DNA from: an uncultured Bacillota bacterium | GTDB lineage: Bacteria; Bacillota; Clostridia; Oscillospirales; Oscillospiraceae | Assembly: GCA_947573385.1 (NCBI GenBank) | Contig: CANPFP010000001.1 | Coordinates: forward strand, 18,946 to 82,945 | Direction of reading: 5' to 3' | DNA length: 64,000 nucleotides | In this document: positions 1 to 64,000 of the stretch, one piece after another | Position numbering within the stretch: position 1 is the stretch's first letter | Layout of the letters: each line of letters opens with the position of its first letter | Position numbers and translations under genes: made by a program | Notes under the pieces: generated by a model | Databases searched by the model: none | What the model was told of the DNA's origin: nothing | What the model saw: only the letters and a program-made list of their open reading frames with translations

Positions 1-298
1 AGCCAAGTTCCGGCACCTGCATCCCCACCCGCTGGGCCAGCACTGCCACAGCGTCTTTAAAGGGCAGGTTTTCCAGCTCCATCACAAAGTTGACAGCGCC
101 CCCTCCCTTGCCGCAGCCGAAGCACTTGTACATCTGCCGGTCAGGCACCACATGGAAGGAGGGGGTCTTCTCACTGTGAAAGGGGCAGCAGCCCCAGTAG
201 CTGTTTCCTTTTTTTGTCAACCGTACCGACTCGGACACCAGGTCCACAATGTCGGTCCGTGCCAATAGCTCGTCCAAAAATCGCTCGGGCAAGGGCAA
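1..298 (-). CDS. dnaG: DNA primase DnaG, N-terminal part (cut by window edge)
   Basis: Primase makes the RNA primers for DNA replication. Only the first 99 codons are inside the window; the gene continues beyond position 1. The visible part is the zinc-binding domain: a CPFH motif followed about 20 residues later by CFGC, the CHC2 zinc finger of bacterial primases. I place the start at a TTG at 298, giving MPLPERFLDELLARTDIVDL, because an AGGGGGG ribosome site lies 7 bases upstream and the sequence matches the usual DnaG N-terminus. It lies 47 bases downstream of dgt in the same direction. That pairing is common in Clostridia, where rpoD often follows. Confidence 0.95.
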   Translation of the reverse strand, partial: MPLPERFLDELLARTDIVDLVSESVRLTKKGNSYWGCCPFHSEKTPSFHVVPDRQMYKCFGCGKGGGAVNFVMELENLPFKDAVAVLAQRVGMQVPELG

Positions 299-345
299 AG
301 GTTTTCCCCCCTATTTGTATCCATTTTCCGGGCAAATTATCCCAA

Positions 346-1350
346 TCACAACACCGTCCACCCCTTGGGGATGAACAGCTCCTGAAACCGGTCCACCGCG
401 AAGGGGTCGGTCATGCCGGCGATATAGTCACACACCGCCCGGTCCACCCCCTCCTCCGCCCGGATGTTCTGAAAGTCATCAGGCAGCCGGTCCGGGTCTT
501 TTCTATAGTATTCAAACAGGCGGCGGAGCATGTCCTGGGCTTTGCCCTCCTCCCCCTTGGCCATGGGGTTGGTGTATACACTGTCAAACATGAAGTCCTT
601 CATAGCCAGCATGGCCTCCCCCACCTCCGGAGACTGCTGAATCTCCGCCTGTCCCTGGCTGGCCTGAATGGCATCGGTCACCAGAGTGTCAATCCGCTTG
701 CTGTGGGTAAATCCAAGCACATTGGAAATCTCCAGAGGAATATCCATGGGGTAGATGATGCCCCCCCGCAGAGCGTCTTGAATATCGTGGTTGATATAGG
801 CGATGTGGTCGGCCAGGCGGACGATCTGCCCCTCCAAAGTGGCGGCGGGCTTTCCCTTGGTGTGGCAGACGATGCCGTTGCGCACCTCCCAGGTCAGGTT
901 GAGACCCGCGCCCCCTTTTTCCAGCCGCTCCACCACCCGGACCGACTGCTTATAGTGGGCAAAACCCCCGGGCATCACCTCATCCAGCAGCCGCTCCCCG
1001 GCGTGGCCGAAGGGGGTGTGTCCCAGATCGTGTCCCAGGGCGATGGCCTCGGTCAGGTCCTCGTTGAGCTCCAGGGCCCTGGCTATGGTGCGGGCGATCC
1101 GGCTGACCTCCAGGGTGTGGGTCATACGGGTGCGGTAGTGGTCCCCCTCGGGCTGGAGAAACACCTGGGTCTTGTGCTTCAAGCGCCGGAAGGCCTTGGA
1201 GTAGACAATGCGGTCGGTATCCCGCTGGAAGGGGGTTCGGATGTCGCACTCCTCCTCCGACCGGACCCGTCCCCGGCTCTCCGCCGACCGGCAGGCCAGT
1301 GGAGATAAGGTGATTTTCTCCCGCTCCTGGGTCTGTTCCCGCAGCGTCAT
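346..1350 (-). CDS. dgt: Deoxyguanosinetriphosphate triphosphohydrolase-like protein
   Basis: An HD-domain hydrolase of the dGTPase family, which splits dNTPs into nucleoside and triphosphate. The 334-residue protein has the metal-binding residues in order: His in MTHTL near residue 78, the HD pair at 107-108 in ALGHDLGHTPFGH, and a later Asp in LADHIAYINHD. I chose the ATG at 1350, not the longer frame reaching 1470, because GGGAGGG lies 6 bases upstream and the extra N-terminus would run through the terminator of the preceding gene. It sits just upstream of dnaG and is probably cotranscribed with it. The nucleotide specificity cannot be read from sequence. Confidence 0.93.
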   Translation of the reverse strand: MTLREQTQEREKITLSPLACRSAESRGRVRSEEECDIRTPFQRDTDRIVYSKAFRRLKHKTQVFLQPEGDHYRTRMTHTLEVSRIARTIARALELNEDLTEAIALGHDLGHTPFGHAGERLLDEVMPGGFAHYKQSVRVVERLEKGGAGLNLTWEVRNGIVCHTKGKPAATLEGQIVRLADHIAYINHDIQDALRGGIIYPMDIPLEISNVLGFTHSKRIDTLVTDAIQASQGQAEIQQSPEVGEAMLAMKDFMFDSVYTNPMAKGEEGKAQDMLRRLFEYYRKDPDRLPDDFQNIRAEEGVDRAVCDYIAGMTDPFAVDRFQELFIPKGWTVL

Positions 1351-1435
1351 AAGCTGACCCTCCCCATCTATATTTTCGTTCCGATTACTTATACGAAATA
1401 ACTTCCTCAATTCCTCTTTTTTTGAAAAATTTTTT

Positions 1436-1457
1436 GCCCCCGCCGTCGGGCGGGGGC
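1436..1457 (-). terminator. Hairpin downstream of the NhaC gene
   Basis: A perfect 9-bp GC stem (GCCCCCGCC with its complement, loop GTCG) begins 14 bases beyond the stop codon of the antiporter gene. Read leftward it is followed by six A and then five T. It most likely ends the nhaC transcript and protects the start region of dgt. Confidence 0.7.
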
Positions 1458-1470
1458 ATCGCGTCAGCAT

Positions 1471-2790
1471 TTACTTTTTCTTTCCCGCGCCTACCAGAAT
1501 GTATACAATGGAAGCCGCTGCCAGCAGGTAGGGGTAGTAGAGACAGGGCATGATCTGGAAAGCGGACACCACCCCGCCCGAGGCGGTGATGGCCACCAGC
1601 ATCTGAGCGCCGTAGGGAATCACGCCCTGGAACACGCAGGAGAAGGTGTCCAGCAGAGAAGCGGACTCCTTGGGGGTGATGCCGTATTCCTGGCTGATCT
1701 CCTTGGCGATGGGACCGGCCATGACGATGGCCACCGTGTTGTTGGCGGTGGCGATATCCATTGCACCCACCAGCAGACCCACGCCCAGTCGGCCGCCAAC
1801 CCGGCCCTTGAACACCCGGCGGATAAAGGCCAGCAGGGTCTCGAAGCCGCCGAACTCCCGGACGAGGGCGCACATGGAGGACACCAGAACAGTGACCATG
1901 ATGGTCTCAAACATGCTGTCAGCCCCTTCACCCATGCTTTTCAGCAGGCCCATGAAGTCGATGGTCCCGGTGGGCAGCACGATGGCGATACCTGCCACGA
2001 TACCCACCAGCAGCACCACAAACACGTTCAGCCCGGCAATGCCGCCAATCAGCACCAGTACATAGGGGATAAGCAGCAGCAGATTATAGTCGGGGATGTC
2101 AATCTGACCAACCCCAGCGTTGATGGACTGGATCAGAATCACAGCCAGGGTTGCAACGGCGGCGGGCAGGGCGATCTTGAAGTTGGCCCGGAACTTGTCC
2201 CGCATCTCGCAGCCCTGGGTATTGCAGGCGGCGATGGTGGTATCGGAGATAAAGGACAGGTTATCCCCAAACATAGCCCCGCCCATGACGGAACCCACAC
2301 ACAGCGCCATAGAGAAGCCCGAGACATTGGACACCGCCGCGGCAATGGGGGTAATCAACGTGATGGTGCCCACCGAGGTGCCCATAGCAGTGGACACAAA
2401 GCAGGCGGCCACAAACAGCACCGCCACAGAAGCCCAGGCGGGTGTGACGGACAGCAGGAAATAGGCCACCGCCTCGGCGCTGCTCCGCCCGGTAACACCC
2501 ACAAACACGCCGGCCACCAGGAAAATCAGGATCATGGTCATAATGTTCTTGTCCCCAACGCCCCGTGCCATAACGGTCAGCTTGTCATCGAACTTCAGCC
2601 CCCGGTTTTGTATGCAGGCCACCAGCAGGGCCACCATAAACACCACCACAATGGGGATGTTGTAGAAAGCCATCTCCACACCCAGGCCGTACTCAAAGAC
2701 CAGGCCCATACCCAGATACAGCACCAGGAACACCAGAATGGGCAGCAGCGCCGCAGGATTCTGCTTCGGTTTTCTCTCTTTCAGATTCAT
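1471..2790 (-). CDS. Na+/H+ antiporter NhaC family protein
   Basis: A 439-residue polytopic membrane protein with about 11-12 hydrophobic segments. It carries the NhaC-family signature FGDNLSFISDTT at residues 174-185, after a small-residue-rich segment (SVMGGAM). Members exchange Na+ for H+, or in some cases malate for lactate or other organic acids, so the ion couple is not certain. The start at 2790 has GGAGGA about 6 bases upstream. The gene stands alone: a GC hairpin follows it and a non-coding gap of about 200 bp precedes it. Confidence 0.88.
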   Translation of the reverse strand: MNLKERKPKQNPAALLPILVFLVLYLGMGLVFEYGLGVEMAFYNIPIVVVFMVALLVACIQNRGLKFDDKLTVMARGVGDKNIMTMILIFLVAGVFVGVTGRSSAEAVAYFLLSVTPAWASVAVLFVAACFVSTAMGTSVGTITLITPIAAAVSNVSGFSMALCVGSVMGGAMFGDNLSFISDTTIAACNTQGCEMRDKFRANFKIALPAAVATLAVILIQSINAGVGQIDIPDYNLLLLIPYVLVLIGGIAGLNVFVVLLVGIVAGIAIVLPTGTIDFMGLLKSMGEGADSMFETIMVTVLVSSMCALVREFGGFETLLAFIRRVFKGRVGGRLGVGLLVGAMDIATANNTVAIVMAGPIAKEISQEYGITPKESASLLDTFSCVFQGVIPYGAQMLVAITASGGVVSAFQIMPCLYYPYLLAAASIVYILVGAGKKK

Positions 2791-2920
2791 AAGGAATCCT
2801 CCCTCTTTTACCGATTTCCCTTTATTTTAGTGGAAATTTCCCGCTGTGTCAATGCAATTCAAGCAATTGGTCAGAGATATCCTCCCATAATCCAAAAAAG
2901 AGCAAACGGCTGACAAGGAT

Positions 2921-2958
2921 AGACGGAGCGGCACAGCAAAAGCCGCGCCGCTCCGTCT
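2921..2958 (-). terminator. Hairpin downstream of the glycyl radical enzyme gene
   Basis: A perfect 12-bp stem (AGACGGAGCGGC with its complement) encloses a 14-base loop, 29 bases past the stop of the glycyl radical enzyme gene. There is no T-run directly after it; the nearest (six T) is about 25 bases on. It may act as a terminator or as a 3'-end stabiliser. The rest of the gap 2791-2986 holds nothing I recognise apart from the nhaC ribosome site. Confidence 0.55.
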
Positions 2959-2986
2959 GAATCCTTTTCTGTATGGCCCGTCCCTG

Positions 2987-5398
2987 TTACAAGGTTTGTT
3001 CGGTGCGGGCGATGATGTCGTCCTGAGTCTGGCGGGACAGCACATTGAAGAAGGCGCTGTACCCCGCCACCCGGACAATCAGATCCCGGTGGTCCTCCGG
3101 GTGGACCTGTGCGTCCAGCAGGGTCTCCCGGGAGACCACGTTATACTGGACGTGGTAGCCATGAAGGGCGTTGAAGAAGGCCCGGATCAGTGCAATAAGC
3201 TTAGTCTTGTTCTCCTCCCGGGACAGCAGGGTGGGGGTCACCTTCTGGTTGAGGAGGACGCCGCCGGTGATATCGGCGGTGGGCAGCTTGGACACGCTCT
3301 TGAACACGGCGGTGGGACCGTGGGTGTCCATGGCGTGGCTGGGGGAACAGCCCTCGGCCAGGGGCTCGCCGGCGTGGCGGCCGTCGGGGGTGGCCAGGGT
3401 GCCTCTCCCCTGCCCCACATTGGCGGAGATGGAGGAGGTGCCTGCGTACCGGATGCCGCCGATGGGCCCCCGGCCGAAGCGGGTGTTGGGGTACTTCTTA
3501 ATCTCGTCAATGTAGACGTCGTAGGCGTCCACCACCAGCTTATCCACATAGTCGTCGTCGTTGCCGTACTTGGGGGCCTGGTGGATCAGCAGCTGACGGA
3601 CCCGCTCCCCCTCCTCGCCGGCGAAGTCGGTCTGGAGGGCCTCCCACAGCTGGGCGGGGGTGAGGACCTTCTCCTCAAACACCAGCTTCTTGATGGCGGC
3701 CAGGGAGTCGGCCAGGTTGGCGATGCCCACCTGAAGGCCGCTGATGAAGTCGTAGACCGCGCCGCCCTCCTTCAGGGTGAGACCCCGGCCAATACAGTCC
3801 TCGCACAGGGCGGAGCAGAGAATATCAGGCACGTCCTCCTCCAGCACCATGTCGCAGGCGTTCTCAATGATGGCGCTGTGGCGGGTGAAGTCCCGGATGA
3901 CCACATCCCAGGCGTGGGACAGCTGGTCATAGGAGGTCATGCCCGTGAAGTGGCCAGCGCCGTCCGTCAGCTTCTTGCCGCTCTGGGGGTCCACACCGTC
4001 GTTCATGGCGATGAGCAGGGACTTGGGGAAGTTGAGGAAGCTCATGCCGGTGCACCGGTAGCCCCACTTGCCGGGGACGGCGGTCTCCACGCAGCCGATG
4101 GCGGAGTAGTTGTAGGCGTCCTCCTCCTTCACCCCCCGGCTGATGAAGGAGGGAATAATGATCTCGTCGTTGTTGAAGGCGGGCATGCCGAAGCCCAGCT
4201 TCACCACCTCGATGGCCTCGGACATAAAGTCCTCCGACAGGCCGGCGTGGTAGCGCACAGTGAGGTTGGGCTGGGGCAGACGGGTCTGGGCCACGCTGCG
4301 CAGAATCAGGTAGGACATGGGATTCACTGCGTCCCTCTTGTCCGGTGTCTGGCCGCCCACGGTGACGTTCTGATACAGGGGGGAGCCGGCGGAGAACTGA
4401 GTGTGGCTCCAGGAGCGAATTTTATTGATGGTGAAGGTCTTCAGCCACAGGTTGGTCATCAGCTCGCAGGCGCTGTCTTCGGTAATCCGGCCCTCGGCCA
4501 GGTCTTTGGCGTAGTAGGGATAGAGGTACTGGTCCATCCGCCCGTAGGACAGGGAATGTCCGTTGGACTCGATCTGGAGCACCAGGTGGACCAGCCACAG
4601 GGACTGCACCGCCTCCTGGAAGGTCTCAGCTGGCTCATAGGGCACCTTGCGCAGGATGCGGGCCATCTCGGTCAGCTCGGCGGCCCGCTCCGGGGCGGCG
4701 GACCCGGCCTGCTCCTCCGCCAGGGCGGCATACCGGGCGGCAAAGGTCCGGACAGCATCAATCACAATGAGAATGGCGCGGTAGAAGTAGGATTTTTTCA
4801 GATTTTTACAGTCGGTGAGGTCCAGCTTCTCCAGGTGCTCCCTGGTGCGCCGCTGGTAGTCCACCAGCCCCAGCCGCAGCAGGTCGGCGTAGGCCACCGC
4901 TACGTGGGCATCGCCGGAGGTAATGTTGCCCTCCGCCTTGATGATGCCCAGGTCGTAGAACACCCGGCTCTCGGGGGGGATGGCGGCCAGGCCCTTGTCC
5001 AGAAGGGTGTTGTGCTGCCAGAAGGGGTAAATCTCCCGCAGTTCCTCCTTTGTCTTCTCGCTGATGCGGAAGACGTCGCCGTCCCGGCCCTCGAACTCGT
5101 CCAGCTCCCGGATGACCCAGTCCATGGCGTACTCCGGGAAGATGGGGGCCGCCCGGTTGGTGGAAGCCTGGTTGCCGGCCAGCAGGGTGTCAGGCTCGAT
5201 AAAGATGCTCATGTGCTCCAGGATGTTCTGGAGCATATAGGCCCGCTTCAGGGTGACGGGCTGGTCGCCGTGCTCCTTATAGCTCTGGGTGGTGAGGATG
5301 GCGCGCTGGGCGCACACCTGGGGCTCAGTCTCCAGCAGCTCCTCCCGGAAATGTTCCATCCGGGGCGTCAGATCTCCGAAATGCTGTGTATTTTTCAT
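2987..5398 (-). CDS. Glycyl radical enzyme of the pyruvate formate-lyase superfamily, substrate unknown
   Basis: An 803-residue oxygen-sensitive radical enzyme. The thiyl-radical cysteine is Cys436 in AIGCVETAVPGKWG, followed by Glu438, the GCVE arrangement of the dehydratase and C-C or C-O lyase branches. True pyruvate formate-lyase has two adjacent cysteines there. The glycyl radical site is Gly779 in RVAGYSAFF, 24 residues from the C-terminus. The start ATG at 5398 has AGGAGG 9 bases upstream. An upstream in-frame start at 5512 would run through the promoter and lacks a ribosome site. The activase is divergently encoded across a shared promoter region. I cannot assign the substrate: the GCVE pattern also fits hydroxyproline, polyol and anhydrosugar-type enzymes. 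Context (sugar ABC transporter, ROK kinase) points to a polyol or sugar derivative. Confidence 0.93.
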   Translation of the reverse strand: MKNTQHFGDLTPRMEHFREELLETEPQVCAQRAILTTQSYKEHGDQPVTLKRAYMLQNILEHMSIFIEPDTLLAGNQASTNRAAPIFPEYAMDWVIRELDEFEGRDGDVFRISEKTKEELREIYPFWQHNTLLDKGLAAIPPESRVFYDLGIIKAEGNITSGDAHVAVAYADLLRLGLVDYQRRTREHLEKLDLTDCKNLKKSYFYRAILIVIDAVRTFAARYAALAEEQAGSAAPERAAELTEMARILRKVPYEPAETFQEAVQSLWLVHLVLQIESNGHSLSYGRMDQYLYPYYAKDLAEGRITEDSACELMTNLWLKTFTINKIRSWSHTQFSAGSPLYQNVTVGGQTPDKRDAVNPMSYLILRSVAQTRLPQPNLTVRYHAGLSEDFMSEAIEVVKLGFGMPAFNNDEIIIPSFISRGVKEEDAYNYSAIGCVETAVPGKWGYRCTGMSFLNFPKSLLIAMNDGVDPQSGKKLTDGAGHFTGMTSYDQLSHAWDVVIRDFTRHSAIIENACDMVLEEDVPDILCSALCEDCIGRGLTLKEGGAVYDFISGLQVGIANLADSLAAIKKLVFEEKVLTPAQLWEALQTDFAGEEGERVRQLLIHQAPKYGNDDDYVDKLVVDAYDVYIDEIKKYPNTRFGRGPIGGIRYAGTSSISANVGQGRGTLATPDGRHAGEPLAEGCSPSHAMDTHGPTAVFKSVSKLPTADITGGVLLNQKVTPTLLSREENKTKLIALIRAFFNALHGYHVQYNVVSRETLLDAQVHPEDHRDLIVRVAGYSAFFNVLSRQTQDDIIARTEQTL

Positions 5399-5456
5399 GG
5401 TCTGTGACCTCCTGTTAAAACTGTCAGCGGGGAAGCCTTCCCCCGGTTTTGGCTTC

Positions 5457-5485
5457 ATCATAACAGACCCCGTTTGGTAAGTCAA
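5457..5485 (-). promoter_or_regulatory. Promoter for the glycyl radical enzyme gene
   Basis: Read leftward: TTGACT (5485-5480), a 17-base spacer, then TATGAT (5462-5457). The leader then holds a GGGGAAG/CTTCCCC inverted repeat (5429-5443) before the ribosome site. Confidence 0.7.
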
Positions 5486-5545
5486 CAAAAACTTACGAAT
5501 GAAAGTGTACAAATTTCAAATCTAAACTTTGTGGATTTTTGCATC

Positions 5546-5575
5546 TTTACAATGGGGCGGCTCTCCCACTATAAT
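5546..5575 (+). promoter_or_regulatory. Promoter for the activase-DeoR genes
   Basis: TTTACA (5546-5551), an 18-base spacer and a consensus TATAAT (5570-5575), 30 bases before the activase start. The two divergent promoters are about 60 bp apart, so one DeoR-bound site between them could control both. Confidence 0.75.
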
Positions 5576-5605
5576 AACAGAGTAAACAAACAGGAGGCGC
5601 GGCAT

Positions 5606-6376
5606 ATGGCACAGACCGGGCAAATCTTTAATATTCAGAAGTTCAGCATCAACGACGGTCCGGGCATCCGCACCACCGTATTTTTCAAGGGCTGTCCTCT
5701 GGCCTGCCGCTGGTGCGCCAACCCGGAGTCTCAAAACCGGTATGCCGCCCAGGCCCAGCTGCTGGATGACGACCGCTGCCGCTGCCGGGAGGTGACGGTG
5801 GAGGAGGTCATGGCCGAGGTATTGCAGGACAAGGCTTTCTACGACCAGTCCGGGGGCGGGATGACCCTCTCCGGGGGCGAGGTGCTCCAGCAGGCGGAGT
5901 TTGCCGCCGCCCTGTGCCGGGCCGCCCGGGCCGAGGGAATCCATACCGCCGCCGAGACCACCGGCTTTGCCGCCCCGGAGCAATTCCGGCTGCTGCTGGA
6001 CGAGGTGGACCTCCTGCTGCTGGATGTCAAGCACAGCGACCCCACCGTCCACAGGGCGGGCACCGGCGTGGATAACCGGCTGATTTTAGACAACCTCCGC
6101 ACCGCCGCTACTTCGGGCAAGGCCATAATCGCCCGCATCCCGGTGATCCCCCGGTTCAACAGCGGCTTGAAGGACGCCAGACAGTTGGCCGCCCTCCTCA
6201 CCGATTTGAAGGTCCACGAGGTCCATCTCCTCCCCTTCCACCAGTTTGGGGAGCGGAAATACCAGCAGATGGGGGTCCCTTACGACTACGACGGAATTGA
6301 GCAGCTCCATCCCGAGGACCTGGCGGACTACCGGCAGATTTTCCTGGACGCCGGCCTGGACTGCACCTTCCGATAA
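5606..6376 (+). CDS. Glycyl radical enzyme activating enzyme (radical SAM), short form
   Basis: A radical SAM protein that installs the glycyl radical on its partner. The cluster motif is C-x3-C-x2-C in GCPLACRWCANPESQ near residue 30, and the glycine-rich SAM motif is TLSGGEVLQQ. At 256 residues it lacks the auxiliary ferredoxin-like insert with two extra [4Fe-4S] clusters that most activases of this WC-x-NPESQ type carry; only a short stretch ending in RCRCREVTVEEV remains there. The start at 5606 has AGGAGG 8 bases upstream, within range of the 5570 promoter. It is transcribed away from the radical enzyme gene and followed 19 bases later by the DeoR gene, so activase and regulator are likely cotranscribed. 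Confidence 0.92.
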   Translation: MAQTGQIFNIQKFSINDGPGIRTTVFFKGCPLACRWCANPESQNRYAAQAQLLDDDRCRCREVTVEEVMAEVLQDKAFYDQSGGGMTLSGGEVLQQAEFAAALCRAARAEGIHTAAETTGFAAPEQFRLLLDEVDLLLLDVKHSDPTVHRAGTGVDNRLILDNLRTAATSGKAIIARIPVIPRFNSGLKDARQLAALLTDLKVHEVHLLPFHQFGERKYQQMGVPYDYDGIEQLHPEDLADYRQIFLDAGLDCTFR

Positions 6377-6395
6377 CAGTTTTGAGAGGTTTTTT

Positions 6396-7151
6396 ATGAG
6401 AAAAGCGCGGGAGTCCCAGATTTTGGAGCTGCTTTCCCAGTGCGGGCGGATGGAGGTCTCCGTCCTGGCCCAGCGGCTGGGCGTGTCCCAGGTGACGGTG
6501 CGTAAGGACCTGGACGCCCTGGAGGAGCGAGGTATCCTCCGCCGGGAGCACGGCTTTGCCGTGTCGGGCAGCGGGGACGACGTGAACAACCGCCTGGCCA
6601 TCCACTATGAGGAGAAGCGCCGCATCGCCCGCCGGGCCGCCCGGCTGGTCTCCCCCGGGGAGACGGTGATGATCGAGAGCGGCAGCTGCTGCGCCCTGCT
6701 GGCCGAGGAGATCGCCCACAACAAGCCGGGGGCCACCATCATCACCAACAGCGCCTTTATCGCCAGCTACATTCGCCGTGTGGACGGGGCCCGGGTGGTC
6801 CTGCTGGGGGGCGACTTCCAGAACGACGCCCAGGTCATGGTGGGACCCATCCTCAAGGTGTGCGCCCAGCAGTTCTATGTGGAACGGCTCTTTGTGGGGG
6901 CGGACGGCTGGTCCCCCGCTCTGGGCTTCACCGGCAACGACCACCTGCGGGTCCAGGCCGTGCGGGACATGGCCGAGCACGCTGGACAGGTGATTGTGGT
7001 GACTGAGAGCGAAAAGTTTTCCCAGCGGGGTGTGGTCCCCCTGAATCTGCCCGCCGGGGCCTCCGCCGTAGTCACCGACTGCGGTCTCACCGGGGAGCAG
7101 ACCCGCAGCCTGGAGAGAGCAGGGGTAACGGTTCATCAGGCGGAGGACTGA
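6396..7151 (+). CDS. DeoR/GlpR-family transcriptional regulator
   Basis: 251 residues. An N-terminal winged helix (ILELLSQCGRMEVSVLAQRL, then GVSQVTVRKDLDALEERG) is followed by the DeoR C-terminal sensor domain, which binds phosphorylated sugars in known members. The start ATG at 6396 has GAGAGGT 5 bases upstream and follows the activase stop by 19 bases. It lies between the activase and the ROK kinase and is the obvious local repressor of the divergent radical-enzyme genes and perhaps the transporter operon. The inducer is probably the phosphorylated product of the neighbouring ROK kinase; that is inference. Confidence 0.9.
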   Translation: MRKARESQILELLSQCGRMEVSVLAQRLGVSQVTVRKDLDALEERGILRREHGFAVSGSGDDVNNRLAIHYEEKRRIARRAARLVSPGETVMIESGSCCALLAEEIAHNKPGATIITNSAFIASYIRRVDGARVVLLGGDFQNDAQVMVGPILKVCAQQFYVERLFVGADGWSPALGFTGNDHLRVQAVRDMAEHAGQVIVVTESEKFSQRGVVPLNLPAGASAVVTDCGLTGEQTRSLERAGVTVHQAED

Positions 7152-7214
7152 CCCGCACGATGATAAGGTATGCGCTGTCCCACCCAGACGGCGCACCTTT
7201 TCAGCCCGTTTTAG

Positions 7215-7228
7215 ATTTCATATGAAAT
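7215..7228. promoter_or_regulatory. 14-bp perfect palindrome upstream of the ROK kinase
   Basis: ATTTCATATGAAAT is a perfect palindrome in the AT-rich gap between the DeoR gene and the kinase start, about 90 bases before the kinase. It is a candidate operator for the adjacent DeoR protein. No close copy was seen in the 5.4-5.6 kb divergent promoter region. Confidence 0.35.
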
Positions 7229-7319
7229 ATTTTTTGTATGTATCCGTAATTTTTGATCCAAGATAACCCCAAATAAACCTGTCGCCCCGTAACCTTTTTT
7301 CATGGAAGGAGCCTATTCA

Positions 7320-8255
7320 ATGAGCACCTATCGCATCGGCATCGACGCCGGAGGCACCAAAGTGGCTTACGGCCTGTTCGACGAAGAAAACCATCTGCTG
7401 GACCGCTTTCAGCAGCCCACCCCCATCGAGGCCGACGGCCCCGCCTTCTGCGGCATGGTAATCGACTCCATCCACACTATTTTGGAAAAAAACCGTCTCA
7501 CCCTGGCCGACCTGGCGGGGATTGGCGTGTGCATGCCCTCCTTTATCCTCTTCGAGCAGGGGTATGTGTGTATGACCTCCGCCATGGTAAACATCCGGGA
7601 CTTCGCCATGCGGGACTACCTGGCCCAGCGGCTGGGGGTTCCCATCGTGCTGGACAACGACAGCAACGTGGCCGCTCTGGCGGAACACCGCTTCGGTGCG
7701 GGACAGGGCAGCCGGCACATGATTTATATGGCCACCAGTACCGGCATCGGCAGCGGGCTGATCCTCAATGGGCAGCTCTTTCGGGGCAGCTACGGCTGGG
7801 CGGGCGAGTGCGGCCACATGCTCATCACCCCCGACGAGGGGGAACTGTGCGGCTGCCGGAACAAGGGCTGTTTCATGTCCTGGGGAGCAGGCCGGTATCT
7901 CCCCGCCCAGATTCGGAAAAAATCCGCCGGCCGGAAGACCATTATGGACCTGGGCCCCAATCTGGACGGCGCCGAGCTGCGCCGGGCCTGCGAGACGGGA
8001 GACCCCTTCGCCCTGGAGATGCTGGACCAGACCGCCCACTACATCGGTGTGTGCGCCTTCAACATTTACCAGCTGCTTAACGTCAATCTCTATGTCTTTG
8101 GCGGCGGATTGGTCAACTTTGGCCCTCTTCTTTTCGACCGGGTGCGGACCGAATTTGACCGGTATAACCACATCCCCCAGCCGGTGGACTTCCGCTTTGC
8201 CCAGCTGAAACAGGATTTTGGCATCATCGGCGCGGCCGAGCTGCTGCGGAGCTGA
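7320..8255 (+). CDS. ROK-family sugar kinase
   Basis: 311 residues. The N-terminal phosphate-binding motif is GIDAGGTKVAYG. The ROK catalytic and zinc region is WAGECGHMLI followed by CGCRNKGC, where His and the cysteines hold the structural zinc. Such kinases phosphorylate hexoses, amino sugars or related polyols with ATP. The start ATG at 7320 has GGAAGGAG 8 bases upstream. The gene lies between its DeoR regulator and the sugar ABC transporter, so it likely phosphorylates the imported substrate or an early product. No DNA-binding domain is present, so it is a kinase and not a ROK repressor. Confidence 0.9.
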   Translation: MSTYRIGIDAGGTKVAYGLFDEENHLLDRFQQPTPIEADGPAFCGMVIDSIHTILEKNRLTLADLAGIGVCMPSFILFEQGYVCMTSAMVNIRDFAMRDYLAQRLGVPIVLDNDSNVAALAEHRFGAGQGSRHMIYMATSTGIGSGLILNGQLFRGSYGWAGECGHMLITPDEGELCGCRNKGCFMSWGAGRYLPAQIRKKSAGRKTIMDLGPNLDGAELRRACETGDPFALEMLDQTAHYIGVCAFNIYQLLNVNLYVFGGGLVNFGPLLFDRVRTEFDRYNHIPQPVDFRFAQLKQDFGIIGAAELLRS

Positions 8256-8260
8256 TTGCG

Positions 8261-8315
8261 CTTTGTTCATGATTGTGCACTAATTAGCGCAGATTAAGGA
8301 TTTTTACTTTGTTCA
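8261..8315. promoter_or_regulatory. Repeated CTTTGTTCA motifs before the ABC transporter operon
   Basis: CTTTGTTCA occurs at 8261-8269 and again at 8307-8315, each followed by a variant of the same AT-rich half (TGATTG and CAATCG). The 46-base centre-to-centre distance and the place, between the kinase and the binding-protein gene, suggest paired operator half-sites, possibly for the DeoR protein. The gap 8256-8455 has no clear consensus promoter; the TTGACA at 8416 is too close to the gene start to serve. Confidence 0.35.
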
Positions 8316-8455
8316 CAATCGCTTAGAATGAACTTACATAAAACTACAGAAATCCAACCAAATTTTGTGCATCCTAACGGAGCGCCAATCTGTGCTCAGC
8401 AGGGAGCGTCCCCTGTTGACAATACATCAATCCGAACAATATGAGGAGGAAAAAC

Positions 8456-9469
8456 ATGAAAAAGAAAATTACTGCTCTCCTGCTGGCCATGTCCATGGCC
8501 CTGGCCCTCGCCGCCTGCGGCGGCGGAAACCCCGGCACTCCCTCTAGCACCGGCAGCAACCCCAGCACCCCCTCTACAGGCAGCGGCACTTCCTCCGCTG
8601 GCGGCGACGTTATCAAGGCTGTCTACTGCGCTTCCATGAACAACGAGTCCCAGGCCTTTGCCTACAAGATGTTCCAGAAGCATGAGGCCGAGTTTGGTAT
8701 GAAGGTCGACGTTCTGGACGACCAGGGCGATGCCGCCAAGCAGGCCGAGAATGTGCAGCAGGCCGCTGCTCAGGGCTATCAGTGGATCATCGCCAACCCC
8801 TGCGATGCTGCTGGTCTGGTAACTGCCTACAAGGCCATCAAGGAAAACAACCCCGACGTGCTCCTGTCCACCTACTCCGCCGACATCACTGAGGAAGCCT
8901 ACCGCGACTTCTTCGTGGGCATCAACGACACCGAAGCCGGCATCACCGCCGCCAACGCCTTTATCGAGAAGTTCCCCAACGGCTGCAAGATGGTCGAGAT
9001 CGGCGGTCAGGCCGGCCACAACGCCCAGATTCTCCGCCACGACGGCTTCATGTCCGTTATGAAGGATCACCCCGAGTTTGAGATTCTGGACTGCCAGAAC
9101 ACCGAGCACTGGGCCTCTGACGAGGCGCAGGCCATCGCCGAGGACTTTGTTACCAAGTATGGCGACGACATCGAGGCCGTCTTCTGCCACTGGGACAACG
9201 GTGCCACCGGCATCATCAACGCCCTCCAGGCTCAGGGCATGAACGACGTGCTCATCGTGGCCGTGGACGGCTGCCGCGCCGGCTTCGATCAGGTCAGCGA
9301 CGGTACCCAGTATGCCACCATTATGAATAACTTTGAGACCGACTCTGTGGACTCCATGACCCTGGCCGTGAAGGCCCTGAAGGGTGAGGAGGTCCCCTCC
9401 ACCAACTTCATCAAGATGGATATCGTTACCCTGGACAACATTAACGACTTCACCGCTCCCGAGTGGTAA
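8456..9469 (+). CDS. Sugar ABC transporter substrate-binding lipoprotein (RbsB type)
   Basis: 337 residues. A lipoprotein signal (MKKKITALLLAMSMALALAA, then Cys) is followed by a Gly/Ser/Thr/Pro linker and a periplasmic-binding-protein type I fold of the ribose/galactose family. The mature protein would be anchored outside the membrane and deliver ligand to the permeases encoded downstream. AGGAGGA lies 5 bases before the ATG at 8456. A hairpin after the gene separates it from the ATPase, the usual way of making more binding protein than transporter. The specific sugar cannot be read from the sequence. Confidence 0.92.
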   Translation: MKKKITALLLAMSMALALAACGGGNPGTPSSTGSNPSTPSTGSGTSSAGGDVIKAVYCASMNNESQAFAYKMFQKHEAEFGMKVDVLDDQGDAAKQAENVQQAAAQGYQWIIANPCDAAGLVTAYKAIKENNPDVLLSTYSADITEEAYRDFFVGINDTEAGITAANAFIEKFPNGCKMVEIGGQAGHNAQILRHDGFMSVMKDHPEFEILDCQNTEHWASDEAQAIAEDFVTKYGDDIEAVFCHWDNGATGIINALQAQGMNDVLIVAVDGCRAGFDQVSDGTQYATIMNNFETDSVDSMTLAVKALKGEEVPSTNFIKMDIVTLDNINDFTAPEW

Positions 9470-9484
9470 GCGAATGAACCAAAA

Positions 9485-9515
9485 GGGCTCGCTTCGTTTC
9501 GAGCGAAGCGGGCCC
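9485..9515 (+). terminator. Hairpin between binding protein and ATPase genes
   Basis: A 12-bp stem with one mismatch (GGGCTCGCTTCG paired with CGAAGCGGGCCC, loop of 7) starts 15 bases after the stop. It has no T-run, so it probably acts as a 3'-stabilising or partial-termination hairpin inside the operon. Confidence 0.55.
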
Positions 9516-9638
9516 TTCCTGATATCAGGCGGGTTTTAGGCTGCCCTGGAACACTCCCCCGCCGTCCAGGGCATCAAAAAGCCCGCTGGGACGCGCAGCG
9601 GTGCCGCAGCGCAAATTTGATGTAACGAGGAGATTGGC

Positions 9639-11126
9639 ATGGAAACTAAAAACAGCGAGTACATCCTTACCATGTCCCATGTGAACAAGAGCTTCCCCGG
9701 CGTCAAGGCCCTGGATGACGTATCCATCCGGGTCAAACGGGGCGAGGTCCACGGCCTGGTGGGCGAAAACGGCGCCGGCAAATCCACGCTGATGAAGATT
9801 CTCTCCGGCGTCTACACCAAGGACAGCGGCGAGGTGGTCTTCGACGGGCAGGTCATTGAGAAGACCACCCCTGTGGAATCCCTCAACCGGGGCATGAGCA
9901 TTATCTATCAGGAGTTTAACCTGGTGCAGACCATGACGGTGGGCGAAAACATCTTTATGGGCCGCTTTAAGGAAGTGGGCGGCATGCGGGGCACCCACAA
10001 GAAGGCCCGGGAGCTGCTGGACAGCATCGGCAGCAAGATCCGAACCCACACCTTGGTGAAGGACCTGTCCACCTCTGAGATGCAGATGGTGGAGATCGCC
10101 AAGGCCTTGTCCTTCAATTCCAAGCTCATCATCATGGACGAACCCTCCAGCTCCCTCACCGCCGACGAGCTGAAGGCCCTGTTTCAGATTGTCCGCCAGC
10201 TGGTGCAGCAGGGCATCTCGGTGATCTACATAAGCCACAAGCTGGACGAAATTTTTGAGCTGTGCGACAGTATCACCATCATGCGGGACGGCCACGTTAT
10301 CGACAGCAAACCGGTGGCCGATCTCACCCGGGCCGAGATGATTACAAAGATGGTGGGCCGGGAGATCGAGAACGAGTACCCGCCCCGCCCCGAGTGCGTA
10401 GGCGATGTGCTGCTGGAGGTGAGCAATCTCAACTCTCACAAGCTCCACGACGTATCCTTCCAGCTGCACCGGGGCGAAATTCTTGGCCTGGTGGGCCTGG
10501 TGGGAGCGGGGCGCACCGAGATGATTCGGGCCCTCTTCGGTGCGGACCATGTCCGCTCCATTGACGTGAAGATGGAGGGCAAGCCCGTCCATATCAAAAA
10601 TCCCCGGGACGCCATCGCCCTGGGCATGGCCCTGGTCCCTGAGGACCGGAAGCTGCAAGGTTTGGTGCTCCCCTTCAGCGTGGGCGCCAACATCTCCATG
10701 GCCGCCTTGAAAAACATCTCCAGCGGGCCGCTGAAGGTGGTCAACGGCTCCAAGGAGAAGGAGCTCTCCCAGCGCCAGATTGAGGACCTGCTCATCAAGA
10801 CCCCCTCGGCCGAGACCAAGGTGGTCTCTCTGTCCGGCGGCAACCAGCAGAAGTGCGTTCTGGGCCGCTGGCTGGAGATGAACCCCAAGGTACTGATTTT
10901 AGACGAACCCACCCGCGGCATCGACGTGGGCGCCAAGTTTGAAATTTACCTGCTGATGAAACGCATCGTGGAAAACGGCGGCTCCATCATCCTCATCTCC
11001 TCGGAGCTGCCCGAGGTGCTGAATATGAGCAACCGGGTGCTGGCCGTCTGCGAGGGCCGGATCACCGGCGAGTTTAACCCCGTTACCGACTCCGTGGACA
11101 CCATCATGGATAAGGTGTTGGGTTAA
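9639..11126 (+). CDS. Sugar ABC transporter ATP-binding protein (RbsA/MglA type)
   Basis: 495 residues with two fused ABC domains. The first has Walker A GENGAGKST, signature LSTSEMQMVEIAKAL and Walker B LIIMDEPSSSL. The second has the degenerate Walker A GLVGAGRTE typical of the RbsA/MglA/XylG family, signature LSGGNQQKCVLGRWL and Walker B VLILDEPTRGIDVGAK. It energises uptake by the two permeases that follow. CGAGGAGA lies about 7 bases before the ATG at 9639. The 12-base gap to the next gene indicates a single transcript. Confidence 0.94.
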   Translation: METKNSEYILTMSHVNKSFPGVKALDDVSIRVKRGEVHGLVGENGAGKSTLMKILSGVYTKDSGEVVFDGQVIEKTTPVESLNRGMSIIYQEFNLVQTMTVGENIFMGRFKEVGGMRGTHKKARELLDSIGSKIRTHTLVKDLSTSEMQMVEIAKALSFNSKLIIMDEPSSSLTADELKALFQIVRQLVQQGISVIYISHKLDEIFELCDSITIMRDGHVIDSKPVADLTRAEMITKMVGREIENEYPPRPECVGDVLLEVSNLNSHKLHDVSFQLHRGEILGLVGLVGAGRTEMIRALFGADHVRSIDVKMEGKPVHIKNPRDAIALGMALVPEDRKLQGLVLPFSVGANISMAALKNISSGPLKVVNGSKEKELSQRQIEDLLIKTPSAETKVVSLSGGNQQKCVLGRWLEMNPKVLILDEPTRGIDVGAKFEIYLLMKRIVENGGSIILISSELPEVLNMSNRVLAVCEGRITGEFNPVTDSVDTIMDKVLG

Positions 11127-11138
11127 GGAGGGATGGCA

Positions 11139-12128
11139 ATGAAAAAGACACAAAAAATCGACTCTCAGACCGTCATCCGCTTCATCATGGACCATATGCT
11201 GGTGGTCATCCTCATCGCACTGGCCATCATCACCGCCATGGTGGAGCCCAAGTTCCTCAAGGTCAGCAACCTGACCAACATCATGCGCCAGTTCGGCGCC
11301 CTGTCCTTTGTGGCCCTGGGCCTGACCTTCGCCATCATCTGCGGCTTTATTGACCTGTCCATCCCCGGCATGCTGAATATCTGCGCCGTCATGTCGGTCA
11401 TTCTGGTCAACCCCCTGGGTCAGGTGGGCGCGCTGATTATGACCCTGATCTTTGGCCTGTTCGCCGGCTTCCTCAACGGAGCCCTCATCACCCGAAGCGG
11501 CGGCACCACCCAGGCGGAGGGTTTGTTTATCACCTTCGGCATGTCACAGGTGTGGTCGGCGGCGGCCATGCTCATCAGCGACGGCAAGACCCAGCAGCTG
11601 CGCTGGTGCGACAGGCCCTACACCATTTTTAAGTTCATGGGCAGCTACAACGTCTTCGGGGTGATTCCCATTGCCATGGTCCTCTTTGTGGCTGTCATGC
11701 TGATTTTGAACTTCTACCACAAGCGGACCTACTCCGGCCGCTGCATGTCCCTGGCCGGCGGCAACAAGACCGCCGCCAACCTGGCGGGCATTCATGTCAA
11801 CGTGACCATCATGCGTACCCTGGCAATCGGCGGCATGATGACTGCTATGGGCGCACTGATGCTGGTCAGCCGGGTCACCAACGCCTCCCCCACCGTGGGC
11901 CTGGGCTACGACAACGACGCCATCCTCTCGGTGGTGGTGGGCGGCACCTCTCTGGCCGGCGGCAAGGGCAACGTGCTGGGCACCATGCTGGGCGTGCTGC
12001 TGGTCACGCTGCTGTCCAACTGCATGAACCTGCTGGGCGTGTCCAACCATATGCAGTATGTGATGAAGGGCGCGGTTCTGATTTTCGCCATCTGGGCCGA
12101 CAACCGCAAGAACCTGCATAGCAACTGA
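11139..12128 (+). CDS. Sugar ABC transporter permease (RbsC type), subunit 1
   Basis: A 329-residue membrane protein of the ribose-type permease family, with about nine hydrophobic segments and the conserved LSVVVGGTSLAGGKGNVLGT cytoplasmic region that contacts the ATPase. I chose the ATG at 11139 because AAGGAGGG ends 6 bases before it; the in-frame ATG at 11133 touches the ribosome site. A second, different permease gene follows 13 bases later, so the channel is probably a heterodimer, unlike the RbsC homodimer. Confidence 0.9.
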   Translation: MKKTQKIDSQTVIRFIMDHMLVVILIALAIITAMVEPKFLKVSNLTNIMRQFGALSFVALGLTFAIICGFIDLSIPGMLNICAVMSVILVNPLGQVGALIMTLIFGLFAGFLNGALITRSGGTTQAEGLFITFGMSQVWSAAAMLISDGKTQQLRWCDRPYTIFKFMGSYNVFGVIPIAMVLFVAVMLILNFYHKRTYSGRCMSLAGGNKTAANLAGIHVNVTIMRTLAIGGMMTAMGALMLVSRVTNASPTVGLGYDNDAILSVVVGGTSLAGGKGNVLGTMLGVLLVTLLSNCMNLLGVSNHMQYVMKGAVLIFAIWADNRKNLHSN

Positions 12129-12141
12129 GGAGGTGTGAAGA

Positions 12142-13143
12142 ATGGAACAGAAGGCTTATACATTACAGGACAGAGCCAAGGGCTTCGGCACCTTCCTCTA
12201 TGGGCATAAGGCCATCGCCGCCATCGCCCTGCTCTACCTGATTATGCTGTTTTACAGCTTCGGCAATACCACCAGCTTCTTCTCCAGCTACTCCCAGACG
12301 CTGATTTTTCAAAAATCCACCGTCAACATTATTGTGGCCTGCGGCGTTACCTTCGCGGTTATGGTCCACTCCATCGACCTGTCCATCGGCGGTATGCTGG
12401 CTCTGTCCGGCGTGCTGGTCATCAAGTTCATGGAGGTCATGCCCGCCTGGCTGGCCATCATCTGCACCATCGCCATCGGCATGCTGGTGGGCGCCGTCAA
12501 CGGCTTCTTCATCGTCCACCAGAAGCTGGAGGGCTTCATTGTCACCCTGGGTATGGGCGTACTGCTGAAGGGCGTCGCCCTTCAGCTCACCAACGCCCAC
12601 CCCATCTCCGCCGACCTGTCCTTTAACGACCTGGCTATGGGTAACCACCTGGTCTTCGGGCTGGCCAAAATCCCCAACATGGTCATTATCATGCTGCTCA
12701 TCGTGCTGATCTTCAGCCTGATTCTGCGGTACACCCAATTTGGCCGGAACATATACGCCATCGGCGGCGACTACGGCGTGGCTGAGTACGCCGGCGTCCC
12801 CGCTGTGCGGCAGAAGTGGATGGCCTTTATCCTCTCCGCCGGGCTGACCACCGTGGCAGGCATTGTCAACTCCTCCTACCTGTGCGCCGGCAACGCCAAC
12901 TATGGCGACATGACCGCCATGATCGTCAACTGCGCCGTGGTGGTGGGCGGCACCTCCATGGCAGGCGGTGTGGGCGGCGTGTGGCAGTCCGCCATCGGTG
13001 TGCTGTTCTTCTCCGCTCTGGAGATCACCCTGCAGAACCTGGTGCCCAACGCCTATATCATCCAGCTTATTCAGGGCTTCGTCATCGTGGCCATCCTGTT
13101 CCTGGACAGCTATGACAACAAGCGCAAGCGCGAGCAGGTGTAA
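12142..13143 (+). CDS. Sugar ABC transporter permease (RbsC type), subunit 2
   Basis: A 333-residue membrane protein, same family as the preceding gene but clearly divergent in sequence. Family landmarks are TFAVMVHSIDLSIGGMLAL near the N-terminal third and VVVGGTSMAGGVGGVWQSAI near the C-terminal third. GAGGTGTGAAG precedes the ATG at 12142. It is the last transporter gene of the operon and is followed 32 bases later by the AroE-like dehydrogenase gene. Confidence 0.9.
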   Translation: MEQKAYTLQDRAKGFGTFLYGHKAIAAIALLYLIMLFYSFGNTTSFFSSYSQTLIFQKSTVNIIVACGVTFAVMVHSIDLSIGGMLALSGVLVIKFMEVMPAWLAIICTIAIGMLVGAVNGFFIVHQKLEGFIVTLGMGVLLKGVALQLTNAHPISADLSFNDLAMGNHLVFGLAKIPNMVIIMLLIVLIFSLILRYTQFGRNIYAIGGDYGVAEYAGVPAVRQKWMAFILSAGLTTVAGIVNSSYLCAGNANYGDMTAMIVNCAVVVGGTSMAGGVGGVWQSAIGVLFFSALEITLQNLVPNAYIIQLIQGFVIVAILFLDSYDNKRKREQV

Positions 13144-13175
13144 CAACTTAATAGATCGGAAAGGTCGTGTCTTCT

Positions 13176-14042
13176 ATGAAAGAGCAAAACTATCTGGACA
13201 ATCTGGTGGGCGTATTCGGCCAACCCGTGGCGGAGAACCCCGGCGTGGTCATTCAGGACGCCGCCTTCCAGGCGATGGGCCTGGAGCGCTGGCACTTTCT
13301 CACCCTGGACGTGGACAAGGATCAGCTGGAAAACGCCATCAACGGCCTGAAGGCCTTCAAAATGCGGGGCATCAACTGCACCATCCCCCACAAGATTTCG
13401 GTGATGCAGTATCTGGACGAGATTTCCGAGAGCGCCAAACTCATCGGCGCAGTGAACATGATCGTTAACGATAACGGCCGTCTCTTCGGCGAGAACACCG
13501 ACGGCAAGGGCTTTATGATGAGCCTGGCCTCCAACGGCGTGGAGGTGGCCGGCAAAAAGACGGTGGTCTTCGGCGCCGGCGGTGCGGCTCGGGCCATCTG
13601 TGTGGAGATGGGACTGGCCGGCGTGGCTGATATCACCATTGTCAACCGGGCCCAGGACCGCCCCTTGGGCGACGCCCTTATGGATATCCTGCGCAAGAAC
13701 ACCAAAACCGAATGCCGCTACATCGACTGGGACGGCCCCTTCTCCATCCCTGAGGGCACCGACGTCGTGGTCAATGCCACCTCCGTGGGTCTGTACCCCG
13801 ATGTGGATGCCATGCCCAATATCGACCTGGACTCCATCAAGCCCACCATGTTTGTCCAGGACGTAATCCCCAATCCCACCGAAACCGCCTTCATCCGTGA
13901 GATGCGCCGCCGGGGCATCCCCTGCGCCACCGGGGCGGGCATGCTCATCAACCAGGCCGCGCTGAATATCGAGATGTGGACCGGCCAGAAGCCGGACAAG
14001 GACGTTATGTACCAGGCCTTGGAGAAAGCTCTGGGCGACTGA
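13176..14042 (+). CDS. AroE-like (shikimate dehydrogenase family) oxidoreductase with altered substrate site
   Basis: 288 residues with the two-domain fold of shikimate/quinate dehydrogenases. The catalytic Lys73 (CTIPHK) and Asp109 (ENTDGKG) are present, as is the NAD(P) glycine loop GAGGAA at 133-138 and the C-terminal GAGMLINQAA motif. The N-terminal serine motif that holds the shikimate carboxylate (Ser-x-Ser in AroE) is replaced by AENPG at residues 19-23. I infer it is not the house-keeping shikimate dehydrogenase but an NAD(P)-dependent dehydrogenase for the transported compound. The ATG at 13176 is preferred over the GTG at 13167, which lies only 2 bases after the ribosome site. A strong bidirectional terminator follows. 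Confidence 0.85.
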   Translation: MKEQNYLDNLVGVFGQPVAENPGVVIQDAAFQAMGLERWHFLTLDVDKDQLENAINGLKAFKMRGINCTIPHKISVMQYLDEISESAKLIGAVNMIVNDNGRLFGENTDGKGFMMSLASNGVEVAGKKTVVFGAGGAARAICVEMGLAGVADITIVNRAQDRPLGDALMDILRKNTKTECRYIDWDGPFSIPEGTDVVVNATSVGLYPDVDAMPNIDLDSIKPTMFVQDVIPNPTETAFIREMRRRGIPCATGAGMLINQAALNIEMWTGQKPDKDVMYQALEKALGD

Positions 14043-14053
14043 TCTCCACAGAA

Positions 14054-14090
14054 AACCGGGTCCAGCTGAGTAAATCAGCCGGACCCGGTT
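14054..14090. terminator. Bidirectional terminator between aroE-like and dpaL genes
   Basis: AACCGGGTCC pairs with GGACCCGGTT, and the stem continues inward (one mismatch, then GCTGA/TCAGC) to a 5-base loop. It lies between two convergent genes, with short T-rich flanks on both sides, and can end both transcripts. Confidence 0.85.
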
Positions 14091-14101
14091 CTTTGCTGTG
14101 T

Positions 14102-15304
14102 TTATATGGCAGGATATGCTCCGTCCCAGACAATTTTACGGTAGTTCTCCGGATCGGTGTCCCCCTCGGTAGAGAACAGCAGCGCCCGGCTGGAGCCGTC
14201 CAGCTCCAGGTCCTCCCGCAGCTCCCGGCAGTCGTCGTCCTCCATCAGGACGGAGATCACCCCCATGCCCACGGCTCCCGACTCCCCCGCCGTCACCGCC
14301 GGGTCGCCCTTCACCGGAGCGGCCAGCATCCGCATCCCCCGGGCGCTCACCCAGTCGGGGCAGGACACAAAGGCGGTGGCGTGGCTGCGCAGGATGTCCC
14401 AGGAAATGGGGTTGGGCTCGCCGCAGGCCAGCCCCGCCATGATGGTCCGCAAGTCGCCCCCCACCATGCGCATCTTGCCGTCCCCGGCTATGGCGCTCTG
14501 ATAGTGGCAGTCCGCCGCTTCCGCCTCCATAACCACAAATTTCGGCGGATGTTCCGGATAGCGGTTGACAAAATAACCGGCCACGGCCCCCGCCATACTG
14601 CCCACACCCGCCTGGAGGAACACGTGGGTGGGACGCTCCTCCATCTGCTCCGCCGCCTCGTCGGCCATGGTGGCATAGCCCTGCATAATCCAGGAGGGTA
14701 TCTCCTCATACCCCTCCCAGGCGGTGTCCTGAATCACTACGCCGTGGGCCGTCCCAGCGGCCTCAGCGGCGGCCATGCGGACACAGTCGTCGTAGTTGAC
14801 CTCCTCAATGGTCACCTGAGCGTCTTCCTTGGCGATGTTGTCAAAGCGGCTTCTGGCACTGCCCTTGGGCATGTGGACTACCGCCTTCTGTCCCAGCCGG
14901 CTGGCCGCCCAGGCCACTCCCCTGCCGTGGTTGCCGTCGGTGGCGGTAAAAAAGGTGGCCTGCCCAAATTCCTCCCGGAACCGGGCGCTGGTGAGGTATT
15001 CATAGGTCAGCTCCGACACATCCCGTCCCAGCTCCCCGGCGATATGCCGGGCAATGGCAAAGGAGCCCCCCAGCACCTTAAAGGCGTTGAGACCGAAACG
15101 GAAGGACTCGTCCTTGACCCACAGGCCACCCAGGCCCAGCCGCCGGGCCATGCCGTCCAGCCGGACCAGCGGGGTAGCGGCATACTGGGGAAAGGAGCGG
15201 TGGAAAGCCCGGGCCTTGGCCGCGTTTTCCAGGGACATAATGCTCAGGCAGCTGTCCCCGCTGGGGGGCAGGCGGTTCAGGGTCCATTTCATGCGGTCGG
15301 TCAT
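14102..15304 (-). CDS. dpaL: Diaminopropionate ammonia-lyase
   Basis: A PLP enzyme that breaks 2,3-diaminopropionate into pyruvate and two ammonia, through a 2-aminoacrylate intermediate. The 400-residue protein matches the family length. The PLP lysine is Lys76 in FRFGLNAFKVLGG, and the motif TDGNHGRGVAWAA is the phosphate-handling Asn-His loop. The start at 15304 has GGAGGA 7 bases upstream; an in-frame ATG at 15319 precedes that ribosome site. The upstream neighbour is RidA, which hydrolyses 2-aminoacrylate, a fitting partner. D-serine or other small amino acids are possible side substrates. Confidence 0.9.
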   Translation of the reverse strand: MTDRMKWTLNRLPPSGDSCLSIMSLENAAKARAFHRSFPQYAATPLVRLDGMARRLGLGGLWVKDESFRFGLNAFKVLGGSFAIARHIAGELGRDVSELTYEYLTSARFREEFGQATFFTATDGNHGRGVAWAASRLGQKAVVHMPKGSARSRFDNIAKEDAQVTIEEVNYDDCVRMAAAEAAGTAHGVVIQDTAWEGYEEIPSWIMQGYATMADEAAEQMEERPTHVFLQAGVGSMAGAVAGYFVNRYPEHPPKFVVMEAEAADCHYQSAIAGDGKMRMVGGDLRTIMAGLACGEPNPISWDILRSHATAFVSCPDWVSARGMRMLAAPVKGDPAVTAGESGAVGMGVISVLMEDDDCRELREDLELDGSSRALLFSTEGDTDPENYRKIVWDGAYPAI

Positions 15305-15343
15305 CCTGTTCTCCTCCATTCAAAACAATTGATTTCCGTATAA

Positions 15344-15382
15344 AAAAACGCCGAAGGGGACAGGCCCTCTTCGGCGTTTTTT
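15344..15382 (-). terminator. Intrinsic terminator after ridA
   Basis: AAAAACGCCGAAGGGG pairs with CCCTCTTCGGCGTTTTTT around a short loop, giving a classic GC stem with T-runs on both strands. It lies 2 bases past the ridA stop and 40 bases before the dpaL start, so dpaL probably has its own promoter or depends on readthrough. Confidence 0.85.
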
Positions 15383-15384
15383 GC

Positions 15385-15759
15385 TTACCGGACCGCCACG
15401 GCCTCGATCTCAAACAGGGCGGCCTTGGGCAGGGCCGCCACCTGAACACAGGAGCGCGCCGGGGCCTCGCCGGGGAAGTATTTGGCGTAGATAGCATTGA
15501 TGGCGGCAAAATCGTTCATATCCGCCAGAAAAACAGTGGTTTTGACCACATCTCCAAAGTCCATCCCGGCAGCATTCAAAACAGCCTTCAGGTTGTCCAG
15601 CGCCTGAGCGGCCTGGGCTTCCACCCCCTGGGGCAGCTCACCAGTGGCCGGAATCAGGCCCAGCTGGCCGGAGGTATACAGGGTATTGCCCGCCAGCTTG
15701 GCATGGCAGTAGGGCCCCACGGCGGCGGGGGCGTTTTGAGCGGTAATAGTTTGATTCAT
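15385..15759 (-). CDS. ridA: RidA/YjgF/TdcF-family enamine deaminase
   Basis: A 124-residue member of the RidA family, which hydrolyses reactive 2-aminoacrylate and similar enamines to keto acids and ammonia. Family landmarks are APAAVGPYCHA near the N-terminus, LYTSGQLG, and the C-terminal PARSCVQVAALPKAALFEIE, which contains the active-site Arg and Glu. The start ATG at 15759 has GAGGAGGG 5 bases upstream. It stands just upstream of dpaL, whose reaction makes 2-aminoacrylate, so a local protective role is likely. Confidence 0.93.
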   Translation of the reverse strand: MNQTITAQNAPAAVGPYCHAKLAGNTLYTSGQLGLIPATGELPQGVEAQAAQALDNLKAVLNAAGMDFGDVVKTTVFLADMNDFAAINAIYAKYFPGEAPARSCVQVAALPKAALFEIEAVAVR

Positions 15760-15820
15760 AAAAACCCTCCTCATGTTGTATTTCTTACCATAGTATAAAA
15801 AGCTTAAAAAAGCAAGCGAT

Positions 15821-17269
15821 TTATCTGCTGCGTCTCAGCAGCTCGCAGGTCATCTCATACACCCGCCGGACAGAGAGCACATTCAGCCGCTCCTGATAGG
15901 AGTGGATATCCCGAAGCTCCGGACCGGCGGAGACCACATCCAGGCCGGGAATTTTCTCCGCAAACAGGCCGCACTCCAAACCGCCGTGGGTGCCCTGGAT
16001 CACGCCATCTCTTCCGCTGACTGTCTTATAGGCCGCCAGAACGTCCTCCCGCAGGGCAGACTGCCGGTTGTACTGCCAGCCCGGGTAGTCCCCCTGCCGA
16101 ATAACAGTACCCCTCTCACTGCCCACAATGGCCCGCACCTTCTGTACCGCCATAGCCTTCTGAGAGGCGATGGAGGAGCGGACAGAGATACTGAAATGAA
16201 GCCCGTCCTCCTCCATTCCCATCACACCAAGATTCATGGAGGTCTGCACCAGTCCCGGAAAATCCACGCTCATGGCCTGGACTCCCTGGGGCAGGGCCAG
16301 CAGGGTGCGCAGCATCCGAAACGTGACTTTGACGGACAGAGCACTGTTCAGCTCGGTCTTTTCGCACCTCAGCGCGATACCGCTGTCGCAGCCGGCGTAC
16401 TCATTTGTCAAAACATCGCCGAACTCCCGGATAAATTCCTCAAAATCCCCCGCCCGGTCCGCCGGAACGGCCACCTCAGCCCGGTTTTTGGGGCAGATCA
16501 CATTGTCAAACCTGCCACCCCGGATATCGCTCAGTCTCAAGCCCTGAACGCGCTCCATCGCGCTGTACAGCACACGGACCATCGTCTGGTTGGCGGACGC
16601 CCGTCCCCTGTGAATCTCCGTTCCCGAGTGACCGCCCTGCAGACCGTCCAGGATAACGGCATAGCCGGTCTCCCCGTTCAGCCCGCTCCGGCTTCCCGCC
16701 AGAAAACAATCCAGCCGTACCCCTCCAGCACAGGAGACGGTAAATACCCCCTCCTCCTCTGAATCCAAATTGAGCAGTTTTCTCCCCTTCAGGTCGGAGC
16801 AGTCCAAGGCGCGGGCGCCGCCCATGCCGGTCTCCTCGTCCACGGTAAACACCGCCTCCAACGGAGGGTGGGGCAGGGTATCGTCGGCCAAAATGGCCAG
16901 GATCATGGCCACGGCAATCCCGTCGTCTCCGCCCAGGGAGGTCCGGTCCGCCCAGATCCACTCCCCATCGGTAACCAGGTCCAGCCCCTCTGAGGACATA
17001 TCCTTGGGGCAGTCCTCCGTTTTCACACACACCATGTCGATATGGCCCTGAAGAATAACCGGTTCAGCCCCCTCATAACCGGGGGTGCCCTCCTTCCAAA
17101 TGACCACATTGTTTACCTCATCCTGCCGCCAGCGCAGGCCCAGCTCCCGGGCAAAACGGACGCACAGGTCACTGATCTGCCTGGTGTTGCCGCTGCCGTG
17201 GGGGACAGAGCAGAGCATTTCAAAGTATGCAAACACATTTTGGGGCTCCAGCCCGGATAACACCGCCAT
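15821..17269 (-). CDS. pepD: Aminoacyl-histidine dipeptidase (PepD, M20 family)
   Basis: A 482-residue zinc dipeptidase (beta-Ala-His type or Xaa-His). The metal ligands stand in the family motifs: GHIDMV with its His and Asp, the bridging SLGGDDGIAVA, and DEETGMGGA with the catalytic and metal-binding Glu pair. Length and motif order match PepD and not PepV or PepT. AGGAG lies about 9 bases before the ATG at 17269. It releases amino acids from dipeptides in the cytoplasm. It runs in the same direction as ridA, 62 bases upstream of that gene, with no terminator seen between them. Confidence 0.93.
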   Translation of the reverse strand: MAVLSGLEPQNVFAYFEMLCSVPHGSGNTRQISDLCVRFARELGLRWRQDEVNNVVIWKEGTPGYEGAEPVILQGHIDMVCVKTEDCPKDMSSEGLDLVTDGEWIWADRTSLGGDDGIAVAMILAILADDTLPHPPLEAVFTVDEETGMGGARALDCSDLKGRKLLNLDSEEEGVFTVSCAGGVRLDCFLAGSRSGLNGETGYAVILDGLQGGHSGTEIHRGRASANQTMVRVLYSAMERVQGLRLSDIRGGRFDNVICPKNRAEVAVPADRAGDFEEFIREFGDVLTNEYAGCDSGIALRCEKTELNSALSVKVTFRMLRTLLALPQGVQAMSVDFPGLVQTSMNLGVMGMEEDGLHFSISVRSSIASQKAMAVQKVRAIVGSERGTVIRQGDYPGWQYNRQSALREDVLAAYKTVSGRDGVIQGTHGGLECGLFAEKIPGLDVVSAGPELRDIHSYQERLNVLSVRRVYEMTCELLRRSR

Positions 17270-17326
17270 ATCATTGTTCTCCTCGCACCAAAATAACCGT
17301 CCTGTCTCCGGCAGGACAGCCGCCGC

Positions 17327-18997
17327 CTATACGTGGTAGCAGCCCCCGCCGATAAACTCCCGCATAAGGGAGGTCTTGGGTACGTTGTCCGCCGGAATGG
17401 GCAGGAAGTAGTTCAGGAATTTCAGCAGCCGCTTGGCTTCAACATACTCCTCGCTGTCCCGAGGGACGCCGAAGAGCAGGGGCTGAACATAGGGCTTCAG
17501 CAGGGCTGTCTCATAAATCAGGGCCGAGTTAAAGATCACATCCGCGCTGTCCTGGAAGGGGAAAATGTTGTTTTCCTCCCCCCGCCGGACTGAGGGCCAC
17601 ATCCGGATGGTTGCCTGGGCGCTGTGTCCCCGGGTCCGGGCATCCCGCTCGATCCGCCGGAGAAGGCGGGCATCGGTGGTGGGGATGCGGTTATGGTCGT
17701 CGACGTTCAATGTGGAAAGACAGCTGATATAAATTTTATACTTGCTCTCCTTGGGCAGCGAGTGGGCAAACTGGTCGTTGAGACAGTGGATGCCCTCAAT
17801 GACCAGTACATCCCCCTCTCCCAGGGAGAGAAACGTGCCGTTGTACTCCCGAACGCCCTTTTTGAAGTTGTAGGTGGGCAGCTCCACTGTCTCGCCGTTC
17901 AGCAGTCGGACCATATCCTTGTTAAACTGCTCCACGTCCATGGCGCCCAGACCCTCAAAGTCGTACTGTCCGTCCTCATCCCGCGGGGTATCCGCCCGGT
18001 TTTTAAAGTAGTTGTCCGTAGCGATGGCATGGGGCCGCAGGCCGCAGGCCCGCATCTGGGTAGACAGCCGGTGGGAAAATGTAGTCTTTCCGGAGGATGA
18101 CGGCCCCGCGATCATCACAAACCGAACCTCTTTCCGGGCGGCAATTTCAGCGGCAATATCCCCGATTTTCTTCTCCATCAGGGCCTCATAGGCCAGAATA
18201 AGGGGGGTGGCATTGCCCTGGGAGACGGTGGTATTCAGCTCTCCCACATTGGACGCATTCAGTCCCTCGGCGCGCAGGTTGGACTCATAGAGCTCCTGGA
18301 AAACCTTTCTTGAGGGGCGGAAATCCCCCAGCTGATTGGGGTCTTTCTGTGCAGGCAGGCGCAGAACAAAGCCGTTTTCAAACGGCTCAAGGGCAAAACA
18401 GCGGACATAGCCGGTATCGGGCACCATGTAGCCGTAAAAGTAGTCCACAAAGCCGTCCAGAGAGTAGACATTGACATGGGAGTTGACCCGGAAGCTGAGC
18501 AGCCGGGCCTTGTCGTCCATGCCGGCCTGACGGAACAGCTCCACGGCGTCGTCTGTACTGAGGCTCCGCTTCTCAATGGGCAGCGCCTGGGCGGACAGCT
18601 CCCGCATCCGCTTCTCTACCCGCTCCAGCAGAGCCTTGTCCAGAGAGAACCTGCCTTGGGCCAGGATAAAAAGTGCGCTGCTGAGGGAGAACTCCACAGA
18701 CAGCCGCTCCACATTCTCCCGTCCCGCCACATCATAAAAGGCCTTCAGCATCAGAAATACCGCGCTGCGCTCATAGGTCTGGATACCAGGCTTGTCTTGG
18801 GCCGTGACCATTTTCAGCGAGCAGTCCCGGTCCAGAACCTTATGGAGCTCGCAAAGCTTCCCCTCCCGGTTGACCAGCAGAATGTCGCAGGGGAACCGAT
18901 CCTGAAAGTCCGCCGCGACGGTACGGTAGGTCGTCCCATAGGGGTAAGTATATTCCTTTCCGTCTACAGTAACCTTTATCGTTCTCTTTTCTTCCAT
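17327..18997 (-). CDS. TGS-domain nucleoside (uridine-type) kinase
   Basis: A 556-residue protein. The first 65 residues look like a TGS domain (VTVDGKEYTYPYGTTYRTVA), followed by a threonyl-tRNA-synthetase-like second domain that includes the HVNVYSLDGF region. The C-terminal half is a uridine kinase-like P-loop domain: GPSSSGKTTFSHRL is Walker A and ATDNYFKNRADTPRDEDG is the family's substrate region. Such fusions are common in Firmicutes and are usually annotated as nucleoside kinases; the role of the N-terminal part is unknown. AGAGGAGG lies upstream of the ATG at 18997. Confidence 0.88.
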   Translation of the reverse strand: MEEKRTIKVTVDGKEYTYPYGTTYRTVAADFQDRFPCDILLVNREGKLCELHKVLDRDCSLKMVTAQDKPGIQTYERSAVFLMLKAFYDVAGRENVERLSVEFSLSSALFILAQGRFSLDKALLERVEKRMRELSAQALPIEKRSLSTDDAVELFRQAGMDDKARLLSFRVNSHVNVYSLDGFVDYFYGYMVPDTGYVRCFALEPFENGFVLRLPAQKDPNQLGDFRPSRKVFQELYESNLRAEGLNASNVGELNTTVSQGNATPLILAYEALMEKKIGDIAAEIAARKEVRFVMIAGPSSSGKTTFSHRLSTQMRACGLRPHAIATDNYFKNRADTPRDEDGQYDFEGLGAMDVEQFNKDMVRLLNGETVELPTYNFKKGVREYNGTFLSLGEGDVLVIEGIHCLNDQFAHSLPKESKYKIYISCLSTLNVDDHNRIPTTDARLLRRIERDARTRGHSAQATIRMWPSVRRGEENNIFPFQDSADVIFNSALIYETALLKPYVQPLLFGVPRDSEEYVEAKRLLKFLNYFLPIPADNVPKTSLMREFIGGGCYHV

Positions 18998-19078
18998 CGG
19001 ATAGCCTCCTCTATAACATGATTGTCCAATCAGAGATGGGGGCTGTGTTTCCAGTGTCCTCTTCGCCGTCCCATCCGC

Positions 19079-19930
19079 TTATTTGGCGGTCTCCCGCTGG
19101 AACTTGGCCAGATAGGCGTTCTGGAGCAGTTTTATGCGCTCCGGGTCCCTGCCGCCCACAGGGATATTGTCGATGGACTCCACCTTCATACACAGGGCGC
19201 TGGAGCTGGTGACGATCACTTCGTCTGCGTTCATCAGCTCCACCATGGAGAAGGGCTCCTCCCGCACCGGGATACCATGCTCCCCGGCCAGGGCCAGCAG
19301 GTGCTTGCGGGTGATGCCGGGGAGGATCAGCTCATCGGTGGGAGCGGTGCGCAGCACACCGTCCTTCAAAATGGAGATGTTGCTGTGGGCGCACTCGGTC
19401 ACCCGGCTGCCCCGGTGGAGCACCGCCTCGTCACAGCCGGCCTCCGCCGCCCGCTGGTTGGCCAGCACGCTGGGAATCAGATTCAGCGTTTTGATGTTGC
19501 ACAGCTTGAAGCGGTTGTCCTCCAGTGAGATAAGCTTATAGGGCTTCTCCATGGACTTCATGGTGTGAGGCTTCACATAGGCCATCAGGGTGGGCTCCAC
19601 CTCCGCACCGGGGAACACATGGTTCCGGGGGGCCACCCCCCGGGAAATCTGCCAGTACAGGAAGTGGATGGGGGCGTCATCTGCCGCGTCGATAACCTTC
19701 TGAAGCTCTGTCTTCACTTGCTCCCGCTCCATCTTGAAGGGAATTTCCAGCAGACGCAGGCTGTTGTACATCCGGTCCAGATGGTCCTCAATAGCGAAGG
19801 GGATGCGGTTGGCCACACAGGTGGCCTCGTAGATGCCGTCTCCAAAGTAGAGGGCCCGGTCGTTCATGGGCACCTTCATCTCCTCCAGAGGGCCGATCTC
19901 GCCGTTGTAATAACCAACATTTTTCCACAT
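19079..19930 (-). CDS. Class IV aminotransferase, D-amino acid/branched-chain type
   Basis: A 283-residue fold-type IV PLP enzyme. The PLP lysine is Lys147 in LCNIKTLNLIPSVLA, and the cofactor glutamate lies in GSRVTECAHSNI. The length and DRALYFGDGIYE near the N-terminus fit D-alanine aminotransferase (supplying D-Ala or D-Glu for the wall) better than the longer IlvE proteins, but a 4-amino-4-deoxychorismate lyase-like or branched-chain activity is not excluded. I chose the ATG at 19930 because GGAGGAAAG lies just before it; an in-frame ATG at 19945 begins inside that site. It lies 28 bases downstream of the PAP2 gene. Confidence 0.88.
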   Translation of the reverse strand: MWKNVGYYNGEIGPLEEMKVPMNDRALYFGDGIYEATCVANRIPFAIEDHLDRMYNSLRLLEIPFKMEREQVKTELQKVIDAADDAPIHFLYWQISRGVAPRNHVFPGAEVEPTLMAYVKPHTMKSMEKPYKLISLEDNRFKLCNIKTLNLIPSVLANQRAAEAGCDEAVLHRGSRVTECAHSNISILKDGVLRTAPTDELILPGITRKHLLALAGEHGIPVREEPFSMVELMNADEVIVTSSSALCMKVESIDNIPVGGRDPERIKLLQNAYLAKFQRETAK

Positions 19931-19958
19931 AAGTCTTTCCTCCATATTCTATATTGTT

Positions 19959-20507
19959 TCAATAGACGCTGTTTCTTCTCTCCTCATAGACCCGACAGGC
20001 TTTCCAGATCACCCAGGCGCACAGGGCGCCGATAACCGCACCCACCAGCACATCGCTGGGGTAGTGCACGCCTACATACAGCCGGGACAGCCCCATCAGC
20101 ACGGCCAGCACCGGAGCGGCGACCCGTCCCCATTTCCAGGGCAGAGCCCGCAGCCAGATCATCCCCGCGGCAAAGGCGGCGCAGGTGTGCCCCGAGGGAA
20201 ACGAGTTGGGGTCCTTCTCCGTCACCAGCGGGTCAATGGGCCATACTGTCCAGGGCCGGGCTCGTTCCACCAGGGGCTTAATGGTAACATTGGTCACCAG
20301 CAGCCCCAAAATCATGGCCCCCAGGGCCAGCGCCCCCGCCTTTCTGGTTGGTTTATAGACCAGCATCGCCAGAGACAGGGCAATCCACAAAATGCCCGCG
20401 TCACCCAGCTTGGTATACACCGACACAACGGGGTCCAGCCAGGCCATATGCATCCCCTGAATGGCCACCAGCAGCTGCCCGTCCATCTGAAGCAACCCTT
20501 CCAACAT
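19959..20507 (-). CDS. PAP2-family membrane phosphatase
   Basis: A 182-residue membrane protein with about five hydrophobic segments and all three phosphatase motifs: KPLVERARP (motif 1), FPSGHT (motif 2) and SRLYVGVHYPSD (motif 3). Such enzymes act as undecaprenyl-pyrophosphate or phosphatidate-type phosphatases at the outer face of the membrane. I chose the ATG at 20507 with GGGAGG 7 bases upstream over the longer frame from 20534. A role in recycling undecaprenyl carrier would fit the wall-related aminotransferase downstream, but that is inference. Confidence 0.9.
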   Translation of the reverse strand: MLEGLLQMDGQLLVAIQGMHMAWLDPVVSVYTKLGDAGILWIALSLAMLVYKPTRKAGALALGAMILGLLVTNVTIKPLVERARPWTVWPIDPLVTEKDPNSFPSGHTCAAFAAGMIWLRALPWKWGRVAAPVLAVLMGLSRLYVGVHYPSDVLVGAVIGALCAWVIWKACRVYEERRNSVY

Positions 20508-20520
20508 GAAAAAACCTCCC

Positions 20521-20549
20521 TTGACCCTTCTCACAAACTATACTATAAT
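20521..20549 (+). promoter_or_regulatory. Promoter for the glycosyltransferase
   Basis: TTGACC (20521-20526), a 17-base spacer and TATAAT (20544-20549), 51 bases before the TTG start of the glycosyltransferase. A divergent promoter for the PAP2 gene probably overlaps (TTGACT on the minus strand at 20575-20570, with an AT-rich -10 region). Confidence 0.7.
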
Positions 20550-20600
20550 AATAGAGCTTTTTTCCAGCAAGTCAACATTTATTTTCGGAGGTCTCTCTTT

Positions 20601-21689
20601 TTGAAACAAATCCTCTGTCTCGCCAACGAGCCCTGGTCCAACCGGCTCCCGGGGCGCACGCAGCAGATTGTCTCCCGCCTGCGTGACGCCCAAATCTTAT
20701 ACTTTTTTCCCGCTCAAACCCCGTGGGACAAGTCCTTTCTGCACAAGGGCCGGCAGGTACGGCCCAACGTGATTGCCCGCGCCCTGCCCCCTATCCGCTT
20801 CCCTATCCCGGAGCGAAGCCGCCGCCTGTTCCGTATGGCCTGGAATAAAATCAGCCGCTTTATAGAGGAGGAGTCCGCCCGCAGACACTTCAACCAGCCG
20901 CTGCTGTGGACTGCCCACCCCCACCACATCCACCTTGTAGACCGGCTGGAGTACAGTGCCCTGGTCTACGACTGTGATCGGGTGTGGGACGGTCTTCCCG
21001 TCCATTGGGAGGGCAGCCTGGCCCAGGCAGCGGACGTGGTTTTTGCCGCTTCTCCCCTGCTGTGCGACCGGCTGTCCCCTTGCAGCTCCAACATCGCCCT
21101 GCTGCCCAACGGGATCAATCTGCCCCTGTTCAGCGCCGGCACCCGTCGTCCCGACCCCATGCCGGGGGTAACAGCTCCCATTTTCGGCTGGGCGGGGGCC
21201 ATTCGGGCAGGGCTGGACCTGTCCCCTGTGCTCTATGCCGCCCAGGCCCGGCCCGACTGGGGTTTCCTCCTGCTGGGATCGGTGGAGAAAAATAATCCTT
21301 TTCTGCGCCATCTGAACAAGCTGTCCAACGTGTTCCTTACCGGCCCCAGGCCGGCGCCGGAGGTGCCCGACTGGCTCTTCCGCTGCCAGGCGCTGCTGGA
21401 CCTTCCCCGTACCGATCTGGCCTTTGACGAGGTCGTCTCCCCCCGGCTGTATGAGTACCTGGCCACCGGCAAGCCGGTGGTATCCATGCTCTGGCCCGAT
21501 CAGGTAGAGCAGTTCCCCGACGTGGTCTACGCCGCCCACGACCTGGAGGAATTCGTCACCCTCTGCGCCCACGCGCTGGAGGAGGCCCCCGGCCTGGCCC
21601 ACCGGAGGATGGAACGGGCCGCTTCTGCCGCCTGGCCCGTCCGGGTGGCAGAGGTAGAGCGTATCCTGACCACCGCCGGACTGCTTTAG
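20601..21689 (+). CDS. Glycosyltransferase (GT4/group 1-like)
   Basis: 362 residues with the two-domain layout of GT-B glycosyltransferases. The N-terminal part has LCLANEPWSNRLPGRTQQI and the DCDRVWDG region. The C-terminal nucleotide-sugar half includes FGWAGAIRAGLDL, FLLLGSV and the conserved PRLYEYLATGKPVVSM, where the Glu is a hallmark of family 4. The start is a TTG at 20601 with GGAGGT 8 bases upstream; the open frame before it has no coding character. It stands alone behind its own promoter, divergent from the PAP2 phosphatase. The acceptor is unknown. Confidence 0.82.
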   Translation: MKQILCLANEPWSNRLPGRTQQIVSRLRDAQILYFFPAQTPWDKSFLHKGRQVRPNVIARALPPIRFPIPERSRRLFRMAWNKISRFIEEESARRHFNQPLLWTAHPHHIHLVDRLEYSALVYDCDRVWDGLPVHWEGSLAQAADVVFAASPLLCDRLSPCSSNIALLPNGINLPLFSAGTRRPDPMPGVTAPIFGWAGAIRAGLDLSPVLYAAQARPDWGFLLLGSVEKNNPFLRHLNKLSNVFLTGPRPAPEVPDWLFRCQALLDLPRTDLAFDEVVSPRLYEYLATGKPVVSMLWPDQVEQFPDVVYAAHDLEEFVTLCAHALEEAPGLAHRRMERAASAAWPVRVAEVERILTTAGLL

Positions 21690-21792
21690 CTCCCTCTCTT
21701 GCTCCACTTTTGTGTCGTTTTTCTCCCTTTTCTTGTACAAACATACGAAAATATTTCTTCCTCTTGCCAAATCCGGCTTCTTCCTATAAAAT

Positions 21793-21887
21793 GGGATTTA
21801 GGACAACAGAAGGGGGGTCTCCGCTATGCCTTTTTTCTCCGGTTTCCGCTTTCAGGATTTTTACGGCCCCGCTCTGTCCAAAATCCC
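21793..21887 (+). promoter_or_regulatory. Candidate structured leader RNA of the purine operon
   Basis: In the 266-bp gap before purE, GGGATTTAGGACA (21793-21805) can pair with TGTCCAAAATCCC (21875-21887), 12 of 13 positions matching, closing a 69-base internal region. That is longer than expected by chance and would form a closed multi-branch element directly upstream of a terminator hairpin. I do not recognise a known riboswitch consensus (purine, PRPP/ppGpp or ZTP) in it. A TATAAA at 21785-21790 lies so close that transcription from it would start inside the 5' arm; if that is the promoter, the element must be shorter or be a DNA site. Confidence 0.4.
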
Positions 21888-21901
21888 CCTCTAACCATCT
21901 A

Positions 21902-21937
21902 TCAGGCTGTCTGTACCGCAGATAGCCTGAAACTTTT
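21902..21937 (+). terminator. Attenuator-like terminator before purE
   Basis: TCAGGCTGTCTG pairs with CAGATAGCCTGA (12 bp including one G-T) around a 5-base loop, followed by AACTTTTT, only 19 bases before the purE start. An intrinsic terminator in the leader, with a possible upstream structured element, implies that the purine operon is controlled by transcription attenuation. Confidence 0.7.
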
Positions 21938-21955
21938 TCTCAAAGGAGTGCTTTA

Positions 21956-22450
21956 ATGAAAAAAGTAGCCGTTATCATGGGTTCCGACAGCGACTGGCCG
22001 GTAGTCAAAGGGGCCTGTGCCCAGCTGGAGGAGTTCGGCATCCCCTACGAGGCCCACATTCTCAGCGCCCACCGCACCCCCTCCGCCGCCGCGGAATTTG
22101 CCAAAACTGCCCGGGCCAACGGCTTCGGTGTGCTCATCTGCGCCGCCGGCATGGCCGCCCATCTGGCCGGGGCCTTCGCCGGCAATTCCACCCTGCCGGT
22201 AATCGGCATCCCCATGAAGGGGGGCGCCATGGACGGCCTGGATGCCCTGCTGGCCACCGTTCAGATGCCCAGCGGCATCCCCGTGGCCACCGTGGCCATC
22301 AACGGGGCCAAAAACGCCGCCGTGCTGGCCGCCCAGATTCTGGCAGTTTCCGACGGCGCCCTGGCCGCCAGGCTAGACGCCGCCCGGGAGAAAATGGCGG
22401 AGCAGATCGCCGAAAAAGAGGCCAAACTCCAGGCGGAGCTAAAGGGCTGA
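21956..22450 (+). CDS. purE: N5-carboxyaminoimidazole ribonucleotide mutase
   Basis: 164 residues, the length of class I PurE. The family motifs are present: MGSDSDWPV near the N-terminus, LSAHRTP, and the GAAG-like [12 protein letters not shown] loop. It converts N5-CAIR to CAIR in purine synthesis. AAGGAG lies 8 bases before the ATG at 21956. No purK is present in the window, so the carboxyl donor step must be encoded elsewhere or be non-enzymatic. It is the first gene of the purine operon, directly after the attenuator. Confidence 0.95.
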
Positions 22451-22495
22451 AATTACCGTAGCAATCCACAATTTAATTTTTTGGAGGAATTTATC

Positions 22496-23182
22496 ATGGA
22501 AAAGAATCTCGTTTATACCGGCAAGACCAAGAACGTCTATGCTCTGGACAACGGCAACTACCTGCTCAAGTTTAAGGACGACTGCACCGGCAAGGACGGT
22601 GTGTTCGATCCCGGCGAGAATTCCGTGGGCCTGACCATCGACGGCGTGGGCGACGTCAACCTGCGCATGTCCATCTACTTCTTCGAGAAGATCAACGCTG
22701 CCGGCATCAAAACCCACTTCGTCTCCGCCGACCTGGAGAACACCACCATGGAGGTCCTGCCCGCCAAGGTCTTCGGCCACGGCCTGGAGGTCATCTGCCG
22801 CCACAAGGCGGTGGGCTCCTTCATCCGCCGGTACGGCGAGTATATCGAGGAGGGCGCCGACCTGCCCGCCTATGTGGAGACCACCTTCAAGAACGACGAG
22901 AAGGGCGACCCCCTGGTGACCAAGGACGCCCTGGTGGCCCTGGGCGTGATGACCGAGGCTCAGTACGACGATATCAAGGACATGACCCAAAAGATTACCA
23001 AAATCGTGGCCGACGACCTGAAGGAGAAGGGACTGGTCCTCTATGACATCAAGTTTGAGTACGGCTACGACCCTGACGGCAAGGTGATGCTCATTGACGA
23101 GATCGCTTCCGGCAACATGCGGGTGTACAAGGATGGGCAGTATATCGACCCCATGACCCTGTCCAAGCTGTTTTTCGCGTAA
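22496..23182 (+). CDS. purC: SAICAR synthetase
   Basis: 228 residues, typical of bacterial PurC, which joins aspartate to CAIR using ATP. Family landmarks are [13 protein letters not shown] at the N-terminus, [17 protein letters not shown] and LYDIKFEYG, with [13 protein letters not shown] near the C-terminus. I chose the ATG at 22496 with GGAGGA upstream over the TTG at 22481. It lies 45 bases after purE. Confidence 0.96.
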
Positions 23183-23205
23183 GTTTACCCCAATTCTTTG
23201 CCGTG

Positions 23206-23230
23206 TTCCCGCCCCCGCAGGGGGCGGGAA
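23206..23230 (+). terminator. Hairpin between purC and the purF homologue
   Basis: A perfect 11-bp stem (TTCCCGCCCCC with its complement, loop GCA) starts 23 bases after purC. It is followed by an A-run then TTTT, not by a clean T-run, so it may only partly reduce transcription of the following genes. Confidence 0.55.
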
Positions 23231-23298
23231 TCACAAAAAAAATTTTCCGCTTGAGAAAAACAGCGAATTGGGATCAATTCTAAGGAGGACTAGCATAC

Positions 23299-24723
23299 AT
23301 GGGTGGCTTTTTCGGAGCCGTCTCCACACAGGACGTCTCCCTTGACATTTTTTTTGGAGTGGATTACCACTCCCACCTGGGCACACGCCGGGGCGGCATG
23401 ATTATCCACGACGCCAAGGACGGTTTCCAGCGCCAGATTCACTCCATCGAAAACACCCCCTTCCGCACCAAATTTGAAAAGGACCTGGCAAAATTCCACG
23501 GCTGCGCCGGCATCGGCTGCATCAGCGACACCGACCCCCAGCCCCTGCTGGTCCGCTCCCACCTGGGGCTGTACGCCATCACCACCGTGGGCATCATCAA
23601 CAACGCCGAGGAGCTGGTGGACCAGTACTTTTCCGACCATGGCCACCAATTTATGGCCATGAGCTCGGGTAAGGTCAATTCCACCGAGCTGGCCGCCGCC
23701 CTTATCAACCAGAAGGACAACCTGGTGGACGGCATCCTCCATGCCCAGCAGGCGGTGGCAGGCTCCCTCACCCTGCTCATCCTCACCGCCGACGGGGAGA
23801 TTATCGCCGCCCGGGACCGGATGGGCCGTCTGCCCGTTCTCATAGGCAGGGGAGAAAAGGGCCACTGTGTCTCCTTCGAGTCCTTCGCCTACCACAAGCT
23901 GGGCTACGAAGACGCCTATGAGCTGGGCCCCCGGGAGATTGTCCGCATCCGGGCCGACGGCTTCGACGTCCTCTCCCCCCCGGGCGAGGAGATGAAAATC
24001 TGCGCCTTCCTCTGGAGCTACTACGGCTACCCCAACTCCAACTACGAGGGGATCAACGTGGAGGTTATGCGCTACCGCAACGGCGCCATCATGGCCCGGA
24101 ACGAGCGGGAGCGGGGGGTCCTGCCCCAGGTGGACTATGTGGCCGGCGTCCCCGACTCGGGCATCCCCCACGCCATCGGCTACGCCAACGAGAGCGGCAG
24201 CCACTTTGCCCGCCCCTTTGTGAAATATACCCCCACCTGGCCCCGATCCTTCATGCCCGCCAACCAGAACGTGCGCAATCAGGTGGCGAAAATGAAGCAA
24301 ATCCCCGTCCCGGAGCTGATCGAGGGCAAAAAGCTGCTCTTTGTGGACGACTCTATTGTCCGGGGCACCCAGCTTCAGGAGACGGTGGACTTCCTCTACG
24401 AGTCCGGGGCCAAAGAGGTCCACATGCGCTCCGCCTGCCCCCCCATCATGTACAGCTGCAAGTACCTGAACTTTTCCCGGGGAAACTCCGACATGGACCT
24501 CCTCGCCCGGCGCACCATCCAGGAGCTGGAGGGCGACGAGGGCCAGAAGCACGTGGCGGAGTACGCCGACGCCTCTACCCAGCGGGGCGGCTGTATGCTG
24601 AAGGCCATCTGTGAGAAATTCGGCTTCGACTCCCTGGGCTATCAGTCCCTGGACGGCCTTCTGGAGGCCATCGGCATCGACAAGGACCGGGTTTGTACCT
24701 ACTGCTGGTCGGGGAAAGAATAA
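23299..24723 (+). CDS. Amidophosphoribosyltransferase homologue lacking the N-terminal nucleophile cysteine
   Basis: 474 residues in the purF position of the operon. The C-terminal half is a clear type I phosphoribosyltransferase with the PRPP loop LLFVDDSIVRGTQ near residues 347-359, VPDSGIPHAIGYA, and a C-terminal CTYC that could ligate an Fe-S cluster as in Bacillus PurF. The N-terminal half aligns in layout with the glutaminase domain, but the protein starts MGGFFGAV and has no cysteine in its first 65 residues. The catalytic Cys that follows Met in PurF is therefore absent, and the usual HRGQ-S-AG region reads HLGTRRGGM. The start at 23299 has AAGGAGG upstream and no alternative. It may use free ammonia or serve another role. 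Confidence 0.85.
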   Translation: MGGFFGAVSTQDVSLDIFFGVDYHSHLGTRRGGMIIHDAKDGFQRQIHSIENTPFRTKFEKDLAKFHGCAGIGCISDTDPQPLLVRSHLGLYAITTVGIINNAEELVDQYFSDHGHQFMAMSSGKVNSTELAAALINQKDNLVDGILHAQQAVAGSLTLLILTADGEIIAARDRMGRLPVLIGRGEKGHCVSFESFAYHKLGYEDAYELGPREIVRIRADGFDVLSPPGEEMKICAFLWSYYGYPNSNYEGINVEVMRYRNGAIMARNERERGVLPQVDYVAGVPDSGIPHAIGYANESGSHFARPFVKYTPTWPRSFMPANQNVRNQVAKMKQIPVPELIEGKKLLFVDDSIVRGTQLQETVDFLYESGAKEVHMRSACPPIMYSCKYLNFSRGNSDMDLLARRTIQELEGDEGQKHVAEYADASTQRGGCMLKAICEKFGFDSLGYQSLDGLLEAIGIDKDRVCTYCWSGKE

Positions 24724-24729
24724 TTTCCT

Positions 24730-24798
24730 GTAGGGACGCTTCATGAAGCGTCCGCAGAGCAGTCACAAAAGGGCGGACGCATCGTGATGCGTCCCTAC
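24730..24798. repeat. GTAGGGAC palindromic repeat, copy 1
   Basis: A 69-bp element with outer ends GTAGGGAC and GTCCCTAC. Each end is itself a small palindrome: GACGCTTCATGAAGCGTC on the left and GACGCATCGTGATGCGTC on the right. It sits between the purF homologue and purM, inside the operon. An inverted copy with the two palindromes exchanged lies at 49779-49844, and a GC-rich relative lies at 62541-62614. It looks like a non-autonomous REP or MITE-type element. Confidence 0.75.
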
Positions 24799-24821
24799 TA
24801 TAATGATCGGAGGATCTTTCC

Positions 24822-25886
24822 ATGGAAAATTCCCATTCCGCCTCCTACGCCGCCGCCGGCGTGGACATTGAGGCCGGCTACAAGGGCGTACAGCTGATGA
24901 AAAAGCATGTGGCCCGCACCATGATTCCCGGCGTGGTCAGCGGCATCGGCGGCTTCGGCGGCCTGTTTGCCCCCAACCTGGCCGGGATGAAGGAGCCGGT
25001 GCTTGTCTCCGGCTCCGACGGTGTGGGCACCAAGATTCGCCTGGCACAGCTGCTGGACAGGCACGACACCATCGGCATCGACTGTGTGGCCATGTGCGTC
25101 AACGACATTATCTGCTGCGGCGCAAAGCCCCTCTTCTTCCTGGACTACATCGCCATCGGCAAAAACGAGCCGGAGAAAGTGGCTGACATCGTATCCGGCG
25201 TGGCGGAAGGCTGTGTCCAGTCGGGCTGCGCCCTCATTGGCGGCGAGACCGCCGAGCACCCCGGCCTGATGGCCCCCGAGGACTACGACCTGGCCGGCTT
25301 CGCCGTGGGCGTGGTGGACCGTGAGAAGATCATCGACGGCTCCAAGGTGGCCGAGGGCGACGTCCTGATCGGACTCACCTCCTCCGGGGTCCACTCCAAC
25401 GGCTTCTCCCTGGTGCGCAAGGTCTTTGACATCGAGCACGCCGACCTGACCTCCCCCATGGAGGAGCTTCAGGGCAAGTCCCTGGGCGAGACCCTGCTGG
25501 CCCCCACCAAGCTCTATGTAAAGCCTGTCCTGGCCCTGCTGGAGGGCGGTATCGACCTCCACGGCGCCAGCCACATCACCGGAGGCGGCTTCTATGAGAA
25601 TGTCCCCCGGATGCTGCCTGAGGGCCTGGAGGCCTTTTTCCCGGCTGCCACGCTGCCCAACCTGCCCATCTTTGAGCTGATTCAGGAGCGGGGCAATATC
25701 CCGGAGCACGATATGTACAACACCTTCAACATGGGCCTGGGCATGGTGCTGGCCGTCCCCGCGGACCAGGCGGACAAGGCCCTGTCCATCCTCCACGCCG
25801 CCGGCGAGACCGACGCGGCGGAGGTGGGCTGTGTCCAGCCGGGAGACAAGGGCGTCTCCTTTGGCACCGTCAGCATTCCTGTATGA
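24822..25886 (+). CDS. purM: AIR synthetase (phosphoribosylformylglycinamidine cyclo-ligase)
   Basis: 354 residues, the family's usual length. It closes the imidazole ring in step 5 of purine synthesis. Landmarks are YAAAGVDIEAGYKGVQL, the ATP-binding SGSDGVGTKIRLA, VAMCVNDIICCGAKPLFFLD, and HITGGGFYENVPRM. GGAGGAT lies upstream of the ATG at 24822. The gene overlaps purN by 4 bases (ATGA), which implies translational coupling. Confidence 0.97.
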   Translation: MENSHSASYAAAGVDIEAGYKGVQLMKKHVARTMIPGVVSGIGGFGGLFAPNLAGMKEPVLVSGSDGVGTKIRLAQLLDRHDTIGIDCVAMCVNDIICCGAKPLFFLDYIAIGKNEPEKVADIVSGVAEGCVQSGCALIGGETAEHPGLMAPEDYDLAGFAVGVVDREKIIDGSKVAEGDVLIGLTSSGVHSNGFSLVRKVFDIEHADLTSPMEELQGKSLGETLLAPTKLYVKPVLALLEGGIDLHGASHITGGGFYENVPRMLPEGLEAFFPAATLPNLPIFELIQERGNIPEHDMYNTFNMGLGMVLAVPADQADKALSILHAAGETDAAEVGCVQPGDKGVSFGTVSIPV

Positions 25887-26518
25887 GCAGGAAAAAAATC
25901 GCCGTCCTGGTCTCCGGCGGCGGAACCAATTTACAGGCCCTCATCGACGCCCAGGGCCGTGGGGAGATCGTCAACGGGGAGATTACCGCCGTCATCTCCT
26001 CCGCGCCGGAGGTTTATGCTTTGGAGCGGGCCGCAAAAGCCGGTATCCCCGGATATGTGCTGGACCGGAAAAGCTACCCCTCCAGCCAGGCCATGACGGT
26101 GGCACTGGTAGAAAAATTGCGTGAGCTCTCCATAGATGTTGTGGTAATGGCGGGCTTTATGACCATTGTAACCAAAGAGCTGTTTGAGGTTTACGAAAAC
26201 GCCATCATCAACATCCACCCCGCCCTTATCCCCTCCTTCGCCGGTCCGGGGTGCTTCGGCCTCCACGTCCACGAGAAGGCCCTGGCCTGCGGCGTGAAGG
26301 TGTCCGGGGCCACCGTCCACTTCGTCACCGAGGAGTGCGACGCCGGCCCCATCATCCTGCAAAAGGCGGTGGACGTCCTCCCCGACGACACCCCGGAGAC
26401 CCTCCAGCGCCGGATTATGGAGCAGTGCGAGTGGAAGCTCCTGCCCCAGGCCGTGTCCCTGTTCTGCCAGGACCGGCTCAAGGTGGAGGGGCGGACCGTT
26501 AAAATTTTGGATGTATAA
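25883..26518 (+). CDS. purN: Glycinamide ribonucleotide formyltransferase
   Basis: 211 residues. It transfers the formyl group of 10-formyl-THF to GAR. The N-terminal VLVSGGGTNLQALIDA is the phosphate loop. The catalytic region holds INIHPALIPSF (Asn and His) and VHFVTEECDAGPIILQ with the catalytic Asp. It starts inside the end of purM (4-base overlap). Confidence 0.96.
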   Translation: MSRKKIAVLVSGGGTNLQALIDAQGRGEIVNGEITAVISSAPEVYALERAAKAGIPGYVLDRKSYPSSQAMTVALVEKLRELSIDVVVMAGFMTIVTKELFEVYENAIINIHPALIPSFAGPGCFGLHVHEKALACGVKVSGATVHFVTEECDAGPIILQKAVDVLPDDTPETLQRRIMEQCEWKLLPQAVSLFCQDRLKVEGRTVKILDV

Positions 26519-26530
26519 CAGGAGGCCGCT

Positions 26531-27241
26531 ATGAAGCTGATTAACCTGATGACCTACCTCTCCGAGAACCCTTACCCCGGCCGGGGCATCATCCTGGGCC
26601 GCACCGCCGACGATAAGAAGGCGGCCGTCGCCTACTTCATCATGGGCCGCAGCGAGAACAGCCGCAACCGGGTCTTTGAAACGACAGAGGACGGCATCCG
26701 TACCAAGGCCTTTGACGAGAGCAAGATGACCGACCCCTCGCTGATTATCTACCACCCCGTCCGGCTGCTGCCCAACGGCCTGCTGGTGGTGACCAACGGC
26801 GACCAGACCGACACCATCCGGGACCACATCGCCCAGGGCCACTGCTACCGCCACGCCCTGAACACCCGCACTTTCGAGCCCGACGGCCCCAACTGGACCC
26901 CCCGCATCTCCGGCGTACTCAAGCCCGACGGCACCTACAACCTGTCCATCCTTAAGAGCATGGACGGCGCCCCCGCCTGCTGCTGCCGGTACTTCTTCGA
27001 GTACGACCATCCCCTCTGCGGCGTGGGCCACCTGATCCACACCTATCAGGACAACTCAGAGCCCCTGCCCTCCTTCGAGGGGGAGCCCCGCCGGGTGACC
27101 ATCTCCGCCCAGAGCGCCCAATCCTGGGCCGAGGACATCTGGGCCGCACTGAACGAGGAGAACAAGGTGTCCCTTTTTGTCCAGCTTATCGACCTGGCGA
27201 CCCAGGAACAGGACACCGTCATCATCAACAAGCACAACTGA
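26531..27241 (+). CDS. purO: IMP cyclohydrolase, PurO type
   Basis: 236 residues of the archaeal-type IMP cyclohydrolase family, which closes the second ring to form IMP. Visible family features are the N-terminal NPYPGRGIILGRT, the AYFIMGRSENSRNRVF region and LKPDGTYNLSI. It replaces the N-terminal cyclohydrolase domain of ordinary bacterial PurH; the formyltransferase half is a separate gene at 29090. AGGAGG lies 5 bases before the ATG at 26531. It is the natural last step of this operon's pathway. Confidence 0.88.
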   Translation: MKLINLMTYLSENPYPGRGIILGRTADDKKAAVAYFIMGRSENSRNRVFETTEDGIRTKAFDESKMTDPSLIIYHPVRLLPNGLLVVTNGDQTDTIRDHIAQGHCYRHALNTRTFEPDGPNWTPRISGVLKPDGTYNLSILKSMDGAPACCCRYFFEYDHPLCGVGHLIHTYQDNSEPLPSFEGEPRRVTISAQSAQSWAEDIWAALNEENKVSLFVQLIDLATQEQDTVIINKHN

Positions 27242-27256
27242 AAGAAGGGTATCACC

Positions 27257-28453
27257 ATGGGACTCTTTGACCGCTTTAAGAAACAGGAGAAGGCCTCCGA
27301 GCCCAAGCCGTCTGCCCCCTCCACTCCGGAGGCAGGACTGATTGACTTCCACCCCTACGACACCGGGCTGGCGGAGTCCATCCGGGCGCTGGAGCAGGAC
27401 CTGCGAAAGCTGAACACCAACGGCCGCCGGCCCTGTGACCGAGACGCGTTTGTCGCCCTGCTGGCGGGCATCGCCGCCCTGCGCAAGACCCCCGGCATCC
27501 CCGGCCCCAACGAGTCCGGCCCCAACTACTTCATCACCCTGCCCAAATGCGCCGACCGCACAGCGGAAATGGCGTGCAAAGCCCACCTGAAGGAAATCTT
27601 CGGCATTACGGACAAGGAGTCCATGGTGGAGTTCTGTAACAAGGAGCTGCGCTGTCACAGCCAGTATCTGGACTTCGAGGGCTTCTGGGAGGGCCGTCCG
27701 CCCTTCGACCTGTCCCAACTCAACGGCGGCGGCCTGGAATTTTTCCAGGTGGCCCGGGACTTTTCCGCCCAGTTCTACCCCATCGTGGGCCACAAGGGCT
27801 ATCTGGCCTGGGACATCAGCGAGTGCGTGGGCCACCTGCGGGCGGGCTACGCCTGCGGCCTGCTCACCCGGGAAGAATTTGACGAGATGGCGGAGCACTG
27901 GATCGTTCAGGCCCAGATCTTTGAGGACTGGACCGACTTCGCCGTCAGCCTGGTGTGCGGCGAGCTGTACTGGGACTTCCGGGGCGGCTCCAAGCTGCCC
28001 GAGCTGAACAAGGGACTGGAGCTGTGGACCAAGCTGGTAAGCATGCTTTTGAACGACGGCGCCGCCTGGGCCAGCGGCCTGTGGTACGTGCCGCCCCGGA
28101 AAAAGGAGTTCGGGCTGTGGGCCCCGGAGTTCAAGCTGTACCTCACCGACTGGGAGGGGCCCAACGGCTGCTTCGCCACCGACCACATCACCGTCCTGGG
28201 CAAGAAGGTGGGATGGTGCTACCGGGAACAGCCCACCGAGGGCCGCCCCGACAGCGGCTGGCGGTTCTTCTCCGGCGAGGAGAGCGAGGATTATGTCAAC
28301 GACGCCCGAAATACTGAGGTCTACGACCTGAACACCATCTGCAACTATGACCCGGACATTCTCCCCCTGCTGACCGCCCCTGTCGGCACCGCCTATATGC
28401 GGGGACCGGACGGGAAATTCCACGCGGAGCAGTATACGCCACCGGAGGATTAG
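27257..28453 (+). CDS. DUF1266 - DUF2185 (Imm33-like) fusion protein in the purine operon
   Basis: 398 residues, no signal peptide or membrane segment. The middle part matches the DUF1266 pattern (AWDISECVGHLRAGYACGLL, then the EFDEMAEHW region and SLVCGELYWDF). The C-terminal 75 residues resemble DUF2185, an immunity-type domain: VGWCYREQP, SGWRFFSGEESEDYV, YDLNTICNYDPDI, GTAYMRGPDGKF. The family function is unknown; related domains occur as immunity proteins beside polymorphic toxins. No toxin gene is near. It lies 15 bases after purO and 4 bases before the SUKH-type gene, so it is transcribed with the purine genes. Confidence 0.7.
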   Translation: MGLFDRFKKQEKASEPKPSAPSTPEAGLIDFHPYDTGLAESIRALEQDLRKLNTNGRRPCDRDAFVALLAGIAALRKTPGIPGPNESGPNYFITLPKCADRTAEMACKAHLKEIFGITDKESMVEFCNKELRCHSQYLDFEGFWEGRPPFDLSQLNGGGLEFFQVARDFSAQFYPIVGHKGYLAWDISECVGHLRAGYACGLLTREEFDEMAEHWIVQAQIFEDWTDFAVSLVCGELYWDFRGGSKLPELNKGLELWTKLVSMLLNDGAAWASGLWYVPPRKKEFGLWAPEFKLYLTDWEGPNGCFATDHITVLGKKVGWCYREQPTEGRPDSGWRFFSGEESEDYVNDARNTEVYDLNTICNYDPDILPLLTAPVGTAYMRGPDGKFHAEQYTPPED

Positions 28454-28457
28454 TATT

Positions 28458-29075
28458 ATGTTAGCCAGAAAGGAATTGGCCCGGGCCTACTACGACGGCC
28501 TGAAAGCGGCCTATTACAGCTATGACGGCCAGGAGATATGGGACCGCTTCGCCTCAGTGGTTCACGGGGCGGACCAGCGGGACCTGGACCGGCTCACCGC
28601 CCTCTACCCCGATATCCCCGAGAGCCTGGTGGAGCTGCTCAAGCTGGTAGACGGCACCTACTACCGGGAGTACCCGGCGGACAAGGTGCTCCTCTACTTC
28701 CTGGGCTCCGACTACGAGGGCTACCCCTACTATCTCCTATCCGCCCGGCAGATGGTGGAGACCCGCCACCAGGCCAAGGAGTTTTTCGACTACTTCGTCA
28801 CCCGGGAGTATGACGACATCCCGGTGGACGAGGGGGTCTGTGATGACCTGGACAAGCTGGATTGGCTCCACTTCTCCAACTGCTGCAACAACGGCGGCAC
28901 CTCCCAGCTGTTCATCGACTTCTCCCCCTCCGCCAAGGGCAAAAAGGGTCAGGTCCTGCGCTTCCTCCACGACCCGGACGAGATGGTCGTCGTGGCGGAC
29001 AGCTTCGACGAGTACCTGCAAATGCTCATTGATCAGGACTACCCATTCATTGACGAGGATTCTGTAGAAGAATGA
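28458..29075 (+). CDS. SMI1/KNR4 (SUKH)-type protein in the purine operon
   Basis: 205 residues, soluble. The SUKH-type signature is visible: YPDIPESLVELLKLVDGTYY early on, the central LHFSNCCNNGGTSQLFIDFSP, and VVVADSFDEYLQMLI near the C-terminus. In bacteria this superfamily is best known as immunity proteins to nuclease and deaminase toxins; in yeast it is linked to wall-synthesis control. It follows the DUF1266/DUF2185 gene after 4 bases and overlaps the region of the next ribosome site, so its expression is tied to the purine genes. No partner toxin is visible. Confidence 0.75.
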   Translation: MLARKELARAYYDGLKAAYYSYDGQEIWDRFASVVHGADQRDLDRLTALYPDIPESLVELLKLVDGTYYREYPADKVLLYFLGSDYEGYPYYLLSARQMVETRHQAKEFFDYFVTREYDDIPVDEGVCDDLDKLDWLHFSNCCNNGGTSQLFIDFSPSAKGKKGQVLRFLHDPDEMVVVADSFDEYLQMLIDQDYPFIDEDSVEE

Positions 29076-29089
29076 AAGGAGCGCACAAC

Positions 29090-30202
29090 ATGATCGAGCT
29101 GGAACTGAAATACGGCTGTAACCCCAATCAAAAGCCTGCCCGCATCTTTATGGAACAGGGCGAGCTGCCCCTGGAGGTGCTCAACGGTCGGCCTGGGTAC
29201 ATCAACTTCATGGACGCGCTGAACTCCTGGCAGCTGGTGAAGGCCCTGAAACAGGCCACCGGACTGCCCGCGGCGGTCTCCTTCAAGCACGTCTCCCCGG
29301 CGGGCGCGGCCCTGGGCCTGCCCCTCAGCGACACGGAGCGGCTGATGTACCTGGCCCCTCAGGGGGACCTCTCCCCCATCGCCTGCGCCTACATCCGGGC
29401 CCGGGGGGCCGACCGGCTGTGCTCCTTCGGGGACTGGGCGGCCCTGTCCGACCCCTGCGACGGCGACACCGCCCGCTTTTTGGCCGGTGAGGTCTCCGAC
29501 GGTGTCATCGCCCCGGACTACACCCCAGAGGCCCTGGAAATTCTGCGGGAGAAGCGCAAGGGCGGCTATAATGTGGTAAAAATCGACCCGGATTACACCC
29601 CCGCCCCCATCGAGCGGCGGAGCATCTTCGGCATCACCTTCGAGCAGGGCTACAACGACCTCTCGATTGACGAGAAAATGCTGGAGAACATCGTCACCCA
29701 AAATAAGGACCTGCCCCAGAGCGCCAAAAATGATATGCTGTTGGCCCTGATTACCCTGAAATATACCCAGTCCAACTCTGTGTGCTACGTGAAGGACGGC
29801 ATGACCATCGGCGTGGGAGCCGGCCAGCAGAGCCGCATCCACTGCACCCGCCTGGCCGGGAACAAGGCGGATATCTGGTGGCTGCGGCAGCACCCCAAGA
29901 CGCTGGCCCTCCCCTTCCCGGAGAACGTCCGCCGCCCCGACCGGGACAACGCCATTGACACCTTCATCGCTGACGTCCTCACCCAAAAGGAGAAGGCGGA
30001 CTGGATTGCCAAACTGGAGGGCGTCACTCTGGGCTCCGACGCCTTCTTCCCCTTCGGTGACAATGTGGAGCGGGCCCACCAGTCGGGGGTGAAGTACATC
30101 GCCCAGCCCGGCGGCTCCATTCGGGACGACCAGGTCATCGAGACTGCCGACAAGTTCGGCATGGTGATGGCCTTTACCGGAATACGGCTGTTCCATCATT
30201 GA
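29090..30202 (+). CDS. Stand-alone AICAR formyltransferase
   Basis: 370 residues corresponding to the C-terminal half of PurH. It formylates AICAR from 10-formyl-THF to give FAICAR, the substrate of the PurO protein encoded upstream. Landmarks are MIELELKYGCNPNQKPA, AAVSFKHVSPAGAALG (with the catalytic Lys-His), GVGAGQQSRIHCTRLA and the C-terminal GSDAFFPFGDNVERA. I chose the ATG at 29090 with AAAGGAG 8 bases upstream over the overlapping ATG at 29072. No MGS-like cyclohydrolase domain is attached. Confidence 0.93.
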   Translation: MIELELKYGCNPNQKPARIFMEQGELPLEVLNGRPGYINFMDALNSWQLVKALKQATGLPAAVSFKHVSPAGAALGLPLSDTERLMYLAPQGDLSPIACAYIRARGADRLCSFGDWAALSDPCDGDTARFLAGEVSDGVIAPDYTPEALEILREKRKGGYNVVKIDPDYTPAPIERRSIFGITFEQGYNDLSIDEKMLENIVTQNKDLPQSAKNDMLLALITLKYTQSNSVCYVKDGMTIGVGAGQQSRIHCTRLAGNKADIWWLRQHPKTLALPFPENVRRPDRDNAIDTFIADVLTQKEKADWIAKLEGVTLGSDAFFPFGDNVERAHQSGVKYIAQPGGSIRDDQVIETADKFGMVMAFTGIRLFHH

Positions 30203-30214
30203 GGAGGAATTGGT

Positions 30215-30363
30215 ATGCAGCAGAAGTTGATTTGGGGCGGCATTTCCTTGGCTCTCTTTTTCTAATATTGTTTTTAGCCGAACCTCTCACCACACCTTTT
30301 TTTGATGAGATCTCAAAAAGCATCTGCTATCTCGCCGCTGTGGTAGGCGCAGGCTGTTACTGA
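30215..30363 (+). pseudogene. Frameshifted small membrane-protein gene
   Basis: A strong GAGGAGG site precedes an ATG at 30215, but the frame (MQQKLIWGGISLALFF) stops after 16 codons. A single extra base in the T5 run of CTCTTTTTCTAA would open a 49-residue frame continuing LILFLAEPLTTPFFDEIS and KSICYLAAVVGAGCY to a stop at 30361-30363. That product would have a hydrophobic N-terminal helix and a second hydrophobic C-terminal stretch. It is either a recently broken gene, a phase-variable homopolymer, or a sequencing or assembly error. It lies between the formyltransferase and purD. Confidence 0.5.
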
Positions 30364-30398
30364 ATCGGCAGTCGAGACTGATAAAAGGAGAACGTAGT

Positions 30399-31655
30399 AT
30401 GAAAGTTTTAGTCGTAGGCGGAGGCGGCCGGGAGCACGCCATCTGCTGGAAGCTGGCCCAGAGCCCCAAGGTGACAGCGCTCTACTGCGCCCCGGGCAAC
30501 GGGGGCATCGCCCAGGTGGCAACCTGCGTGCCCATCAAGGCCACCGACGTGGACGGGATGGTGAAGTGGGCCAAAGAAAACGCCATGGACTTTGTCATGG
30601 TGGCCCCGGATGACCCTCTGGCCCTGGGCATGGTGGACGCGCTGGAAAAAGCGGGCATCCCCGCCTTCGGCCCCCGGGCCAACGCCGCCATCATCGAGGC
30701 CAGCAAGGCCTTTTCCAAGGAGCTGATGAAACAATACCACATCCCCACCGCCAAATATGAGACCTTCACCGACCTGGACAAGGCCCTGGCCTACATCCGG
30801 GCCCAGGGCGCGCCCATTGTGGTCAAGGCGGACGGCCTGGCCCTGGGCAAGGGGGTCGTCGTCGCCTCCACCGTGGAGGAGACGGAAACCGCCGTTCGGG
30901 AGATGATGGAGGACAAGAAGTTCGGCGAAAGCGGCTCCACCGTGGTCATTGAGGAGTGCATGGTGGGCCCCGAGGTGACCGTCCTGGCCTTCTGCGACGG
31001 GGAGCATCTGGTTCCCATGCTCTCCAGCCAGGACCACAAGCGGGCCTATGACGGCAACCAGGGCCCCAACACCGGGGGCATGGGGGCCTTCTGCCCCTCC
31101 CCCAAGTACACCCCGGAAATCGCGGACCGCTGCATGAAGGAAATTTTTCTGCCCACAGTCGCTGCTCTGAAGGCAGAGGGCCGCCCCTTCAAGGGGGTTA
31201 TTTACTTCGGGCTGATGCTGACCAAAGACGGCCCTAAAGTGGTGGAGTACAACGCCCGCTTTGGAGACCCGGAGACCCAGCCCATCCTGTCCATGCTGGA
31301 CACCGACCTGCTGGATATCTTTCAGGCGTGTGTGAACGGCACCCTGGACAAGATGGATATCAGGTGGAAGTCGGGCGCGGCCTGCTGCCTGGTTTTGGCT
31401 TCCGGAGGGTATCCCGTCAGCTACAAGAGCGGCTATCCTATCTCCGGGCTGGAGGAAGCTGAAAAGCTGGGAGCCACTGTCTTCCATGCCGGGACTAAGG
31501 CGGAGGACGGTGAGGTCCTCACCGCCGGCGGCCGGGTGCTGGGGGTCACTGCCACCGCCTTCTCTCTGGAGGAGGCCATTCACAAGGCATACGCCGCCGC
31601 ACAGCCCATTCATTTCCAGGATATGCACTTCCGCTCCGACATCGGGAAGGTTTAA
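30399..31655 (+). CDS. purD: Phosphoribosylamine-glycine ligase (GAR synthetase)
   Basis: 418 residues, an ATP-grasp ligase that joins glycine to phosphoribosylamine, step 2 of purine synthesis. Landmarks are MKVLVVGGGGREHAICWKL, PIVVKADGLALGKGVVVA, SSQDHKRAYDGNQGPNTGGM, and VVEYNARFGDPETQ with metal-binding residues. AAAGGAG lies upstream of the ATG at 30399. It is the last gene of the operon, with a strong terminator after it. Confidence 0.97.
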   Translation: MKVLVVGGGGREHAICWKLAQSPKVTALYCAPGNGGIAQVATCVPIKATDVDGMVKWAKENAMDFVMVAPDDPLALGMVDALEKAGIPAFGPRANAAIIEASKAFSKELMKQYHIPTAKYETFTDLDKALAYIRAQGAPIVVKADGLALGKGVVVASTVEETETAVREMMEDKKFGESGSTVVIEECMVGPEVTVLAFCDGEHLVPMLSSQDHKRAYDGNQGPNTGGMGAFCPSPKYTPEIADRCMKEIFLPTVAALKAEGRPFKGVIYFGLMLTKDGPKVVEYNARFGDPETQPILSMLDTDLLDIFQACVNGTLDKMDIRWKSGAACCLVLASGGYPVSYKSGYPISGLEEAEKLGATVFHAGTKAEDGEVLTAGGRVLGVTATAFSLEEAIHKAYAAAQPIHFQDMHFRSDIGKV

Positions 31656-31664
31656 ACATACTTC

Positions 31665-31694
31665 AGCCCCCGGCTTTCGGCCGGGGGCTTTTTT
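31665..31694 (+). terminator. Terminator of the purine operon
   Basis: A perfect 10-bp stem (AGCCCCCGGC with its complement, loop TTTCG) followed by six T, beginning 10 bases after purD. Confidence 0.93.
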
Positions 31695-31758
31695 GCTCGA
31701 TATAAGGCTGAACCGCCCCAGTAAAAATAGAAAATGGCGCTGTTCAGTGATTGGGTAT

Positions 31759-31787
31759 GCCGGACTGCGTTTCCAGTCCAGTCCGGC
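31759..31787 (-). terminator. Hairpin ending the TRAP/sugar operon
   Basis: GCCGGACTG pairs with CAGTCCGGC around an 11-base loop, 50 bases past the stop of the hydroxyacid dehydrogenase read leftward. No T-run follows. The rest of 31695-31836 holds nothing I recognise. Confidence 0.45.
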
Positions 31788-31836
31788 GGTTGTGCGCAAC
31801 GTCATGGGGGCCGTCCATCTCCTAACCGATGTCTCT

Positions 31837-32796
31837 CTATAGCTGATTGACCGGATAGCCCGGCTTTTCGCCCCGTAAAACCGCTGCAACGTTTCGCGCG
31901 GACTTGATCTTCAGCTCCTCGACTGCCTCCTTGGTGCTGTATGCAGTATGGTCAGTAAGTACCACATTGTCCAATTCCCGATAGGGCGAGTCTCCGGGAA
32001 GAGGTTCAGTCCAATGGGTATCCAGACCCGCATACAGCAGTCTGTGATTTTTCAGCGCCTCCGTTAGTGCCTCGTCGTCCACCAGAGGGCCTCGGCCGGT
32101 ATTCACCAGGATGGCAGTAGGTTTCATCAGCGCCAGCGTCTCCCGGTTAATCAACTTAGTCGTGTCAGGGGTAACAGGCATGTGCAGCGACAAGAAGTCA
32201 CACTGGCGGAGGACTTCTTCCAGCCCCACCTTTTGGGCTCCCTGGGTCTCGCAAACCCCGGCGGACACATAGGGGTCATAGACCAGCACTTTGGAAAAGC
32301 CAAATCCGGAGGTCTTCTTGACCAGCGCCCGGGCAATGCGTCCAAAGCCCAGCACCCCCAACACCTTGCCCTGAAGCCGGAAGCTGGTGCGTTGGATGTT
32401 CCACTCCCCCTGCCGCACCAGCCGATCCCGCAGGGCTGTCTGCCGCAGACAGGTCATCATAAGAGCCAGGGCGTGATCAGACACATCCTCGGCGCAGTAG
32501 TCCGGCACGTTGGTCACCTGAATTTTCTTAACTGTACAGGCCTCAATATCCACATTGTCATAACCTACACCGTAACGGTTAATTATCTTGCATCGCTTCA
32601 GGCCCTGAACCGCCTTTGCCGTCATTGGTGCCATGTCCAGCAGAACAGCGTCCGCCTCGGCGCACTCCCGTACAACATCCTCCTCCGTCACACAGTCGCA
32701 CAGTCTCAATTCAGCGTCCGCCTGACCCAGGATTTCCTTCTCGATTTCATAGGAAGCATGCCGGGTATCCGATACACATACCAAATATTTGCTCAT
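31837..32796 (-). CDS. D-isomer-specific 2-hydroxyacid dehydrogenase
   Basis: 319 residues of the NAD-dependent D-2-hydroxyacid dehydrogenase family (phosphoglycerate/glyoxylate reductase-like). The NAD loop is VLGVLGFGRIARAL, the substrate-binding Arg lies in LVNTGRGPLVDDEAL, a Glu is near WTEPLPGDSP, and the catalytic His lies in LTDHTAYST. It would interconvert a 2-keto acid and a D-2-hydroxy acid. The ATG at 32796 has AGGCGG 8 bases upstream; the GTG at 32805 overlaps that site. It is the last gene of the leftward TRAP operon. Its substrate is not determinable, but it fits a pathway handling an acid sugar. Confidence 0.88.
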   Translation of the reverse strand: MSKYLVCVSDTRHASYEIEKEILGQADAELRLCDCVTEEDVVRECAEADAVLLDMAPMTAKAVQGLKRCKIINRYGVGYDNVDIEACTVKKIQVTNVPDYCAEDVSDHALALMMTCLRQTALRDRLVRQGEWNIQRTSFRLQGKVLGVLGFGRIARALVKKTSGFGFSKVLVYDPYVSAGVCETQGAQKVGLEEVLRQCDFLSLHMPVTPDTTKLINRETLALMKPTAILVNTGRGPLVDDEALTEALKNHRLLYAGLDTHWTEPLPGDSPYRELDNVVLTDHTAYSTKEAVEELKIKSARNVAAVLRGEKPGYPVNQL

Positions 32797-32808
32797 TGAC
32801 TTCACCGC

Positions 32809-33573
32809 CTATTTCACAAGATACCCGCCGTCGCAGGGAATGACCGCCCCATTGATGTAGTCAGAGGCCGGGGAAGCCAGGAAGATGGCCAAACCCTTCA
32901 TATCCTCCGAAGTTCCCCAGCGCTTAGCGGGGATACGGTTCGTGATCTCTCGGAACCTCGGGTTGTCCGGGTCAGTCAGTGCCGCATTCATGGGGGTATC
33001 CATATAGCCGGGAGCAATCGCGTTGATAGTGATGCCGTACTGCGCCCACTCGTTGCACAGCGCTTTGGTCAGTTGGGCCACCCCGCCTTTGGAGGCCGCA
33101 TAGGCCGGCACTGTAAAGCCGCCAAAGAAACTAAGCATGGACGCGATATTGATGATCTTACCGCCCCGTCCCTGGCGAAGCATTTGCCTGCCCGCCATTT
33201 GGCACAGAAGAAAGGTCACCGTCAGGTTGATATTCATCACGTCCTCCCAGTCCTGAAGGGGAAATTCCTCACTCTTGCTGCGTCGCTGGATACCAGCTGC
33301 GTTGACCAGCACGTCTATCTCTCCGTCCAGCAGCTCCAGGGCCCGGTTAAACCCCCGGGCCAGCTCATCATGGTCGCCCAAATCGCACTGCAGACCCCAG
33401 GCCTTCCAGCCTTTCTCCTGGTACCGGGCGGCCAGAACTGATGATTTGGACGAAGCCCCCACCATCACCACATGGGCGCCAGCCTCCAGCATCCCTTCCA
33501 CCATGCCCTGGCCCAAGCCGCCGCTGGCCCCGGTAAAGACCACTTTTTTCTCACTGATATCAAATAAATTCAT
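32809..33573 (-). CDS. SDR-family oxidoreductase, KduD-like
   Basis: 254 residues, classical short-chain dehydrogenase. The cofactor motif is TGASGGLGQG, the catalytic set is Asn in VNAAGIQRR, Ser in IINIASMLSFFGG and Tyr-x3-Lys in VPAYAASKGG. The sequence around IASMLSFFGG, NAIAPGYMDTPM and IPAKRWGTSEDM resembles KduD and gluconate 5-dehydrogenases. It would oxidise or reduce a keto/hydroxy position of a sugar acid or sugar. The start at 33573 has AAGGAAG upstream. It lies 12 bases before the hydroxyacid dehydrogenase gene. Confidence 0.88.
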   Translation of the reverse strand: MNLFDISEKKVVFTGASGGLGQGMVEGMLEAGAHVVMVGASSKSSVLAARYQEKGWKAWGLQCDLGDHDELARGFNRALELLDGEIDVLVNAAGIQRRSKSEEFPLQDWEDVMNINLTVTFLLCQMAGRQMLRQGRGGKIINIASMLSFFGGFTVPAYAASKGGVAQLTKALCNEWAQYGITINAIAPGYMDTPMNAALTDPDNPRFREITNRIPAKRWGTSEDMKGLAIFLASPASDYINGAVIPCDGGYLVK

Positions 33574-33677
33574 AGTCGCGCTTCCTTTTTTGATTGTCCA
33601 ACCTGCTTTCACAGTCCCTCCCCCTGACGGAGGGCGGAAACACAGGGGCAAAATCGAGTATTGTGATTCCGTGCCGG

Positions 33678-34559
33678 CTACTCCATGCTGAGATTCAGCG
33701 TATGAAGCAACCCCTTGAGGTAAGACACCGAGCGGGTCAGGTCCTCATCCACGCCATCCTTTACATACTCCCGCCACAGGCGGTGGTCGTTGCTCCATAC
33801 GCCGAAGGGCCTGGAGAAACACTCCATTGCCAAGGCACCCTGATAGCCCGCTCCGTGGAGAGCCATCAACACCTCACGCCAGTTGATATGCCCCATACCG
33901 GGCAGCTTGCGGTTGTTGTCACAGGCGTGGACGTTGACAATATGACTGCCCGCCTTCAGAATGGCCGCTGCCAGATCGTCCTCCTCAATATTCATGTGGT
34001 AGGTGTCCAGGTGGAGCCCCACAGCGGGGCTGTCTACCAGCTTCAGGAACTCCAGCCCCTGATCCACCGTGTTGAGCATGGTGTTCTCATACCGGTTGCA
34101 CATCTCCAGGCCCATCCGAACCCCACACGCCTGGGCAGTCCTGGCCATCTCCTGAACAGCCCGGGCGCTGTTCTCCATACGCCGCTGCCGGGTGGCGTTG
34201 TCCACCGGAACACCTGGCTTCAGAGTAGAGCCATGGATCATTCCGCCCACAACACCACCCCCCATCTCGGCCACCAGCTCGATATTCTGACGCATGGCGT
34301 CGATTCCCCTGGCACATTGGCTCGGGTCGCCGGAGGCAACATCGCCGTCCTGGGGAAGGGAGGTGCAGAAGGTATAGGTCAGCCCCAGTTCTTTGGCCGT
34401 TTTCACCGTCTCCCGCCGGATCTCCCCACTCTGTCTCACCAGGCGCATGGAGGACAGCTCCACATGGTCCGCGCCGTCCCGTTTGGCCCGGCGGAGTACC
34501 GCAGGCCAGTCCACTGTGTCCTGATAGGGAAAATATGCATAAAATACACCTACCCGCAT
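33678..34559 (-). CDS. TIM-barrel sugar epimerase/isomerase (AP endonuclease-like family)
   Basis: 293 residues of the xylose-isomerase-like TIM-barrel family that includes tagatose/psicose 3-epimerases, UlaE and IolE. The metal-binding set is visible: Glu in GLEMCNRYENTMLNT, Asp and His in GLHLDTYHMNIEED, a His in NVHACDNN, and Glu in GALAMECFSRP. It probably epimerises a ketose or phosphorylated ketose. The start at 34559 has GGAGGAG 8 bases upstream. A gap of 104 bp to the next gene shows nothing clear. Confidence 0.82.
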   Translation of the reverse strand: MRVGVFYAYFPYQDTVDWPAVLRRAKRDGADHVELSSMRLVRQSGEIRRETVKTAKELGLTYTFCTSLPQDGDVASGDPSQCARGIDAMRQNIELVAEMGGGVVGGMIHGSTLKPGVPVDNATRQRRMENSARAVQEMARTAQACGVRMGLEMCNRYENTMLNTVDQGLEFLKLVDSPAVGLHLDTYHMNIEEDDLAAAILKAGSHIVNVHACDNNRKLPGMGHINWREVLMALHGAGYQGALAMECFSRPFGVWSNDHRLWREYVKDGVDEDLTRSVSYLKGLLHTLNLSME

Positions 34560-34579
34560 GACCACATCTCCTCCGTTTC

Positions 34580-35500
34580 TCAGCGGTCCAGCAGGCGCAT
34601 GGCGCTGTCCGCAATGGACTGGGGATCAATGCCGTACAGCTTGGCCAGCTCCTCTGGGTCGCCGGAGCGCCCAAAGCGATCCTGAGACCCCAGCATCGCC
34701 ATGGGGGTGGGACAGCACCGGGCCAGCACCTCGCTCACCGCACCGCCCAGACCTCCCTGGACATTATGGTCCTCCACCGTGAGGACATGGCCGGTCTTTT
34801 GTGCGTAGTAGCGGATCATCTCCTGGTCGATAGGCTTGATGGAAGCCATGCTGATTACGGCAGCTTCAACACCTTCCCCGGCCAGAAACTCGGCGGCCTT
34901 GGCCGCCCGGTACACCACCTCACCCACAGCAATGATGGCCACGTCCTTGCCATCCCGAAGGACATTGCCTTTGCCAATTTCGAAGGCCACATGCTCAAAG
35001 AGAGAGGGCACTTCGGAACGACCCAGGCGCAGGTAGACCGGGCCATCGTGAAGCAGGGCGGCCTTGACGCAGGCCCGAGTTTCCGCGTCGTCGCAGGGAC
35101 ACAGAACGGTCATCTCCGGAATGGCCCGCATCAGGGCGATGTCCTCCAGGCACTGGTGGGAACCTCCGTCCCCACCGACCAAAATACCGCCGTGGGTTGC
35201 CGCAATAATAACGTGGTTATGGGGATAGGCGATGCTGTTACGGATCTGGTCATAGGCCCGTCCCGCCGCAAAGGCAGAGAAGGTGGAGGCAAACACCGGC
35301 ATGCCGCAGGTGGCAATGCCAGCTGCGTAACCATACATGTTGGCCTCGGCGATACCCATCTCAATAAAACGGTCCGGGAAGGCCTTTTTAAAGGTAATCG
35401 TCTTGGTGGCCTTGGCCAGGTCGGCGTCCATCACATAGAAGTCGTACTCGTTGGCCAGCTCTACCAAGGTATCCGCATAGGAATCACGAATTGCTTTCAT
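34580..35500 (-). CDS. Transketolase, C-terminal subunit
   Basis: 306 residues, the C-terminal half of a split transketolase (pyrimidine-binding plus C-terminal domains). Landmarks are FIEMGIAEANMYGYAAGIA with the catalytic Glu, FASTFSAFAAGRAYDQIRN, THGGILVGGDGGSHQ, and VEDHNVQGGLGGAV. It works with the N-terminal subunit encoded immediately upstream (1-base gap) to move two-carbon units between sugar phosphates using TPP. A dedicated transketolase in this operon suggests either an unusual substrate or a need for pentose-phosphate exchange. Confidence 0.92.
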   Translation of the reverse strand: MKAIRDSYADTLVELANEYDFYVMDADLAKATKTITFKKAFPDRFIEMGIAEANMYGYAAGIATCGMPVFASTFSAFAAGRAYDQIRNSIAYPHNHVIIAATHGGILVGGDGGSHQCLEDIALMRAIPEMTVLCPCDDAETRACVKAALLHDGPVYLRLGRSEVPSLFEHVAFEIGKGNVLRDGKDVAIIAVGEVVYRAAKAAEFLAGEGVEAAVISMASIKPIDQEMIRYYAQKTGHVLTVEDHNVQGGLGGAVSEVLARCCPTPMAMLGSQDRFGRSGDPEELAKLYGIDPQSIADSAMRLLDR

Positions 35501-35501
35501 C

Positions 35502-36335
35502 TTATACCCGCTCCTTCCCGTCCAGCTCAGCCATGGCCCGGTCAAGGACATCCTTTGTTACAGCTGCGCCGTGCCAATCTGCCCGGTCCTCCATGAAAGA
35601 GACCCCTTTCCCCTTTGTTGTATGACACAGAATGAACACAGGCTTATCAGAACACTTGGCCAGCTCCACGGCATGAATCAACTGAGGAATACTGTGTCCG
35701 TCTGTCTCAAGGACAGTCCATCCGAAGGCGCGGAACTTCTCGTCCATCGGGTAAATGTTCATAACATCATCCACTCTGCCGTCAATCTGCAGGTGGTTGG
35801 CATCTAAAAAGGCCACCAGGTTGTTCAGCCCAAAGTGGGCCGCACTCATAGCGGCTTCCCATATCTGCCCCTCGGCGCACTCCCCGTCACCCAGGATGCA
35901 GTAGACCCGAAAATCTTTTCCCTGCTTCTTGGCATACAGAGCCATGCCCGCAGCGGCAGACAGCCCCTGGCCCAACGAACCGGTAGACATATCAACCCCG
36001 GGGGTCTTTCCCATGTCCGGATGGCCCTGGAGGATACTGTCCGCCTTGCGCAGGGTATTGAGCACCTCCACATCGAAGTATCCCCGGCGGGCCAGGGCGG
36101 CGTAGTAGGTGGGACAGGCGTGGCCCTTGGACAGGACAAAACGGTCTCGATCTGCCCAATCAGGCTGCTCTGGACGGATATTCATCTCTTTAAAATACAG
36201 CACAGTAAGAATTTCTGTCATAGACATAGCTCCGCCGGGATGTCCGGAACCGGCATGATACAGGGCGGTCAGCGCGTCCCGGCGCAGTTGGAGGGCTGTA
36301 GCCTTCAGCTGACGGATTTCTTCCATTGTCGGCAT
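35502..36335 (-). CDS. Transketolase, N-terminal subunit
   Basis: About 277 residues, the TPP-binding half of a split transketolase. Landmarks are YHAGSGHPGGAMSMTEIL, FVLSKGHACPTYYAALA, GSLGQGLSAAAGMALYAKK and the TPP motif GDGECAEGQIWEAA ending in DANHLQIDG. The start is uncertain: the ATG at 36335 has AAAGGA about 11 bases upstream, while the ATG at 36368 overlaps the stop of the upstream permease gene (TAATG) and could be translationally coupled. The two would differ by 11 residues. Confidence 0.9.
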   Translation of the reverse strand: MPTMEEIRQLKATALQLRRDALTALYHAGSGHPGGAMSMTEILTVLYFKEMNIRPEQPDWADRDRFVLSKGHACPTYYAALARRGYFDVEVLNTLRKADSILQGHPDMGKTPGVDMSTGSLGQGLSAAAGMALYAKKQGKDFRVYCILGDGECAEGQIWEAAMSAAHFGLNNLVAFLDANHLQIDGRVDDVMNIYPMDEKFRAFGWTVLETDGHSIPQLIHAVELAKCSDKPVFILCHTTKGKGVSFMEDRADWHGAAVTKDVLDRAMAELDGKERV

Positions 36336-36367
36336 ATCAAACAAATTCCTTTCTATATGCTCTCTCA

Positions 36368-37669
36368 TTACAGAAGGGCAACCTCAAAACCGCACAGCGC
36401 AGGGATAAAAGTGACGATAGCGGGCGCAAAGGTGACGACAATCAAGGCCAGATAGGCAATAATGATGAAGGGGACAAAGGCCTTCACCACCGATCCGAAG
36501 GGCCGCTTTCCCACATTGACCGCAGTAAACAGTACCAGCCCCACAGGCGGAGTCAGCAGACCAATGGTCAGGTTCATAATGGTAACCATGGCCAGATGGA
36601 TGGGGTTGACGCCCACGCCGGTCAGCACCGGGCCAAGGATGGGAGCAAAGAGGATGATGGCCGCACCGGTGTCCATAATCATGCCCACAAAGATATAAAA
36701 GACGTTAACAATCATCAGCAGCACATACTTGTTGGTAGAAATACTGATGAGCAGAGCGGCGATAGCGTCAGGGACCTTTTCAATGGCTGCCACCCAGGAG
36801 AAAGCGTTGGCAAAGGCCACAATGAGCATCAGGTTGCCCACCGTCTTGCAGGCGTTCCACAGACAGTCCCGCAGGTCCTTCAACGTCATATTGCGGTAGA
36901 ACACGAAGCCTAGAAACAGGGCGTAGAGCACAGCCAGGGCGGCCGCCTCGGTGGCGGTGACATAGCCGCCCAGAATACCGCCGATGATGATAAGGGGCAG
37001 CATCATGGTGACAATTCCATCGGTTACGATCCGGCGGATTTCCCTGCCGGTGTACTTTCTCTCGTCTCGGGGAAAATTGCGTTTTTTCCGGATGGCGAGA
37101 ACATAGATGATCTGCGTCAGCGCGATAAGCAGCCCGGGACCTACACCCCCCATGAGCAGCGCACCGGCAGAGACATTCATCACGCCCGCATACACCATCA
37201 CGGTGGTGGACGGGGGAATCATTGGAGACTGAAGGGACGAGCCCGCGCTGATGGCGATGGCAAAATCTTTGTCATACCCCTGCTCTTCCATAGCTTCAAT
37301 CTCGATGACACCCAAACCGGACACATCAGCGATAGCAGAACCGGATACAGAGCCAAAAATAGTGCTGGCCACGATATTCACAAAGGCCAAACCGCCCCGA
37401 AACCGGCCCACAAACAGGCGGGCAAAGGCGAACAGCTTGGTGGTCAGACCGGTGCGGCCCATAATCTCAGCGGCCAGCACAAAGAACGGGATTGCCAGCA
37501 GCAGAAAGTTGTTGACGCCGGTGATGGACCGGTTGGGCAATACCTCCAGATATTTTGGGTTGACCAGCAGGATATAGAACACAGAGGAAAGCCCCATAGA
37601 ATAGGCAACAGGGATGCCGATACAGACCAAAACGATCAGTACCAAAACAGCGATACCAAAATTGATCAT
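36368..37669 (-). CDS. dctM: TRAP transporter large permease (DctM)
   Basis: A 433-residue membrane protein with about 12 hydrophobic segments, of the TRAP DctM family. Conserved regions include FFVLAAEIMGRTGLT, ASTIFGSVSGSAIADVSGLG, IPPSTTVMVYAGV, and LTPPVGLVLFTAVNVG. It couples Na+ or H+ influx to uptake of an organic acid delivered by the binding protein. It overlaps dctQ by 4 bases and its stop shares a base with a possible start of the transketolase gene. Confidence 0.95.
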   Translation of the reverse strand: MINFGIAVLVLIVLVCIGIPVAYSMGLSSVFYILLVNPKYLEVLPNRSITGVNNFLLLAIPFFVLAAEIMGRTGLTTKLFAFARLFVGRFRGGLAFVNIVASTIFGSVSGSAIADVSGLGVIEIEAMEEQGYDKDFAIAISAGSSLQSPMIPPSTTVMVYAGVMNVSAGALLMGGVGPGLLIALTQIIYVLAIRKKRNFPRDERKYTGREIRRIVTDGIVTMMLPLIIIGGILGGYVTATEAAALAVLYALFLGFVFYRNMTLKDLRDCLWNACKTVGNLMLIVAFANAFSWVAAIEKVPDAIAALLISISTNKYVLLMIVNVFYIFVGMIMDTGAAIILFAPILGPVLTGVGVNPIHLAMVTIMNLTIGLLTPPVGLVLFTAVNVGKRPFGSVVKAFVPFIIIAYLALIVVTFAPAIVTFIPALCGFEVALL

Positions 37670-38178
37670 ACAGACTCACTCTCCTCTTCAGGATCGAGCA
37701 GCAAAATGCCGCCAGCGGAGATCATTTGCAGGAAAGTGATCGTCATACCGGTAAACACAGCGGAGCGTACCAGCAACATAGGCAGCTGGGTGGTAGGCCC
37801 AACCTCATGGGTGGACACAGTGGTAAACACGATCAAAGATTTATAGGCAAAATAGCCGCTGAAGCCCAGCATACACAGCTTGTTAAAAATCCCCAGGCAC
37901 TTCCGGCCATTGGAGGAAAGCTTGTTATAAAAATAGTCCACGCGAGTGTAGGAAGATGTCTTCGCGATATGGCTCGCGCCCAGGAAGGTGAGCCACACCA
38001 GCAGCCAGCGGGCGATTTCTTCTGTCCAGGACAGGCCCTTGATAAAGGGAAGATAGCGCCCCAGTATCTGGAGCAGTACACAGATAACCACACAGGCCAT
38101 CATAAAAATCAGGAGACTTTTTGCCAGGGAATCCACAAAATCCATAAACTCCTGAAAAGCATTTCGTTTTTTGTCCAT
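37666..38178 (-). CDS. dctQ: TRAP transporter small permease (DctQ)
   Basis: A 170-residue protein with four hydrophobic segments and the DctQ landmark WTEEIARWLLVWLTFLGAS. It pairs with DctM in the membrane complex. GGAGGT lies upstream of the ATG at 38178. A stable hairpin separates it from the binding-protein gene. Confidence 0.93.
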   Translation of the reverse strand: MDKKRNAFQEFMDFVDSLAKSLLIFMMACVVICVLLQILGRYLPFIKGLSWTEEIARWLLVWLTFLGASHIAKTSSYTRVDYFYNKLSSNGRKCLGIFNKLCMLGFSGYFAYKSLIVFTTVSTHEVGPTTQLPMLLVRSAVFTGMTITFLQMISAGGILLLDPEEESESV

Positions 38179-38255
38179 AAATACCTCCAGTCATATACAG
38201 AACCTTTGTCTGTATTTCGAACCCCCTCTCAGGGGCCGGTTTGGGGTAAAAAGGG

Positions 38256-38288
38256 GCACGGCGGAATATCCTTTTTATTCCGCCGTGC
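38256..38288 (-). terminator. Hairpin between dctP and dctQ
   Basis: A perfect 13-bp stem (GCACGGCGGAATA with its complement, 7-base loop) followed, read leftward, by CCCTTTTTA. It lies 48 bases after the dctP stop and probably gives more binding protein than membrane subunits by partial termination. Confidence 0.75.
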
Positions 38289-38336
38289 AGTCGATTTCTC
38301 TCAATTACACCGCTTTTTCTATTCTGCGGGGCAGGC

Positions 38337-39536
38337 TCAGTCCTTCTTCTTGTTCTTGCTCATAGTATAGCCAGCAAAGAGCACAGCTACAACAGCCACA
38401 GCAATAGCTACATAGGTAATGGTATTCATACCACCAGTCGCGTTTCCGGCAGTGCCGAGTGTGGTGGACGCACCGGTCTCGGCTCCTGTCTTGACTGTCT
38501 CAACAGCGGCCATGAACTCATCTACGGTCTCGGCACCGATCTGCTCCTTCAGCCATTCAATTACTGGCTCCTGGCAGACGCGGAAGGTCTCCTTCTCCTC
38601 AGCGGTAGGGGCGTAGACCTCCATGCCGTTGTCCGCCAGGCTCTCCAGGGCCAGGGCCTCATTGGCACAGTTCCCGCCGCGCATGGCATATTGGGCGGTC
38701 TTGCCGGCATCAACCACGACCTTCTGCAGGTCGGCGGGCAGCTTGTTATAGAAATTGACGTCCATATACAGGAACACAGAGGAAATTGCGTGGCCATCCA
38801 GGACATAATACTTGTTCACTTCATGCACACTGGCGTTGAGGGTGGTACCTGGTGAGTTCTCCTGGCCGTCCACCACGCCGGTCTGAAGCGCACTGTACAG
38901 CTCAGTGAAGGCCAGAGGAGTGGCAGTAGCGCCGAAGGATTCCAGCATCTTGGCGTAGATGGGGGACTCCATGGTGCGAATCTTCATGTTGGCCATGTCA
39001 GCGGCGCTGTGGATTGGCCGGACGTTGTTGGAAAAGTTCCGGAAACCACCGTTGTCAGAAGCAGCCAGGGTCTTCAGCCCCAGCTTGGTCTCGATATCGG
39101 CATACATGGACTTCATATATTCGCTGTCCTGCATAGCATAAAACTCATCCCGGTTATTGAACAGGTAGGGGATAGACATGGCTTGGATATTAGGGTACAG
39201 CGTGGCGGTCTCGCCGTCGCCGCCCATGACACATTCCAGTGTGCCCTGCATACATTGCTGAAGGGCCTCCTGGGTGCTGCCCAGCTGGGCAGAGGGGTAA
39301 ATCTCCACGGTGATGCGGCCGCCTGAGTTGCTCTCGCAATAATTCTTAAAGGCCAGAGCGCCCGAGAAGATAAAGTCCAACGCGTTGTAGCTGCCCAGGC
39401 TGATCTCAGGGGCGTTGCCGCAGTATACCTTAATGGTATAGTTCTCGTTCGAGACAGCCATAGCAGTGGTGGACAGGCAGCCTGTCATCAGGGTCATCAC
39501 TGCCAGTATAGCCAATAATTTTTTTATCTTTTTCAT
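38337..39536 (-). CDS. dctP: TRAP transporter substrate-binding protein with C-terminal membrane anchor
   Basis: About 399 residues. The N-terminus is a signal sequence with a possible lipobox (LMTGC). The body is a DctP-type binding protein: GALAFKNYCESNSGGRITVEI, QLGSTQEALQQCMQG, and VRPIHSAADMANMKIRTME. The Arg in KIRTME is the residue that normally salt-bridges an acid substrate, so a carboxylate or sulfonate-type ligand is likely. Unusually, the protein ends with a Gly/Thr-rich linker, a hydrophobic helix (about residues 373-391) and SKNKKKD, a C-terminal anchor. Two adjacent ATGs, at 39539 and 39536, follow AAGGAGG; the second has the better spacing (7). Confidence 0.9.
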   Translation of the reverse strand: MKKIKKLLAILAVMTLMTGCLSTTAMAVSNENYTIKVYCGNAPEISLGSYNALDFIFSGALAFKNYCESNSGGRITVEIYPSAQLGSTQEALQQCMQGTLECVMGGDGETATLYPNIQAMSIPYLFNNRDEFYAMQDSEYMKSMYADIETKLGLKTLAASDNGGFRNFSNNVRPIHSAADMANMKIRTMESPIYAKMLESFGATATPLAFTELYSALQTGVVDGQENSPGTTLNASVHEVNKYYVLDGHAISSVFLYMDVNFYNKLPADLQKVVVDAGKTAQYAMRGGNCANEALALESLADNGMEVYAPTAEEKETFRVCQEPVIEWLKEQIGAETVDEFMAAVETVKTGAETGASTTLGTAGNATGGMNTITYVAIAVAVVAVLFAGYTMSKNKKKD

Positions 39537-39548
39537 CATTTTTCCTCC

Positions 39549-40751
39549 TTATTCTCTTATTAAAGCGTCTTTGACGCTAAAATAAGCTCTCCTGTTTTTG
39601 TCCCATTTCCAATATTCGGTTTCGAGTCCCTCTATTTTCTGTTTCTCCCACCCGCTTTCCACTCGCTCTAAAACGGATTGCTTTCCACATATCCCCTCAG
39701 CCCCCTGCGGGGACTCGATACGGCAGGCCGCCGCGCCGGAGGCCAGATGCAGGCTCTGCTCCGGGCACACCCCCTCCAGCACCCCTGTGAGAAAGCCCGC
39801 GATGGCGGTATCGCCCGCCCCATTCGTGGAACAGATCCGCGTCACGCGAAATGGCGGCTCCAAGATTTCCCGGTCCCACCATTCTTCTGTAATCCCGTCC
39901 TTCAGTGCGCCGAAGCTCCGAAAGGCTTCCGCGCCCGCGGTCCGAAGGTACATTCCTTTTTTACCCAGCTTCAGGCCAAACACTTTGACGCCCAGCTCCA
40001 GCACCTCATCCCCCAGTTCCCGCAGAATGTCAAGGCTGATATAGTCGATGGCATCCCCGTTTCCCGCGTGCTCCAGTATCTTCAAATAGCTGTCCTTGCG
40101 CAGCAGGAACAGCGTCTCCTCCATGCTGGGCAGAAATATATCCACATAGGGCAGCGTTCTGCCCAGGATTCCTTTCCAGTCCGCCTGTCCCGACTCGCTG
40201 GTCAGACCTGGCAGGCTCAAGTCCAGAGAGGTGGTCAGCCCAAGCTCCTTTACCCCCCGGTACAGCGCGCAAAGATTCTCTCCGCCGTCGGCGTACATGC
40301 ACCGCATCCCGGTGGGGTACCCGAAGTGAAACAGGTCCGACTGTTCCAGAACTTCCCTTTCCAGGGCGGCAAAGGAATACTTCTGGGAAGCTCCCCGCTG
40401 GTGCCAGAATATCCGGTCACTTCCCTTCGGTACAGTCACAATGGTGGCTGAGGTCCTTTCGTCCGGAATGGATGCCAGCTTATATGGTACGTCCGTCTGT
40501 TTCAGCAGGGCGCTTACCACCTCTCCCAGGGGATCGCCGCCCACCTTGCTGGTCAGCACTACGTCGCAACCCAGCCGGTGCATCGCCAGTCCAGTATTGG
40601 CCACCAGACCTCCCAGTGTCAGGTCAATTCCCTCAATATAGATGGTCTTGCCCTCCGCCAGCAGCTCATCCCGGCGGCAGGCCTCGTCCGGAAACCGGGG
40701 ACAAAGGTCCAACGCTATGGTTCCAGCCACCATAGCTCTGTGCCTGCTCAT
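39549..40751 (-). CDS. PfkB-family carbohydrate kinase
   Basis: 400 residues, long for the family (usually 300-330). Ribokinase-fold landmarks are the substrate Gly-Gly region TLGGLVANTGLAMHRLGCDV and KVGGDPLGE, plus the catalytic CSTNGAGDTAIAGFLTGV with the Asp base. The last about 60 residues (after ESPQGAEGI) form an extra Trp/Lys-rich tail of unknown role. It would phosphorylate a sugar or keto-sugar before the aldolase. It starts inside the end of the aldolase gene (ATGA overlap at 40748-40751), so the two are translationally coupled. Confidence 0.85.
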   Translation of the reverse strand: MSRHRAMVAGTIALDLCPRFPDEACRRDELLAEGKTIYIEGIDLTLGGLVANTGLAMHRLGCDVVLTSKVGGDPLGEVVSALLKQTDVPYKLASIPDERTSATIVTVPKGSDRIFWHQRGASQKYSFAALEREVLEQSDLFHFGYPTGMRCMYADGGENLCALYRGVKELGLTTSLDLSLPGLTSESGQADWKGILGRTLPYVDIFLPSMEETLFLLRKDSYLKILEHAGNGDAIDYISLDILRELGDEVLELGVKVFGLKLGKKGMYLRTAGAEAFRSFGALKDGITEEWWDREILEPPFRVTRICSTNGAGDTAIAGFLTGVLEGVCPEQSLHLASGAAACRIESPQGAEGICGKQSVLERVESGWEKQKIEGLETEYWKWDKNRRAYFSVKDALIRE

Positions 40752-41608
40752 GACTTGCTCCACGCCTTTCCAGAGGAACCAAGGGCCTGCATGTAGCCGC
40801 GCAGTGTACGGACTACCGCATCCTTACCGTGCTTCAACAGGATAGAATAGTCAATCCCGGGATTTTCCTCCAGTTCCCGGCGTACCTGCTCCCGGGCCTC
40901 AATGAGAAGCTCAGTGTTGATATTCAACTTTCGGATTCCCAACCGGGATGCCTTAATCAGGTTTTCCATTCCAGTCCCTGAGCCGCCGTGGAGCACCAGA
41001 GGAACATTTACCATCTTGTGAATTTCCTCCAACCGTTCAAAGTCCAGCTTAGGCGTCCCCTTGTACACACCATGAGCGGTACCTACCGCCACCGCCAGAG
41101 CGTCTACCTGGGTCTCCTCAGCAAACCGCTTCGCCACTTCCGGCTCTGTAAGCCCGTCCTTCACACCGTTTTCAGTGTAGTCCTCCCCCATCCCCACGTG
41201 GCCAATCTCCGCCTCTACGGAGATACCCAGCTCATGGGCAATCTTGACAATCTCCCGGGTTCGGGTCACGTTCTCCTCGTAAGGACACATGGACGCATCA
41301 ATCATCACAGAGCTGAACTCTTTCTGAATCGCCAGCACCAGCTCGTGGTAGCTCTTGCCGTGGTCCAGGTTGATACCCACGGGCACAGCTGTCTCTCTGG
41401 CTATCTGTCTGGCTATCACCGGCAGATATTTTTGCAGCCGCTCATCTTTCAGCCGGGATTCACCAATGGCGATAATCACAGGGGCCTGTTCCGCTTCGGC
41501 AGCCTCCACCACCGCAATCAGCGACTCCAGATTAAACACATTGGGAGCCAGAACCGTGTAGCCTTCCTGCTCAGCATGTCCCAGCAACTCCTTCAACGTT
41601 ACATACAT
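40748..41608 (-). CDS. Class II (zinc) aldolase, fructose/tagatose-bisphosphate type
   Basis: 286 residues. Zinc ligands and the active site of class II aldolases are visible: His in NLDHGKSYHELV, EAEIGHVGMGEDYTENG, VGTAHGVYKG, and LVLHGGSGTG followed by KLNINTELL. The family cleaves ketose 1-phosphates or 1,6-bisphosphates to DHAP and an aldehyde. Which one cannot be told, though the coupled PfkB kinase suggests it acts on that kinase's product. GAGGAG lies upstream of the ATG at 41608. Confidence 0.9.
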   Translation of the reverse strand: MYVTLKELLGHAEQEGYTVLAPNVFNLESLIAVVEAAEAEQAPVIIAIGESRLKDERLQKYLPVIARQIARETAVPVGINLDHGKSYHELVLAIQKEFSSVMIDASMCPYEENVTRTREIVKIAHELGISVEAEIGHVGMGEDYTENGVKDGLTEPEVAKRFAEETQVDALAVAVGTAHGVYKGTPKLDFERLEEIHKMVNVPLVLHGGSGTGMENLIKASRLGIRKLNINTELLIEAREQVRRELEENPGIDYSILLKHGKDAVVRTLRGYMQALGSSGKAWSKS

Positions 41609-41629
41609 TCTATCCAGCTCCTCTTTCTT

Positions 41630-42271
41630 TTACAGCCCCAGCACACCGCGGATGCAGGCGGCAATTTCCTCGTTCTGGCAGTTAGCAAAGAACATGTTAG
41701 GAAAGCTTTCCTCGGCAACGGTCTCCTTCAGGAAGTCCTGGTCAATATTTTTCAGCACATCCATAAAGTTGGCATGGGTAATGGTCTTTACCTGTTTGAG
41801 AATCTCCCGGTTTCTCTTCTCCGCTGCGGCCCACTCCGGAGGATAGCCGCCACCGGGTTCGGAGCCAAACAGCTTTTCAAACACATACTCCAAATTGACC
41901 TCGGCGCCCCAGCCGAAGTTCATAGCAAAGGGCATAGACAGGGCATTACCGGCATTTACCTGAGAAAACAGATAGGCGTCACAGGGGTCGTTAGCCCGCC
42001 CGCACGTTACACCGGGAAAAGCATTACAGGCCACCATGGCGCCCATACCGGTCCCACAGCCGGTGATGACAAAATCCGCTGCCCCAGAATTTAGCAGCAA
42101 AGCGGTCATCAGGCCAGCCTGCACATAGCTTCGCTCATGGGGATCCTCCGCAGAATAGCGGCCGTAGTTAAAGCAGGTATGTCCCATCGGTGTGACAGCT
42201 TTTTGCAACGTCTCAAAAATCAATGCATTTTTCGGTGCCTGACTGTTTTCATTTACCAGAGCGATCTTCAT
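41630..42271 (-). CDS. RpiB/LacA/LacB-family sugar isomerase
   Basis: 213 residues, longer than RpiB (about 150) through a C-terminal extension of about 60 residues after FEKLFGSEPGG. The active-site motif GCGTGMGAM at 71-79 carries the conserved Cys base, and NDPCDAYLFSQVNAGNALS is the second family block. Members isomerise aldose and ketose phosphates, and some act on four-carbon or unusual sugars. It is the first gene of the main leftward operon, behind a consensus promoter and palindromic operator. Confidence 0.85.
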   Translation of the reverse strand: MKIALVNENSQAPKNALIFETLQKAVTPMGHTCFNYGRYSAEDPHERSYVQAGLMTALLLNSGAADFVITGCGTGMGAMVACNAFPGVTCGRANDPCDAYLFSQVNAGNALSMPFAMNFGWGAEVNLEYVFEKLFGSEPGGGYPPEWAAAEKRNREILKQVKTITHANFMDVLKNIDQDFLKETVAEESFPNMFFANCQNEEIAACIRGVLGL

Positions 42272-42339
42272 TGCGTTCCTCTCCTAAACTGTTATCAATA
42301 GACTATCAATTCTCCTGATTACGCCCTCCCTCATTTGTT

Positions 42340-42353
42340 TGAAAGCGCTTTCA
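42340..42353. promoter_or_regulatory. LacI/cre-type operator upstream of the rpiB-type gene
   Basis: TGAAAGCGCTTTCA, a perfect 14-bp palindrome with the central CG typical of LacI-family sites. It lies 17 bp downstream of the -10 box of the operon promoter. The identical sequence occurs at 43292. It also matches the CcpA cre consensus, so either the adjacent LacI protein or CcpA could bind. Confidence 0.85.
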
Positions 42354-42370
42354 TTATTTTGACTGTTTTT

Positions 42371-42399
42371 AGTATAGCACAAATAAAATGTCACGTCAA
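42371..42399 (-). promoter_or_regulatory. Promoter of the main TRAP/sugar operon
   Basis: Read leftward: TTGACG (42399-42394), a 17-base spacer, TATACT (42376-42371), followed by the palindromic operator. Promoter strength and the downstream operator fit a repressed catabolic operon. Confidence 0.8.
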
Positions 42400-42480
42400 T
42401 TTAGCAAGAGCACTATATATTTTGATATATTTTTGTGTAAATTGTCCATCTTTGTCTGCCGCGTAGGTTGTTTATTGTTC

Positions 42481-42513
42481 ATAAAAACCACCCATAAAAT
42501 GAGTGGTTTTTAT
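42481..42513 (-). terminator. Terminator after the transaldolase gene
   Basis: ATAAAAACCAC pairs with GTGGTTTTTAT (11 bp) around an 11-base loop, giving T-runs on both strands. It lies 28 bases past the transaldolase stop. Confidence 0.8.
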
Positions 42514-42540
42514 GAAAATATTAAATAAAATGAAAGTTTT

Positions 42541-43227
42541 TCAGTCTATTAGCTCACACAAGCCAGTGGTTCCGTGAAGTTCTTGCCATGCATCATCGAA
42601 AAATTTGACAGCCTTTTCAATCTGCGGCATTTGCAAGGTCTCCTCCAATAGCTGAGGGTTCAATGTAACAGCCTGGCTGCCGGCGGCACAGACTTGGCAC
42701 AGCTGAGCCATATTCTTGATGTTGGCGGCCAAAATTTTTGTCTTTTTCCCCTCTTTCTCAATGGTGTCAGCCAACATCCGAATCAGTTCCCCTCCATCAA
42801 TGCCAATGTCACACATCTGGTCGTAATAAGGAGCAATAAAGTCCACGTCCAGCGCTAACGCCAAAAGAGCCTGCATCTGGGTCACCACCGCGGTAGCGGT
42901 AACGCGCACACCCCTTTGTTTCAGCTCCTTCATAGCCCGCATTCCATCCGGGGTAACTGGCACCTTAATACATATCCCGTTATCCACTTTCTCCAGCATC
43001 GTTATGGCTTCCCGGAGCATCTCATCGGCCTGGTGAGACACCACCTGCATGTGCAGCGTACGGTCTGGCCCGATGATCTGCCGCAGTTCCCGGAAGTGAG
43101 TAAAGGTATGCTCCACAATCCCTGCTTTTCGGATTAGGGCCGGGTTGGTGGTCACGCCTGTGTAGGCAAACATGTCCTTGTATCGGTTAATCAGGCTAAT
43201 TTCAGCGGTATCAAATAAGAACTCCAT
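42541..43227 (-). CDS. Transaldolase / fructose-6-phosphate aldolase-like protein
   Basis: 228 residues, the short class of the transaldolase family (FSA/TalC). The Schiff-base lysine is Lys88 in GICIKVPVTPDGMRA; YTGVTTNPALIRKAG and ILAANIKNMAQ are the other family blocks. It would cleave or transfer a dihydroxyacetone or hydroxyacetone unit. GGAGG lies upstream of the ATG at 43227. It is a separate single-gene transcript with its own consensus promoter and the same palindromic operator as the main operon, so it is part of the same regulon. Confidence 0.9.
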   Translation of the reverse strand: MEFLFDTAEISLINRYKDMFAYTGVTTNPALIRKAGIVEHTFTHFRELRQIIGPDRTLHMQVVSHQADEMLREAITMLEKVDNGICIKVPVTPDGMRAMKELKQRGVRVTATAVVTQMQALLALALDVDFIAPYYDQMCDIGIDGGELIRMLADTIEKEGKKTKILAANIKNMAQLCQVCAAGSQAVTLNPQLLEETLQMPQIEKAVKFFDDAWQELHGTTGLCELID

Positions 43228-43291
43228 ATTTTTCCTCCACCTTTATTTGTTTTTTGCTTCCACCCGCGAATGAATAGAAAGCATCTTATTT

Positions 43292-43305
43292 TGAAAGCGC
43301 TTTCA
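43292..43305. promoter_or_regulatory. LacI/cre-type operator upstream of the transaldolase gene
   Basis: TGAAAGCGCTTTCA, identical to the site at 42340. It starts 4 bp downstream of the -10 box, so it covers the probable transcription start. This placement is classic for repression. Confidence 0.87.
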
Positions 43306-43309
43306 TACA

Positions 43310-43338
43310 ATTATATCATAAATAAAATATCGCGTCAA
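43310..43338 (-). promoter_or_regulatory. Promoter of the transaldolase gene
   Basis: Read leftward: TTGACG (43338-43333), a 17-base spacer, TATAAT (43315-43310). The spacer is closely similar to that of the 42371 promoter. Confidence 0.85.
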
Positions 43339-43376
43339 TCAGTTATAAAACAATATTCCAACAATTTTATTTATAA

Positions 43377-43405
43377 AAAAACCACCTGCTATGCAAGTGG
43401 TTTTT
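43377..43405 (-). terminator. Terminator after the LacI-type regulator gene
   Basis: AAAAACCAC pairs with GTGGTTTTT around an 11-base loop, with T-runs. It resembles the terminator at 42481. It lies about 145 bases past the regulator stop; that stretch holds no gene I can support. Confidence 0.7.
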
Positions 43406-43548
43406 GAAAATTTAGAAAATGATGATTGAATTTTCGATTTGTTGAATCACACAGGTCACGGTCTCTATGAAATACAGGTCATTCCAAGGCCGAAAATGCA
43501 GCTCAAACTTTATTGCTGAATCTCCCTTTACTAACCCCGGCGCGTCTC

Positions 43549-44565
43549 CTATTCCTCTGGAGGTGCCGCACAAGATTCCCGGTACATAATGATACAATTG
43601 AGCTCCTCCCGCTTTCGCGGCATGGACCCCTGTTTTAAGCAGTCAATCAGAAGATGCATAGCCCGCTCCCCCTTTTCGTAGCTGGGCTGCCACACGCTGG
43701 TCAAGGGAGGCGACATATAAGCGGCAACCTTGGTGTCGTCAAACCCGATAACAGACACCTGGCCGGGGATCTCCAACCCGCAGTCCTTTGCTGCCTTGTA
43801 GACAGCCATGGCCGTTGAATCGTTAAAGGCCACCACGGCGGTCACCCGGGGATTTTGATAAAACAGGTGCTTGGCCAACTGCTCTGCCATCACCTCGGTC
43901 AGGTTTTCGCACACCTGCACCCACTCCTCCTGAATTGGGATGTTGGCACCCTCCATCGCCTGTCGGTACCCCGCCAGGCGGTCGCTGCAGGAGGCATACT
44001 CTGTTGATCCGACAATGATGCCGATACGCCGGTGACCCAGACCGATCAGATAATTGGTTACGCTGCACACCGCTTTCCGATCGTTGATATCTACCTGGCA
44101 GACCCCCTCCTCATCTCCATGGAAACTGCCAACCAGGACAAAGGGCATATCATTATCCCAGAGAACGCTAAGAAGATTGCTGCTCTCCTTTACCCCCATC
44201 AGAATGAACCCGTCCACCTTTTTCTCATAAAACAAGTTGCTGGCGCCTGTCTCGTCTTCGCTGATATCCAGCAACAGCCTGTATCCACTCTCTTTTGCCG
44301 CCACACTGATTCCCAGCAGTGCATTAATGTAGGTCTCATTCAGAAAAAAGTATTCTGGCCGATGGTTAATCAGTACGCCGATTGTTTTGGTCTGCTTTGA
44401 CTGAAGCTCTCTGGCGGAGGCCACAGGCCGATAATCCACGCAGGCAGCCTCCACCCTTCTCTTGGTAGATTCTTTCACCTTGGAACTGCCGTTGAGCACT
44501 CTGGAAACTGTGGAAATGCTGACCCCCGCTTCACGCGCCACATCGTAAATCGTTTTTTTCTGCAT
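43549..44565 (-). CDS. LacI-family transcriptional regulator
   Basis: 338 residues. The N-terminal helix-turn-helix reads TIYDVAREAGVSISTVSRVL with the hinge-side LNGSSKVKESTKRRVEAA, followed by a periplasmic-binding-protein-like sensor domain (GVLINHRPEYFF, GFDDTKVAAYMSPPLTSV). It most likely represses the leftward sugar operon through the two TGAAAGCGCTTTCA sites. I chose the ATG at 44565, where the family N-terminus begins; the frame upstream to 44592 adds nine residues. A TATAAT on the minus strand at 44641-44636 is a probable -10. Confidence 0.92.
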   Translation of the reverse strand: MQKKTIYDVAREAGVSISTVSRVLNGSSKVKESTKRRVEAACVDYRPVASARELQSKQTKTIGVLINHRPEYFFLNETYINALLGISVAAKESGYRLLLDISEDETGASNLFYEKKVDGFILMGVKESSNLLSVLWDNDMPFVLVGSFHGDEEGVCQVDINDRKAVCSVTNYLIGLGHRRIGIIVGSTEYASCSDRLAGYRQAMEGANIPIQEEWVQVCENLTEVMAEQLAKHLFYQNPRVTAVVAFNDSTAMAVYKAAKDCGLEIPGQVSVIGFDDTKVAAYMSPPLTSVWQPSYEKGERAMHLLIDCLKQGSMPRKREELNCIIMYRESCAAPPEE

Positions 44566-44592
44566 ATTCCCATCTCTTTTCGATCCAGACAT

Positions 44593-44979
44593 TTGGTTGC
44601 GGCCATTTTCCGCTTGTTATCGTTCTTATATACATATTATACTCCCCACCGACAAAATGCAAGAAACAAATGAAAAAACTTTCTTAATTGCTGTCTCTTT
44701 AAAACAGGCTCTAAACCTGCCAAGGGTTGTCACGGTTTGAAAGAAGAATAATTCAAGGAAAATTCAGACCACAAAAAGCATATTGCACAGGCTCATCTCT
44801 ACCAGTTAAAATAAGCTGTCCGCAAAAATATATAAGCAGACCTGTAATTCGGACATTTCTGTGACATTTTGGTTTTGCGACGGCTCCAGCCCCCGGTTCA
44901 GCCAGATCATCGTGATTATTACCATAACGAAGTTACCCGGCTTGCCGTCTCATTGCGCGGATTGAAGACGTCCGGACGG
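44593..44979. other. Non-coding gap
   Basis: 387 bp, AT-rich next to the LacI gene and mixed further on. Apart from the LacI promoter at its left end I see no gene, clear terminator, or repeat. It separates the leftward sugar island from the oxoacid dehydrogenase region. Confidence 0.6.
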
Positions 44980-45684
44980 TTACTCCGAGCCCGGGAGATG
45001 GCGATATGAAATTGCGATGCTCTCCCCCATTGCCGGAATGGTCACGGGGATGCCCCGGCAGCGGGACAGGGTGATTTCCACCGTCTGCCACAGGCCCTCC
45101 GGGTCGTTGTCCCGGGCGGGCAGGTGAAGGAGCACCAGCCGCTCAGGGGCCAGGCGCTCCACAATCCGCCATGCGGCGGGGGTGGCGGCGTAGGCAAAGG
45201 GGGCAAGGAGCACGTCCGGCCGGATGGAACAGCCCTCCCACTGGGTGGGGGCGGCGTCCCCTGCAAAGAGGAGCCGCCGGGAGCCCTCAATCAGCAGGCT
45301 GCTGTGCTCCAGCGTCCGGTAGGCCGCTCCGATGTGCCGGGACGGGATGGGGGTCACGGTAACACCCCCAGCAGACACCCCCTCCCCCACCGTCACCGGC
45401 CAGGGGGACAGGGTTTCCCTCACCGCCCGGGTACCCAGCACCGGGGGGCCGCCCCAGGCGTAGAGACACTCCTGCGCTCCGTCAGGGTCCAGGTGGTCGG
45501 GGTGGGCATGGGTGAAGGCCGCCAGGTCCACCCGGCGGCCCGCCAGCTCCTCCAGCAGGGCTGGCGGGGTGGGCAGATAGGGGCCTACCCCGCCGCATAT
45601 CCCATCCAGCAGGACGGCAATCCCGTCCAGCTCCAGCAGTCCGCCGGCGTTGGCCGTCCGGGTAAATCGAAACTGTGCTCCCAC
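44980..45684 (-). CDS. MBL-fold metallo-hydrolase
   Basis: About 234 residues with the metallo-beta-lactamase motif THAHPDHLDP (H-x-H-x-D-H) and later metal ligands PIPSRHIGAAYR and LFAGDAAPTQ. The N-terminal FRFTRTANAGGLLELDG is typical of a Firmicutes UlaG-like group of unknown function. The start is uncertain: the usable codons are a GTG at 45684, inside the 3' arm of a hairpin, or a GTG at 45720, overlapping the end of the E1 gene. It runs downstream of the E1 gene in the same direction. Confidence 0.75.
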   Translation of the reverse strand: MGAQFRFTRTANAGGLLELDGIAVLLDGICGGVGPYLPTPPALLEELAGRRVDLAAFTHAHPDHLDPDGAQECLYAWGGPPVLGTRAVRETLSPWPVTVGEGVSAGGVTVTPIPSRHIGAAYRTLEHSSLLIEGSRRLLFAGDAAPTQWEGCSIRPDVLLAPFAYAATPAAWRIVERLAPERLVLLHLPARDNDPEGLWQTVEITLSRCRGIPVTIPAMGESIAISYRHLPGSE

Positions 45685-45705
45685 CCCCTGTGGGGGTGGG
45701 AGCAC
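45675..45705 (-). terminator. Hairpin after the E1 gene
   Basis: A perfect 14-bp stem (GTGCTCCCACCCCC with its complement, loop ACA on the minus strand) begins 8 bases after the E1 stop. No T-run follows. It overlaps the likely start of the MBL gene, so it could end the operon or mask that start. Confidence 0.6.
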
Positions 45706-45712
45706 AACGCTT

Positions 45713-48184
45713 TTACACACCTGCCTTGGCCTTTCTCAGCTGCTCGGCATCGGTAAAGCTCTGCTGGGGCACGTAGCCGGGGATGGGTACGATTCTCTCG
45801 TGGATGGCGTCGATAATCCAGGAGGGCTGGGGGAAGAAGTAGTGGTCGAACTCGTAGGGCGGGGTGATCCAGTTCTTGGCCCCCACCACCACGGGAGGCG
45901 CGTCCAGGTCGTCGAAGCACAGCTCGGTAATGTTCCGGGCCACGTCGTCCAGGAAGGAGCCCCGGGCGCAGGCGTCGCTCACCAGCACTACCCGTCCGGT
46001 CTTCTTCACGCTCTCCACGATCCTGGTGTAGTCCAGGGGCACCAGGGAGTGGAGGTTGATAATCTCAGCCTCCATGCCGTACTTCTCTAACTCCTTGGCG
46101 GCCTCCACCGCCCGGTAGAGCACCGCGCCGATGGTGAGGATGGTCACGTCCTTGCCGGTCTGAATCACGTTCACGTCGCCGAAGGGAATCTCATACCGGC
46201 CGGCGGGGACGCCGCCCTCGTGGAACTGCTCGCCCACGTCGTAGATACGCTGGCTCTCGAAGAAGATCACCGGGTCGGTGCCGTTGAGGGCGGTCTCCAT
46301 CAGGCCCTTGGCCTCCCAAGGGGTGGCGGGGAAGCACACCTTCAGACCGGGGATGTGGGCGCACAGGGCGGTCCAGTCCTGGCTGTGCTGGGCGCCGTAC
46401 TTGGAGCCCACAGACACCCGGACCACCACAGGCATCTTCAAAATGCCGGCGGACATGGACTGCCACTTGGACAGCTGGTTGAATATCTCGTCGCCGGCGC
46501 AGCCGATGAAGTCGGCGTACATCAGCTCCACAACAGCCCGGCCTCCGCACATGCCGTAACCCACGGCGGTGCCCACAATGGCGGCCTCCGAAATGGGGGA
46601 GTTGAACAGGCGGCTGTGGGGGATGGCGTCGGCCATGCCCCGGTAGATGGCGAAGGCTCCGCCCCAGTCCCGGACGTCCTCGCCATAGGAGATCATGGTG
46701 GGGTCCTCGTAGAACTTGTCCAGCAGCACCTCGCTGATGCCGTCCCGGAGGTTGAACAGCTTCATCTTACTCACGGGCTTGCCGTCCTTGGTGAAGGGGG
46801 CCCGCTCCTTGCCCTGGATTTTCTGCCACAGGGGGCACTCCTCCTTGGGGGTGAGGGCGTCGGGCTGACGCTCGGTGTCGAAGGAGGGCACCTTCCCGTT
46901 GGAATACATCAGCCGCTCCACATAGGCAGGGTCGTTGTCGAAGTCGGCGTAGGGAGAGATAGCAGGGTCAGCGGCGTGGCGGCAGATCATGGTCATGCGC
47001 TCCACCGTCTCGGCCATAATTTCCTCGAACCGGCTGTCCGGGGCCACGCCGGCCTCCACCAGGTTCTGGCGGTAGGTAACGATGGGGTCGATGGCCCGCC
47101 AGGCCTCGATCTCCTCCTTGGTGCGGTAGGCGTTCTGGTCGGAGGTGGAGTGACCGGACAGGCGGTAGGTGATGGTGTCCAGCAGGACGGGGCCCTTGCC
47201 GGAGCGGAGCAGCTCCAGCTTTCGCTCCATGGCGTCGATGACCGCCAGGGGGTTGTAGCCGTCCACCCGCTCGGCGTGGAGCTGGGTGGGGGACACGCCG
47301 GAGCCCATACGTGCCAGCATGTCATAGGCCATGGTCTCGCCCCGGGTCTGGCCGCCCATGCCGTAGGAGTTGTTGAAGATGTTGTACAGGATGGGCATAC
47401 CCTGATCCCGGCCCTTCTCCCACAGGGTGTGGAACTGGTCCATGCAGGCGAAGTTCATGGCCTCCCACACGGGGCCCCGGCCCAGGGAGCCGTCGCCGAT
47501 GTTGCACACTACAATGCCGGGCTTCTCGTTGCACTTCTTGAACAGGGCCGCGCCGGTGGCGATGGTGGCGGAGCCGCCCACAATGGCGTTGTTGGGGTAG
47601 ACGCCGAAGGGCAGGAAGAAGGCGTGCATGGAGCCGCCCATACCGTGGTGGAAGCCGTTTTCACGGGCGAAGACCTCGGCCAGAGCGCCGTAGACCACAA
47701 AGCGGATGGCCAGCTCCTTGGTGTCCTTCACGGGGCCCAGCTTCTCCACCGCCCGCAGGGTGCGGCCGCCCAGGAAGCCCTCCATCACATCCATCAGCTC
47801 CTGGTCGGTGAGCTTCTCAATGCAGCTCAGGCTCTTGGCCAGAATCTCACTGTGGCTGCGGTGGCTGCCAAAGTTGAAGTCGTTGCGGTCCAGCAGGTAG
47901 GACTGGCCCACGGCGGCGGCCTCCTGGCCCAGGGACAGGTGGGCGGGGCCGGGATAGGTAGTCTCGATGCCATTGTAGACCCCCTGGGTCTTGATCTGGT
48001 TCAGCATGGACTCGAATTCCCGCAGGATGGTGATGTCCCGCCAGATGCGCACCAGGTCGTCGTCGCTGAACTTCTTACGCTCCTCGGCGATTGTCTTGTT
48101 GTAAGCGTTGACCGGGATGTCCTCAAAGGTAATCTTGCCCGGGGCCCGGGTAGCGGCGGGGTCCACAAAAATGCTCTTAGGCAT
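45713..48184 (-). CDS. 2-oxoacid dehydrogenase E1, fused alpha and beta subunits
   Basis: 823 residues. The N-terminal half is a TPP-dependent E1 alpha domain (TYPGPAHLSLGQEAAAVGQ, GSMHAFFLPFGVYPNNAIVG, and the GDGSLGRGPVWEAMNFA motif leading to FNNSYGMGG). The C-terminal half is an E1 beta domain (ISYGEDVRDWGGAFAIYRG, NSPISEAAIVGTAVGYGMCG, and the transketolase-like C-terminal LVSDACARGSFLDDVARNI). It decarboxylates a 2-oxo acid and acylates the lipoyl group of E2. The sequence cannot separate pyruvate from branched-chain oxoacids or acetoin. AAGGAGG lies 8 bases before the ATG at 48184. Confidence 0.9.
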   Translation of the reverse strand: MPKSIFVDPAATRAPGKITFEDIPVNAYNKTIAEERKKFSDDDLVRIWRDITILREFESMLNQIKTQGVYNGIETTYPGPAHLSLGQEAAAVGQSYLLDRNDFNFGSHRSHSEILAKSLSCIEKLTDQELMDVMEGFLGGRTLRAVEKLGPVKDTKELAIRFVVYGALAEVFARENGFHHGMGGSMHAFFLPFGVYPNNAIVGGSATIATGAALFKKCNEKPGIVVCNIGDGSLGRGPVWEAMNFACMDQFHTLWEKGRDQGMPILYNIFNNSYGMGGQTRGETMAYDMLARMGSGVSPTQLHAERVDGYNPLAVIDAMERKLELLRSGKGPVLLDTITYRLSGHSTSDQNAYRTKEEIEAWRAIDPIVTYRQNLVEAGVAPDSRFEEIMAETVERMTMICRHAADPAISPYADFDNDPAYVERLMYSNGKVPSFDTERQPDALTPKEECPLWQKIQGKERAPFTKDGKPVSKMKLFNLRDGISEVLLDKFYEDPTMISYGEDVRDWGGAFAIYRGMADAIPHSRLFNSPISEAAIVGTAVGYGMCGGRAVVELMYADFIGCAGDEIFNQLSKWQSMSAGILKMPVVVRVSVGSKYGAQHSQDWTALCAHIPGLKVCFPATPWEAKGLMETALNGTDPVIFFESQRIYDVGEQFHEGGVPAGRYEIPFGDVNVIQTGKDVTILTIGAVLYRAVEAAKELEKYGMEAEIINLHSLVPLDYTRIVESVKKTGRVVLVSDACARGSFLDDVARNITELCFDDLDAPPVVVGAKNWITPPYEFDHYFFPQPSWIIDAIHERIVPIPGYVPQQSFTDAEQLRKAKAGV

Positions 48185-48216
48185 GGTGATTTCCTCCTTA
48201 TAATTTTGCATCGTCA

Positions 48217-48358
48217 AGCCCCCCTTTGGCAAGGGGGAGGGCCGACAGGCGAAGCCTGTTGGCGGGGGGATTCCGTCTGCAAAACATGTCCTTTCATCGG
48301 AATCCCCCAGTCACCGCCTGCGGCGGTGCCAGCCCCCTTTCACAAGGGGGCCTTTTGG
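48217..48358. repeat. AAGCCCCCC/GGGGGATTCCG paired repeat, copy 1
   Basis: A 142-bp non-coding stretch between the E1 and E3 genes made of two inversely related units. One unit runs AAGCCCCCCTTTGGCAAG through to GGCGGGGGGATTCCG, the other CGGAATCCCCCAGTCACCG through to CACAAGGGGGCCTT. Both can fold into long GC hairpins. A second pair in the opposite unit order is at 60233-60378. It looks like a dispersed intergenic repeat family. Confidence 0.75.
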
Positions 48359-48366
48359 CGCTTTCC

Positions 48367-49734
48367 TTAAATCTTAAACATGGCTTCCCGAATGATTTCG
48401 CCCACAGTGGGGTGGGGGAAGACCAGCTTCTTCAGCCGCTGGGGGGGCAGCTCGGTGTCCACCATCATGGCGGCAGTCATGATAATCTCAGAGGCGTAGC
48501 TGCCCACCATGTGGCAGCCAATGAGACGGTTTTTGCTGGTGTCCACCACCAGCTTGATAAAGCCCTTGCCGTTCTCGTTCTCCGCCACGTACCGGCCGGA
48601 GTAGAGCATGGGCAGCTCCACCTCTTTCACGTCCAGCCCCTTGGCTTTGGCGCTCTCGGCGGTCTCGCCCACGCTGGCCACCTCGGGGTCGGTGTAGATG
48701 ACGGAGGGGATCACATTGTACCGCATCTCGTCCTTCACGCCCAGCATGTGGTTCACGGCCACCTCGGCCTCCCGGTAGGCGGTGTGGGCCAGCATCAGTT
48801 TTCCGTTGCAGTCGCCGATGGCGTACACCCCGGCCACGTTGGTGCACAGGTGGCTGTCGGTGACGATGGCCGCCCGGTTCATCTCCAGGCCCAGCTTCTC
48901 CACGCCCAGCCCCTGGGTGAAGGGCTTGCGGCCGGCGGACAGCAGCACCAGGTCGCACTTGACCTCCTTCTTCTCCCCGGCTTCCTCATAGAGGACGGAG
49001 TCCTTGGTAACCTCAAGCACCTTGCAGGAGAGCTTGAACTCCATCCCCCGCTTGCCGTACTCGTCCATAAGCACCTTGCAGATGGCGGGGTCGGTAGGGC
49101 CGGCGATCTTGGGCATCATCTCGATAACGGTGACGTGAACGCCCACGCTGGCGAAGTAGCAGGCCATCTCCAGGCCGATGACGCCGCCTCCGATGACCAC
49201 CAGTTCCTTGGGAAGCTCCTTCCGGTCCAGCACCTCCCGGTTGGTGACCACAAAGCCGGATTCAATTCCCTCCTTCAGGCCGGGGATGGGGGGGACCACC
49301 GTCTCAGAGCCGGAAGCAAGCACCAGCCGCTTGGCGGTGTATGTATCGCCGCCCGCCTTGACGGCGAAGCCGCCCTCGGCCCGGCCCTCAATGGCCGCCC
49401 TCTTGTCGATGACGGTGACCTTGCAGCCCTTCATGGTACCCTTCACGCCGGACACCAGGGTGTGCACCACCTTGTTCTTCCGCTCCACCACCCTGGCGTG
49501 GTCCAGGGTCACATTCTCGGCGGTGACGCCGAAGGCCTCGCTCTCGGTGGCGTGGCGGTAGAGCTTGGCGGAGTTGAGCAGGGTCTTGGTGGGGACGCAG
49601 CCCTCGTTCAGGCAGGTGCCGCCCAGGGCGCGCTCCTCAAACAGGGCCACCTTCATGCCGCCCTGAGCGGCCCGCTCGGCACACAGATAGCCGCCAGGGC
49701 CTCCGCCGATGACGATTAAGTCGAATAATTCCAT
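48367..49734 (-). CDS. lpdA: Dihydrolipoyl dehydrogenase (E3)
   Basis: 455 residues. It reoxidises dihydrolipoamide with NAD+. The FAD loop is VIGGGPGGYLCAE, the redox disulfide is Cys41/Cys46 in GGTCLNEGCVPTK, the NAD loop is VVIGGGVIGLEMA, and the C-terminal active-site His-Glu lies in FPHPTVGEIIRE. I chose the ATG at 49734 with AAGGAGG 7 bases upstream. It lies between E2 and E1, with a repeat element on either side. Confidence 0.96.
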   Translation of the reverse strand: MELFDLIVIGGGPGGYLCAERAAQGGMKVALFEERALGGTCLNEGCVPTKTLLNSAKLYRHATESEAFGVTAENVTLDHARVVERKNKVVHTLVSGVKGTMKGCKVTVIDKRAAIEGRAEGGFAVKAGGDTYTAKRLVLASGSETVVPPIPGLKEGIESGFVVTNREVLDRKELPKELVVIGGGVIGLEMACYFASVGVHVTVIEMMPKIAGPTDPAICKVLMDEYGKRGMEFKLSCKVLEVTKDSVLYEEAGEKKEVKCDLVLLSAGRKPFTQGLGVEKLGLEMNRAAIVTDSHLCTNVAGVYAIGDCNGKLMLAHTAYREAEVAVNHMLGVKDEMRYNVIPSVIYTDPEVASVGETAESAKAKGLDVKEVELPMLYSGRYVAENENGKGFIKLVVDTSKNRLIGCHMVGSYASEIIMTAAMMVDTELPPQRLKKLVFPHPTVGEIIREAMFKI

Positions 49735-49778
49735 ATTGCAACCTCCTTGACACAATCTATTTCACGGGAACATCCACT

Positions 49779-49844
49779 GTAGGGACGCATCACGATGCGT
49801 CCTCAAGAGGGATTCCCGGCGGACGCTTCATGAAGCGTCCCTAC
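49779..49844. repeat. GTAGGGAC palindromic repeat, copy 2
   Basis: A 66-bp element with outer GTAGGGAC and GTCCCTAC ends. It is the copy at 24730 in inverted order: here GACGCATCACGATGCGTC is on the left and GACGCTTCATGAAGCGTC on the right. Its right end supplies the TAG stop codon of the E2 gene (49841-49843). Confidence 0.78.
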
Positions 49845-51082
49845 TTGGCCAGCAGGACAGTAAAGTGCTCCAGCTGCTTGCACAGCTCCTGCACAAAGCG
49901 GGAAGCGGGAGCGCCGTCGATGGCTCGGTGGTCGTAGGTGAGAGAAAGGGCCATGGCGGGGTAGAGCTGGATGGAGCCATCAGCTCCCTTCCGGGGCCGC
50001 TGGACGGTGGTGCACACCCCCAGGATACCGGTCTGGGGCGGGTTGATGACGGGGGTGAAGCTCTCCACGCCGAAGCCCCCCAGGTTGGAGACGGTGAAGC
50101 TGGCCCCGGTGAGCTTGTCCGGGCTGATGGCCCCGTCCCGGGCCTCGGCGGCCAGCACCTTCAGCTCGTTGGATATCTCCAGAAGGCTCTTTTCATCGGC
50201 GTGCATGATGGTGGGCACAATCAGGCCCCGGGGGGTGTCCACCGCCACGCCCAGGTTGACGTGGTTGAACTTGCGGATGCTCACGTCGTCCAGCATGTGG
50301 GCGTTCAGGTCGGGCCAGCCGGGCAGCACCCGGGACACGGCGTAGAGAATCAAATCGCCGATGGTGATGCCGGCACACTCGCCGCCCGACTCCTTGAGCA
50401 TCTTCCGGTAGGCCAGAATAGCCGAAGCGTCAAAGGAGAAGTTGTGGGTCAGCTGGGCCATGGAGGTGAGGGAGTTGTGCATGGACTTGCTGATAGCCCG
50501 GCGGATGCCGCTGAACTTCACGTCCTCATACTCGGGACCGGCGGATGCCACGGCGGCGACAGGGGCGGCGGCCTGAGCGGGAGCGCCCTCGGCCATCAGC
50601 CTGCGCACATCCCGCTCGATAATCCGGCCGTCGGGGCCGGTGGGAGTGGCCAGGGAGCCATCCACTCCGGCGCGCTCGGCCAGGTTCCGGGCCCGGGGCG
50701 AAATTTTCCCCGTGCCTGCGGCGGCGGTGGTCTCAACGGCCTGAGCAGCCACAGGAGCGGCAGCAGCAGGGACGGCGGGGATCTCCTCGGCGGGGGCGGC
50801 GGCAGGGGCCGCGCCGTCGGGCCGCAGGGCGGACACGTCCTCCCCCTTGGTGCCGATGGCGCACACGTTCACCAGGCAGGGGACCTCCTCGCCGTCGCCG
50901 AAGAAAATCTCCAGCAGCTCGCCGGCGGCGGTGGACTCACACTCAAAGGCGGCCTTGTCCGTCTCATAGGTGAACAGGATATCGCCCTCGGCGATCTGGT
51001 CGCCCACCTTCTTTTCCCACTTGCCGATGATACAGGACTCCACTGTGATGCCCGCCTTGGGCATCAGGACTGCGTTTGCCAT
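49841..51082 (-). CDS. 2-oxoacid dehydrogenase E2 (dihydrolipoamide acyltransferase)
   Basis: 413 residues with the standard order: a lipoyl domain with the modified Lys43 in FTYETDKAAFE, an Ala/Pro-rich linker, a peripheral-subunit-binding domain (ISPRARNLAERAGVD and GRIIERDVRRL), a second linker, and the catalytic domain ending with His385 and Asp389 in YDHRAIDGAPASRF. It carries the acyl group from E1 to CoA. I chose the ATG at 51082 with AGGAGG 7 bases upstream. The stop codon lies within a palindromic repeat. It is first in the operon, 36 bases after the DeoR gene. Confidence 0.93.
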   Translation of the reverse strand: MANAVLMPKAGITVESCIIGKWEKKVGDQIAEGDILFTYETDKAAFECESTAAGELLEIFFGDGEEVPCLVNVCAIGTKGEDVSALRPDGAAPAAAPAEEIPAVPAAAAPVAAQAVETTAAAGTGKISPRARNLAERAGVDGSLATPTGPDGRIIERDVRRLMAEGAPAQAAAPVAAVASAGPEYEDVKFSGIRRAISKSMHNSLTSMAQLTHNFSFDASAILAYRKMLKESGGECAGITIGDLILYAVSRVLPGWPDLNAHMLDDVSIRKFNHVNLGVAVDTPRGLIVPTIMHADEKSLLEISNELKVLAAEARDGAISPDKLTGASFTVSNLGGFGVESFTPVINPPQTGILGVCTTVQRPRKGADGSIQLYPAMALSLTYDHRAIDGAPASRFVQELCKQLEHFTVLLAK

Positions 51083-51118
51083 GACCATTCCTCCTAATTA
51101 TAAATTTATATGGAAATT

Positions 51119-51898
51119 TTAAGATTGCGCCTGTTCACTGCGGCAGAGAAGCTGAACCTCGCTGTCCTCCAGCCGCTTTTTCCACTCCTCCGGGGGCGGC
51201 CGGTCGGTGATGATCTGGTCGATCTCCTCCAGCCGGCCCAGGGAGACGAAGCCCGTCCGGTCAAACTTCCGGTGGTCGGCCAGCAGGACGGTGCGGTCCG
51301 CCGCCGCCATCATGGCCCGCTTCACCTCCACCACCTCGTCGGAGGAGTCGGCAATGCCCAGCTGGGTGTTCACCCCCCGGGCGGACAGGACGGCATACCC
51401 CACGTGGTAGCCCTGGATGGTACTCAGGGCCTTGGGCCCCACCAGGGCCATAATGTCGGGTTTGAGCCGGCCGCCGGTGGAGATGATGTGCCAGGAGTCC
51501 TGGCTGCTCACCTCCTGCAATATGTTCAGCGAGTTGGTAATGAGGGTAAGCTCCTTCAGATGCCGCACCGCCCGGACGGCAAAGAGGGCGGTGGAGCTCT
51601 CGTCCACCATCAGGGTGTCGCCGTTTTGGAGCATCCCGGCCAGCAGCCGGGCGATGGCCACCTTGCCCTCTACGTTGGTATTTTTCCGGGTAGCGTAGGG
51701 GGGCGGAGCCTGGTCGCTGTGCTTGAGCACCGCGCCGCCGTAGGTACGCATGGCCACGCCCTCCTGTTCCAGCCACTCCAGATCCCGGCGGATGGTCTCC
51801 TCCGACACGCCGAACTCAGCACTCAGCTCCCCCACCACCACCCGGGAGGTGGCAAGCACCCGGTCCATAATCGCCTGGCGCCGCTCTGCCAACAGCAC
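51119..51898 (-). CDS. DeoR-family transcriptional regulator
   Basis: 259 residues. The helix-turn-helix lies in ELSAEFGVSEETIRRDLEWL, followed by the DeoR sensor domain (DGDTLMVDESSTALFAVRAV-like region, LITNSLNILQEV, STGGRLKPDIMALVGPKAL). The start is a GTG at 51898 after GGGGAG. It lies directly upstream of, and in line with, the E2-E3-E1 genes, so it probably controls them and itself. A sugar phosphate or similar glycolytic signal is the expected effector for this family. Confidence 0.9.
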   Translation of the reverse strand: MLLAERRQAIMDRVLATSRVVVGELSAEFGVSEETIRRDLEWLEQEGVAMRTYGGAVLKHSDQAPPPYATRKNTNVEGKVAIARLLAGMLQNGDTLMVDESSTALFAVRAVRHLKELTLITNSLNILQEVSSQDSWHIISTGGRLKPDIMALVGPKALSTIQGYHVGYAVLSARGVNTQLGIADSSDEVVEVKRAMMAAADRTVLLADHRKFDRTGFVSLGRLEEIDQIITDRPPPEEWKKRLEDSEVQLLCRSEQAQS

Positions 51899-51938
51899 AG
51901 GTCTCCCCTCCTTTCTATTGATCCAGTTTTACCCTCTC

Positions 51939-51967
51939 AGTCTACTACAAACCCACAGTTTTGTCAA
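51939..51967 (-). promoter_or_regulatory. Promoter of the DeoR/oxoacid dehydrogenase operon
   Basis: Read leftward: TTGACA (51967-51962), a 17-base spacer, TAGACT (51944-51939), about 40 bases before the DeoR GTG. Confidence 0.75.
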
Positions 51968-52029
51968 CTAGAATCCCACATAATCACAGATATTTTTTGC
52001 GGTTGTGTGGTTTCTTGTGGATAAAGCTA

Positions 52030-52059
52030 TTGACAACTGGCCCATAAATCCACTATACT
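52030..52059 (+). promoter_or_regulatory. Promoter of the lipoate ligase gene
   Basis: TTGACA (52030-52035), an 18-base spacer, TATACT (52054-52059), 54 bases before the lplA start. It is back to back with the DeoR promoter, so shared control is possible. Confidence 0.78.
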
Positions 52060-52113
52060 GGTTAAAAAGACGGAGCGCCCGCCCGCTCCGCCTGGAAAAG
52101 TGAGGTTTTTTTC

Positions 52114-53109
52114 ATGCCCTGGTCCTTTATTGACGTAAAAAGCACCGACCCCGCCTTTAATCTGGCTCTGGAGCAGTACGCCTTTGACGTCCTGCCCCGG
52201 GACCGGAGCTGGTTCCTCCTCTGGCGCAACCACAACGCCATTGTCATTGGCCGGCACCAGAACACCCTGGCCGAGATCAACGAGGAGGCCGTCCGGGAGC
52301 GGGAGATCACGGTGGTCCGCCGGCTGTCCGGCGGGGGAGCGGTGTACCACGACCTGGGCAATCTCAACTTCACCTTTATCCAGGACGCCGGCCAGGCCGG
52401 CCAGCTGGACATGGGGCTGTTCTGCCGTCCGGTGGCCCAGGCCCTCCAGGCCATGGGGGTAAACGCCCAGGTCAACGGCCGTAACGATATCACCATCGAC
52501 GGCCAGAAGTTCTCCGGCAACTCCCAGTACATCCGGGAGGGCCGGGTGATGCACCACGGCACCATTCTGTACAGCTCCGACCTGGAGACAGTGGGACAGG
52601 TTCTCCGGGTGGACCCGGAGAAGATTCAGGCCAAGGGGGTGCGCTCTGTCCGGGCCCGGGTGACCACCGTCCGGGCCCACATGCCCCGGCCCGTCCCCCT
52701 GGCCCAGTTCAAGGCCCGCCTGCTGGAGGAAATTTCCAGGGAGCGGCCCATGGAGCCCTACGCCCTCACCGAAACGGACATCGCCGCTGTGGAAACCATC
52801 AAGCGGGAACGGTACGACCGCTGGGAGTGGAACTACGGCATCTCCCCCCCCTGCGATCTGCTGCGCCGCCGCCGGGTGGAGGGCTGCGGCCTGGTGGAAG
52901 CCCACATCCATCTGGAGGAGGGGCGCATCGCCGGTCTCGCCTTCTTCGGCGACTTCTTTTCCGCCGTGGAACCGGAGGAGCTGGCCAATCTCCTCCAGGG
53001 CTGTCCCCTGCGGCAGGAGGACCTGCTGGCCCGGCTGGAGGGAGTGGACGTCTCCCGGTATTTCGCCGGCCTCACTGCCGGAGGGCTGGCGGATATCCTG
53101 TCCACATAA
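52114..53109 (+). CDS. lplA: Lipoate-protein ligase A
   Basis: 331 residues with an N-terminal ligase domain and the C-terminal accessory domain. It adenylates free lipoate and attaches it to the lipoyl lysine of E2. Landmarks are the RRLSGGGAVYHDLGNLN motif near residue 69 and the catalytic lysine in DGQKFSGNSQ near residue 131. Its place next to the oxoacid dehydrogenase operon indicates that the complex is lipoylated by scavenging. GTGAGG lies about 11 bases before the ATG at 52114. Confidence 0.95.
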   Translation: MPWSFIDVKSTDPAFNLALEQYAFDVLPRDRSWFLLWRNHNAIVIGRHQNTLAEINEEAVREREITVVRRLSGGGAVYHDLGNLNFTFIQDAGQAGQLDMGLFCRPVAQALQAMGVNAQVNGRNDITIDGQKFSGNSQYIREGRVMHHGTILYSSDLETVGQVLRVDPEKIQAKGVRSVRARVTTVRAHMPRPVPLAQFKARLLEEISRERPMEPYALTETDIAAVETIKRERYDRWEWNYGISPPCDLLRRRRVEGCGLVEAHIHLEEGRIAGLAFFGDFFSAVEPEELANLLQGCPLRQEDLLARLEGVDVSRYFAGLTAGGLADILST

Positions 53110-53114
53110 CAACG

Positions 53115-53148
53115 GAGACCCGGAGCTTCCGCTCCGGGTCTCGTCTTT
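53115..53148 (+). terminator. Terminator of lplA
   Basis: A perfect 12-bp stem (GAGACCCGGAGC with its complement, loop TTCC) followed by GTCTTTT. Confidence 0.88.
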
Positions 53149-53174
53149 TCAAATGTGGAAATTCTCGCCAAAGG

Positions 53175-53387
53175 TCAGCGGCGCTCCTCCACGGGGTCTC
53201 GGTCGCGGAACAACAGGGAGACGCACCACACGGCGGACAGGCCCACCAGGGTATAGATCACCCGGCTGATCATGCTGCCGGACCCGCCGCAGGCAAAGGC
53301 CACCAGGTCAAACTGGAACAGACCCACGCTGCCCCAGTTCAGGCCGCCGATAATCAGCAGTGTAAGGGCAATTTTGTCCATCATCAC
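53175..53387 (-). CDS. DUF378 family small membrane protein
   Basis: 70 residues with two hydrophobic helices. The family signature is visible: IIGGLNWGSVGLFQFDLVAF and SRVIYTLVGLSAVW. Function unknown. The start is not certain: AAGGAGGTG precedes a GTG at 53387 by 7 bases, and ATGs follow at 53384 and 53381. It stands between the lipoate ligase terminator and the cytidine deaminase gene. Confidence 0.85.
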   Translation of the reverse strand: MMMDKIALTLLIIGGLNWGSVGLFQFDLVAFACGGSGSMISRVIYTLVGLSAVWCVSLLFRDRDPVEERR

Positions 53388-53461
53388 GTCAAACCACCTC
53401 CTTGTCTCGGGTTCCGGGGGTAGTTTATACGGTTTTCGCCGGTTTATGCAGCTGGAAAATT

Positions 53462-53857
53462 TTATTTCAGCGATTTGGGCCCAAAGCCGCAGGGCAGCAG
53501 CTCCGAAAGGGTGACCTCCTTATATTCCCCGTCCCCTCTGGCAGCCAGTACCCGCAGGTTGGGGGCAAACTCGTAGAGCATCTGCCGGCAGGCCCCGCAG
53601 GGCCAGCAGAAGTCCTCTCCCCGTCCGGCGATGGCGATGGCGGTCCAGCCCTCCCGGCAGCCTTCGCTTACCGCCTTCACAATAGCGGTGCGCTCGGCAC
53701 AGATGGTGGAGCCGTAAGCGGCGTTTTCCACGTTGCAGCCGGTAAATACCCGGCCGTCTCCGGTGAGAAGCGCCGCCCCCACAGGAAAACGGGAGTAGGG
53801 CACATAGGAAAATTGGTGCATGTCAAAGGCTTTTTTTACCAGCTCCTGGTCGGTCAT
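53462..53857 (-). CDS. cdd: Cytidine deaminase
   Basis: 131 residues, homotetrameric type. It deaminates cytidine and deoxycytidine in pyrimidine salvage. The catalytic zinc set is Cys-Ala-Glu in STICAERTAIVKA and PCGACRQMLYEF; VGAALLTGDGRVFTGCNVEN is the N-terminal substrate region. GGAGG lies upstream of the ATG at 53857. It is divergent from the HAD gene. Confidence 0.96.
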   Translation of the reverse strand: MTDQELVKKAFDMHQFSYVPYSRFPVGAALLTGDGRVFTGCNVENAAYGSTICAERTAIVKAVSEGCREGWTAIAIAGRGEDFCWPCGACRQMLYEFAPNLRVLAARGDGEYKEVTLSELLPCGFGPKSLK

Positions 53858-53954
53858 GGGGCATACCTCCTTTTATCATCCACAAAAAGCTTGCGCATTA
53901 TGCCAGTAGCCATTATAATACCTTTGACTATTTCACGCAAGGACGGTATGACTT

Positions 53955-54617
53955 ATGGACAAAAAATTTGCAATTTTTGACATGGACGGCACCCTGGTGG
54001 ACTCCATGGGCTACTGGAACCGGCTGGCTGACGAGTATCTGGCCCGCTTCGGCCTGCCCGGACTGTCCCCCGCCCTGAAGGAGGAGTCCATCGCCCTGAC
54101 CATGCTGGAGTCCGCCCAACTGTTTATCCGGGAGTTCGGCCTGCCCGGCACCCCGGAGCAGATCTCCGGGGAGATCAACGCCCTGATGGAGGAACACTAC
54201 CGGGCCGACGTGCCCCTGAAGCCGGGGGCAGCGGAACTGCTGGCCCGGCTGAAGGCGGCGGGGGTGAAGATGTGCGTGGCCTCCTCCACCCACCCGGCCC
54301 TCATCGACCTCTGCCTGCGCCGGCTGGAGGTGCGGGACTGCTTTGAGTTCCTCCTGTCCTGCGAGGAGGTGGGCGAGGGAAAAAACCGGCCCACCGTCTA
54401 CCTGGAGGCCGTCCGTCGGCTGGGGGGCACGCCGGAGAACACTGTCATCTTTGAGGATATCCTGGTGGCTGCTCAGACTGCCAAACAGGCCGGTTTCTCC
54501 CTGGGGGTCATCTACGATATCAACTCCGACACTGAGCAGGAACAGCTCAAAACCCTGGCCGACTGCTGGTTTACCCGCTGGGACGACACGGCGCTTTTCA
54601 CATGGCTTGGCATCTAA
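53955..54617 (+). CDS. HAD-superfamily hydrolase
   Basis: 220 residues of the beta-phosphoglucomutase/phosphatase-like subgroup. Motif I is FDMDGTLVDSMG, motif II Ser lies in CVASSTHPAL, the motif III Lys lies near VGEGKNRPTV, and motif IV reads VIFEDI, where most members have an Asp-Ser or Asp-Asp. It probably removes phosphate from a sugar phosphate or nucleotide; the substrate is not clear. It runs alone to the right. Confidence 0.87.
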   Translation: MDKKFAIFDMDGTLVDSMGYWNRLADEYLARFGLPGLSPALKEESIALTMLESAQLFIREFGLPGTPEQISGEINALMEEHYRADVPLKPGAAELLARLKAAGVKMCVASSTHPALIDLCLRRLEVRDCFEFLLSCEEVGEGKNRPTVYLEAVRRLGGTPENTVIFEDILVAAQTAKQAGFSLGVIYDINSDTEQEQLKTLADCWFTRWDDTALFTWLGI

Positions 54618-54738
54618 AGGCTCCCGGTGCTGCGGCTGGCAGGGGCGCGGAGAAGGACGCCGCCGGTTCATTGGAACAAACTGTGTACAAGGTGTAAAAG
54701 GGACTGTCCAAAAGCCCCGGAATGGTGTAAAATGTCTC

Positions 54739-54767
54739 TTGACAGAGCGTTATCCCCGGAGTAGAAT
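54739..54767 (+). promoter_or_regulatory. Promoter of the hydrogenase-like gene, with a nearby inverted repeat
   Basis: TTGACA (54739-54744), a 17-base spacer, TAGAAT (54762-54767). About 20 bases downstream is the inverted repeat TCCTGCA-TTT-TGCAGGA (54788-54804), a candidate operator or leader hairpin. GGTGTAAAA occurs twice just upstream (around 54692 and 54724). Confidence 0.75.
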
Positions 54768-54864
54768 GGGGGGCGAAATGAAAGAAATCCTGCATTTTGC
54801 AGGAAAAACCTCCATAAACTGCAAGAAATACCGCCGTAACGGATATTGAGGAAGGAGCATACCC

Positions 54865-56337
54865 ATGCACACTTTTGAAACAAAAATTCAAGAGCTGAAG
54901 ACCTCTGTTCTCACCGAGGTGGCCCGTCTGACCTGGGAGGACAAGCTCCAGACCGGCATTCTGGACGTGCCCGAGAAGATCATCCCCGGCCCCGAGGCCA
55001 GCCTGCGCTGCTGCATCTACAAGGAGCGGGCCATCATCAACAGCCGGGTGAAGATGGCCATGGGGGGTGACAAGACCAACCCCAGCGTGGTGGAGGTCCT
55101 GCCCATCGCCTGCGACGAGTGCCCTGTCACCGAGATGACGGTGAGCGCCTCCTGCCGGGGCTGTCTGGCCACCCGCTGCGTCCACGCCTGCCCCAAGGAC
55201 GCCATCACCATTGTCAACCACCGGGCCAGCATCGACCACAGCAAATGTATCACCTGCGGCAAGTGTCTCAGCGCCTGCCAGTACAGCGCCATCGTGAAGA
55301 ACCAGCGCCCCTGCGAGAAGGGCTGCCCCGCCAAGGCCATCTCCATGGGCCCGGACAAAAAGGCCTCGATTGATATCAACGAGTGCATCTCCTGCGGCAA
55401 CTGCGTCTATCAGTGCCCCTTCGGCGCCATTCAGGACAAGTCCTGGATTGTGGACGCCATCCAGATGATCCAGGGCGGCGCCCACTGGGGCTATAAGACC
55501 TACGCCGTCATCGCCCCCTCCATCGCCGGCCAGTTCGCCCCCGCTACTTACGGCCAGGTGGTGGCCGGCATCAAGCAGCTGGGCTTCTCCGGCGTGGCCG
55601 AGGTGGCCCTGGGCGCCGACATGGTGGCCGACCGGGAGTCTGAGGAGCTGGTGGAGAAGGGCGTGCTCACCTCCTCCTGCTGTCCGGGCTTTGTGGGCTA
55701 CGTGAAGAAGAAGCACCCCGAGCTGAACCAGTATGTCTCCCACACCCCCTCCCCCATGGTCATGATCGGCCTGCACCTGAAGGAGAAGGAGCCCGACGCG
55801 AAAGTGGTTTTCATCGGCCCCTGCGTGGCCAAAAAGAAGGAGTTCCAGCTGGGCCGCACTATGAACGCCATCGACTGCGTGCTCACCTATGAGGAGCTGT
55901 TCGCCCTGTTCCAGTCCCGGGACATTGACCTGGAGAAGCTGGAGGAGGCCACCTTAGACGAGGCCAGCAGCTACGGCCGGAATTTTGCCCGCAGCGGCGG
56001 CGTGGCCGAGGCCGTGGTCCAGACTCTGAAGGAGAAGGGCAGCGACTTCCAGGTTAAGGCTGTCCCCTGCAGCGGCACCGCCGCCTGCGAGATGGCCCTG
56101 ATGAAGCTGAAGGTGGGCCGCCTGGAGGGCAATTTTATCGAGGGTATGGCCTGCGAGGGCGGCTGCGTCCAGGGCGCGGGCTGTCTGGTGCGCAGTCCCA
56201 AGAACAAGCTGGATGTGGAGAAGCACGCCAAGGAGGCCAAGGACCGGGGCGTGGTCCAGGCCGTCAACACCGCCAAGGGGGTAGAGTCCCCCGCCAAGGC
56301 CGCTGCAAAGACCGAGAGCAAGGCCGGGAAGGCGTAA
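54865..56337 (+). CDS. [FeFe]-hydrogenase-like 4Fe-4S protein, probable non-canonical (group C/D-like)
   Basis: 490 residues. The N-terminal half holds ferredoxin-type motifs (CRGCLATRCVHACPKDAI, CITCGKCLSACQYSAI, CISCGNCVYQCPFGAI). The C-terminal half has the H-cluster signatures in variant form: L1 as TSSCCPGF near residue 269 (usually TSCCPGW), L2 as IGPCVAKKKE near 318 (usually a Met before PC), L3 as GMACEGGCVQGAG near 427 (usually GGCxxGGG). The C-terminus is an Ala/Lys-rich tail. All four H-cluster cysteines are present, so a cluster is likely, but the pattern fits putative sensory or uncharacterised hydrogenases better than bulk hydrogen producers. No partner subunit is encoded nearby. 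Confidence 0.85.
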   Translation: MHTFETKIQELKTSVLTEVARLTWEDKLQTGILDVPEKIIPGPEASLRCCIYKERAIINSRVKMAMGGDKTNPSVVEVLPIACDECPVTEMTVSASCRGCLATRCVHACPKDAITIVNHRASIDHSKCITCGKCLSACQYSAIVKNQRPCEKGCPAKAISMGPDKKASIDINECISCGNCVYQCPFGAIQDKSWIVDAIQMIQGGAHWGYKTYAVIAPSIAGQFAPATYGQVVAGIKQLGFSGVAEVALGADMVADRESEELVEKGVLTSSCCPGFVGYVKKKHPELNQYVSHTPSPMVMIGLHLKEKEPDAKVVFIGPCVAKKKEFQLGRTMNAIDCVLTYEELFALFQSRDIDLEKLEEATLDEASSYGRNFARSGGVAEAVVQTLKEKGSDFQVKAVPCSGTAACEMALMKLKVGRLEGNFIEGMACEGGCVQGAGCLVRSPKNKLDVEKHAKEAKDRGVVQAVNTAKGVESPAKAAAKTESKAGKA

Positions 56338-56349
56338 CAGAAATAAGAG

Positions 56350-56386
56350 CGAAACCTCTGGTAAAAAACCGGAGGTTTCGTTTTTT
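56350..56386 (+). terminator. Terminator of the hydrogenase-like gene
   Basis: CGAAACCTC pairs with GAGGTTTCG around a partly paired 13-base loop, followed by six T. Confidence 0.9.
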
Positions 56387-56408
56387 CACGTCAAAGGTGA
56401 AATGACAA

Positions 56409-56437
56409 TTGCATTTTTTTTAGACTTTTGGTATAAT
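56409..56437 (+). promoter_or_regulatory. Promoter of smc
   Basis: TTGCAT (56409-56414), a 17-base spacer rich in T, TATAAT (56432-56437), 69 bases before the smc start. Confidence 0.75.
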
Positions 56438-56505
56438 GTAACATCTATCAGTATGGTTACACGGGGGCGGCCGGTTCGCCCCATAACAGATACGAGGTGG
56501 CCTGA

Positions 56506-59500
56506 TTGTATTTAAAAGCATTGGAAATCCAGGGTTTCAAGTCCTTTCCGGACAAGACGGTGCTCACCTTTGGCGAGGATATCACCGCCATTGTGGGCCC
56601 CAACGGGTCGGGCAAGTCCAACATCTCCGACGCCATCCGCTGGGTGATGGGGGAGCAGTCCACCCGGGCGCTGCGGGGGGGAAAGATGGAGGACGTCATC
56701 TTCGGCGGCACCGCCAAGCGCAAGCAGACGGGCTACGCCGAGGTCTCCCTGGTGCTGGACAACACCACCCACCTGTTCGACCGGGAGGAGTCCGAGGTGA
56801 TGGTCACCCGGCGGTATTACCGCTCCGGCGAGAGCGAGTACTACATCAACCGTCGGTCGGTCCGGCTCAAGGACGTGAACGAGCTGTTTATGGACACCGG
56901 TCTGGGCCGGGAGGGCTACTCCATCATCGGTCAGGGCCGCATCGACGAGATTCTGTCTGTGAAGTCCGCCGACCGCCGGGAGGTCTTTGAGGAGGCCGCC
57001 GGCATCTCCCGCTTTCGCCACCGGAAGGAGGAGGCGGAGCGCAAGCTGGAGCGCACCGACGAGAACCTGGTCCGAATCAACGATAAAATCTCGGAGCTTG
57101 AATTGCAGGTAGAGCCCCTCCGGGAGCAGAGCGAGAAGGCGAAGAAGTTTCTGGTCCTCCGGGACGAGCTGCGGGGGCTGGAGATTTCCGTCTGGCTGGA
57201 CACCCTGGAGCGCATCCGGGCCAACAACATCAAGCTGGAGACCGACTACCAGGAAGCCGTCCGCCGGAAGGAGGAGGTACATGTCGCCCAGGAGAAGGCC
57301 TACGCCGCCGCCGAGCAGTACTCCGAGGCCATGCGTGAGAAGGACCTGGAGACTGACCGCCTGCGCTTTGAGATGCAAGGCCGTCAGGCCCAGGCCAACG
57401 AGCTGGAGTCGGCCATCGCGGTGTTGAAGAGCAGCATCCAACACAACCTGGAGTCGGCCCAGCGCATCCGGGCCGACCTGGAGCAGCAGGAGGGCCGGGA
57501 GGGCTCCCTGTCAGAGCAGATCGACCAGCGGAAAACCCGCCTGGCCGAGATCGAGACCCAGTTGGAGGAGGACCGGTCCGCTCTGGCCGCCAAGGGCCGG
57601 GAGGCGGAGGAGACCGCCCGCTCGGCGGGGACCCTGGCCAAGGAGCTGGAGGAGCTGCGCAGTCAGGCTGACCTGGGCACCGCCGGGGCCGCTGAGGCCA
57701 AGGCCCTGCTGTCCGCCCTGGCCGCCGCCGCCCAGGAGGTTATGGACCGGGACGGCGCGGTCCGCAGGGAGGCCAACGAGCTGGAGGACCGGCTGGAGGA
57801 GGCTAAGAAAGAGTCCCGTGCCGCCCAACGGAAATATGACGACGCCGTGGAGGAGCGGGACGCGGTCAAAAACGTGATCCAGGGCTACCAGCTGCGGATG
57901 GACGCCCGAAAGAAGAAGTGGGACCAGACCAGGGATGCCCACATGAAGCTGCAAATGGAGGAGAACGCCCTCACCTCCAGAATAAAACTCCTCACCGAGA
58001 TGGAGAAGGAGCACGAGGGCTACACCAAGGCAGTCAAGCTGGTGATGGGCGAGGCCCAGCGGGGAGCGCTCCACGGTATCCACGGCCCGGTGGCCGACCT
58101 GTTAAAGGTGCCCGACCGGTACACCGTGGCCATCGAGACCGCTCTGGGCGGGGCCATGCAGAACCTGGTGGTGGACCGGGAGGAGGACGGCAAGGCGGTC
58201 ATCCAGTACCTGAAGCGCCGGGACGGGGGCCGGGCCACCATCCTGCCCCTCAGCTCCATCCGCCCGGGCTTTCTCAAGGAGGGGGACGCCCTGGAAAAGG
58301 AGCCCGGCTTCGTGGGGGTGGGCAACCGGCTCATCTCCTTCGATCCCAGATATCAAAACGTCTTTTCCAACCTGCTGGGCCGGGTGGCCGTTATGGAGAA
58401 TCTGGACGCCGCCATCGCTGCCGCCCGGAAGTATGGCTATAAGTTCCGTATCGTCACCCTGGACGGCCAGGTGCTCAACCCTGGCGGCTCCATGACCGGC
58501 GGCTCGGCCAGCCGCAGCGCCGGAATTTTGAGCCGGGCCAACGAGCTGGAGCGGCTGAACAGCCAGCTGGGGGATATTCGCACACGGGTGGCCGAGGGGA
58601 CAAAGGCCCTGGCCGAGGCGGAGCGGGAGGCCACCGCCGCCTCCTATGAGCTGGAGACTGCCCAGGCCCAGCTGCGCCAGTGGGAGGACGCCATCCTCAA
58701 GGCGGAGGGCGAGCTGTCCCAGCGGCGCACCGTGGCCGCCGAGCTGGAGCGCCAGGGGGAGAGCCATCGGGAGGAGCTGGAGCAGCTGAAAAGCCGTTCC
58801 GCCCAGATCGAGGCCGACACCCAGGCGGCCCGGGCCCGCATCCAGACCCTGGAGGGGGAGACCGCCGCCCTGCGCAGCGAGGCCGAGGGCAAGGCCCGGG
58901 GCCAGAGCGAGGTTCAGGACCGGTCCGCCCGCATCGCCCAGGAGGTTGCCGCCCTCACCGCCGCCCAGGCCGCCCTGGAGGCGGAGCGGGAGGCCACCCG
59001 CTCCGGCCTGTCTGAGCTGGAACACCTCAAGGCCAGCATGGCCGGCGACCGGGACCAGAGCCGGGCCCTCATGGCCGATTATGAGGAGAAAAACGCCGGT
59101 CTCACCCAGGAAATTGCCCAAAAGGAGGAGACCCTGACCGCCCTGAAGGGGGAGAACGAACGGCAGAACGAGGCCATCGCCCGGCTGAACCAGGAGAAGC
59201 TCGACCTGGAGGGCCAGCGGATCAAGGCCACCAAGGAGAGCCAGTCCCTGAATGAGGAGCTGCTGCGCACCGAGGGGGAGGTCTCCCGGCTGGACCAGCG
59301 GCGGGTGTCCGCCTCCATGGAGGAGAAGCAGCTGCTGGACAAGCTGTGGGAGACCTACGAGCTCAGCCACGAGGCCGCCCGCCAGCAGCGGGTGGAGATC
59401 GAGTCGGTCCAGAAGGCCAGCCGCCGGATTGCCGAACTGAAGCGGTCCATTTCCGGGCTGGGCAGCGTGAACGTGGGGGCCATTGAGGAGTTCCAGCGGG

Positions 59501-60078
59501 TCAACGAGCGGTATACCTACCTCACCGACCAGCGGGACGACGTGGACAAGGCCAAAAAGGAGCTGGAGGAGATCATCGCCGGCATCACCAACGAGATGAA
59601 GACCATCTTCCAGCGGGAGTTCACCACCATCAACGAGGCCTTCGGCCAGACCTTTTTGGAGCTGTTCGGCGGCGGCAAGGCCACCCTGGAGCTGGAGGAC
59701 CCGGAGGACATCCTCAACTGCGGCATCGAGATCAAGGTCCAGCCGCCGGGCAAGGCGCTGAAGATCATCACCCTGCTGTCCGGCGGGGAGAAGGCCTTCG
59801 TGGCCATCGCCCTGTACTTCGCCATTTTGAAGGTGCGCCCCACCCCCTTTGTGGTCATGGACGAGATCGAGGCCGCCCTGGACGACAGCAACGTGGTGCG
59901 CTTTGCCCACTATATGCGCAATATGTCGGCCAAGACCCAGTTTATCGTCATCACCCACCGCCGGGGCACCATGGAGGAGGCCGACGTCCTCTACGGCGTC
60001 ACCATGCAGGAGCAGGGGGTGAGCCGGATGCTCACCATCAATTTGAATGACGTGGAGAAGGAGCTGAACATCCGCTAA
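56506..60078 (+). CDS. smc: Chromosome segregation protein SMC
   Basis: 1190 residues, the normal length. Head ATPase Walker A is GPNGSGKSNISDAIRW at residues 31-46. A long coiled coil follows to the hinge (about 515-680, including GIHGPVADLLKVPDRYTVAI and GGSMTGGSASRS), then a second coiled coil, then the signature LLSGGEKAFVAIALYF near 1090 and Walker B FVVMDEIEAALDDSN. It organises and condenses the chromosome with ScpA/ScpB, which are not in the window. The start is a TTG at 56506 after GAGGTGG; the upstream frame shows no other start. Confidence 0.97.
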   Translation: MYLKALEIQGFKSFPDKTVLTFGEDITAIVGPNGSGKSNISDAIRWVMGEQSTRALRGGKMEDVIFGGTAKRKQTGYAEVSLVLDNTTHLFDREESEVMVTRRYYRSGESEYYINRRSVRLKDVNELFMDTGLGREGYSIIGQGRIDEILSVKSADRREVFEEAAGISRFRHRKEEAERKLERTDENLVRINDKISELELQVEPLREQSEKAKKFLVLRDELRGLEISVWLDTLERIRANNIKLETDYQEAVRRKEEVHVAQEKAYAAAEQYSEAMREKDLETDRLRFEMQGRQAQANELESAIAVLKSSIQHNLESAQRIRADLEQQEGREGSLSEQIDQRKTRLAEIETQLEEDRSALAAKGREAEETARSAGTLAKELEELRSQADLGTAGAAEAKALLSALAAAAQEVMDRDGAVRREANELEDRLEEAKKESRAAQRKYDDAVEERDAVKNVIQGYQLRMDARKKKWDQTRDAHMKLQMEENALTSRIKLLTEMEKEHEGYTKAVKLVMGEAQRGALHGIHGPVADLLKVPDRYTVAIETALGGAMQNLVVDREEDGKAVIQYLKRRDGGRATILPLSSIRPGFLKEGDALEKEPGFVGVGNRLISFDPRYQNVFSNLLGRVAVMENLDAAIAAARKYGYKFRIVTLDGQVLNPGGSMTGGSASRSAGILSRANELERLNSQLGDIRTRVAEGTKALAEAEREATAASYELETAQAQLRQWEDAILKAEGELSQRRTVAAELERQGESHREELEQLKSRSAQIEADTQAARARIQTLEGETAALRSEAEGKARGQSEVQDRSARIAQEVAALTAAQAALEAEREATRSGLSELEHLKASMAGDRDQSRALMADYEEKNAGLTQEIAQKEETLTALKGENERQNEAIARLNQEKLDLEGQRIKATKESQSLNEELLRTEGEVSRLDQRRVSASMEEKQLLDKLWETYELSHEAARQQRVEIESVQKASRRIAELKRSISGLGSVNVGAIEEFQRVNERYTYLTDQRDDVDKAKKELEEIIAGITNEMKTIFQREFTTINEAFGQTFLELFGGGKATLELEDPEDILNCGIEIKVQPPGKALKIITLLSGGEKAFVAIALYFAILKVRPTPFVVMDEIEAALDDSNVVRFAHYMRNMSAKTQFIVITHRRGTMEEADVLYGVTMQEQGVSRMLTINLNDVEKELNIR

Positions 60079-60245
60079 GCGCCCATTGTCCGGGACAGCC
60101 CCCAGCCCAGATAGATTCCGATGAAAAAGGACGCCCGCTCCTGGAGGGCGCCGTCAAAGTGTATGGCGTCCTCCAGTCGGTCAAAAAGAGCCTGGGCGAG
60201 CTGGTGGGCCGGGACTGGATCGGGCGCTGAGGCGGAATCCCCCAG
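60075..60245 (-). pseudogene. Probable remnant of a small gene cut by a repeat
   Basis: A leftward open frame of 56 codons without a start. It ends in protein-like sequence (ALFDRLEDAIHFDGALQE, then RASFFIGIYLGWGLSRTMGA) and stops inside the smc stop region. Its upstream end runs straight into the repeat element at 60233, where a stop closes the frame. I read it as a small protein gene whose 5' part was lost when the repeat arrived. The opposite strand also reads as plausible protein here, so this is a weak call. Confidence 0.3.
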
Positions 60246-60378
60246 TCACGGCTTCGCCGTGCCAGCCCCCTTTGGCAAGGGGGCCTTTGGAGGAGACCAG
60301 CAACGTTCCACATAAAAAAGCCCCCCTTGCTAAAGGGGGGAGGGCCGCCGGACGTAGTCCGGTGGCGGGGGGATTCCG
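60233..60378. repeat. AAGCCCCCC/GGGGGATTCCG paired repeat, copy 2
   Basis: A 146-bp stretch with the same two units as 48217-48358 in opposite order: CGGAATCCCCCAGTCACGG to GGCAAGGGGGCCTTT first, then AAGCCCCCCTTGCTAAAG to GGCGGGGGGATTCCG. It separates smc from the zinc-ribbon genes. Confidence 0.75.
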
Positions 60379-60400
60379 TTTATACGCAGGAGGGAAAACC

Positions 60401-60697
60401 GTGAACGAAAACGAGAAAAAATCCGGCGACTGGAAAATGATAATCGGGGGCGTTGTCCTGATTATCGTGCTGTTTGTGGGGGTGAAGCTCGTCTTCTGGG
60501 GCCTCGGGGAGGTTGTCGGACCGCAGAACCCGCCCCAGAACGGGCAGAGCGTCTCCGCCAGCCAGAGCGCCCCGGCGGGGAGCGGGGAAACGGACGCCCC
60601 CGGCTTCTGTGTCCACTGCGGCAAGGCCCTGCCGGAGTTCTTTGAGTGGGGGCAGTTCTGCCCCTGGTGCGGGGAGAAAATGGAAGGAGAGGGCTGA
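60401..60697 (+). CDS. Membrane-anchored zinc-ribbon protein
   Basis: 98 residues. A GTG start at 60401 follows AGGAGGG with a 6-base gap. A short Lys-rich head is followed by one hydrophobic helix (WKMIIGGVVLIIVLFVGVKL), a Gln/Ser/Ala linker, and a C-terminal zinc ribbon with two Cys-x2-Cys pairs (FCVHCGKALPEF and FCPWCGEKM). Function unknown. The next gene, also zinc-ribbon, starts 3 bases after its stop, so the two are cotranscribed. Confidence 0.75.
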   Translation: MNENEKKSGDWKMIIGGVVLIIVLFVGVKLVFWGLGEVVGPQNPPQNGQSVSASQSAPAGSGETDAPGFCVHCGKALPEFFEWGQFCPWCGEKMEGEG

Positions 60698-60700
60698 GTG

Positions 60701-61006
60701 ATGGAAAAATTGAAGTGCCTGCGCTGCGGCGTGGAAATGGAATTTGTTGGCCGGGAAAAGATGCAGCTGGGCCGGACGGGCTGGATCCTTGGAGACCTGC
60801 CCAATCTGGTGGCCGGTGCGCTGGAGACGGCGATCTTTACCTGTCCCAAGTGCGGCAAGCTGGAGCTGTTCCGAGGGGATTTCTTTGACAGCAAAGGGGA
60901 GGAGCCTGGACGCATCGCCCAGACCCGCTGTCCCAGCTGCGGCGTCAGTTATGATCTGGACTACCCCAAATGTCCCCGGTGCGGGGAAGCAAATCCAAAT
61001 TGGTAA
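60701..61006 (+). CDS. Small multi-zinc-ribbon protein
   Basis: 101 residues with four Cys-x2-Cys pairs: KCLRCGVEM at the N-terminus, FTCPKCGKLELF in the middle, RCPSCGVSYD and KCPRCGEANPNW at the C-terminus. That suits two zinc sites. No DNA-binding or enzymatic domain is recognised. The start is the ATG at 60701 (10 bases from AAGGAGA) or the GTG at 60698. It lies between the membrane zinc-ribbon gene and ftsY. Confidence 0.78.
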   Translation: MEKLKCLRCGVEMEFVGREKMQLGRTGWILGDLPNLVAGALETAIFTCPKCGKLELFRGDFFDSKGEEPGRIAQTRCPSCGVSYDLDYPKCPRCGEANPNW

Positions 61007-61020
61007 GGGAGGCAGACGCT

Positions 61021-61890
61021 ATGGGCTTTTTTGACAAGCTGAAAAAGATCAACATTTTCGCCGGCTTCGGCTCGGAGCTGACGGACGACTTCTATGACGA
61101 GCTGGAGGAGTCTCTGATTCTGGCGGACACCGGCATGGACGTCACCCTGGAGCTGGTGGAGGAGCTGCGCCGCCGGGTGAAGTCGGAGGGGGTCAAGACC
61201 ATGGAGGGGGCCCGGGAGGTGATGGTCCGGGTCATCGCCGATGCCCTCAGCACAGGAGAGCTGTCCCTGGACCTGTCCACCAGGCCCTCGGTGGTGCTGT
61301 TTATCGGGGTGAACGGGGTGGGCAAAACCACCACCATCGGCAAGATCGGCCATCAGCTCCGGGCCCAGCGGAAAAAGGTAATCTTCTGCGCCGCCGACAC
61401 CTTCCGGGCCGCCGCTGCCGAGCAGCTCACCATCTGGGCCGACCGGGCGGGGGTGGACATCATCAAGCAGCAGGAGGGGGCCGACCCCGCTGCCGTGGTT
61501 TTCGACGCCATGTCTGCCGCCAAGGCGAGGAATGCCGACGTGGTGCTGGTGGACACCGCCGGGCGGCTGCACAACAAGCAGAACCTGATGAATGAGCTGA
61601 ATAAAATCTCCCGGGTGATTGACCGGGAGCTGCCCGGCTGCGCCCGGGAGACCCTCCTCGTCCTGGACGCCACCACCGGCCAAAACGGCCTGATCCAGGC
61701 CAAGCAGTTCAAGGAAGCGGCGGGCATCACCGGTATTGTCCTTACCAAGCTGGACGGCACCGCCAAGGGCGGCATCGCCATCGCCATTGCCAAGGAACTG
61801 GGGGTGCCGGTGAAGTACGCCGGCGTGGGCGAGGGCATCGACGATTTGAAGCCCTTTGACGCCCAGGAATTTGCCCAGGCGCTGATTTAA
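61021..61890 (+). CDS. ftsY: Signal recognition particle receptor FtsY
   Basis: 289 residues, the short Gram-positive form without the long acidic N-terminal domain. The N domain begins MGFFDKLKKINIFAGFG. The G domain has GVNGVGKTTTIGKIG (P-loop), DTFRAAAAEQL, VDTAGRLHNKQNLMNEL and LTKLDGTAKGG. It docks SRP-bound ribosomes at the membrane. GGGAGG lies upstream of the ATG at 61021. Confidence 0.97.
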   Translation: MGFFDKLKKINIFAGFGSELTDDFYDELEESLILADTGMDVTLELVEELRRRVKSEGVKTMEGAREVMVRVIADALSTGELSLDLSTRPSVVLFIGVNGVGKTTTIGKIGHQLRAQRKKVIFCAADTFRAAAAEQLTIWADRAGVDIIKQQEGADPAAVVFDAMSAAKARNADVVLVDTAGRLHNKQNLMNELNKISRVIDRELPGCARETLLVLDATTGQNGLIQAKQFKEAAGITGIVLTKLDGTAKGGIAIAIAKELGVPVKYAGVGEGIDDLKPFDAQEFAQALI

Positions 61891-61951
61891 AATTTAATAG
61901 AATATCAATAGACAGAAAGAGAAAATATGGTAGAATAAGGGGGAAGATAGT

Positions 61952-62539
61952 ATGAAGCTGGTATTGGCCAGCAAGAACGCCAAAAAGCTGGTGGAGATGA
62001 ACGACATCCTGTCTCACCTGGGGGTGGAGGTATGTTCCGAGACGGAGGCCGGGGTGGACCTGGATGTGGAGGAGACCGGGACCACCTTTGAGGAGAACTC
62101 CCTGCTCAAGGCCAAAGCCGTGATGGAGGCCAGCGGCCTGCCCGCCATCGCCGACGACTCCGGCCTGTGCGTGGACTGTCTCAACGGCGCGCCGGGGGTG
62201 TATTCCGCCCGGTACGGCGGCGAGGGCCTGAGCGATGAGGACCGCTACCGAATGCTGCTGGAAAACATGCGGGGCCAGATGACTCGGACGGCGAAATTCG
62301 TCTCGGTAATCACATGCTGTTTCCCCAACGGCGACGTGCTGTCCGCCCGGGGGGAGTGCCCCGGCACCATCGCCTACGCCCCCATGGGGGAGGGCGGCTT
62401 CGGCTACGACCCGGTGTTTTTCGTCCCAGAGCTGAAAAAAACCTTCGCCCAGCTCACTGCCGACGAGAAAAACGCCATTTCCCACCGGGGGAAAGCGCTG
62501 GAGACGTTTAAGGCCAAGCTGGAGGAGTACTTGAAATAG
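61952..62539 (+). CDS. rdgB: XTP/dITP diphosphatase (RdgB/HAM1)
   Basis: 195 residues. It removes non-canonical purine triphosphates. Landmarks are LVLASKNAKKLVEM at the N-terminus, TTFEENSLLKAKAV, ADDSGLCVDCLNGAPGVYSA with the metal-binding acidic residues, and FGYDPVFF followed by KNAISHRGKAL. It follows ftsY after 61 bases. A palindromic repeat starts 2 bases after its stop. Confidence 0.96.
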   Translation: MKLVLASKNAKKLVEMNDILSHLGVEVCSETEAGVDLDVEETGTTFEENSLLKAKAVMEASGLPAIADDSGLCVDCLNGAPGVYSARYGGEGLSDEDRYRMLLENMRGQMTRTAKFVSVITCCFPNGDVLSARGECPGTIAYAPMGEGGFGYDPVFFVPELKKTFAQLTADEKNAISHRGKALETFKAKLEEYLK

Positions 62540-62540
62540 T

Positions 62541-62614
62541 TGTAGGGGGCGGCGCCCTCGCCGCCCCGCTGTTGACAGGTTTCTGACGGGCCGCCGAGGG
62601 CGGCGGCCCCTACA
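62541..62614. repeat. TGTAGGGG palindromic repeat, GC-rich relative
   Basis: A 74-bp element with outer TGTAGGGG and CCCCTACA ends and inner GGCGGCGCCCTCGCCGCC and GGCCGCCGAGGGCGGCGGCC palindromes. It shares the GTAGGG/CCCTAC ends and two-hairpin layout of the 24730 and 49779 elements. It fills most of the rdgB-yhbY gap. Confidence 0.7.
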
Positions 62615-62635
62615 AAGATGAAAACGAGGAATTTT

Positions 62636-62959
62636 ATGGAATTGACAAGCAAACAGCGTGCCCAGCTGCGGGGCCTGGCCAACAGCATCGACACCATCCT
62701 GATCGTGGGCAAGGACGGCATCGGGGACAACCTGGTCAAGCAGGCCAACGACGCCCTGGAGGCCCGGGAGCTGATTAAGGGGAAAGTTTTGGAAAACTCC
62801 CTCCTCTCCCCCCGGGAGGCGGCGGAGGAGCTGGCCCCTCTGACCCAGAGCGAAATTGTGCAGGTAATTGGAACAAAATTCGTGTTATTTCGTCCAAGCC
62901 ATAAGAAGGACAAGAAGGATAAAATTGTATTGGTGAGCGACAAGAAAAAACGGATATAG
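62636..62959 (+). CDS. yhbY: YhbY/CRM-domain RNA-binding protein
   Basis: 107 residues. A single CRM domain with the family motifs LTSKQRAQLRGLAN, ILIVGKDGIGDNLVKQ (the GxxG-type loop) and VLENSLLSPREAAEEL, ending in a Lys-rich tail. It is thought to bind pre-50S ribosome particles. I chose the ATG at 62636 with ACGAGGA upstream. It lies between rdgB and nadD, a standard Firmicutes order. Confidence 0.93.
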   Translation: MELTSKQRAQLRGLANSIDTILIVGKDGIGDNLVKQANDALEARELIKGKVLENSLLSPREAAEELAPLTQSEIVQVIGTKFVLFRPSHKKDKKDKIVLVSDKKKRI

Positions 62960-62997
62960 GGCAAGGGCAAAAAATTGGAACAAAGGCGGTGTTCCCA

Positions 62998-64000
62998 TTG
63001 AAAATCGGTATTTTTGGCGGAACCTTCAACCCGCCCCATCTGGGGCACCTGGCAGCGGCTCGGACAGCTATCAACGTGCTGGGTCTGGATAAGCTGCTGA
63101 TTATCCCGGCGTCCATCCCCCCACACAAGGAGCTGCCGGAGGGCACCCCGGCCCCCGAGCACCGGCTGGCCATGGCGGGCAAGCTGGCCGGCGCCCTGCT
63201 GCTGCCGGACAAGGTGGAGGTCTCATCCCTTGAGCTGGACCGGACGGGCAAGAGCTACACCTCCGACACCTTGGCCCAGCTGAAAGAGACCTACCCCGAT
63301 GCGGAGCTGTGGCTGCTCATGGGGACGGACATGTTTCTCACGCTCCATCTGTGGCATGAGCCGGGGCGCATTCTGGAGCTGGCGGGAATTTGTGCCTTCG
63401 GCCGCACGGAACAGGACGGAGAAGCGGTCTTCGCCCCCCAGCGGGAACACCTGGAAAAGACCTTCCCCGGCGCGAGGATTACCACCCTCACCCTGCCCGG
63501 CCTGGTAGACATCTCCTCCACCTGCCTGCGGGAGCTGCTGGCGGAGGAGAAGGGGGCGGAGTACCTCTCCCCCTCAGTTTACGGGTATATTTTGATGAAC
63601 GGTCTCTACGGCACCCGCGCCGATTTGAAGGGGCTGGACATCCCGGAGCTCCGGGCCTGTTCCTATTCCATGGTGCTGGAAAAGCGGGTGCGCCACATCC
63701 GGGGCACCGAGGAGGAGGCGGTCCGTCTGGCCCGCCGCTGGGGGGCGGACGAGGACATGGCCCGCCGGGCGGGCATCCTCCACGACTGCACCAAGTACCT
63801 GTCCGGTGAGGAGCACATCGCCATCTGTGAACAGTACGGCGTCCCTCTGGACGAGTTGGAGCGCACCGCCCCCAAGCTGCTCCACTCCAAGACGGGGGCG
63901 TGCATGGCCCGCCACGTTTTTGGAGAACCTGATGAGGTGTATGAAGCCATTTTCTGGCACACCACCGCCAAGGCGGATATGACCACCTTAGAGAAAATTT
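62998..64000 (+). CDS. nadD: Fused NadD-YqeK protein (partial at window edge)
   Basis: An open frame from a TTG at 62998 that runs off the right edge (334 codons visible). Residues 1 to about 200 are nicotinate-nucleotide adenylyltransferase: GIFGGTFNPPHLGH, LIIPASIPPHKE, SYTSDTL, LMGTDMF and ISSTCLREL. From about residue 205 it continues without a stop into a YqeK-type HD phosphohydrolase (RVRHIRGTEEEAVRLARRW, ILHDCTKYL, LLHSKTGACMARHVFG, FWHTTAKADMTTLEKI). In most Firmicutes nadD and yqeK are adjacent separate genes. NadD makes NaAD; YqeK hydrolyses Ap4A. AAGGCGG lies about 8-9 bases before the TTG. Confidence 0.9.
   Translation, partial: MKIGIFGGTFNPPHLGHLAAARTAINVLGLDKLLIIPASIPPHKELPEGTPAPEHRLAMAGKLAGALLLPDKVEVSSLELDRTGKSYTSDTLAQLKETYPDAELWLLMGTDMFLTLHLWHEPGRILELAGICAFGRTEQDGEAVFAPQREHLEKTFPGARITTLTLPGLVDISSTCLRELLAEEKGAEYLSPSVYGYILMNGLYGTRADLKGLDIPELRACSYSMVLEKRVRHIRGTEEEAVRLARRWGADEDMARRAGILHDCTKYLSGEEHIAICEQYGVPLDELERTAPKLLHSKTGACMARHVFGEPDEVYEAIFWHTTAKADMTTLEKI

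Follow-up and report, generated by a model that had tools for sequence, protein, structure and literature searches.

Thirteen minus-strand genes, all open frames (31837-44592 of the window, i.e. the whole 64,000-nt stretch of DNA analysed here), may encode a carboxylate counterpart of sulfo-EMP. We tentatively propose, as a serious possibility, that a sugar acid is converted into a 2-ketose, phosphorylated at C1 and cleaved into DHAP and a three-carbon acid aldehyde. Under control of a LacI-family regulator, a TRAP importer whose conserved residues suggest acid binding would bring in an acidic monosaccharide that most likely has six carbons. The long RpiB-type isomerase (RpiB-long) would turn the aldehyde acid into a 2-ketose. 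Related aldonates or epimers may be funnelled into the same ketose by SDR and 3-epimerase; the roles of all three enzymes are suggested by their relatives. The presumed ketose would receive a phosphate at C1 from the PfkB kinase, and cleavage of this ketose 1-phosphate by the class II aldolase would give DHAP plus a three-carbon acid aldehyde that carries no phosphate. Starting from a hexuluronate, this aldehyde would be tartronate semialdehyde. The D-2-hydroxyacid dehydrogenase might reduce the aldehyde directly or after isomerisation to hydroxypyruvate, a transketolase donor. Non-phosphorylating cleavage may be offered by the FSA-type aldolase, while the transketolase would link carbon to the pentose phosphate pool as a dispensable step. 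The operon logic would be that of sulfo-EMP2 with a carboxylate replacing the sulfonate; the scheme leaves the presence of two aldolases without explanation.

Table 1 Features of the gene cluster and its proposed control sites.
Feature	Position	Strand	Basis or remark
LacI-family regulator	43549..44592	-	start 44592 or 44565; profile match; dN/dS 0.01 vs G016
Promoter-like site ahead of fsa	43310..43338	-	TTGACG-17-TATAAT, extended -10
Palindrome 1, proposed operator	43292..43305	.	TGAAAGCGCTTTCA; sequence search
FSA/transaldolase-family aldolase (fsa)	42541..43227	-	PF00923; NF009299, 238.8 bits vs cut-off 214
Promoter-like site ahead of rpiB-long	42371..42399	-	TTGACG-17-TATACT, extended -10
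Palindrome 2, proposed operator	42340..42353	.	TGAAAGCGCTTTCA; sequence search
Long RpiB-type isomerase, 213 aa, DhuI family	41630..42271	-	PRK09273/DUF3666, 304.6 bits, cut-off 137
Class II aldolase	40748..41608	-	PF01116; TIGR00167, 254.1 bits vs cut-off 215.6
PfkB-family kinase, 404 aa, proposed ketose 1-kinase	39549..40763	-	PF00294
DctP, TRAP solute-binding protein	38337..39539	-	profile match; hydrophobic C-terminal segment (by eye)
Terminator-like hairpin, dctP-dctQ gap	38256..38288	-	hairpin scan
DctQ, TRAP small permease	37666..38178	-	weak match to YiaM, 32 bits
DctM, TRAP large permease	36368..37669	-	profile match
TktN, transketolase N-terminal subunit	35502..36368	-	profile match; missing in G016
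TktC, transketolase C-terminal subunit	34580..35500	-	ATG 35500, open frame from 35551; mostly missing in G016
Ketose 3-epimerase family (tagatose/psicose 3-epimerase-like)	33678..34565	-	NF051856, 213.2 bits, below cut-off 300
SDR	32809..33573	-	44% identical to E. coli KduD, 39% to IdnO
D-2-hydroxyacid dehydrogenase	31837..32805	-	32% identical to E. coli GhrB

The gene kinds named in the original prediction agree with the profile matches, including two aldolase types (PF01116 and PF00923) and a split transketolase whose halves are separate frames. Ten of the thirteen proteins were covered by the Pfam scan and the remaining three (LacI, DctQ and DctM) were assigned by other profile matches. 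The end given earlier for the gene set, 44565, is a possible start of lacI, but the frame may also begin at 44592. Among the genomes searched, two carry the cluster, the source genome and one relative (G016), both as incomplete assemblies (2.53 Mb and 81% complete for the source, 77% complete for G016). Between them, dN/dS is 0.01-0.18 for the eleven genes other than tktN and tktC, indicating that these are under purifying selection in G016. No Rfam family reached the gathering threshold within 31000-46000.

Matched operators had also been predicted, and the evidence turned out stronger than claimed. The perfect 14-base palindrome TGAAAGCGCTTTCA occurs identically at two sites (2 window matches at two mismatches or fewer against 0.13 expected), each directly downstream of a promoter-like site whose -10 box carries a TG extension (scores 11/12 and 10/12), and no further copy with at most one mismatch was found in the source assembly or in G016. 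This absence elsewhere indicates that the palindrome is probably a private operator of the cluster, and we infer that the local LacI protein binds both copies. The sequence resembles a cre site, which makes catabolite control by CcpA a candidate; its occurrence at this locus alone, at up to one mismatch, favours the local LacI protein as the reader. Promoter-like sites and palindromes ahead of both fsa and rpiB-long suggest more than one transcription unit. The promoter scan of the region gave 21 promoter-like sites compared to 8.8 in shuffled sequences, while the terminator scan gave 9 hairpin sites compared to 12.3, so that the class to which the dctP-dctQ hairpin belongs is no more frequent than expected by chance.

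Locus comparison indicates that the kinase works together with a DHAP aldolase. A DHAP-type aldolase lies within 6 kb of the kinase family in 47 of 84 loci (L034-L117, where L034 is a near-identical relative), namely class II in 28, class I of the DeoC/LacD type in 19, both in 0 and neither in 37; the count tracks two aldolase sequence clusters and may overlook further aldolases close to the kinase, since gene groups present in fewer than four loci were dropped from the clustering. The association extends over Bacillota, Chloroflexi, Spirochaetales and other groups, and in the window the kinase gene directly adjoins the class II aldolase gene, as a YdjHI-type pair would require. To our knowledge, no member of this kinase family has been characterised. 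The window kinase scores under every NCBIfam cut-off among the matches listed, and its closest match among solved structures, a weak one of 40.7 bits, is to a KDG kinase. Many of its relatives have genes for lyxose isomerase or GH38 mannosidase as neighbours, a hint of neutral sugars at those loci. Both the KDG kinase match and these neighbours count against the proposed pathway. None of 24 pattern matches to kinase relatives on viral contigs was confirmed.

In alignment with relatives, both window aldolases differ at the residues that hold the C6 phosphate. The class II enzyme, 36.5% identical to YdjI over 282 residues, carries Leu/Lys at the paired Arg positions of the C6-phosphate pocket, compared to Arg/Arg in T. 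aquaticus FBA (1rv8) and in 8q57, which we take to be SqiA, and Cys/Arg in YdjI. The YdjI-kind pattern (no Arg at the first site, a basic second site) fits the window enzyme, but this is a weak test, as the solved fructose-bisphosphate-type aldolase 7ncc (Gln/Arg) fits too and the first Arg site alone is thus not diagnostic. Among the kinase-linked aldolases of other loci, 27 are legible at these sites (the truncated L106 is not), and 0 of the 27 have Lys at the second, so that this residue is without precedent in that set. The FSA-type enzyme, the sole PF00923 match found in the source assembly, keeps the Tyr of E. coli FsaA, while the phosphate-site Arg is replaced by Gln and Ser by Asn. Scores above cut-off for the NCBIfam labels fructose-6-phosphate aldolase (FSA-type) and ketose-bisphosphate aldolase (class II) count against a loss of phosphate binding in either enzyme.

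An acidic substrate is suggested by importer, isomerase and SDR alike. Alignment with known TRAP proteins places the acid-binding Arg-Arg-Asn set at R167, R188 and N228 of DctP, confirming the acid-binding Arg noted earlier, and Thr89 at a site that in relatives is commonly an acidic contact. The residue set and the Tyr153 neighbourhood of IseP are taken from PMC11668362. The same set occurs in the D-glucuronate TRAP protein STM3169, whose acid is processed through UxuABC according to PMC7660916; Thr89 of the window protein marks a difference. Of three DHDPS-family proteins encoded next to the closest TRAP relatives, two score above the dapA cut-off, which makes their link to sugar acids uncertain. 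RpiB-long matches PF02502 at 65.4 bits although it belongs to the long DUF3666 subfamily, and among solved structures it is closest to 4u8e (gbs1892, presumably DhuI; 294.9 bits over residues 1-212). For both RpiB-long and the SDR, the nearest characterised relatives act on six-carbon acids. The acidic part of the original prediction is thereby strengthened, whereas nothing was found for a branched-chain sugar, no apiose model being among the NCBIfam matches listed. UxaC was matched in 0 of the 2 cluster-bearing genomes (81% and 77% complete), which leaves room for the operon isomerase to provide hexuronate isomerisation. In a narrower version of the proposal, which we regard as somewhat unlikely, a hexuronate would yield a hexuluronate (RpiB-long standing in for UxaC), its C1 phosphate, then DHAP and tartronate semialdehyde, and finally glycerate. 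Such a phosphorylative uronate glycolysis would avoid the Entner-Doudoroff-type route via KDG and mirror sulfo-EMP2 exactly, with carboxylate for sulfonate. The scan of the operon proteins gave no reductase of the tartronate-semialdehyde type, which counts against the proposal.

The kinase-aldolase pairing speaks for the triose phosphates expected earlier, but formation of pentose phosphates by a dedicated transketolase does not hold up equally well. The SF transketolase of sulfo-TK has the RAFDR motif, in which Asp replaces His (PMC11659671). At the four pocket columns compared, those of R, A, D and R in this motif, the window enzyme has Arg, Ala, His and Arg, as does a presumed housekeeping copy on contig 50; it keeps His and is, judged by these residues and by a C-subunit tree, of the ordinary kind. 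The deletion of transketolase from the otherwise intact operon of G016, where the eleven other genes are conserved, further weakens a dedicated pentose-phosphate role. Four rows were left out of the C-subunit tree (two DXS-like of 628 aa, one divergent and one window duplicate); L118, L140 and L144, which are one-chain transketolases, stand outside the C-subunit set.

The comparison literature comprised PMC12838403, PMC12890257, PMC9594981, PMC7660916, PMC11668362 and PMC11659671. A literature search aimed at such a pathway, with most subscription journals outside its scope, gave beyond a review only matches via the word octuluronate, and no paper on a D-apiose route. Sulfo-EMP2 (SqvD, SqiK, SqiA), as presented in PMC9594981, phosphorylates a 2-ketose with an anionic tail at C1 and uses a PF01116 aldolase to release DHAP and a three-carbon anionic aldehyde. 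By analogy we propose the same cleavage scheme for the window, where the aldolase shares this family (a likeness at family level only). In contrast, the window kinase is PfkB (PF00294) rather than PfkA (PF00365), uptake is by TRAP, the aldolase pocket residues differ, and neither a SqvD isomerase (PF02952) nor a known-family sulfolactaldehyde reductase or dehydrogenase is among the operon proteins, which offer only the SDR and the D-2-hydroxyacid dehydrogenase. Escherichia coli YdjH/YdjI, annotated as octuluronate kinase and 1-phosphate aldolase, likewise pair a PfkB kinase with a class II aldolase to act on a ketose that ends in an acid group, but the window kinase is only 21% identical to YdjH over 329 residues, and the ydj stretch is without an annotated TRAP, epimerase or RpiB gene.

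But, could the operon simply serve unsaturated uronates? The main rival, which we consider unlikely, holds that DHU is scavenged from other microbes: after TRAP uptake, RpiB-long would act as DhuI and the SDR as KduD/DhuD to give KDG, KDG kinase and KDPG aldolase would be encoded elsewhere in the genome, and the kinase, aldolases, epimerase and transketolase would serve a second substrate. DHU, a 4-deoxy acid, cannot undergo the aldol cleavage proposed here. The activity described for DhuI is on DHU (PMC12838403), which, together with a KduD-like SDR in the same operon, counts against our proposal. The likeness to the DhuI/DhuD and KduI/KduD systems, which lead from unsaturated uronates to KDG, covers RpiB-long over its full length and the SDR; an SDR of 37-40% identity to that of the window lies within 1.5 kb in 10 of 24 fetched RpiB-long relatives (counted from raw open frames, as the gene caller had found no RpiB-long in four loci), contig 83 holds a KDG kinase-like gene (below the KDG-kinase cut-offs) and two KDPG-aldolase-family genes, and the weak KDG kinase match of the operon kinase points the same way. 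On the other hand, the SDR scores 285.7 bits, under the NCBIfam KduD cut-off of 338.85, its gene is not adjacent to that of the isomerase, and the kinase, both aldolases, epimerase, transketolase and dehydrogenase, additions relative to the known systems, are left jobless. GH88 (unsaturated uronyl hydrolase, PF07470, a family that also covers GH105) was matched in 0 of the 2 cluster-bearing genomes (81% and 77% complete), so DHU would need an outside source.

Aldonate or ketogluconate catabolism, with the SDR as 5-ketogluconate reductase, the dehydrogenase as 2-ketoaldonate reductase, and transketolase and aldolases as the lower part sending carbon into the pentose phosphate pathway, agrees with the identities to IdnO and GhrB and with the ordinary transketolase. 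We hold it to be improbable, as gluconate kinase and 6-phosphogluconate dehydrogenase were not found among the operon proteins, the kinase-aldolase pair, epimerase and RpiB-long would stay unused, and transketolase is dispensable in G016. Quite improbable, too, is a route for neutral rare or branched ketoses (tagatose, allulose or apiose type): the 3-epimerase is of the tagatose/psicose 3-epimerase kind and kinase relatives sit with sugar isomerases, but the importer has acid-binding residues, relatives of RpiB-long and the SDR act on acids, and neither a sugar ABC importer nor a PTS is among the thirteen genes. A sulfosugar route, as a hybrid of sulfo-EMP2, sulfo-TAL and sulfo-TK, would match the reaction types present (kinase, class II aldolase, TAL/FSA family, split transketolase, PF02502 isomerase), the latter two being shared with sulfo-TK. 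The bifurcated sulfo-TK/sulfo-TAL cluster of Faecalicatena likewise has a split transketolase, an isomerase and enzymes of the TAL family at a single locus (PMC11659671), whereas the window has an ordinary transketolase pocket, no SQ isomerase, an acid TRAP importer and an added kinase and class II aldolase. We regard this route as highly improbable: the SF-type Asp is absent from the transketolase, the kinase is not PF00365, DctP has Asn163 by alignment (Gly164 by plain counting) instead of Tyr near IseP Tyr153, and PF02952 isomerase, iron alcohol dehydrogenase, beta-HAD reductase and aldehyde dehydrogenase are not among the operon proteins. The source genome also holds a separate sulfo-TK-like locus on contig 14. 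Sulfoglycolysis proper does not fit the transketolase at the residue level and gained no support from the TRAP protein.

If the proposed carboxylate counterpart of sulfo-EMP is true, sugar acids would be burned by sulfosugar logic, with one DHAP gained per acid without the KDG route, and a first function would be assigned to the kinase family found beside DHAP aldolases.

The thirteen genes of the putative sugar-acid operon, all of which lie on the minus strand, were confirmed as real, as the original prediction had proposed. With families assigned from NCBIfam and Pfam, comparison gives the transcription order lacI, fsa, rpiB-long (a long RpiB-type isomerase), class II aldolase, pfkB, dctP, dctQ, dctM, tktN, tktC, 3-epimerase, SDR and D-2-hydroxyacid dehydrogenase, and the genes on both flanks, named by eye, are housekeeping-like. 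A perfect palindrome occurs twice; directly upstream of each copy is a promoter-like site whose -10 box is of the extended type. A genome-wide search allowing at most one mismatch found only two sites in the host assembly and only two in that of the sole relative carrying the same cluster (G016), with no control matches in either. Since there are only two sites per assembly, the palindrome appears specific to the operon and is most simply a putative operator of the adjacent LacI protein.

Features of the window and of two loci outside it
Feature	Position	Remark
Possible second sugar operon	6246-14042	Regulator, ROK-type kinase, ABC sugar importer, shikimate-dehydrogenase-like gene (by eye)
purD-like gene	30399-31655	Flank at one operon end; named by eye
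Stretch matching the G016 deletion	34801-36349	tktN and most of tktC
Terminator-like hairpin	38256-38288	Between dctP and dctQ
dctP	38337-39539	Hydrophobic C-terminal segment, lysine-rich end (by eye)
Perfect palindrome	42340-42353	TGAAAGCGCTTTCA
Perfect palindrome	43292-43305	TGAAAGCGCTTTCA
Metallo-hydrolase-like frame and fused dehydrogenase E1-like gene	44980-48232	Flank at other operon end; by eye
Locus L150	3995-16140	G451 contig 21
Locus L152	9555-18414	Host, G000:C14

The 404-aa kinase serves well as a marker for locus searches. Among 99 genomes (98 relatives in addition to the host), a copy at 94% in the same cluster occurs in G016, from the same genus as the host, and the next three matches (35-41%) have different gene settings. 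At E <= 1e-30 the family occurs in 7 of 394 genomes of the order, host included, and a genome-contig collection yielded at least 564 relatives among at least 593 matched stretches. We compared 84 kinase loci (L034-L117), namely the best 80 of these at least 564 relatives plus L034-L037; their kinase family has no NCBIfam name, and lyxose isomerase, xylose-isomerase-like or GH38 genes are often nearby. A class II aldolase lies within 6 kb of the kinase in 28 loci, among them the near-identical relative L034, and a class I DeoC/LacD-type aldolase in 19, so that 47/84 have either class, no locus combines the two, and 37 (several on short contigs) lack both; these counts are not independent events because related species share history. 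A further class II aldolase, in L039, lies about 6.7 kb away and outside the count. Judged from gene neighbourhoods, such an interchange of two unrelated DHAP-aldolase types beside one kinase would be expected if a ketose 1-phosphate is what that kinase produces.

We then aligned the class II aldolase of the window with solved enzymes and with 28 further copies linked to the kinase, leaving out L034, and compared the two Arg positions of the C6-phosphate pocket. T. aquaticus FBA and the solved aldolase 8q57 have Arg/Arg and 7ncc has Gln/Arg; the window enzyme has Leu and Lys. In the 27 legible copies (L106 is incomplete here), the first site is Arg once (L088) and Lys once (L042), the second is Arg in three (L042, L047, L053) and Lys in none; a further copy, L184, has neither residue. 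In E. coli YdjI, whose annotation is L-glycero-L-galacto-octuluronate-1-phosphate aldolase, these positions are Cys and Arg, so at the residue level the window enzyme may resemble one for acid-ended tails at least as much as a phosphate enzyme. The FSA-type protein differs from E. coli FsaA by Arg to Gln and Ser to Asn and retains its Tyr, which is Phe in two transaldolase-like copies. Contrary to the pocket reading, NCBIfam scores place it above the cut-off for fructose-6-phosphate aldolase and place the class II protein above that for ketose-bisphosphate aldolase.

The transketolase pocket columns read Arg, Ala, His, Arg, as in the copy on host contig 50, and lack the Asp of sulfofructose transketolase; in the tree the protein forms a long branch that joins the ordinary clade with a local support of 0.84. 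A deletion in G016 has removed tktN and the larger part of tktC, and the remaining eleven genes align with those of the host without indels (dN/dS 0.01-0.18). The transketolase is therefore dispensable for operon retention, as seen in one incomplete assembly. The host assembly holds at least two split transketolases beyond the operon pair. Separately, the host locus L152 resembles a lower sulfo-TK pathway: it holds a tripartite tricarboxylate importer (TctC identified by Pfam, its other components by eye), short RpiB, iron alcohol dehydrogenase and a split transketolase with a His-to-Asp pocket change; no SQ isomerase was recognised within this stretch, and L127 (G016:C8) has the same transketolase and short RpiB. 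Faecalicatena contorta (G452, the genome behind L047) has twelve transketolase N-terminal family matches, one of them weak.

Which acid might be imported? DctP retains Arg167, Arg188 and Asn228, the Arg-Arg-Asn carboxylate-binding set of TRAP proteins described with 4P47 numbering in PMC11668362. Thr89 occupies a position that commonly provides an acidic contact, and where the isethionate protein has Tyr153, DctP has no Tyr. A search of 391 genomes of the class gave two closest relatives of DctP, at 42% and 39%; their neighbours are DHDPS-family genes, FAD-linked oxidases and ETF, a context that is only suggestive since two of three DHDPS-family proteins scanned are above the dapA cut-off; two weaker relatives (34-35%) have different settings by eye. 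In RpiB-long, residues 1-212 match S. agalactiae gbs1892, presumably DhuI, with 294.9 bits. The DhuI substrate is the six-carbon acid DHU, according to PMC12838403. The SDR shares 44% identity with E. coli KduD and 39% with IdnO, and the D-2-hydroxyacid dehydrogenase 32% with GhrB.

DHU scavenging to KDG, the main rival reading, would explain two operon enzymes very well but leaves the others idle. KDPG-aldolase-family genes are present in host and G016, a KDG kinase-like gene lies on host contig 83, and neither assembly yielded UxaC or PF07470 (GH88); at 81% and 77% completeness these absences are soft. The one PF00923 match of the host assembly is the operon copy. Among 24 RpiB-long relatives (21 of the 22 matches in the order, the remaining one being the host, and all three further places in the phylum), ten carry an SDR of the operon kind no more than 1.5 kb away; within 4 kb, matches above 60 bits to the kinase, aldolases or transketolase of the window are absent from all 24. 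RpiB-long stands together with a class II aldolase in one more locus, L150 (same genome as L039); this hybrid locus also holds a PfkB kinase (24% to that of the window), a one-chain transketolase, a GH4 gene, an SftI-like isomerase (145.8 bits against a cut-off of 700) and an aldehyde dehydrogenase that exceeds the MMSDH cut-off, and perhaps encodes a branched sulfosugar or uronate route.

The literature searched, with most subscription journals outside its scope, contained no paper on a fructuronate or tagaturonate kinase or 1-phosphate. By analogy, the best single account is that the operon would be a carboxylate counterpart of sulfo-EMP2, a known sulfosugar route. Comparison establishes the gene set, the palindrome confined to the operon, the pairing of kinase with aldolase, the altered pocket residues and the acid-binding residues; from these we infer the substrate, its carbon number, the step order and the final reduction. 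An acid would be taken up by the TRAP importer and converted by RpiB-long, SDR and epimerase to an acidic 2-ketose, which would be phosphorylated at C1; aldol cleavage would then yield DHAP together with a three-carbon acid aldehyde, with reduction as the last step.
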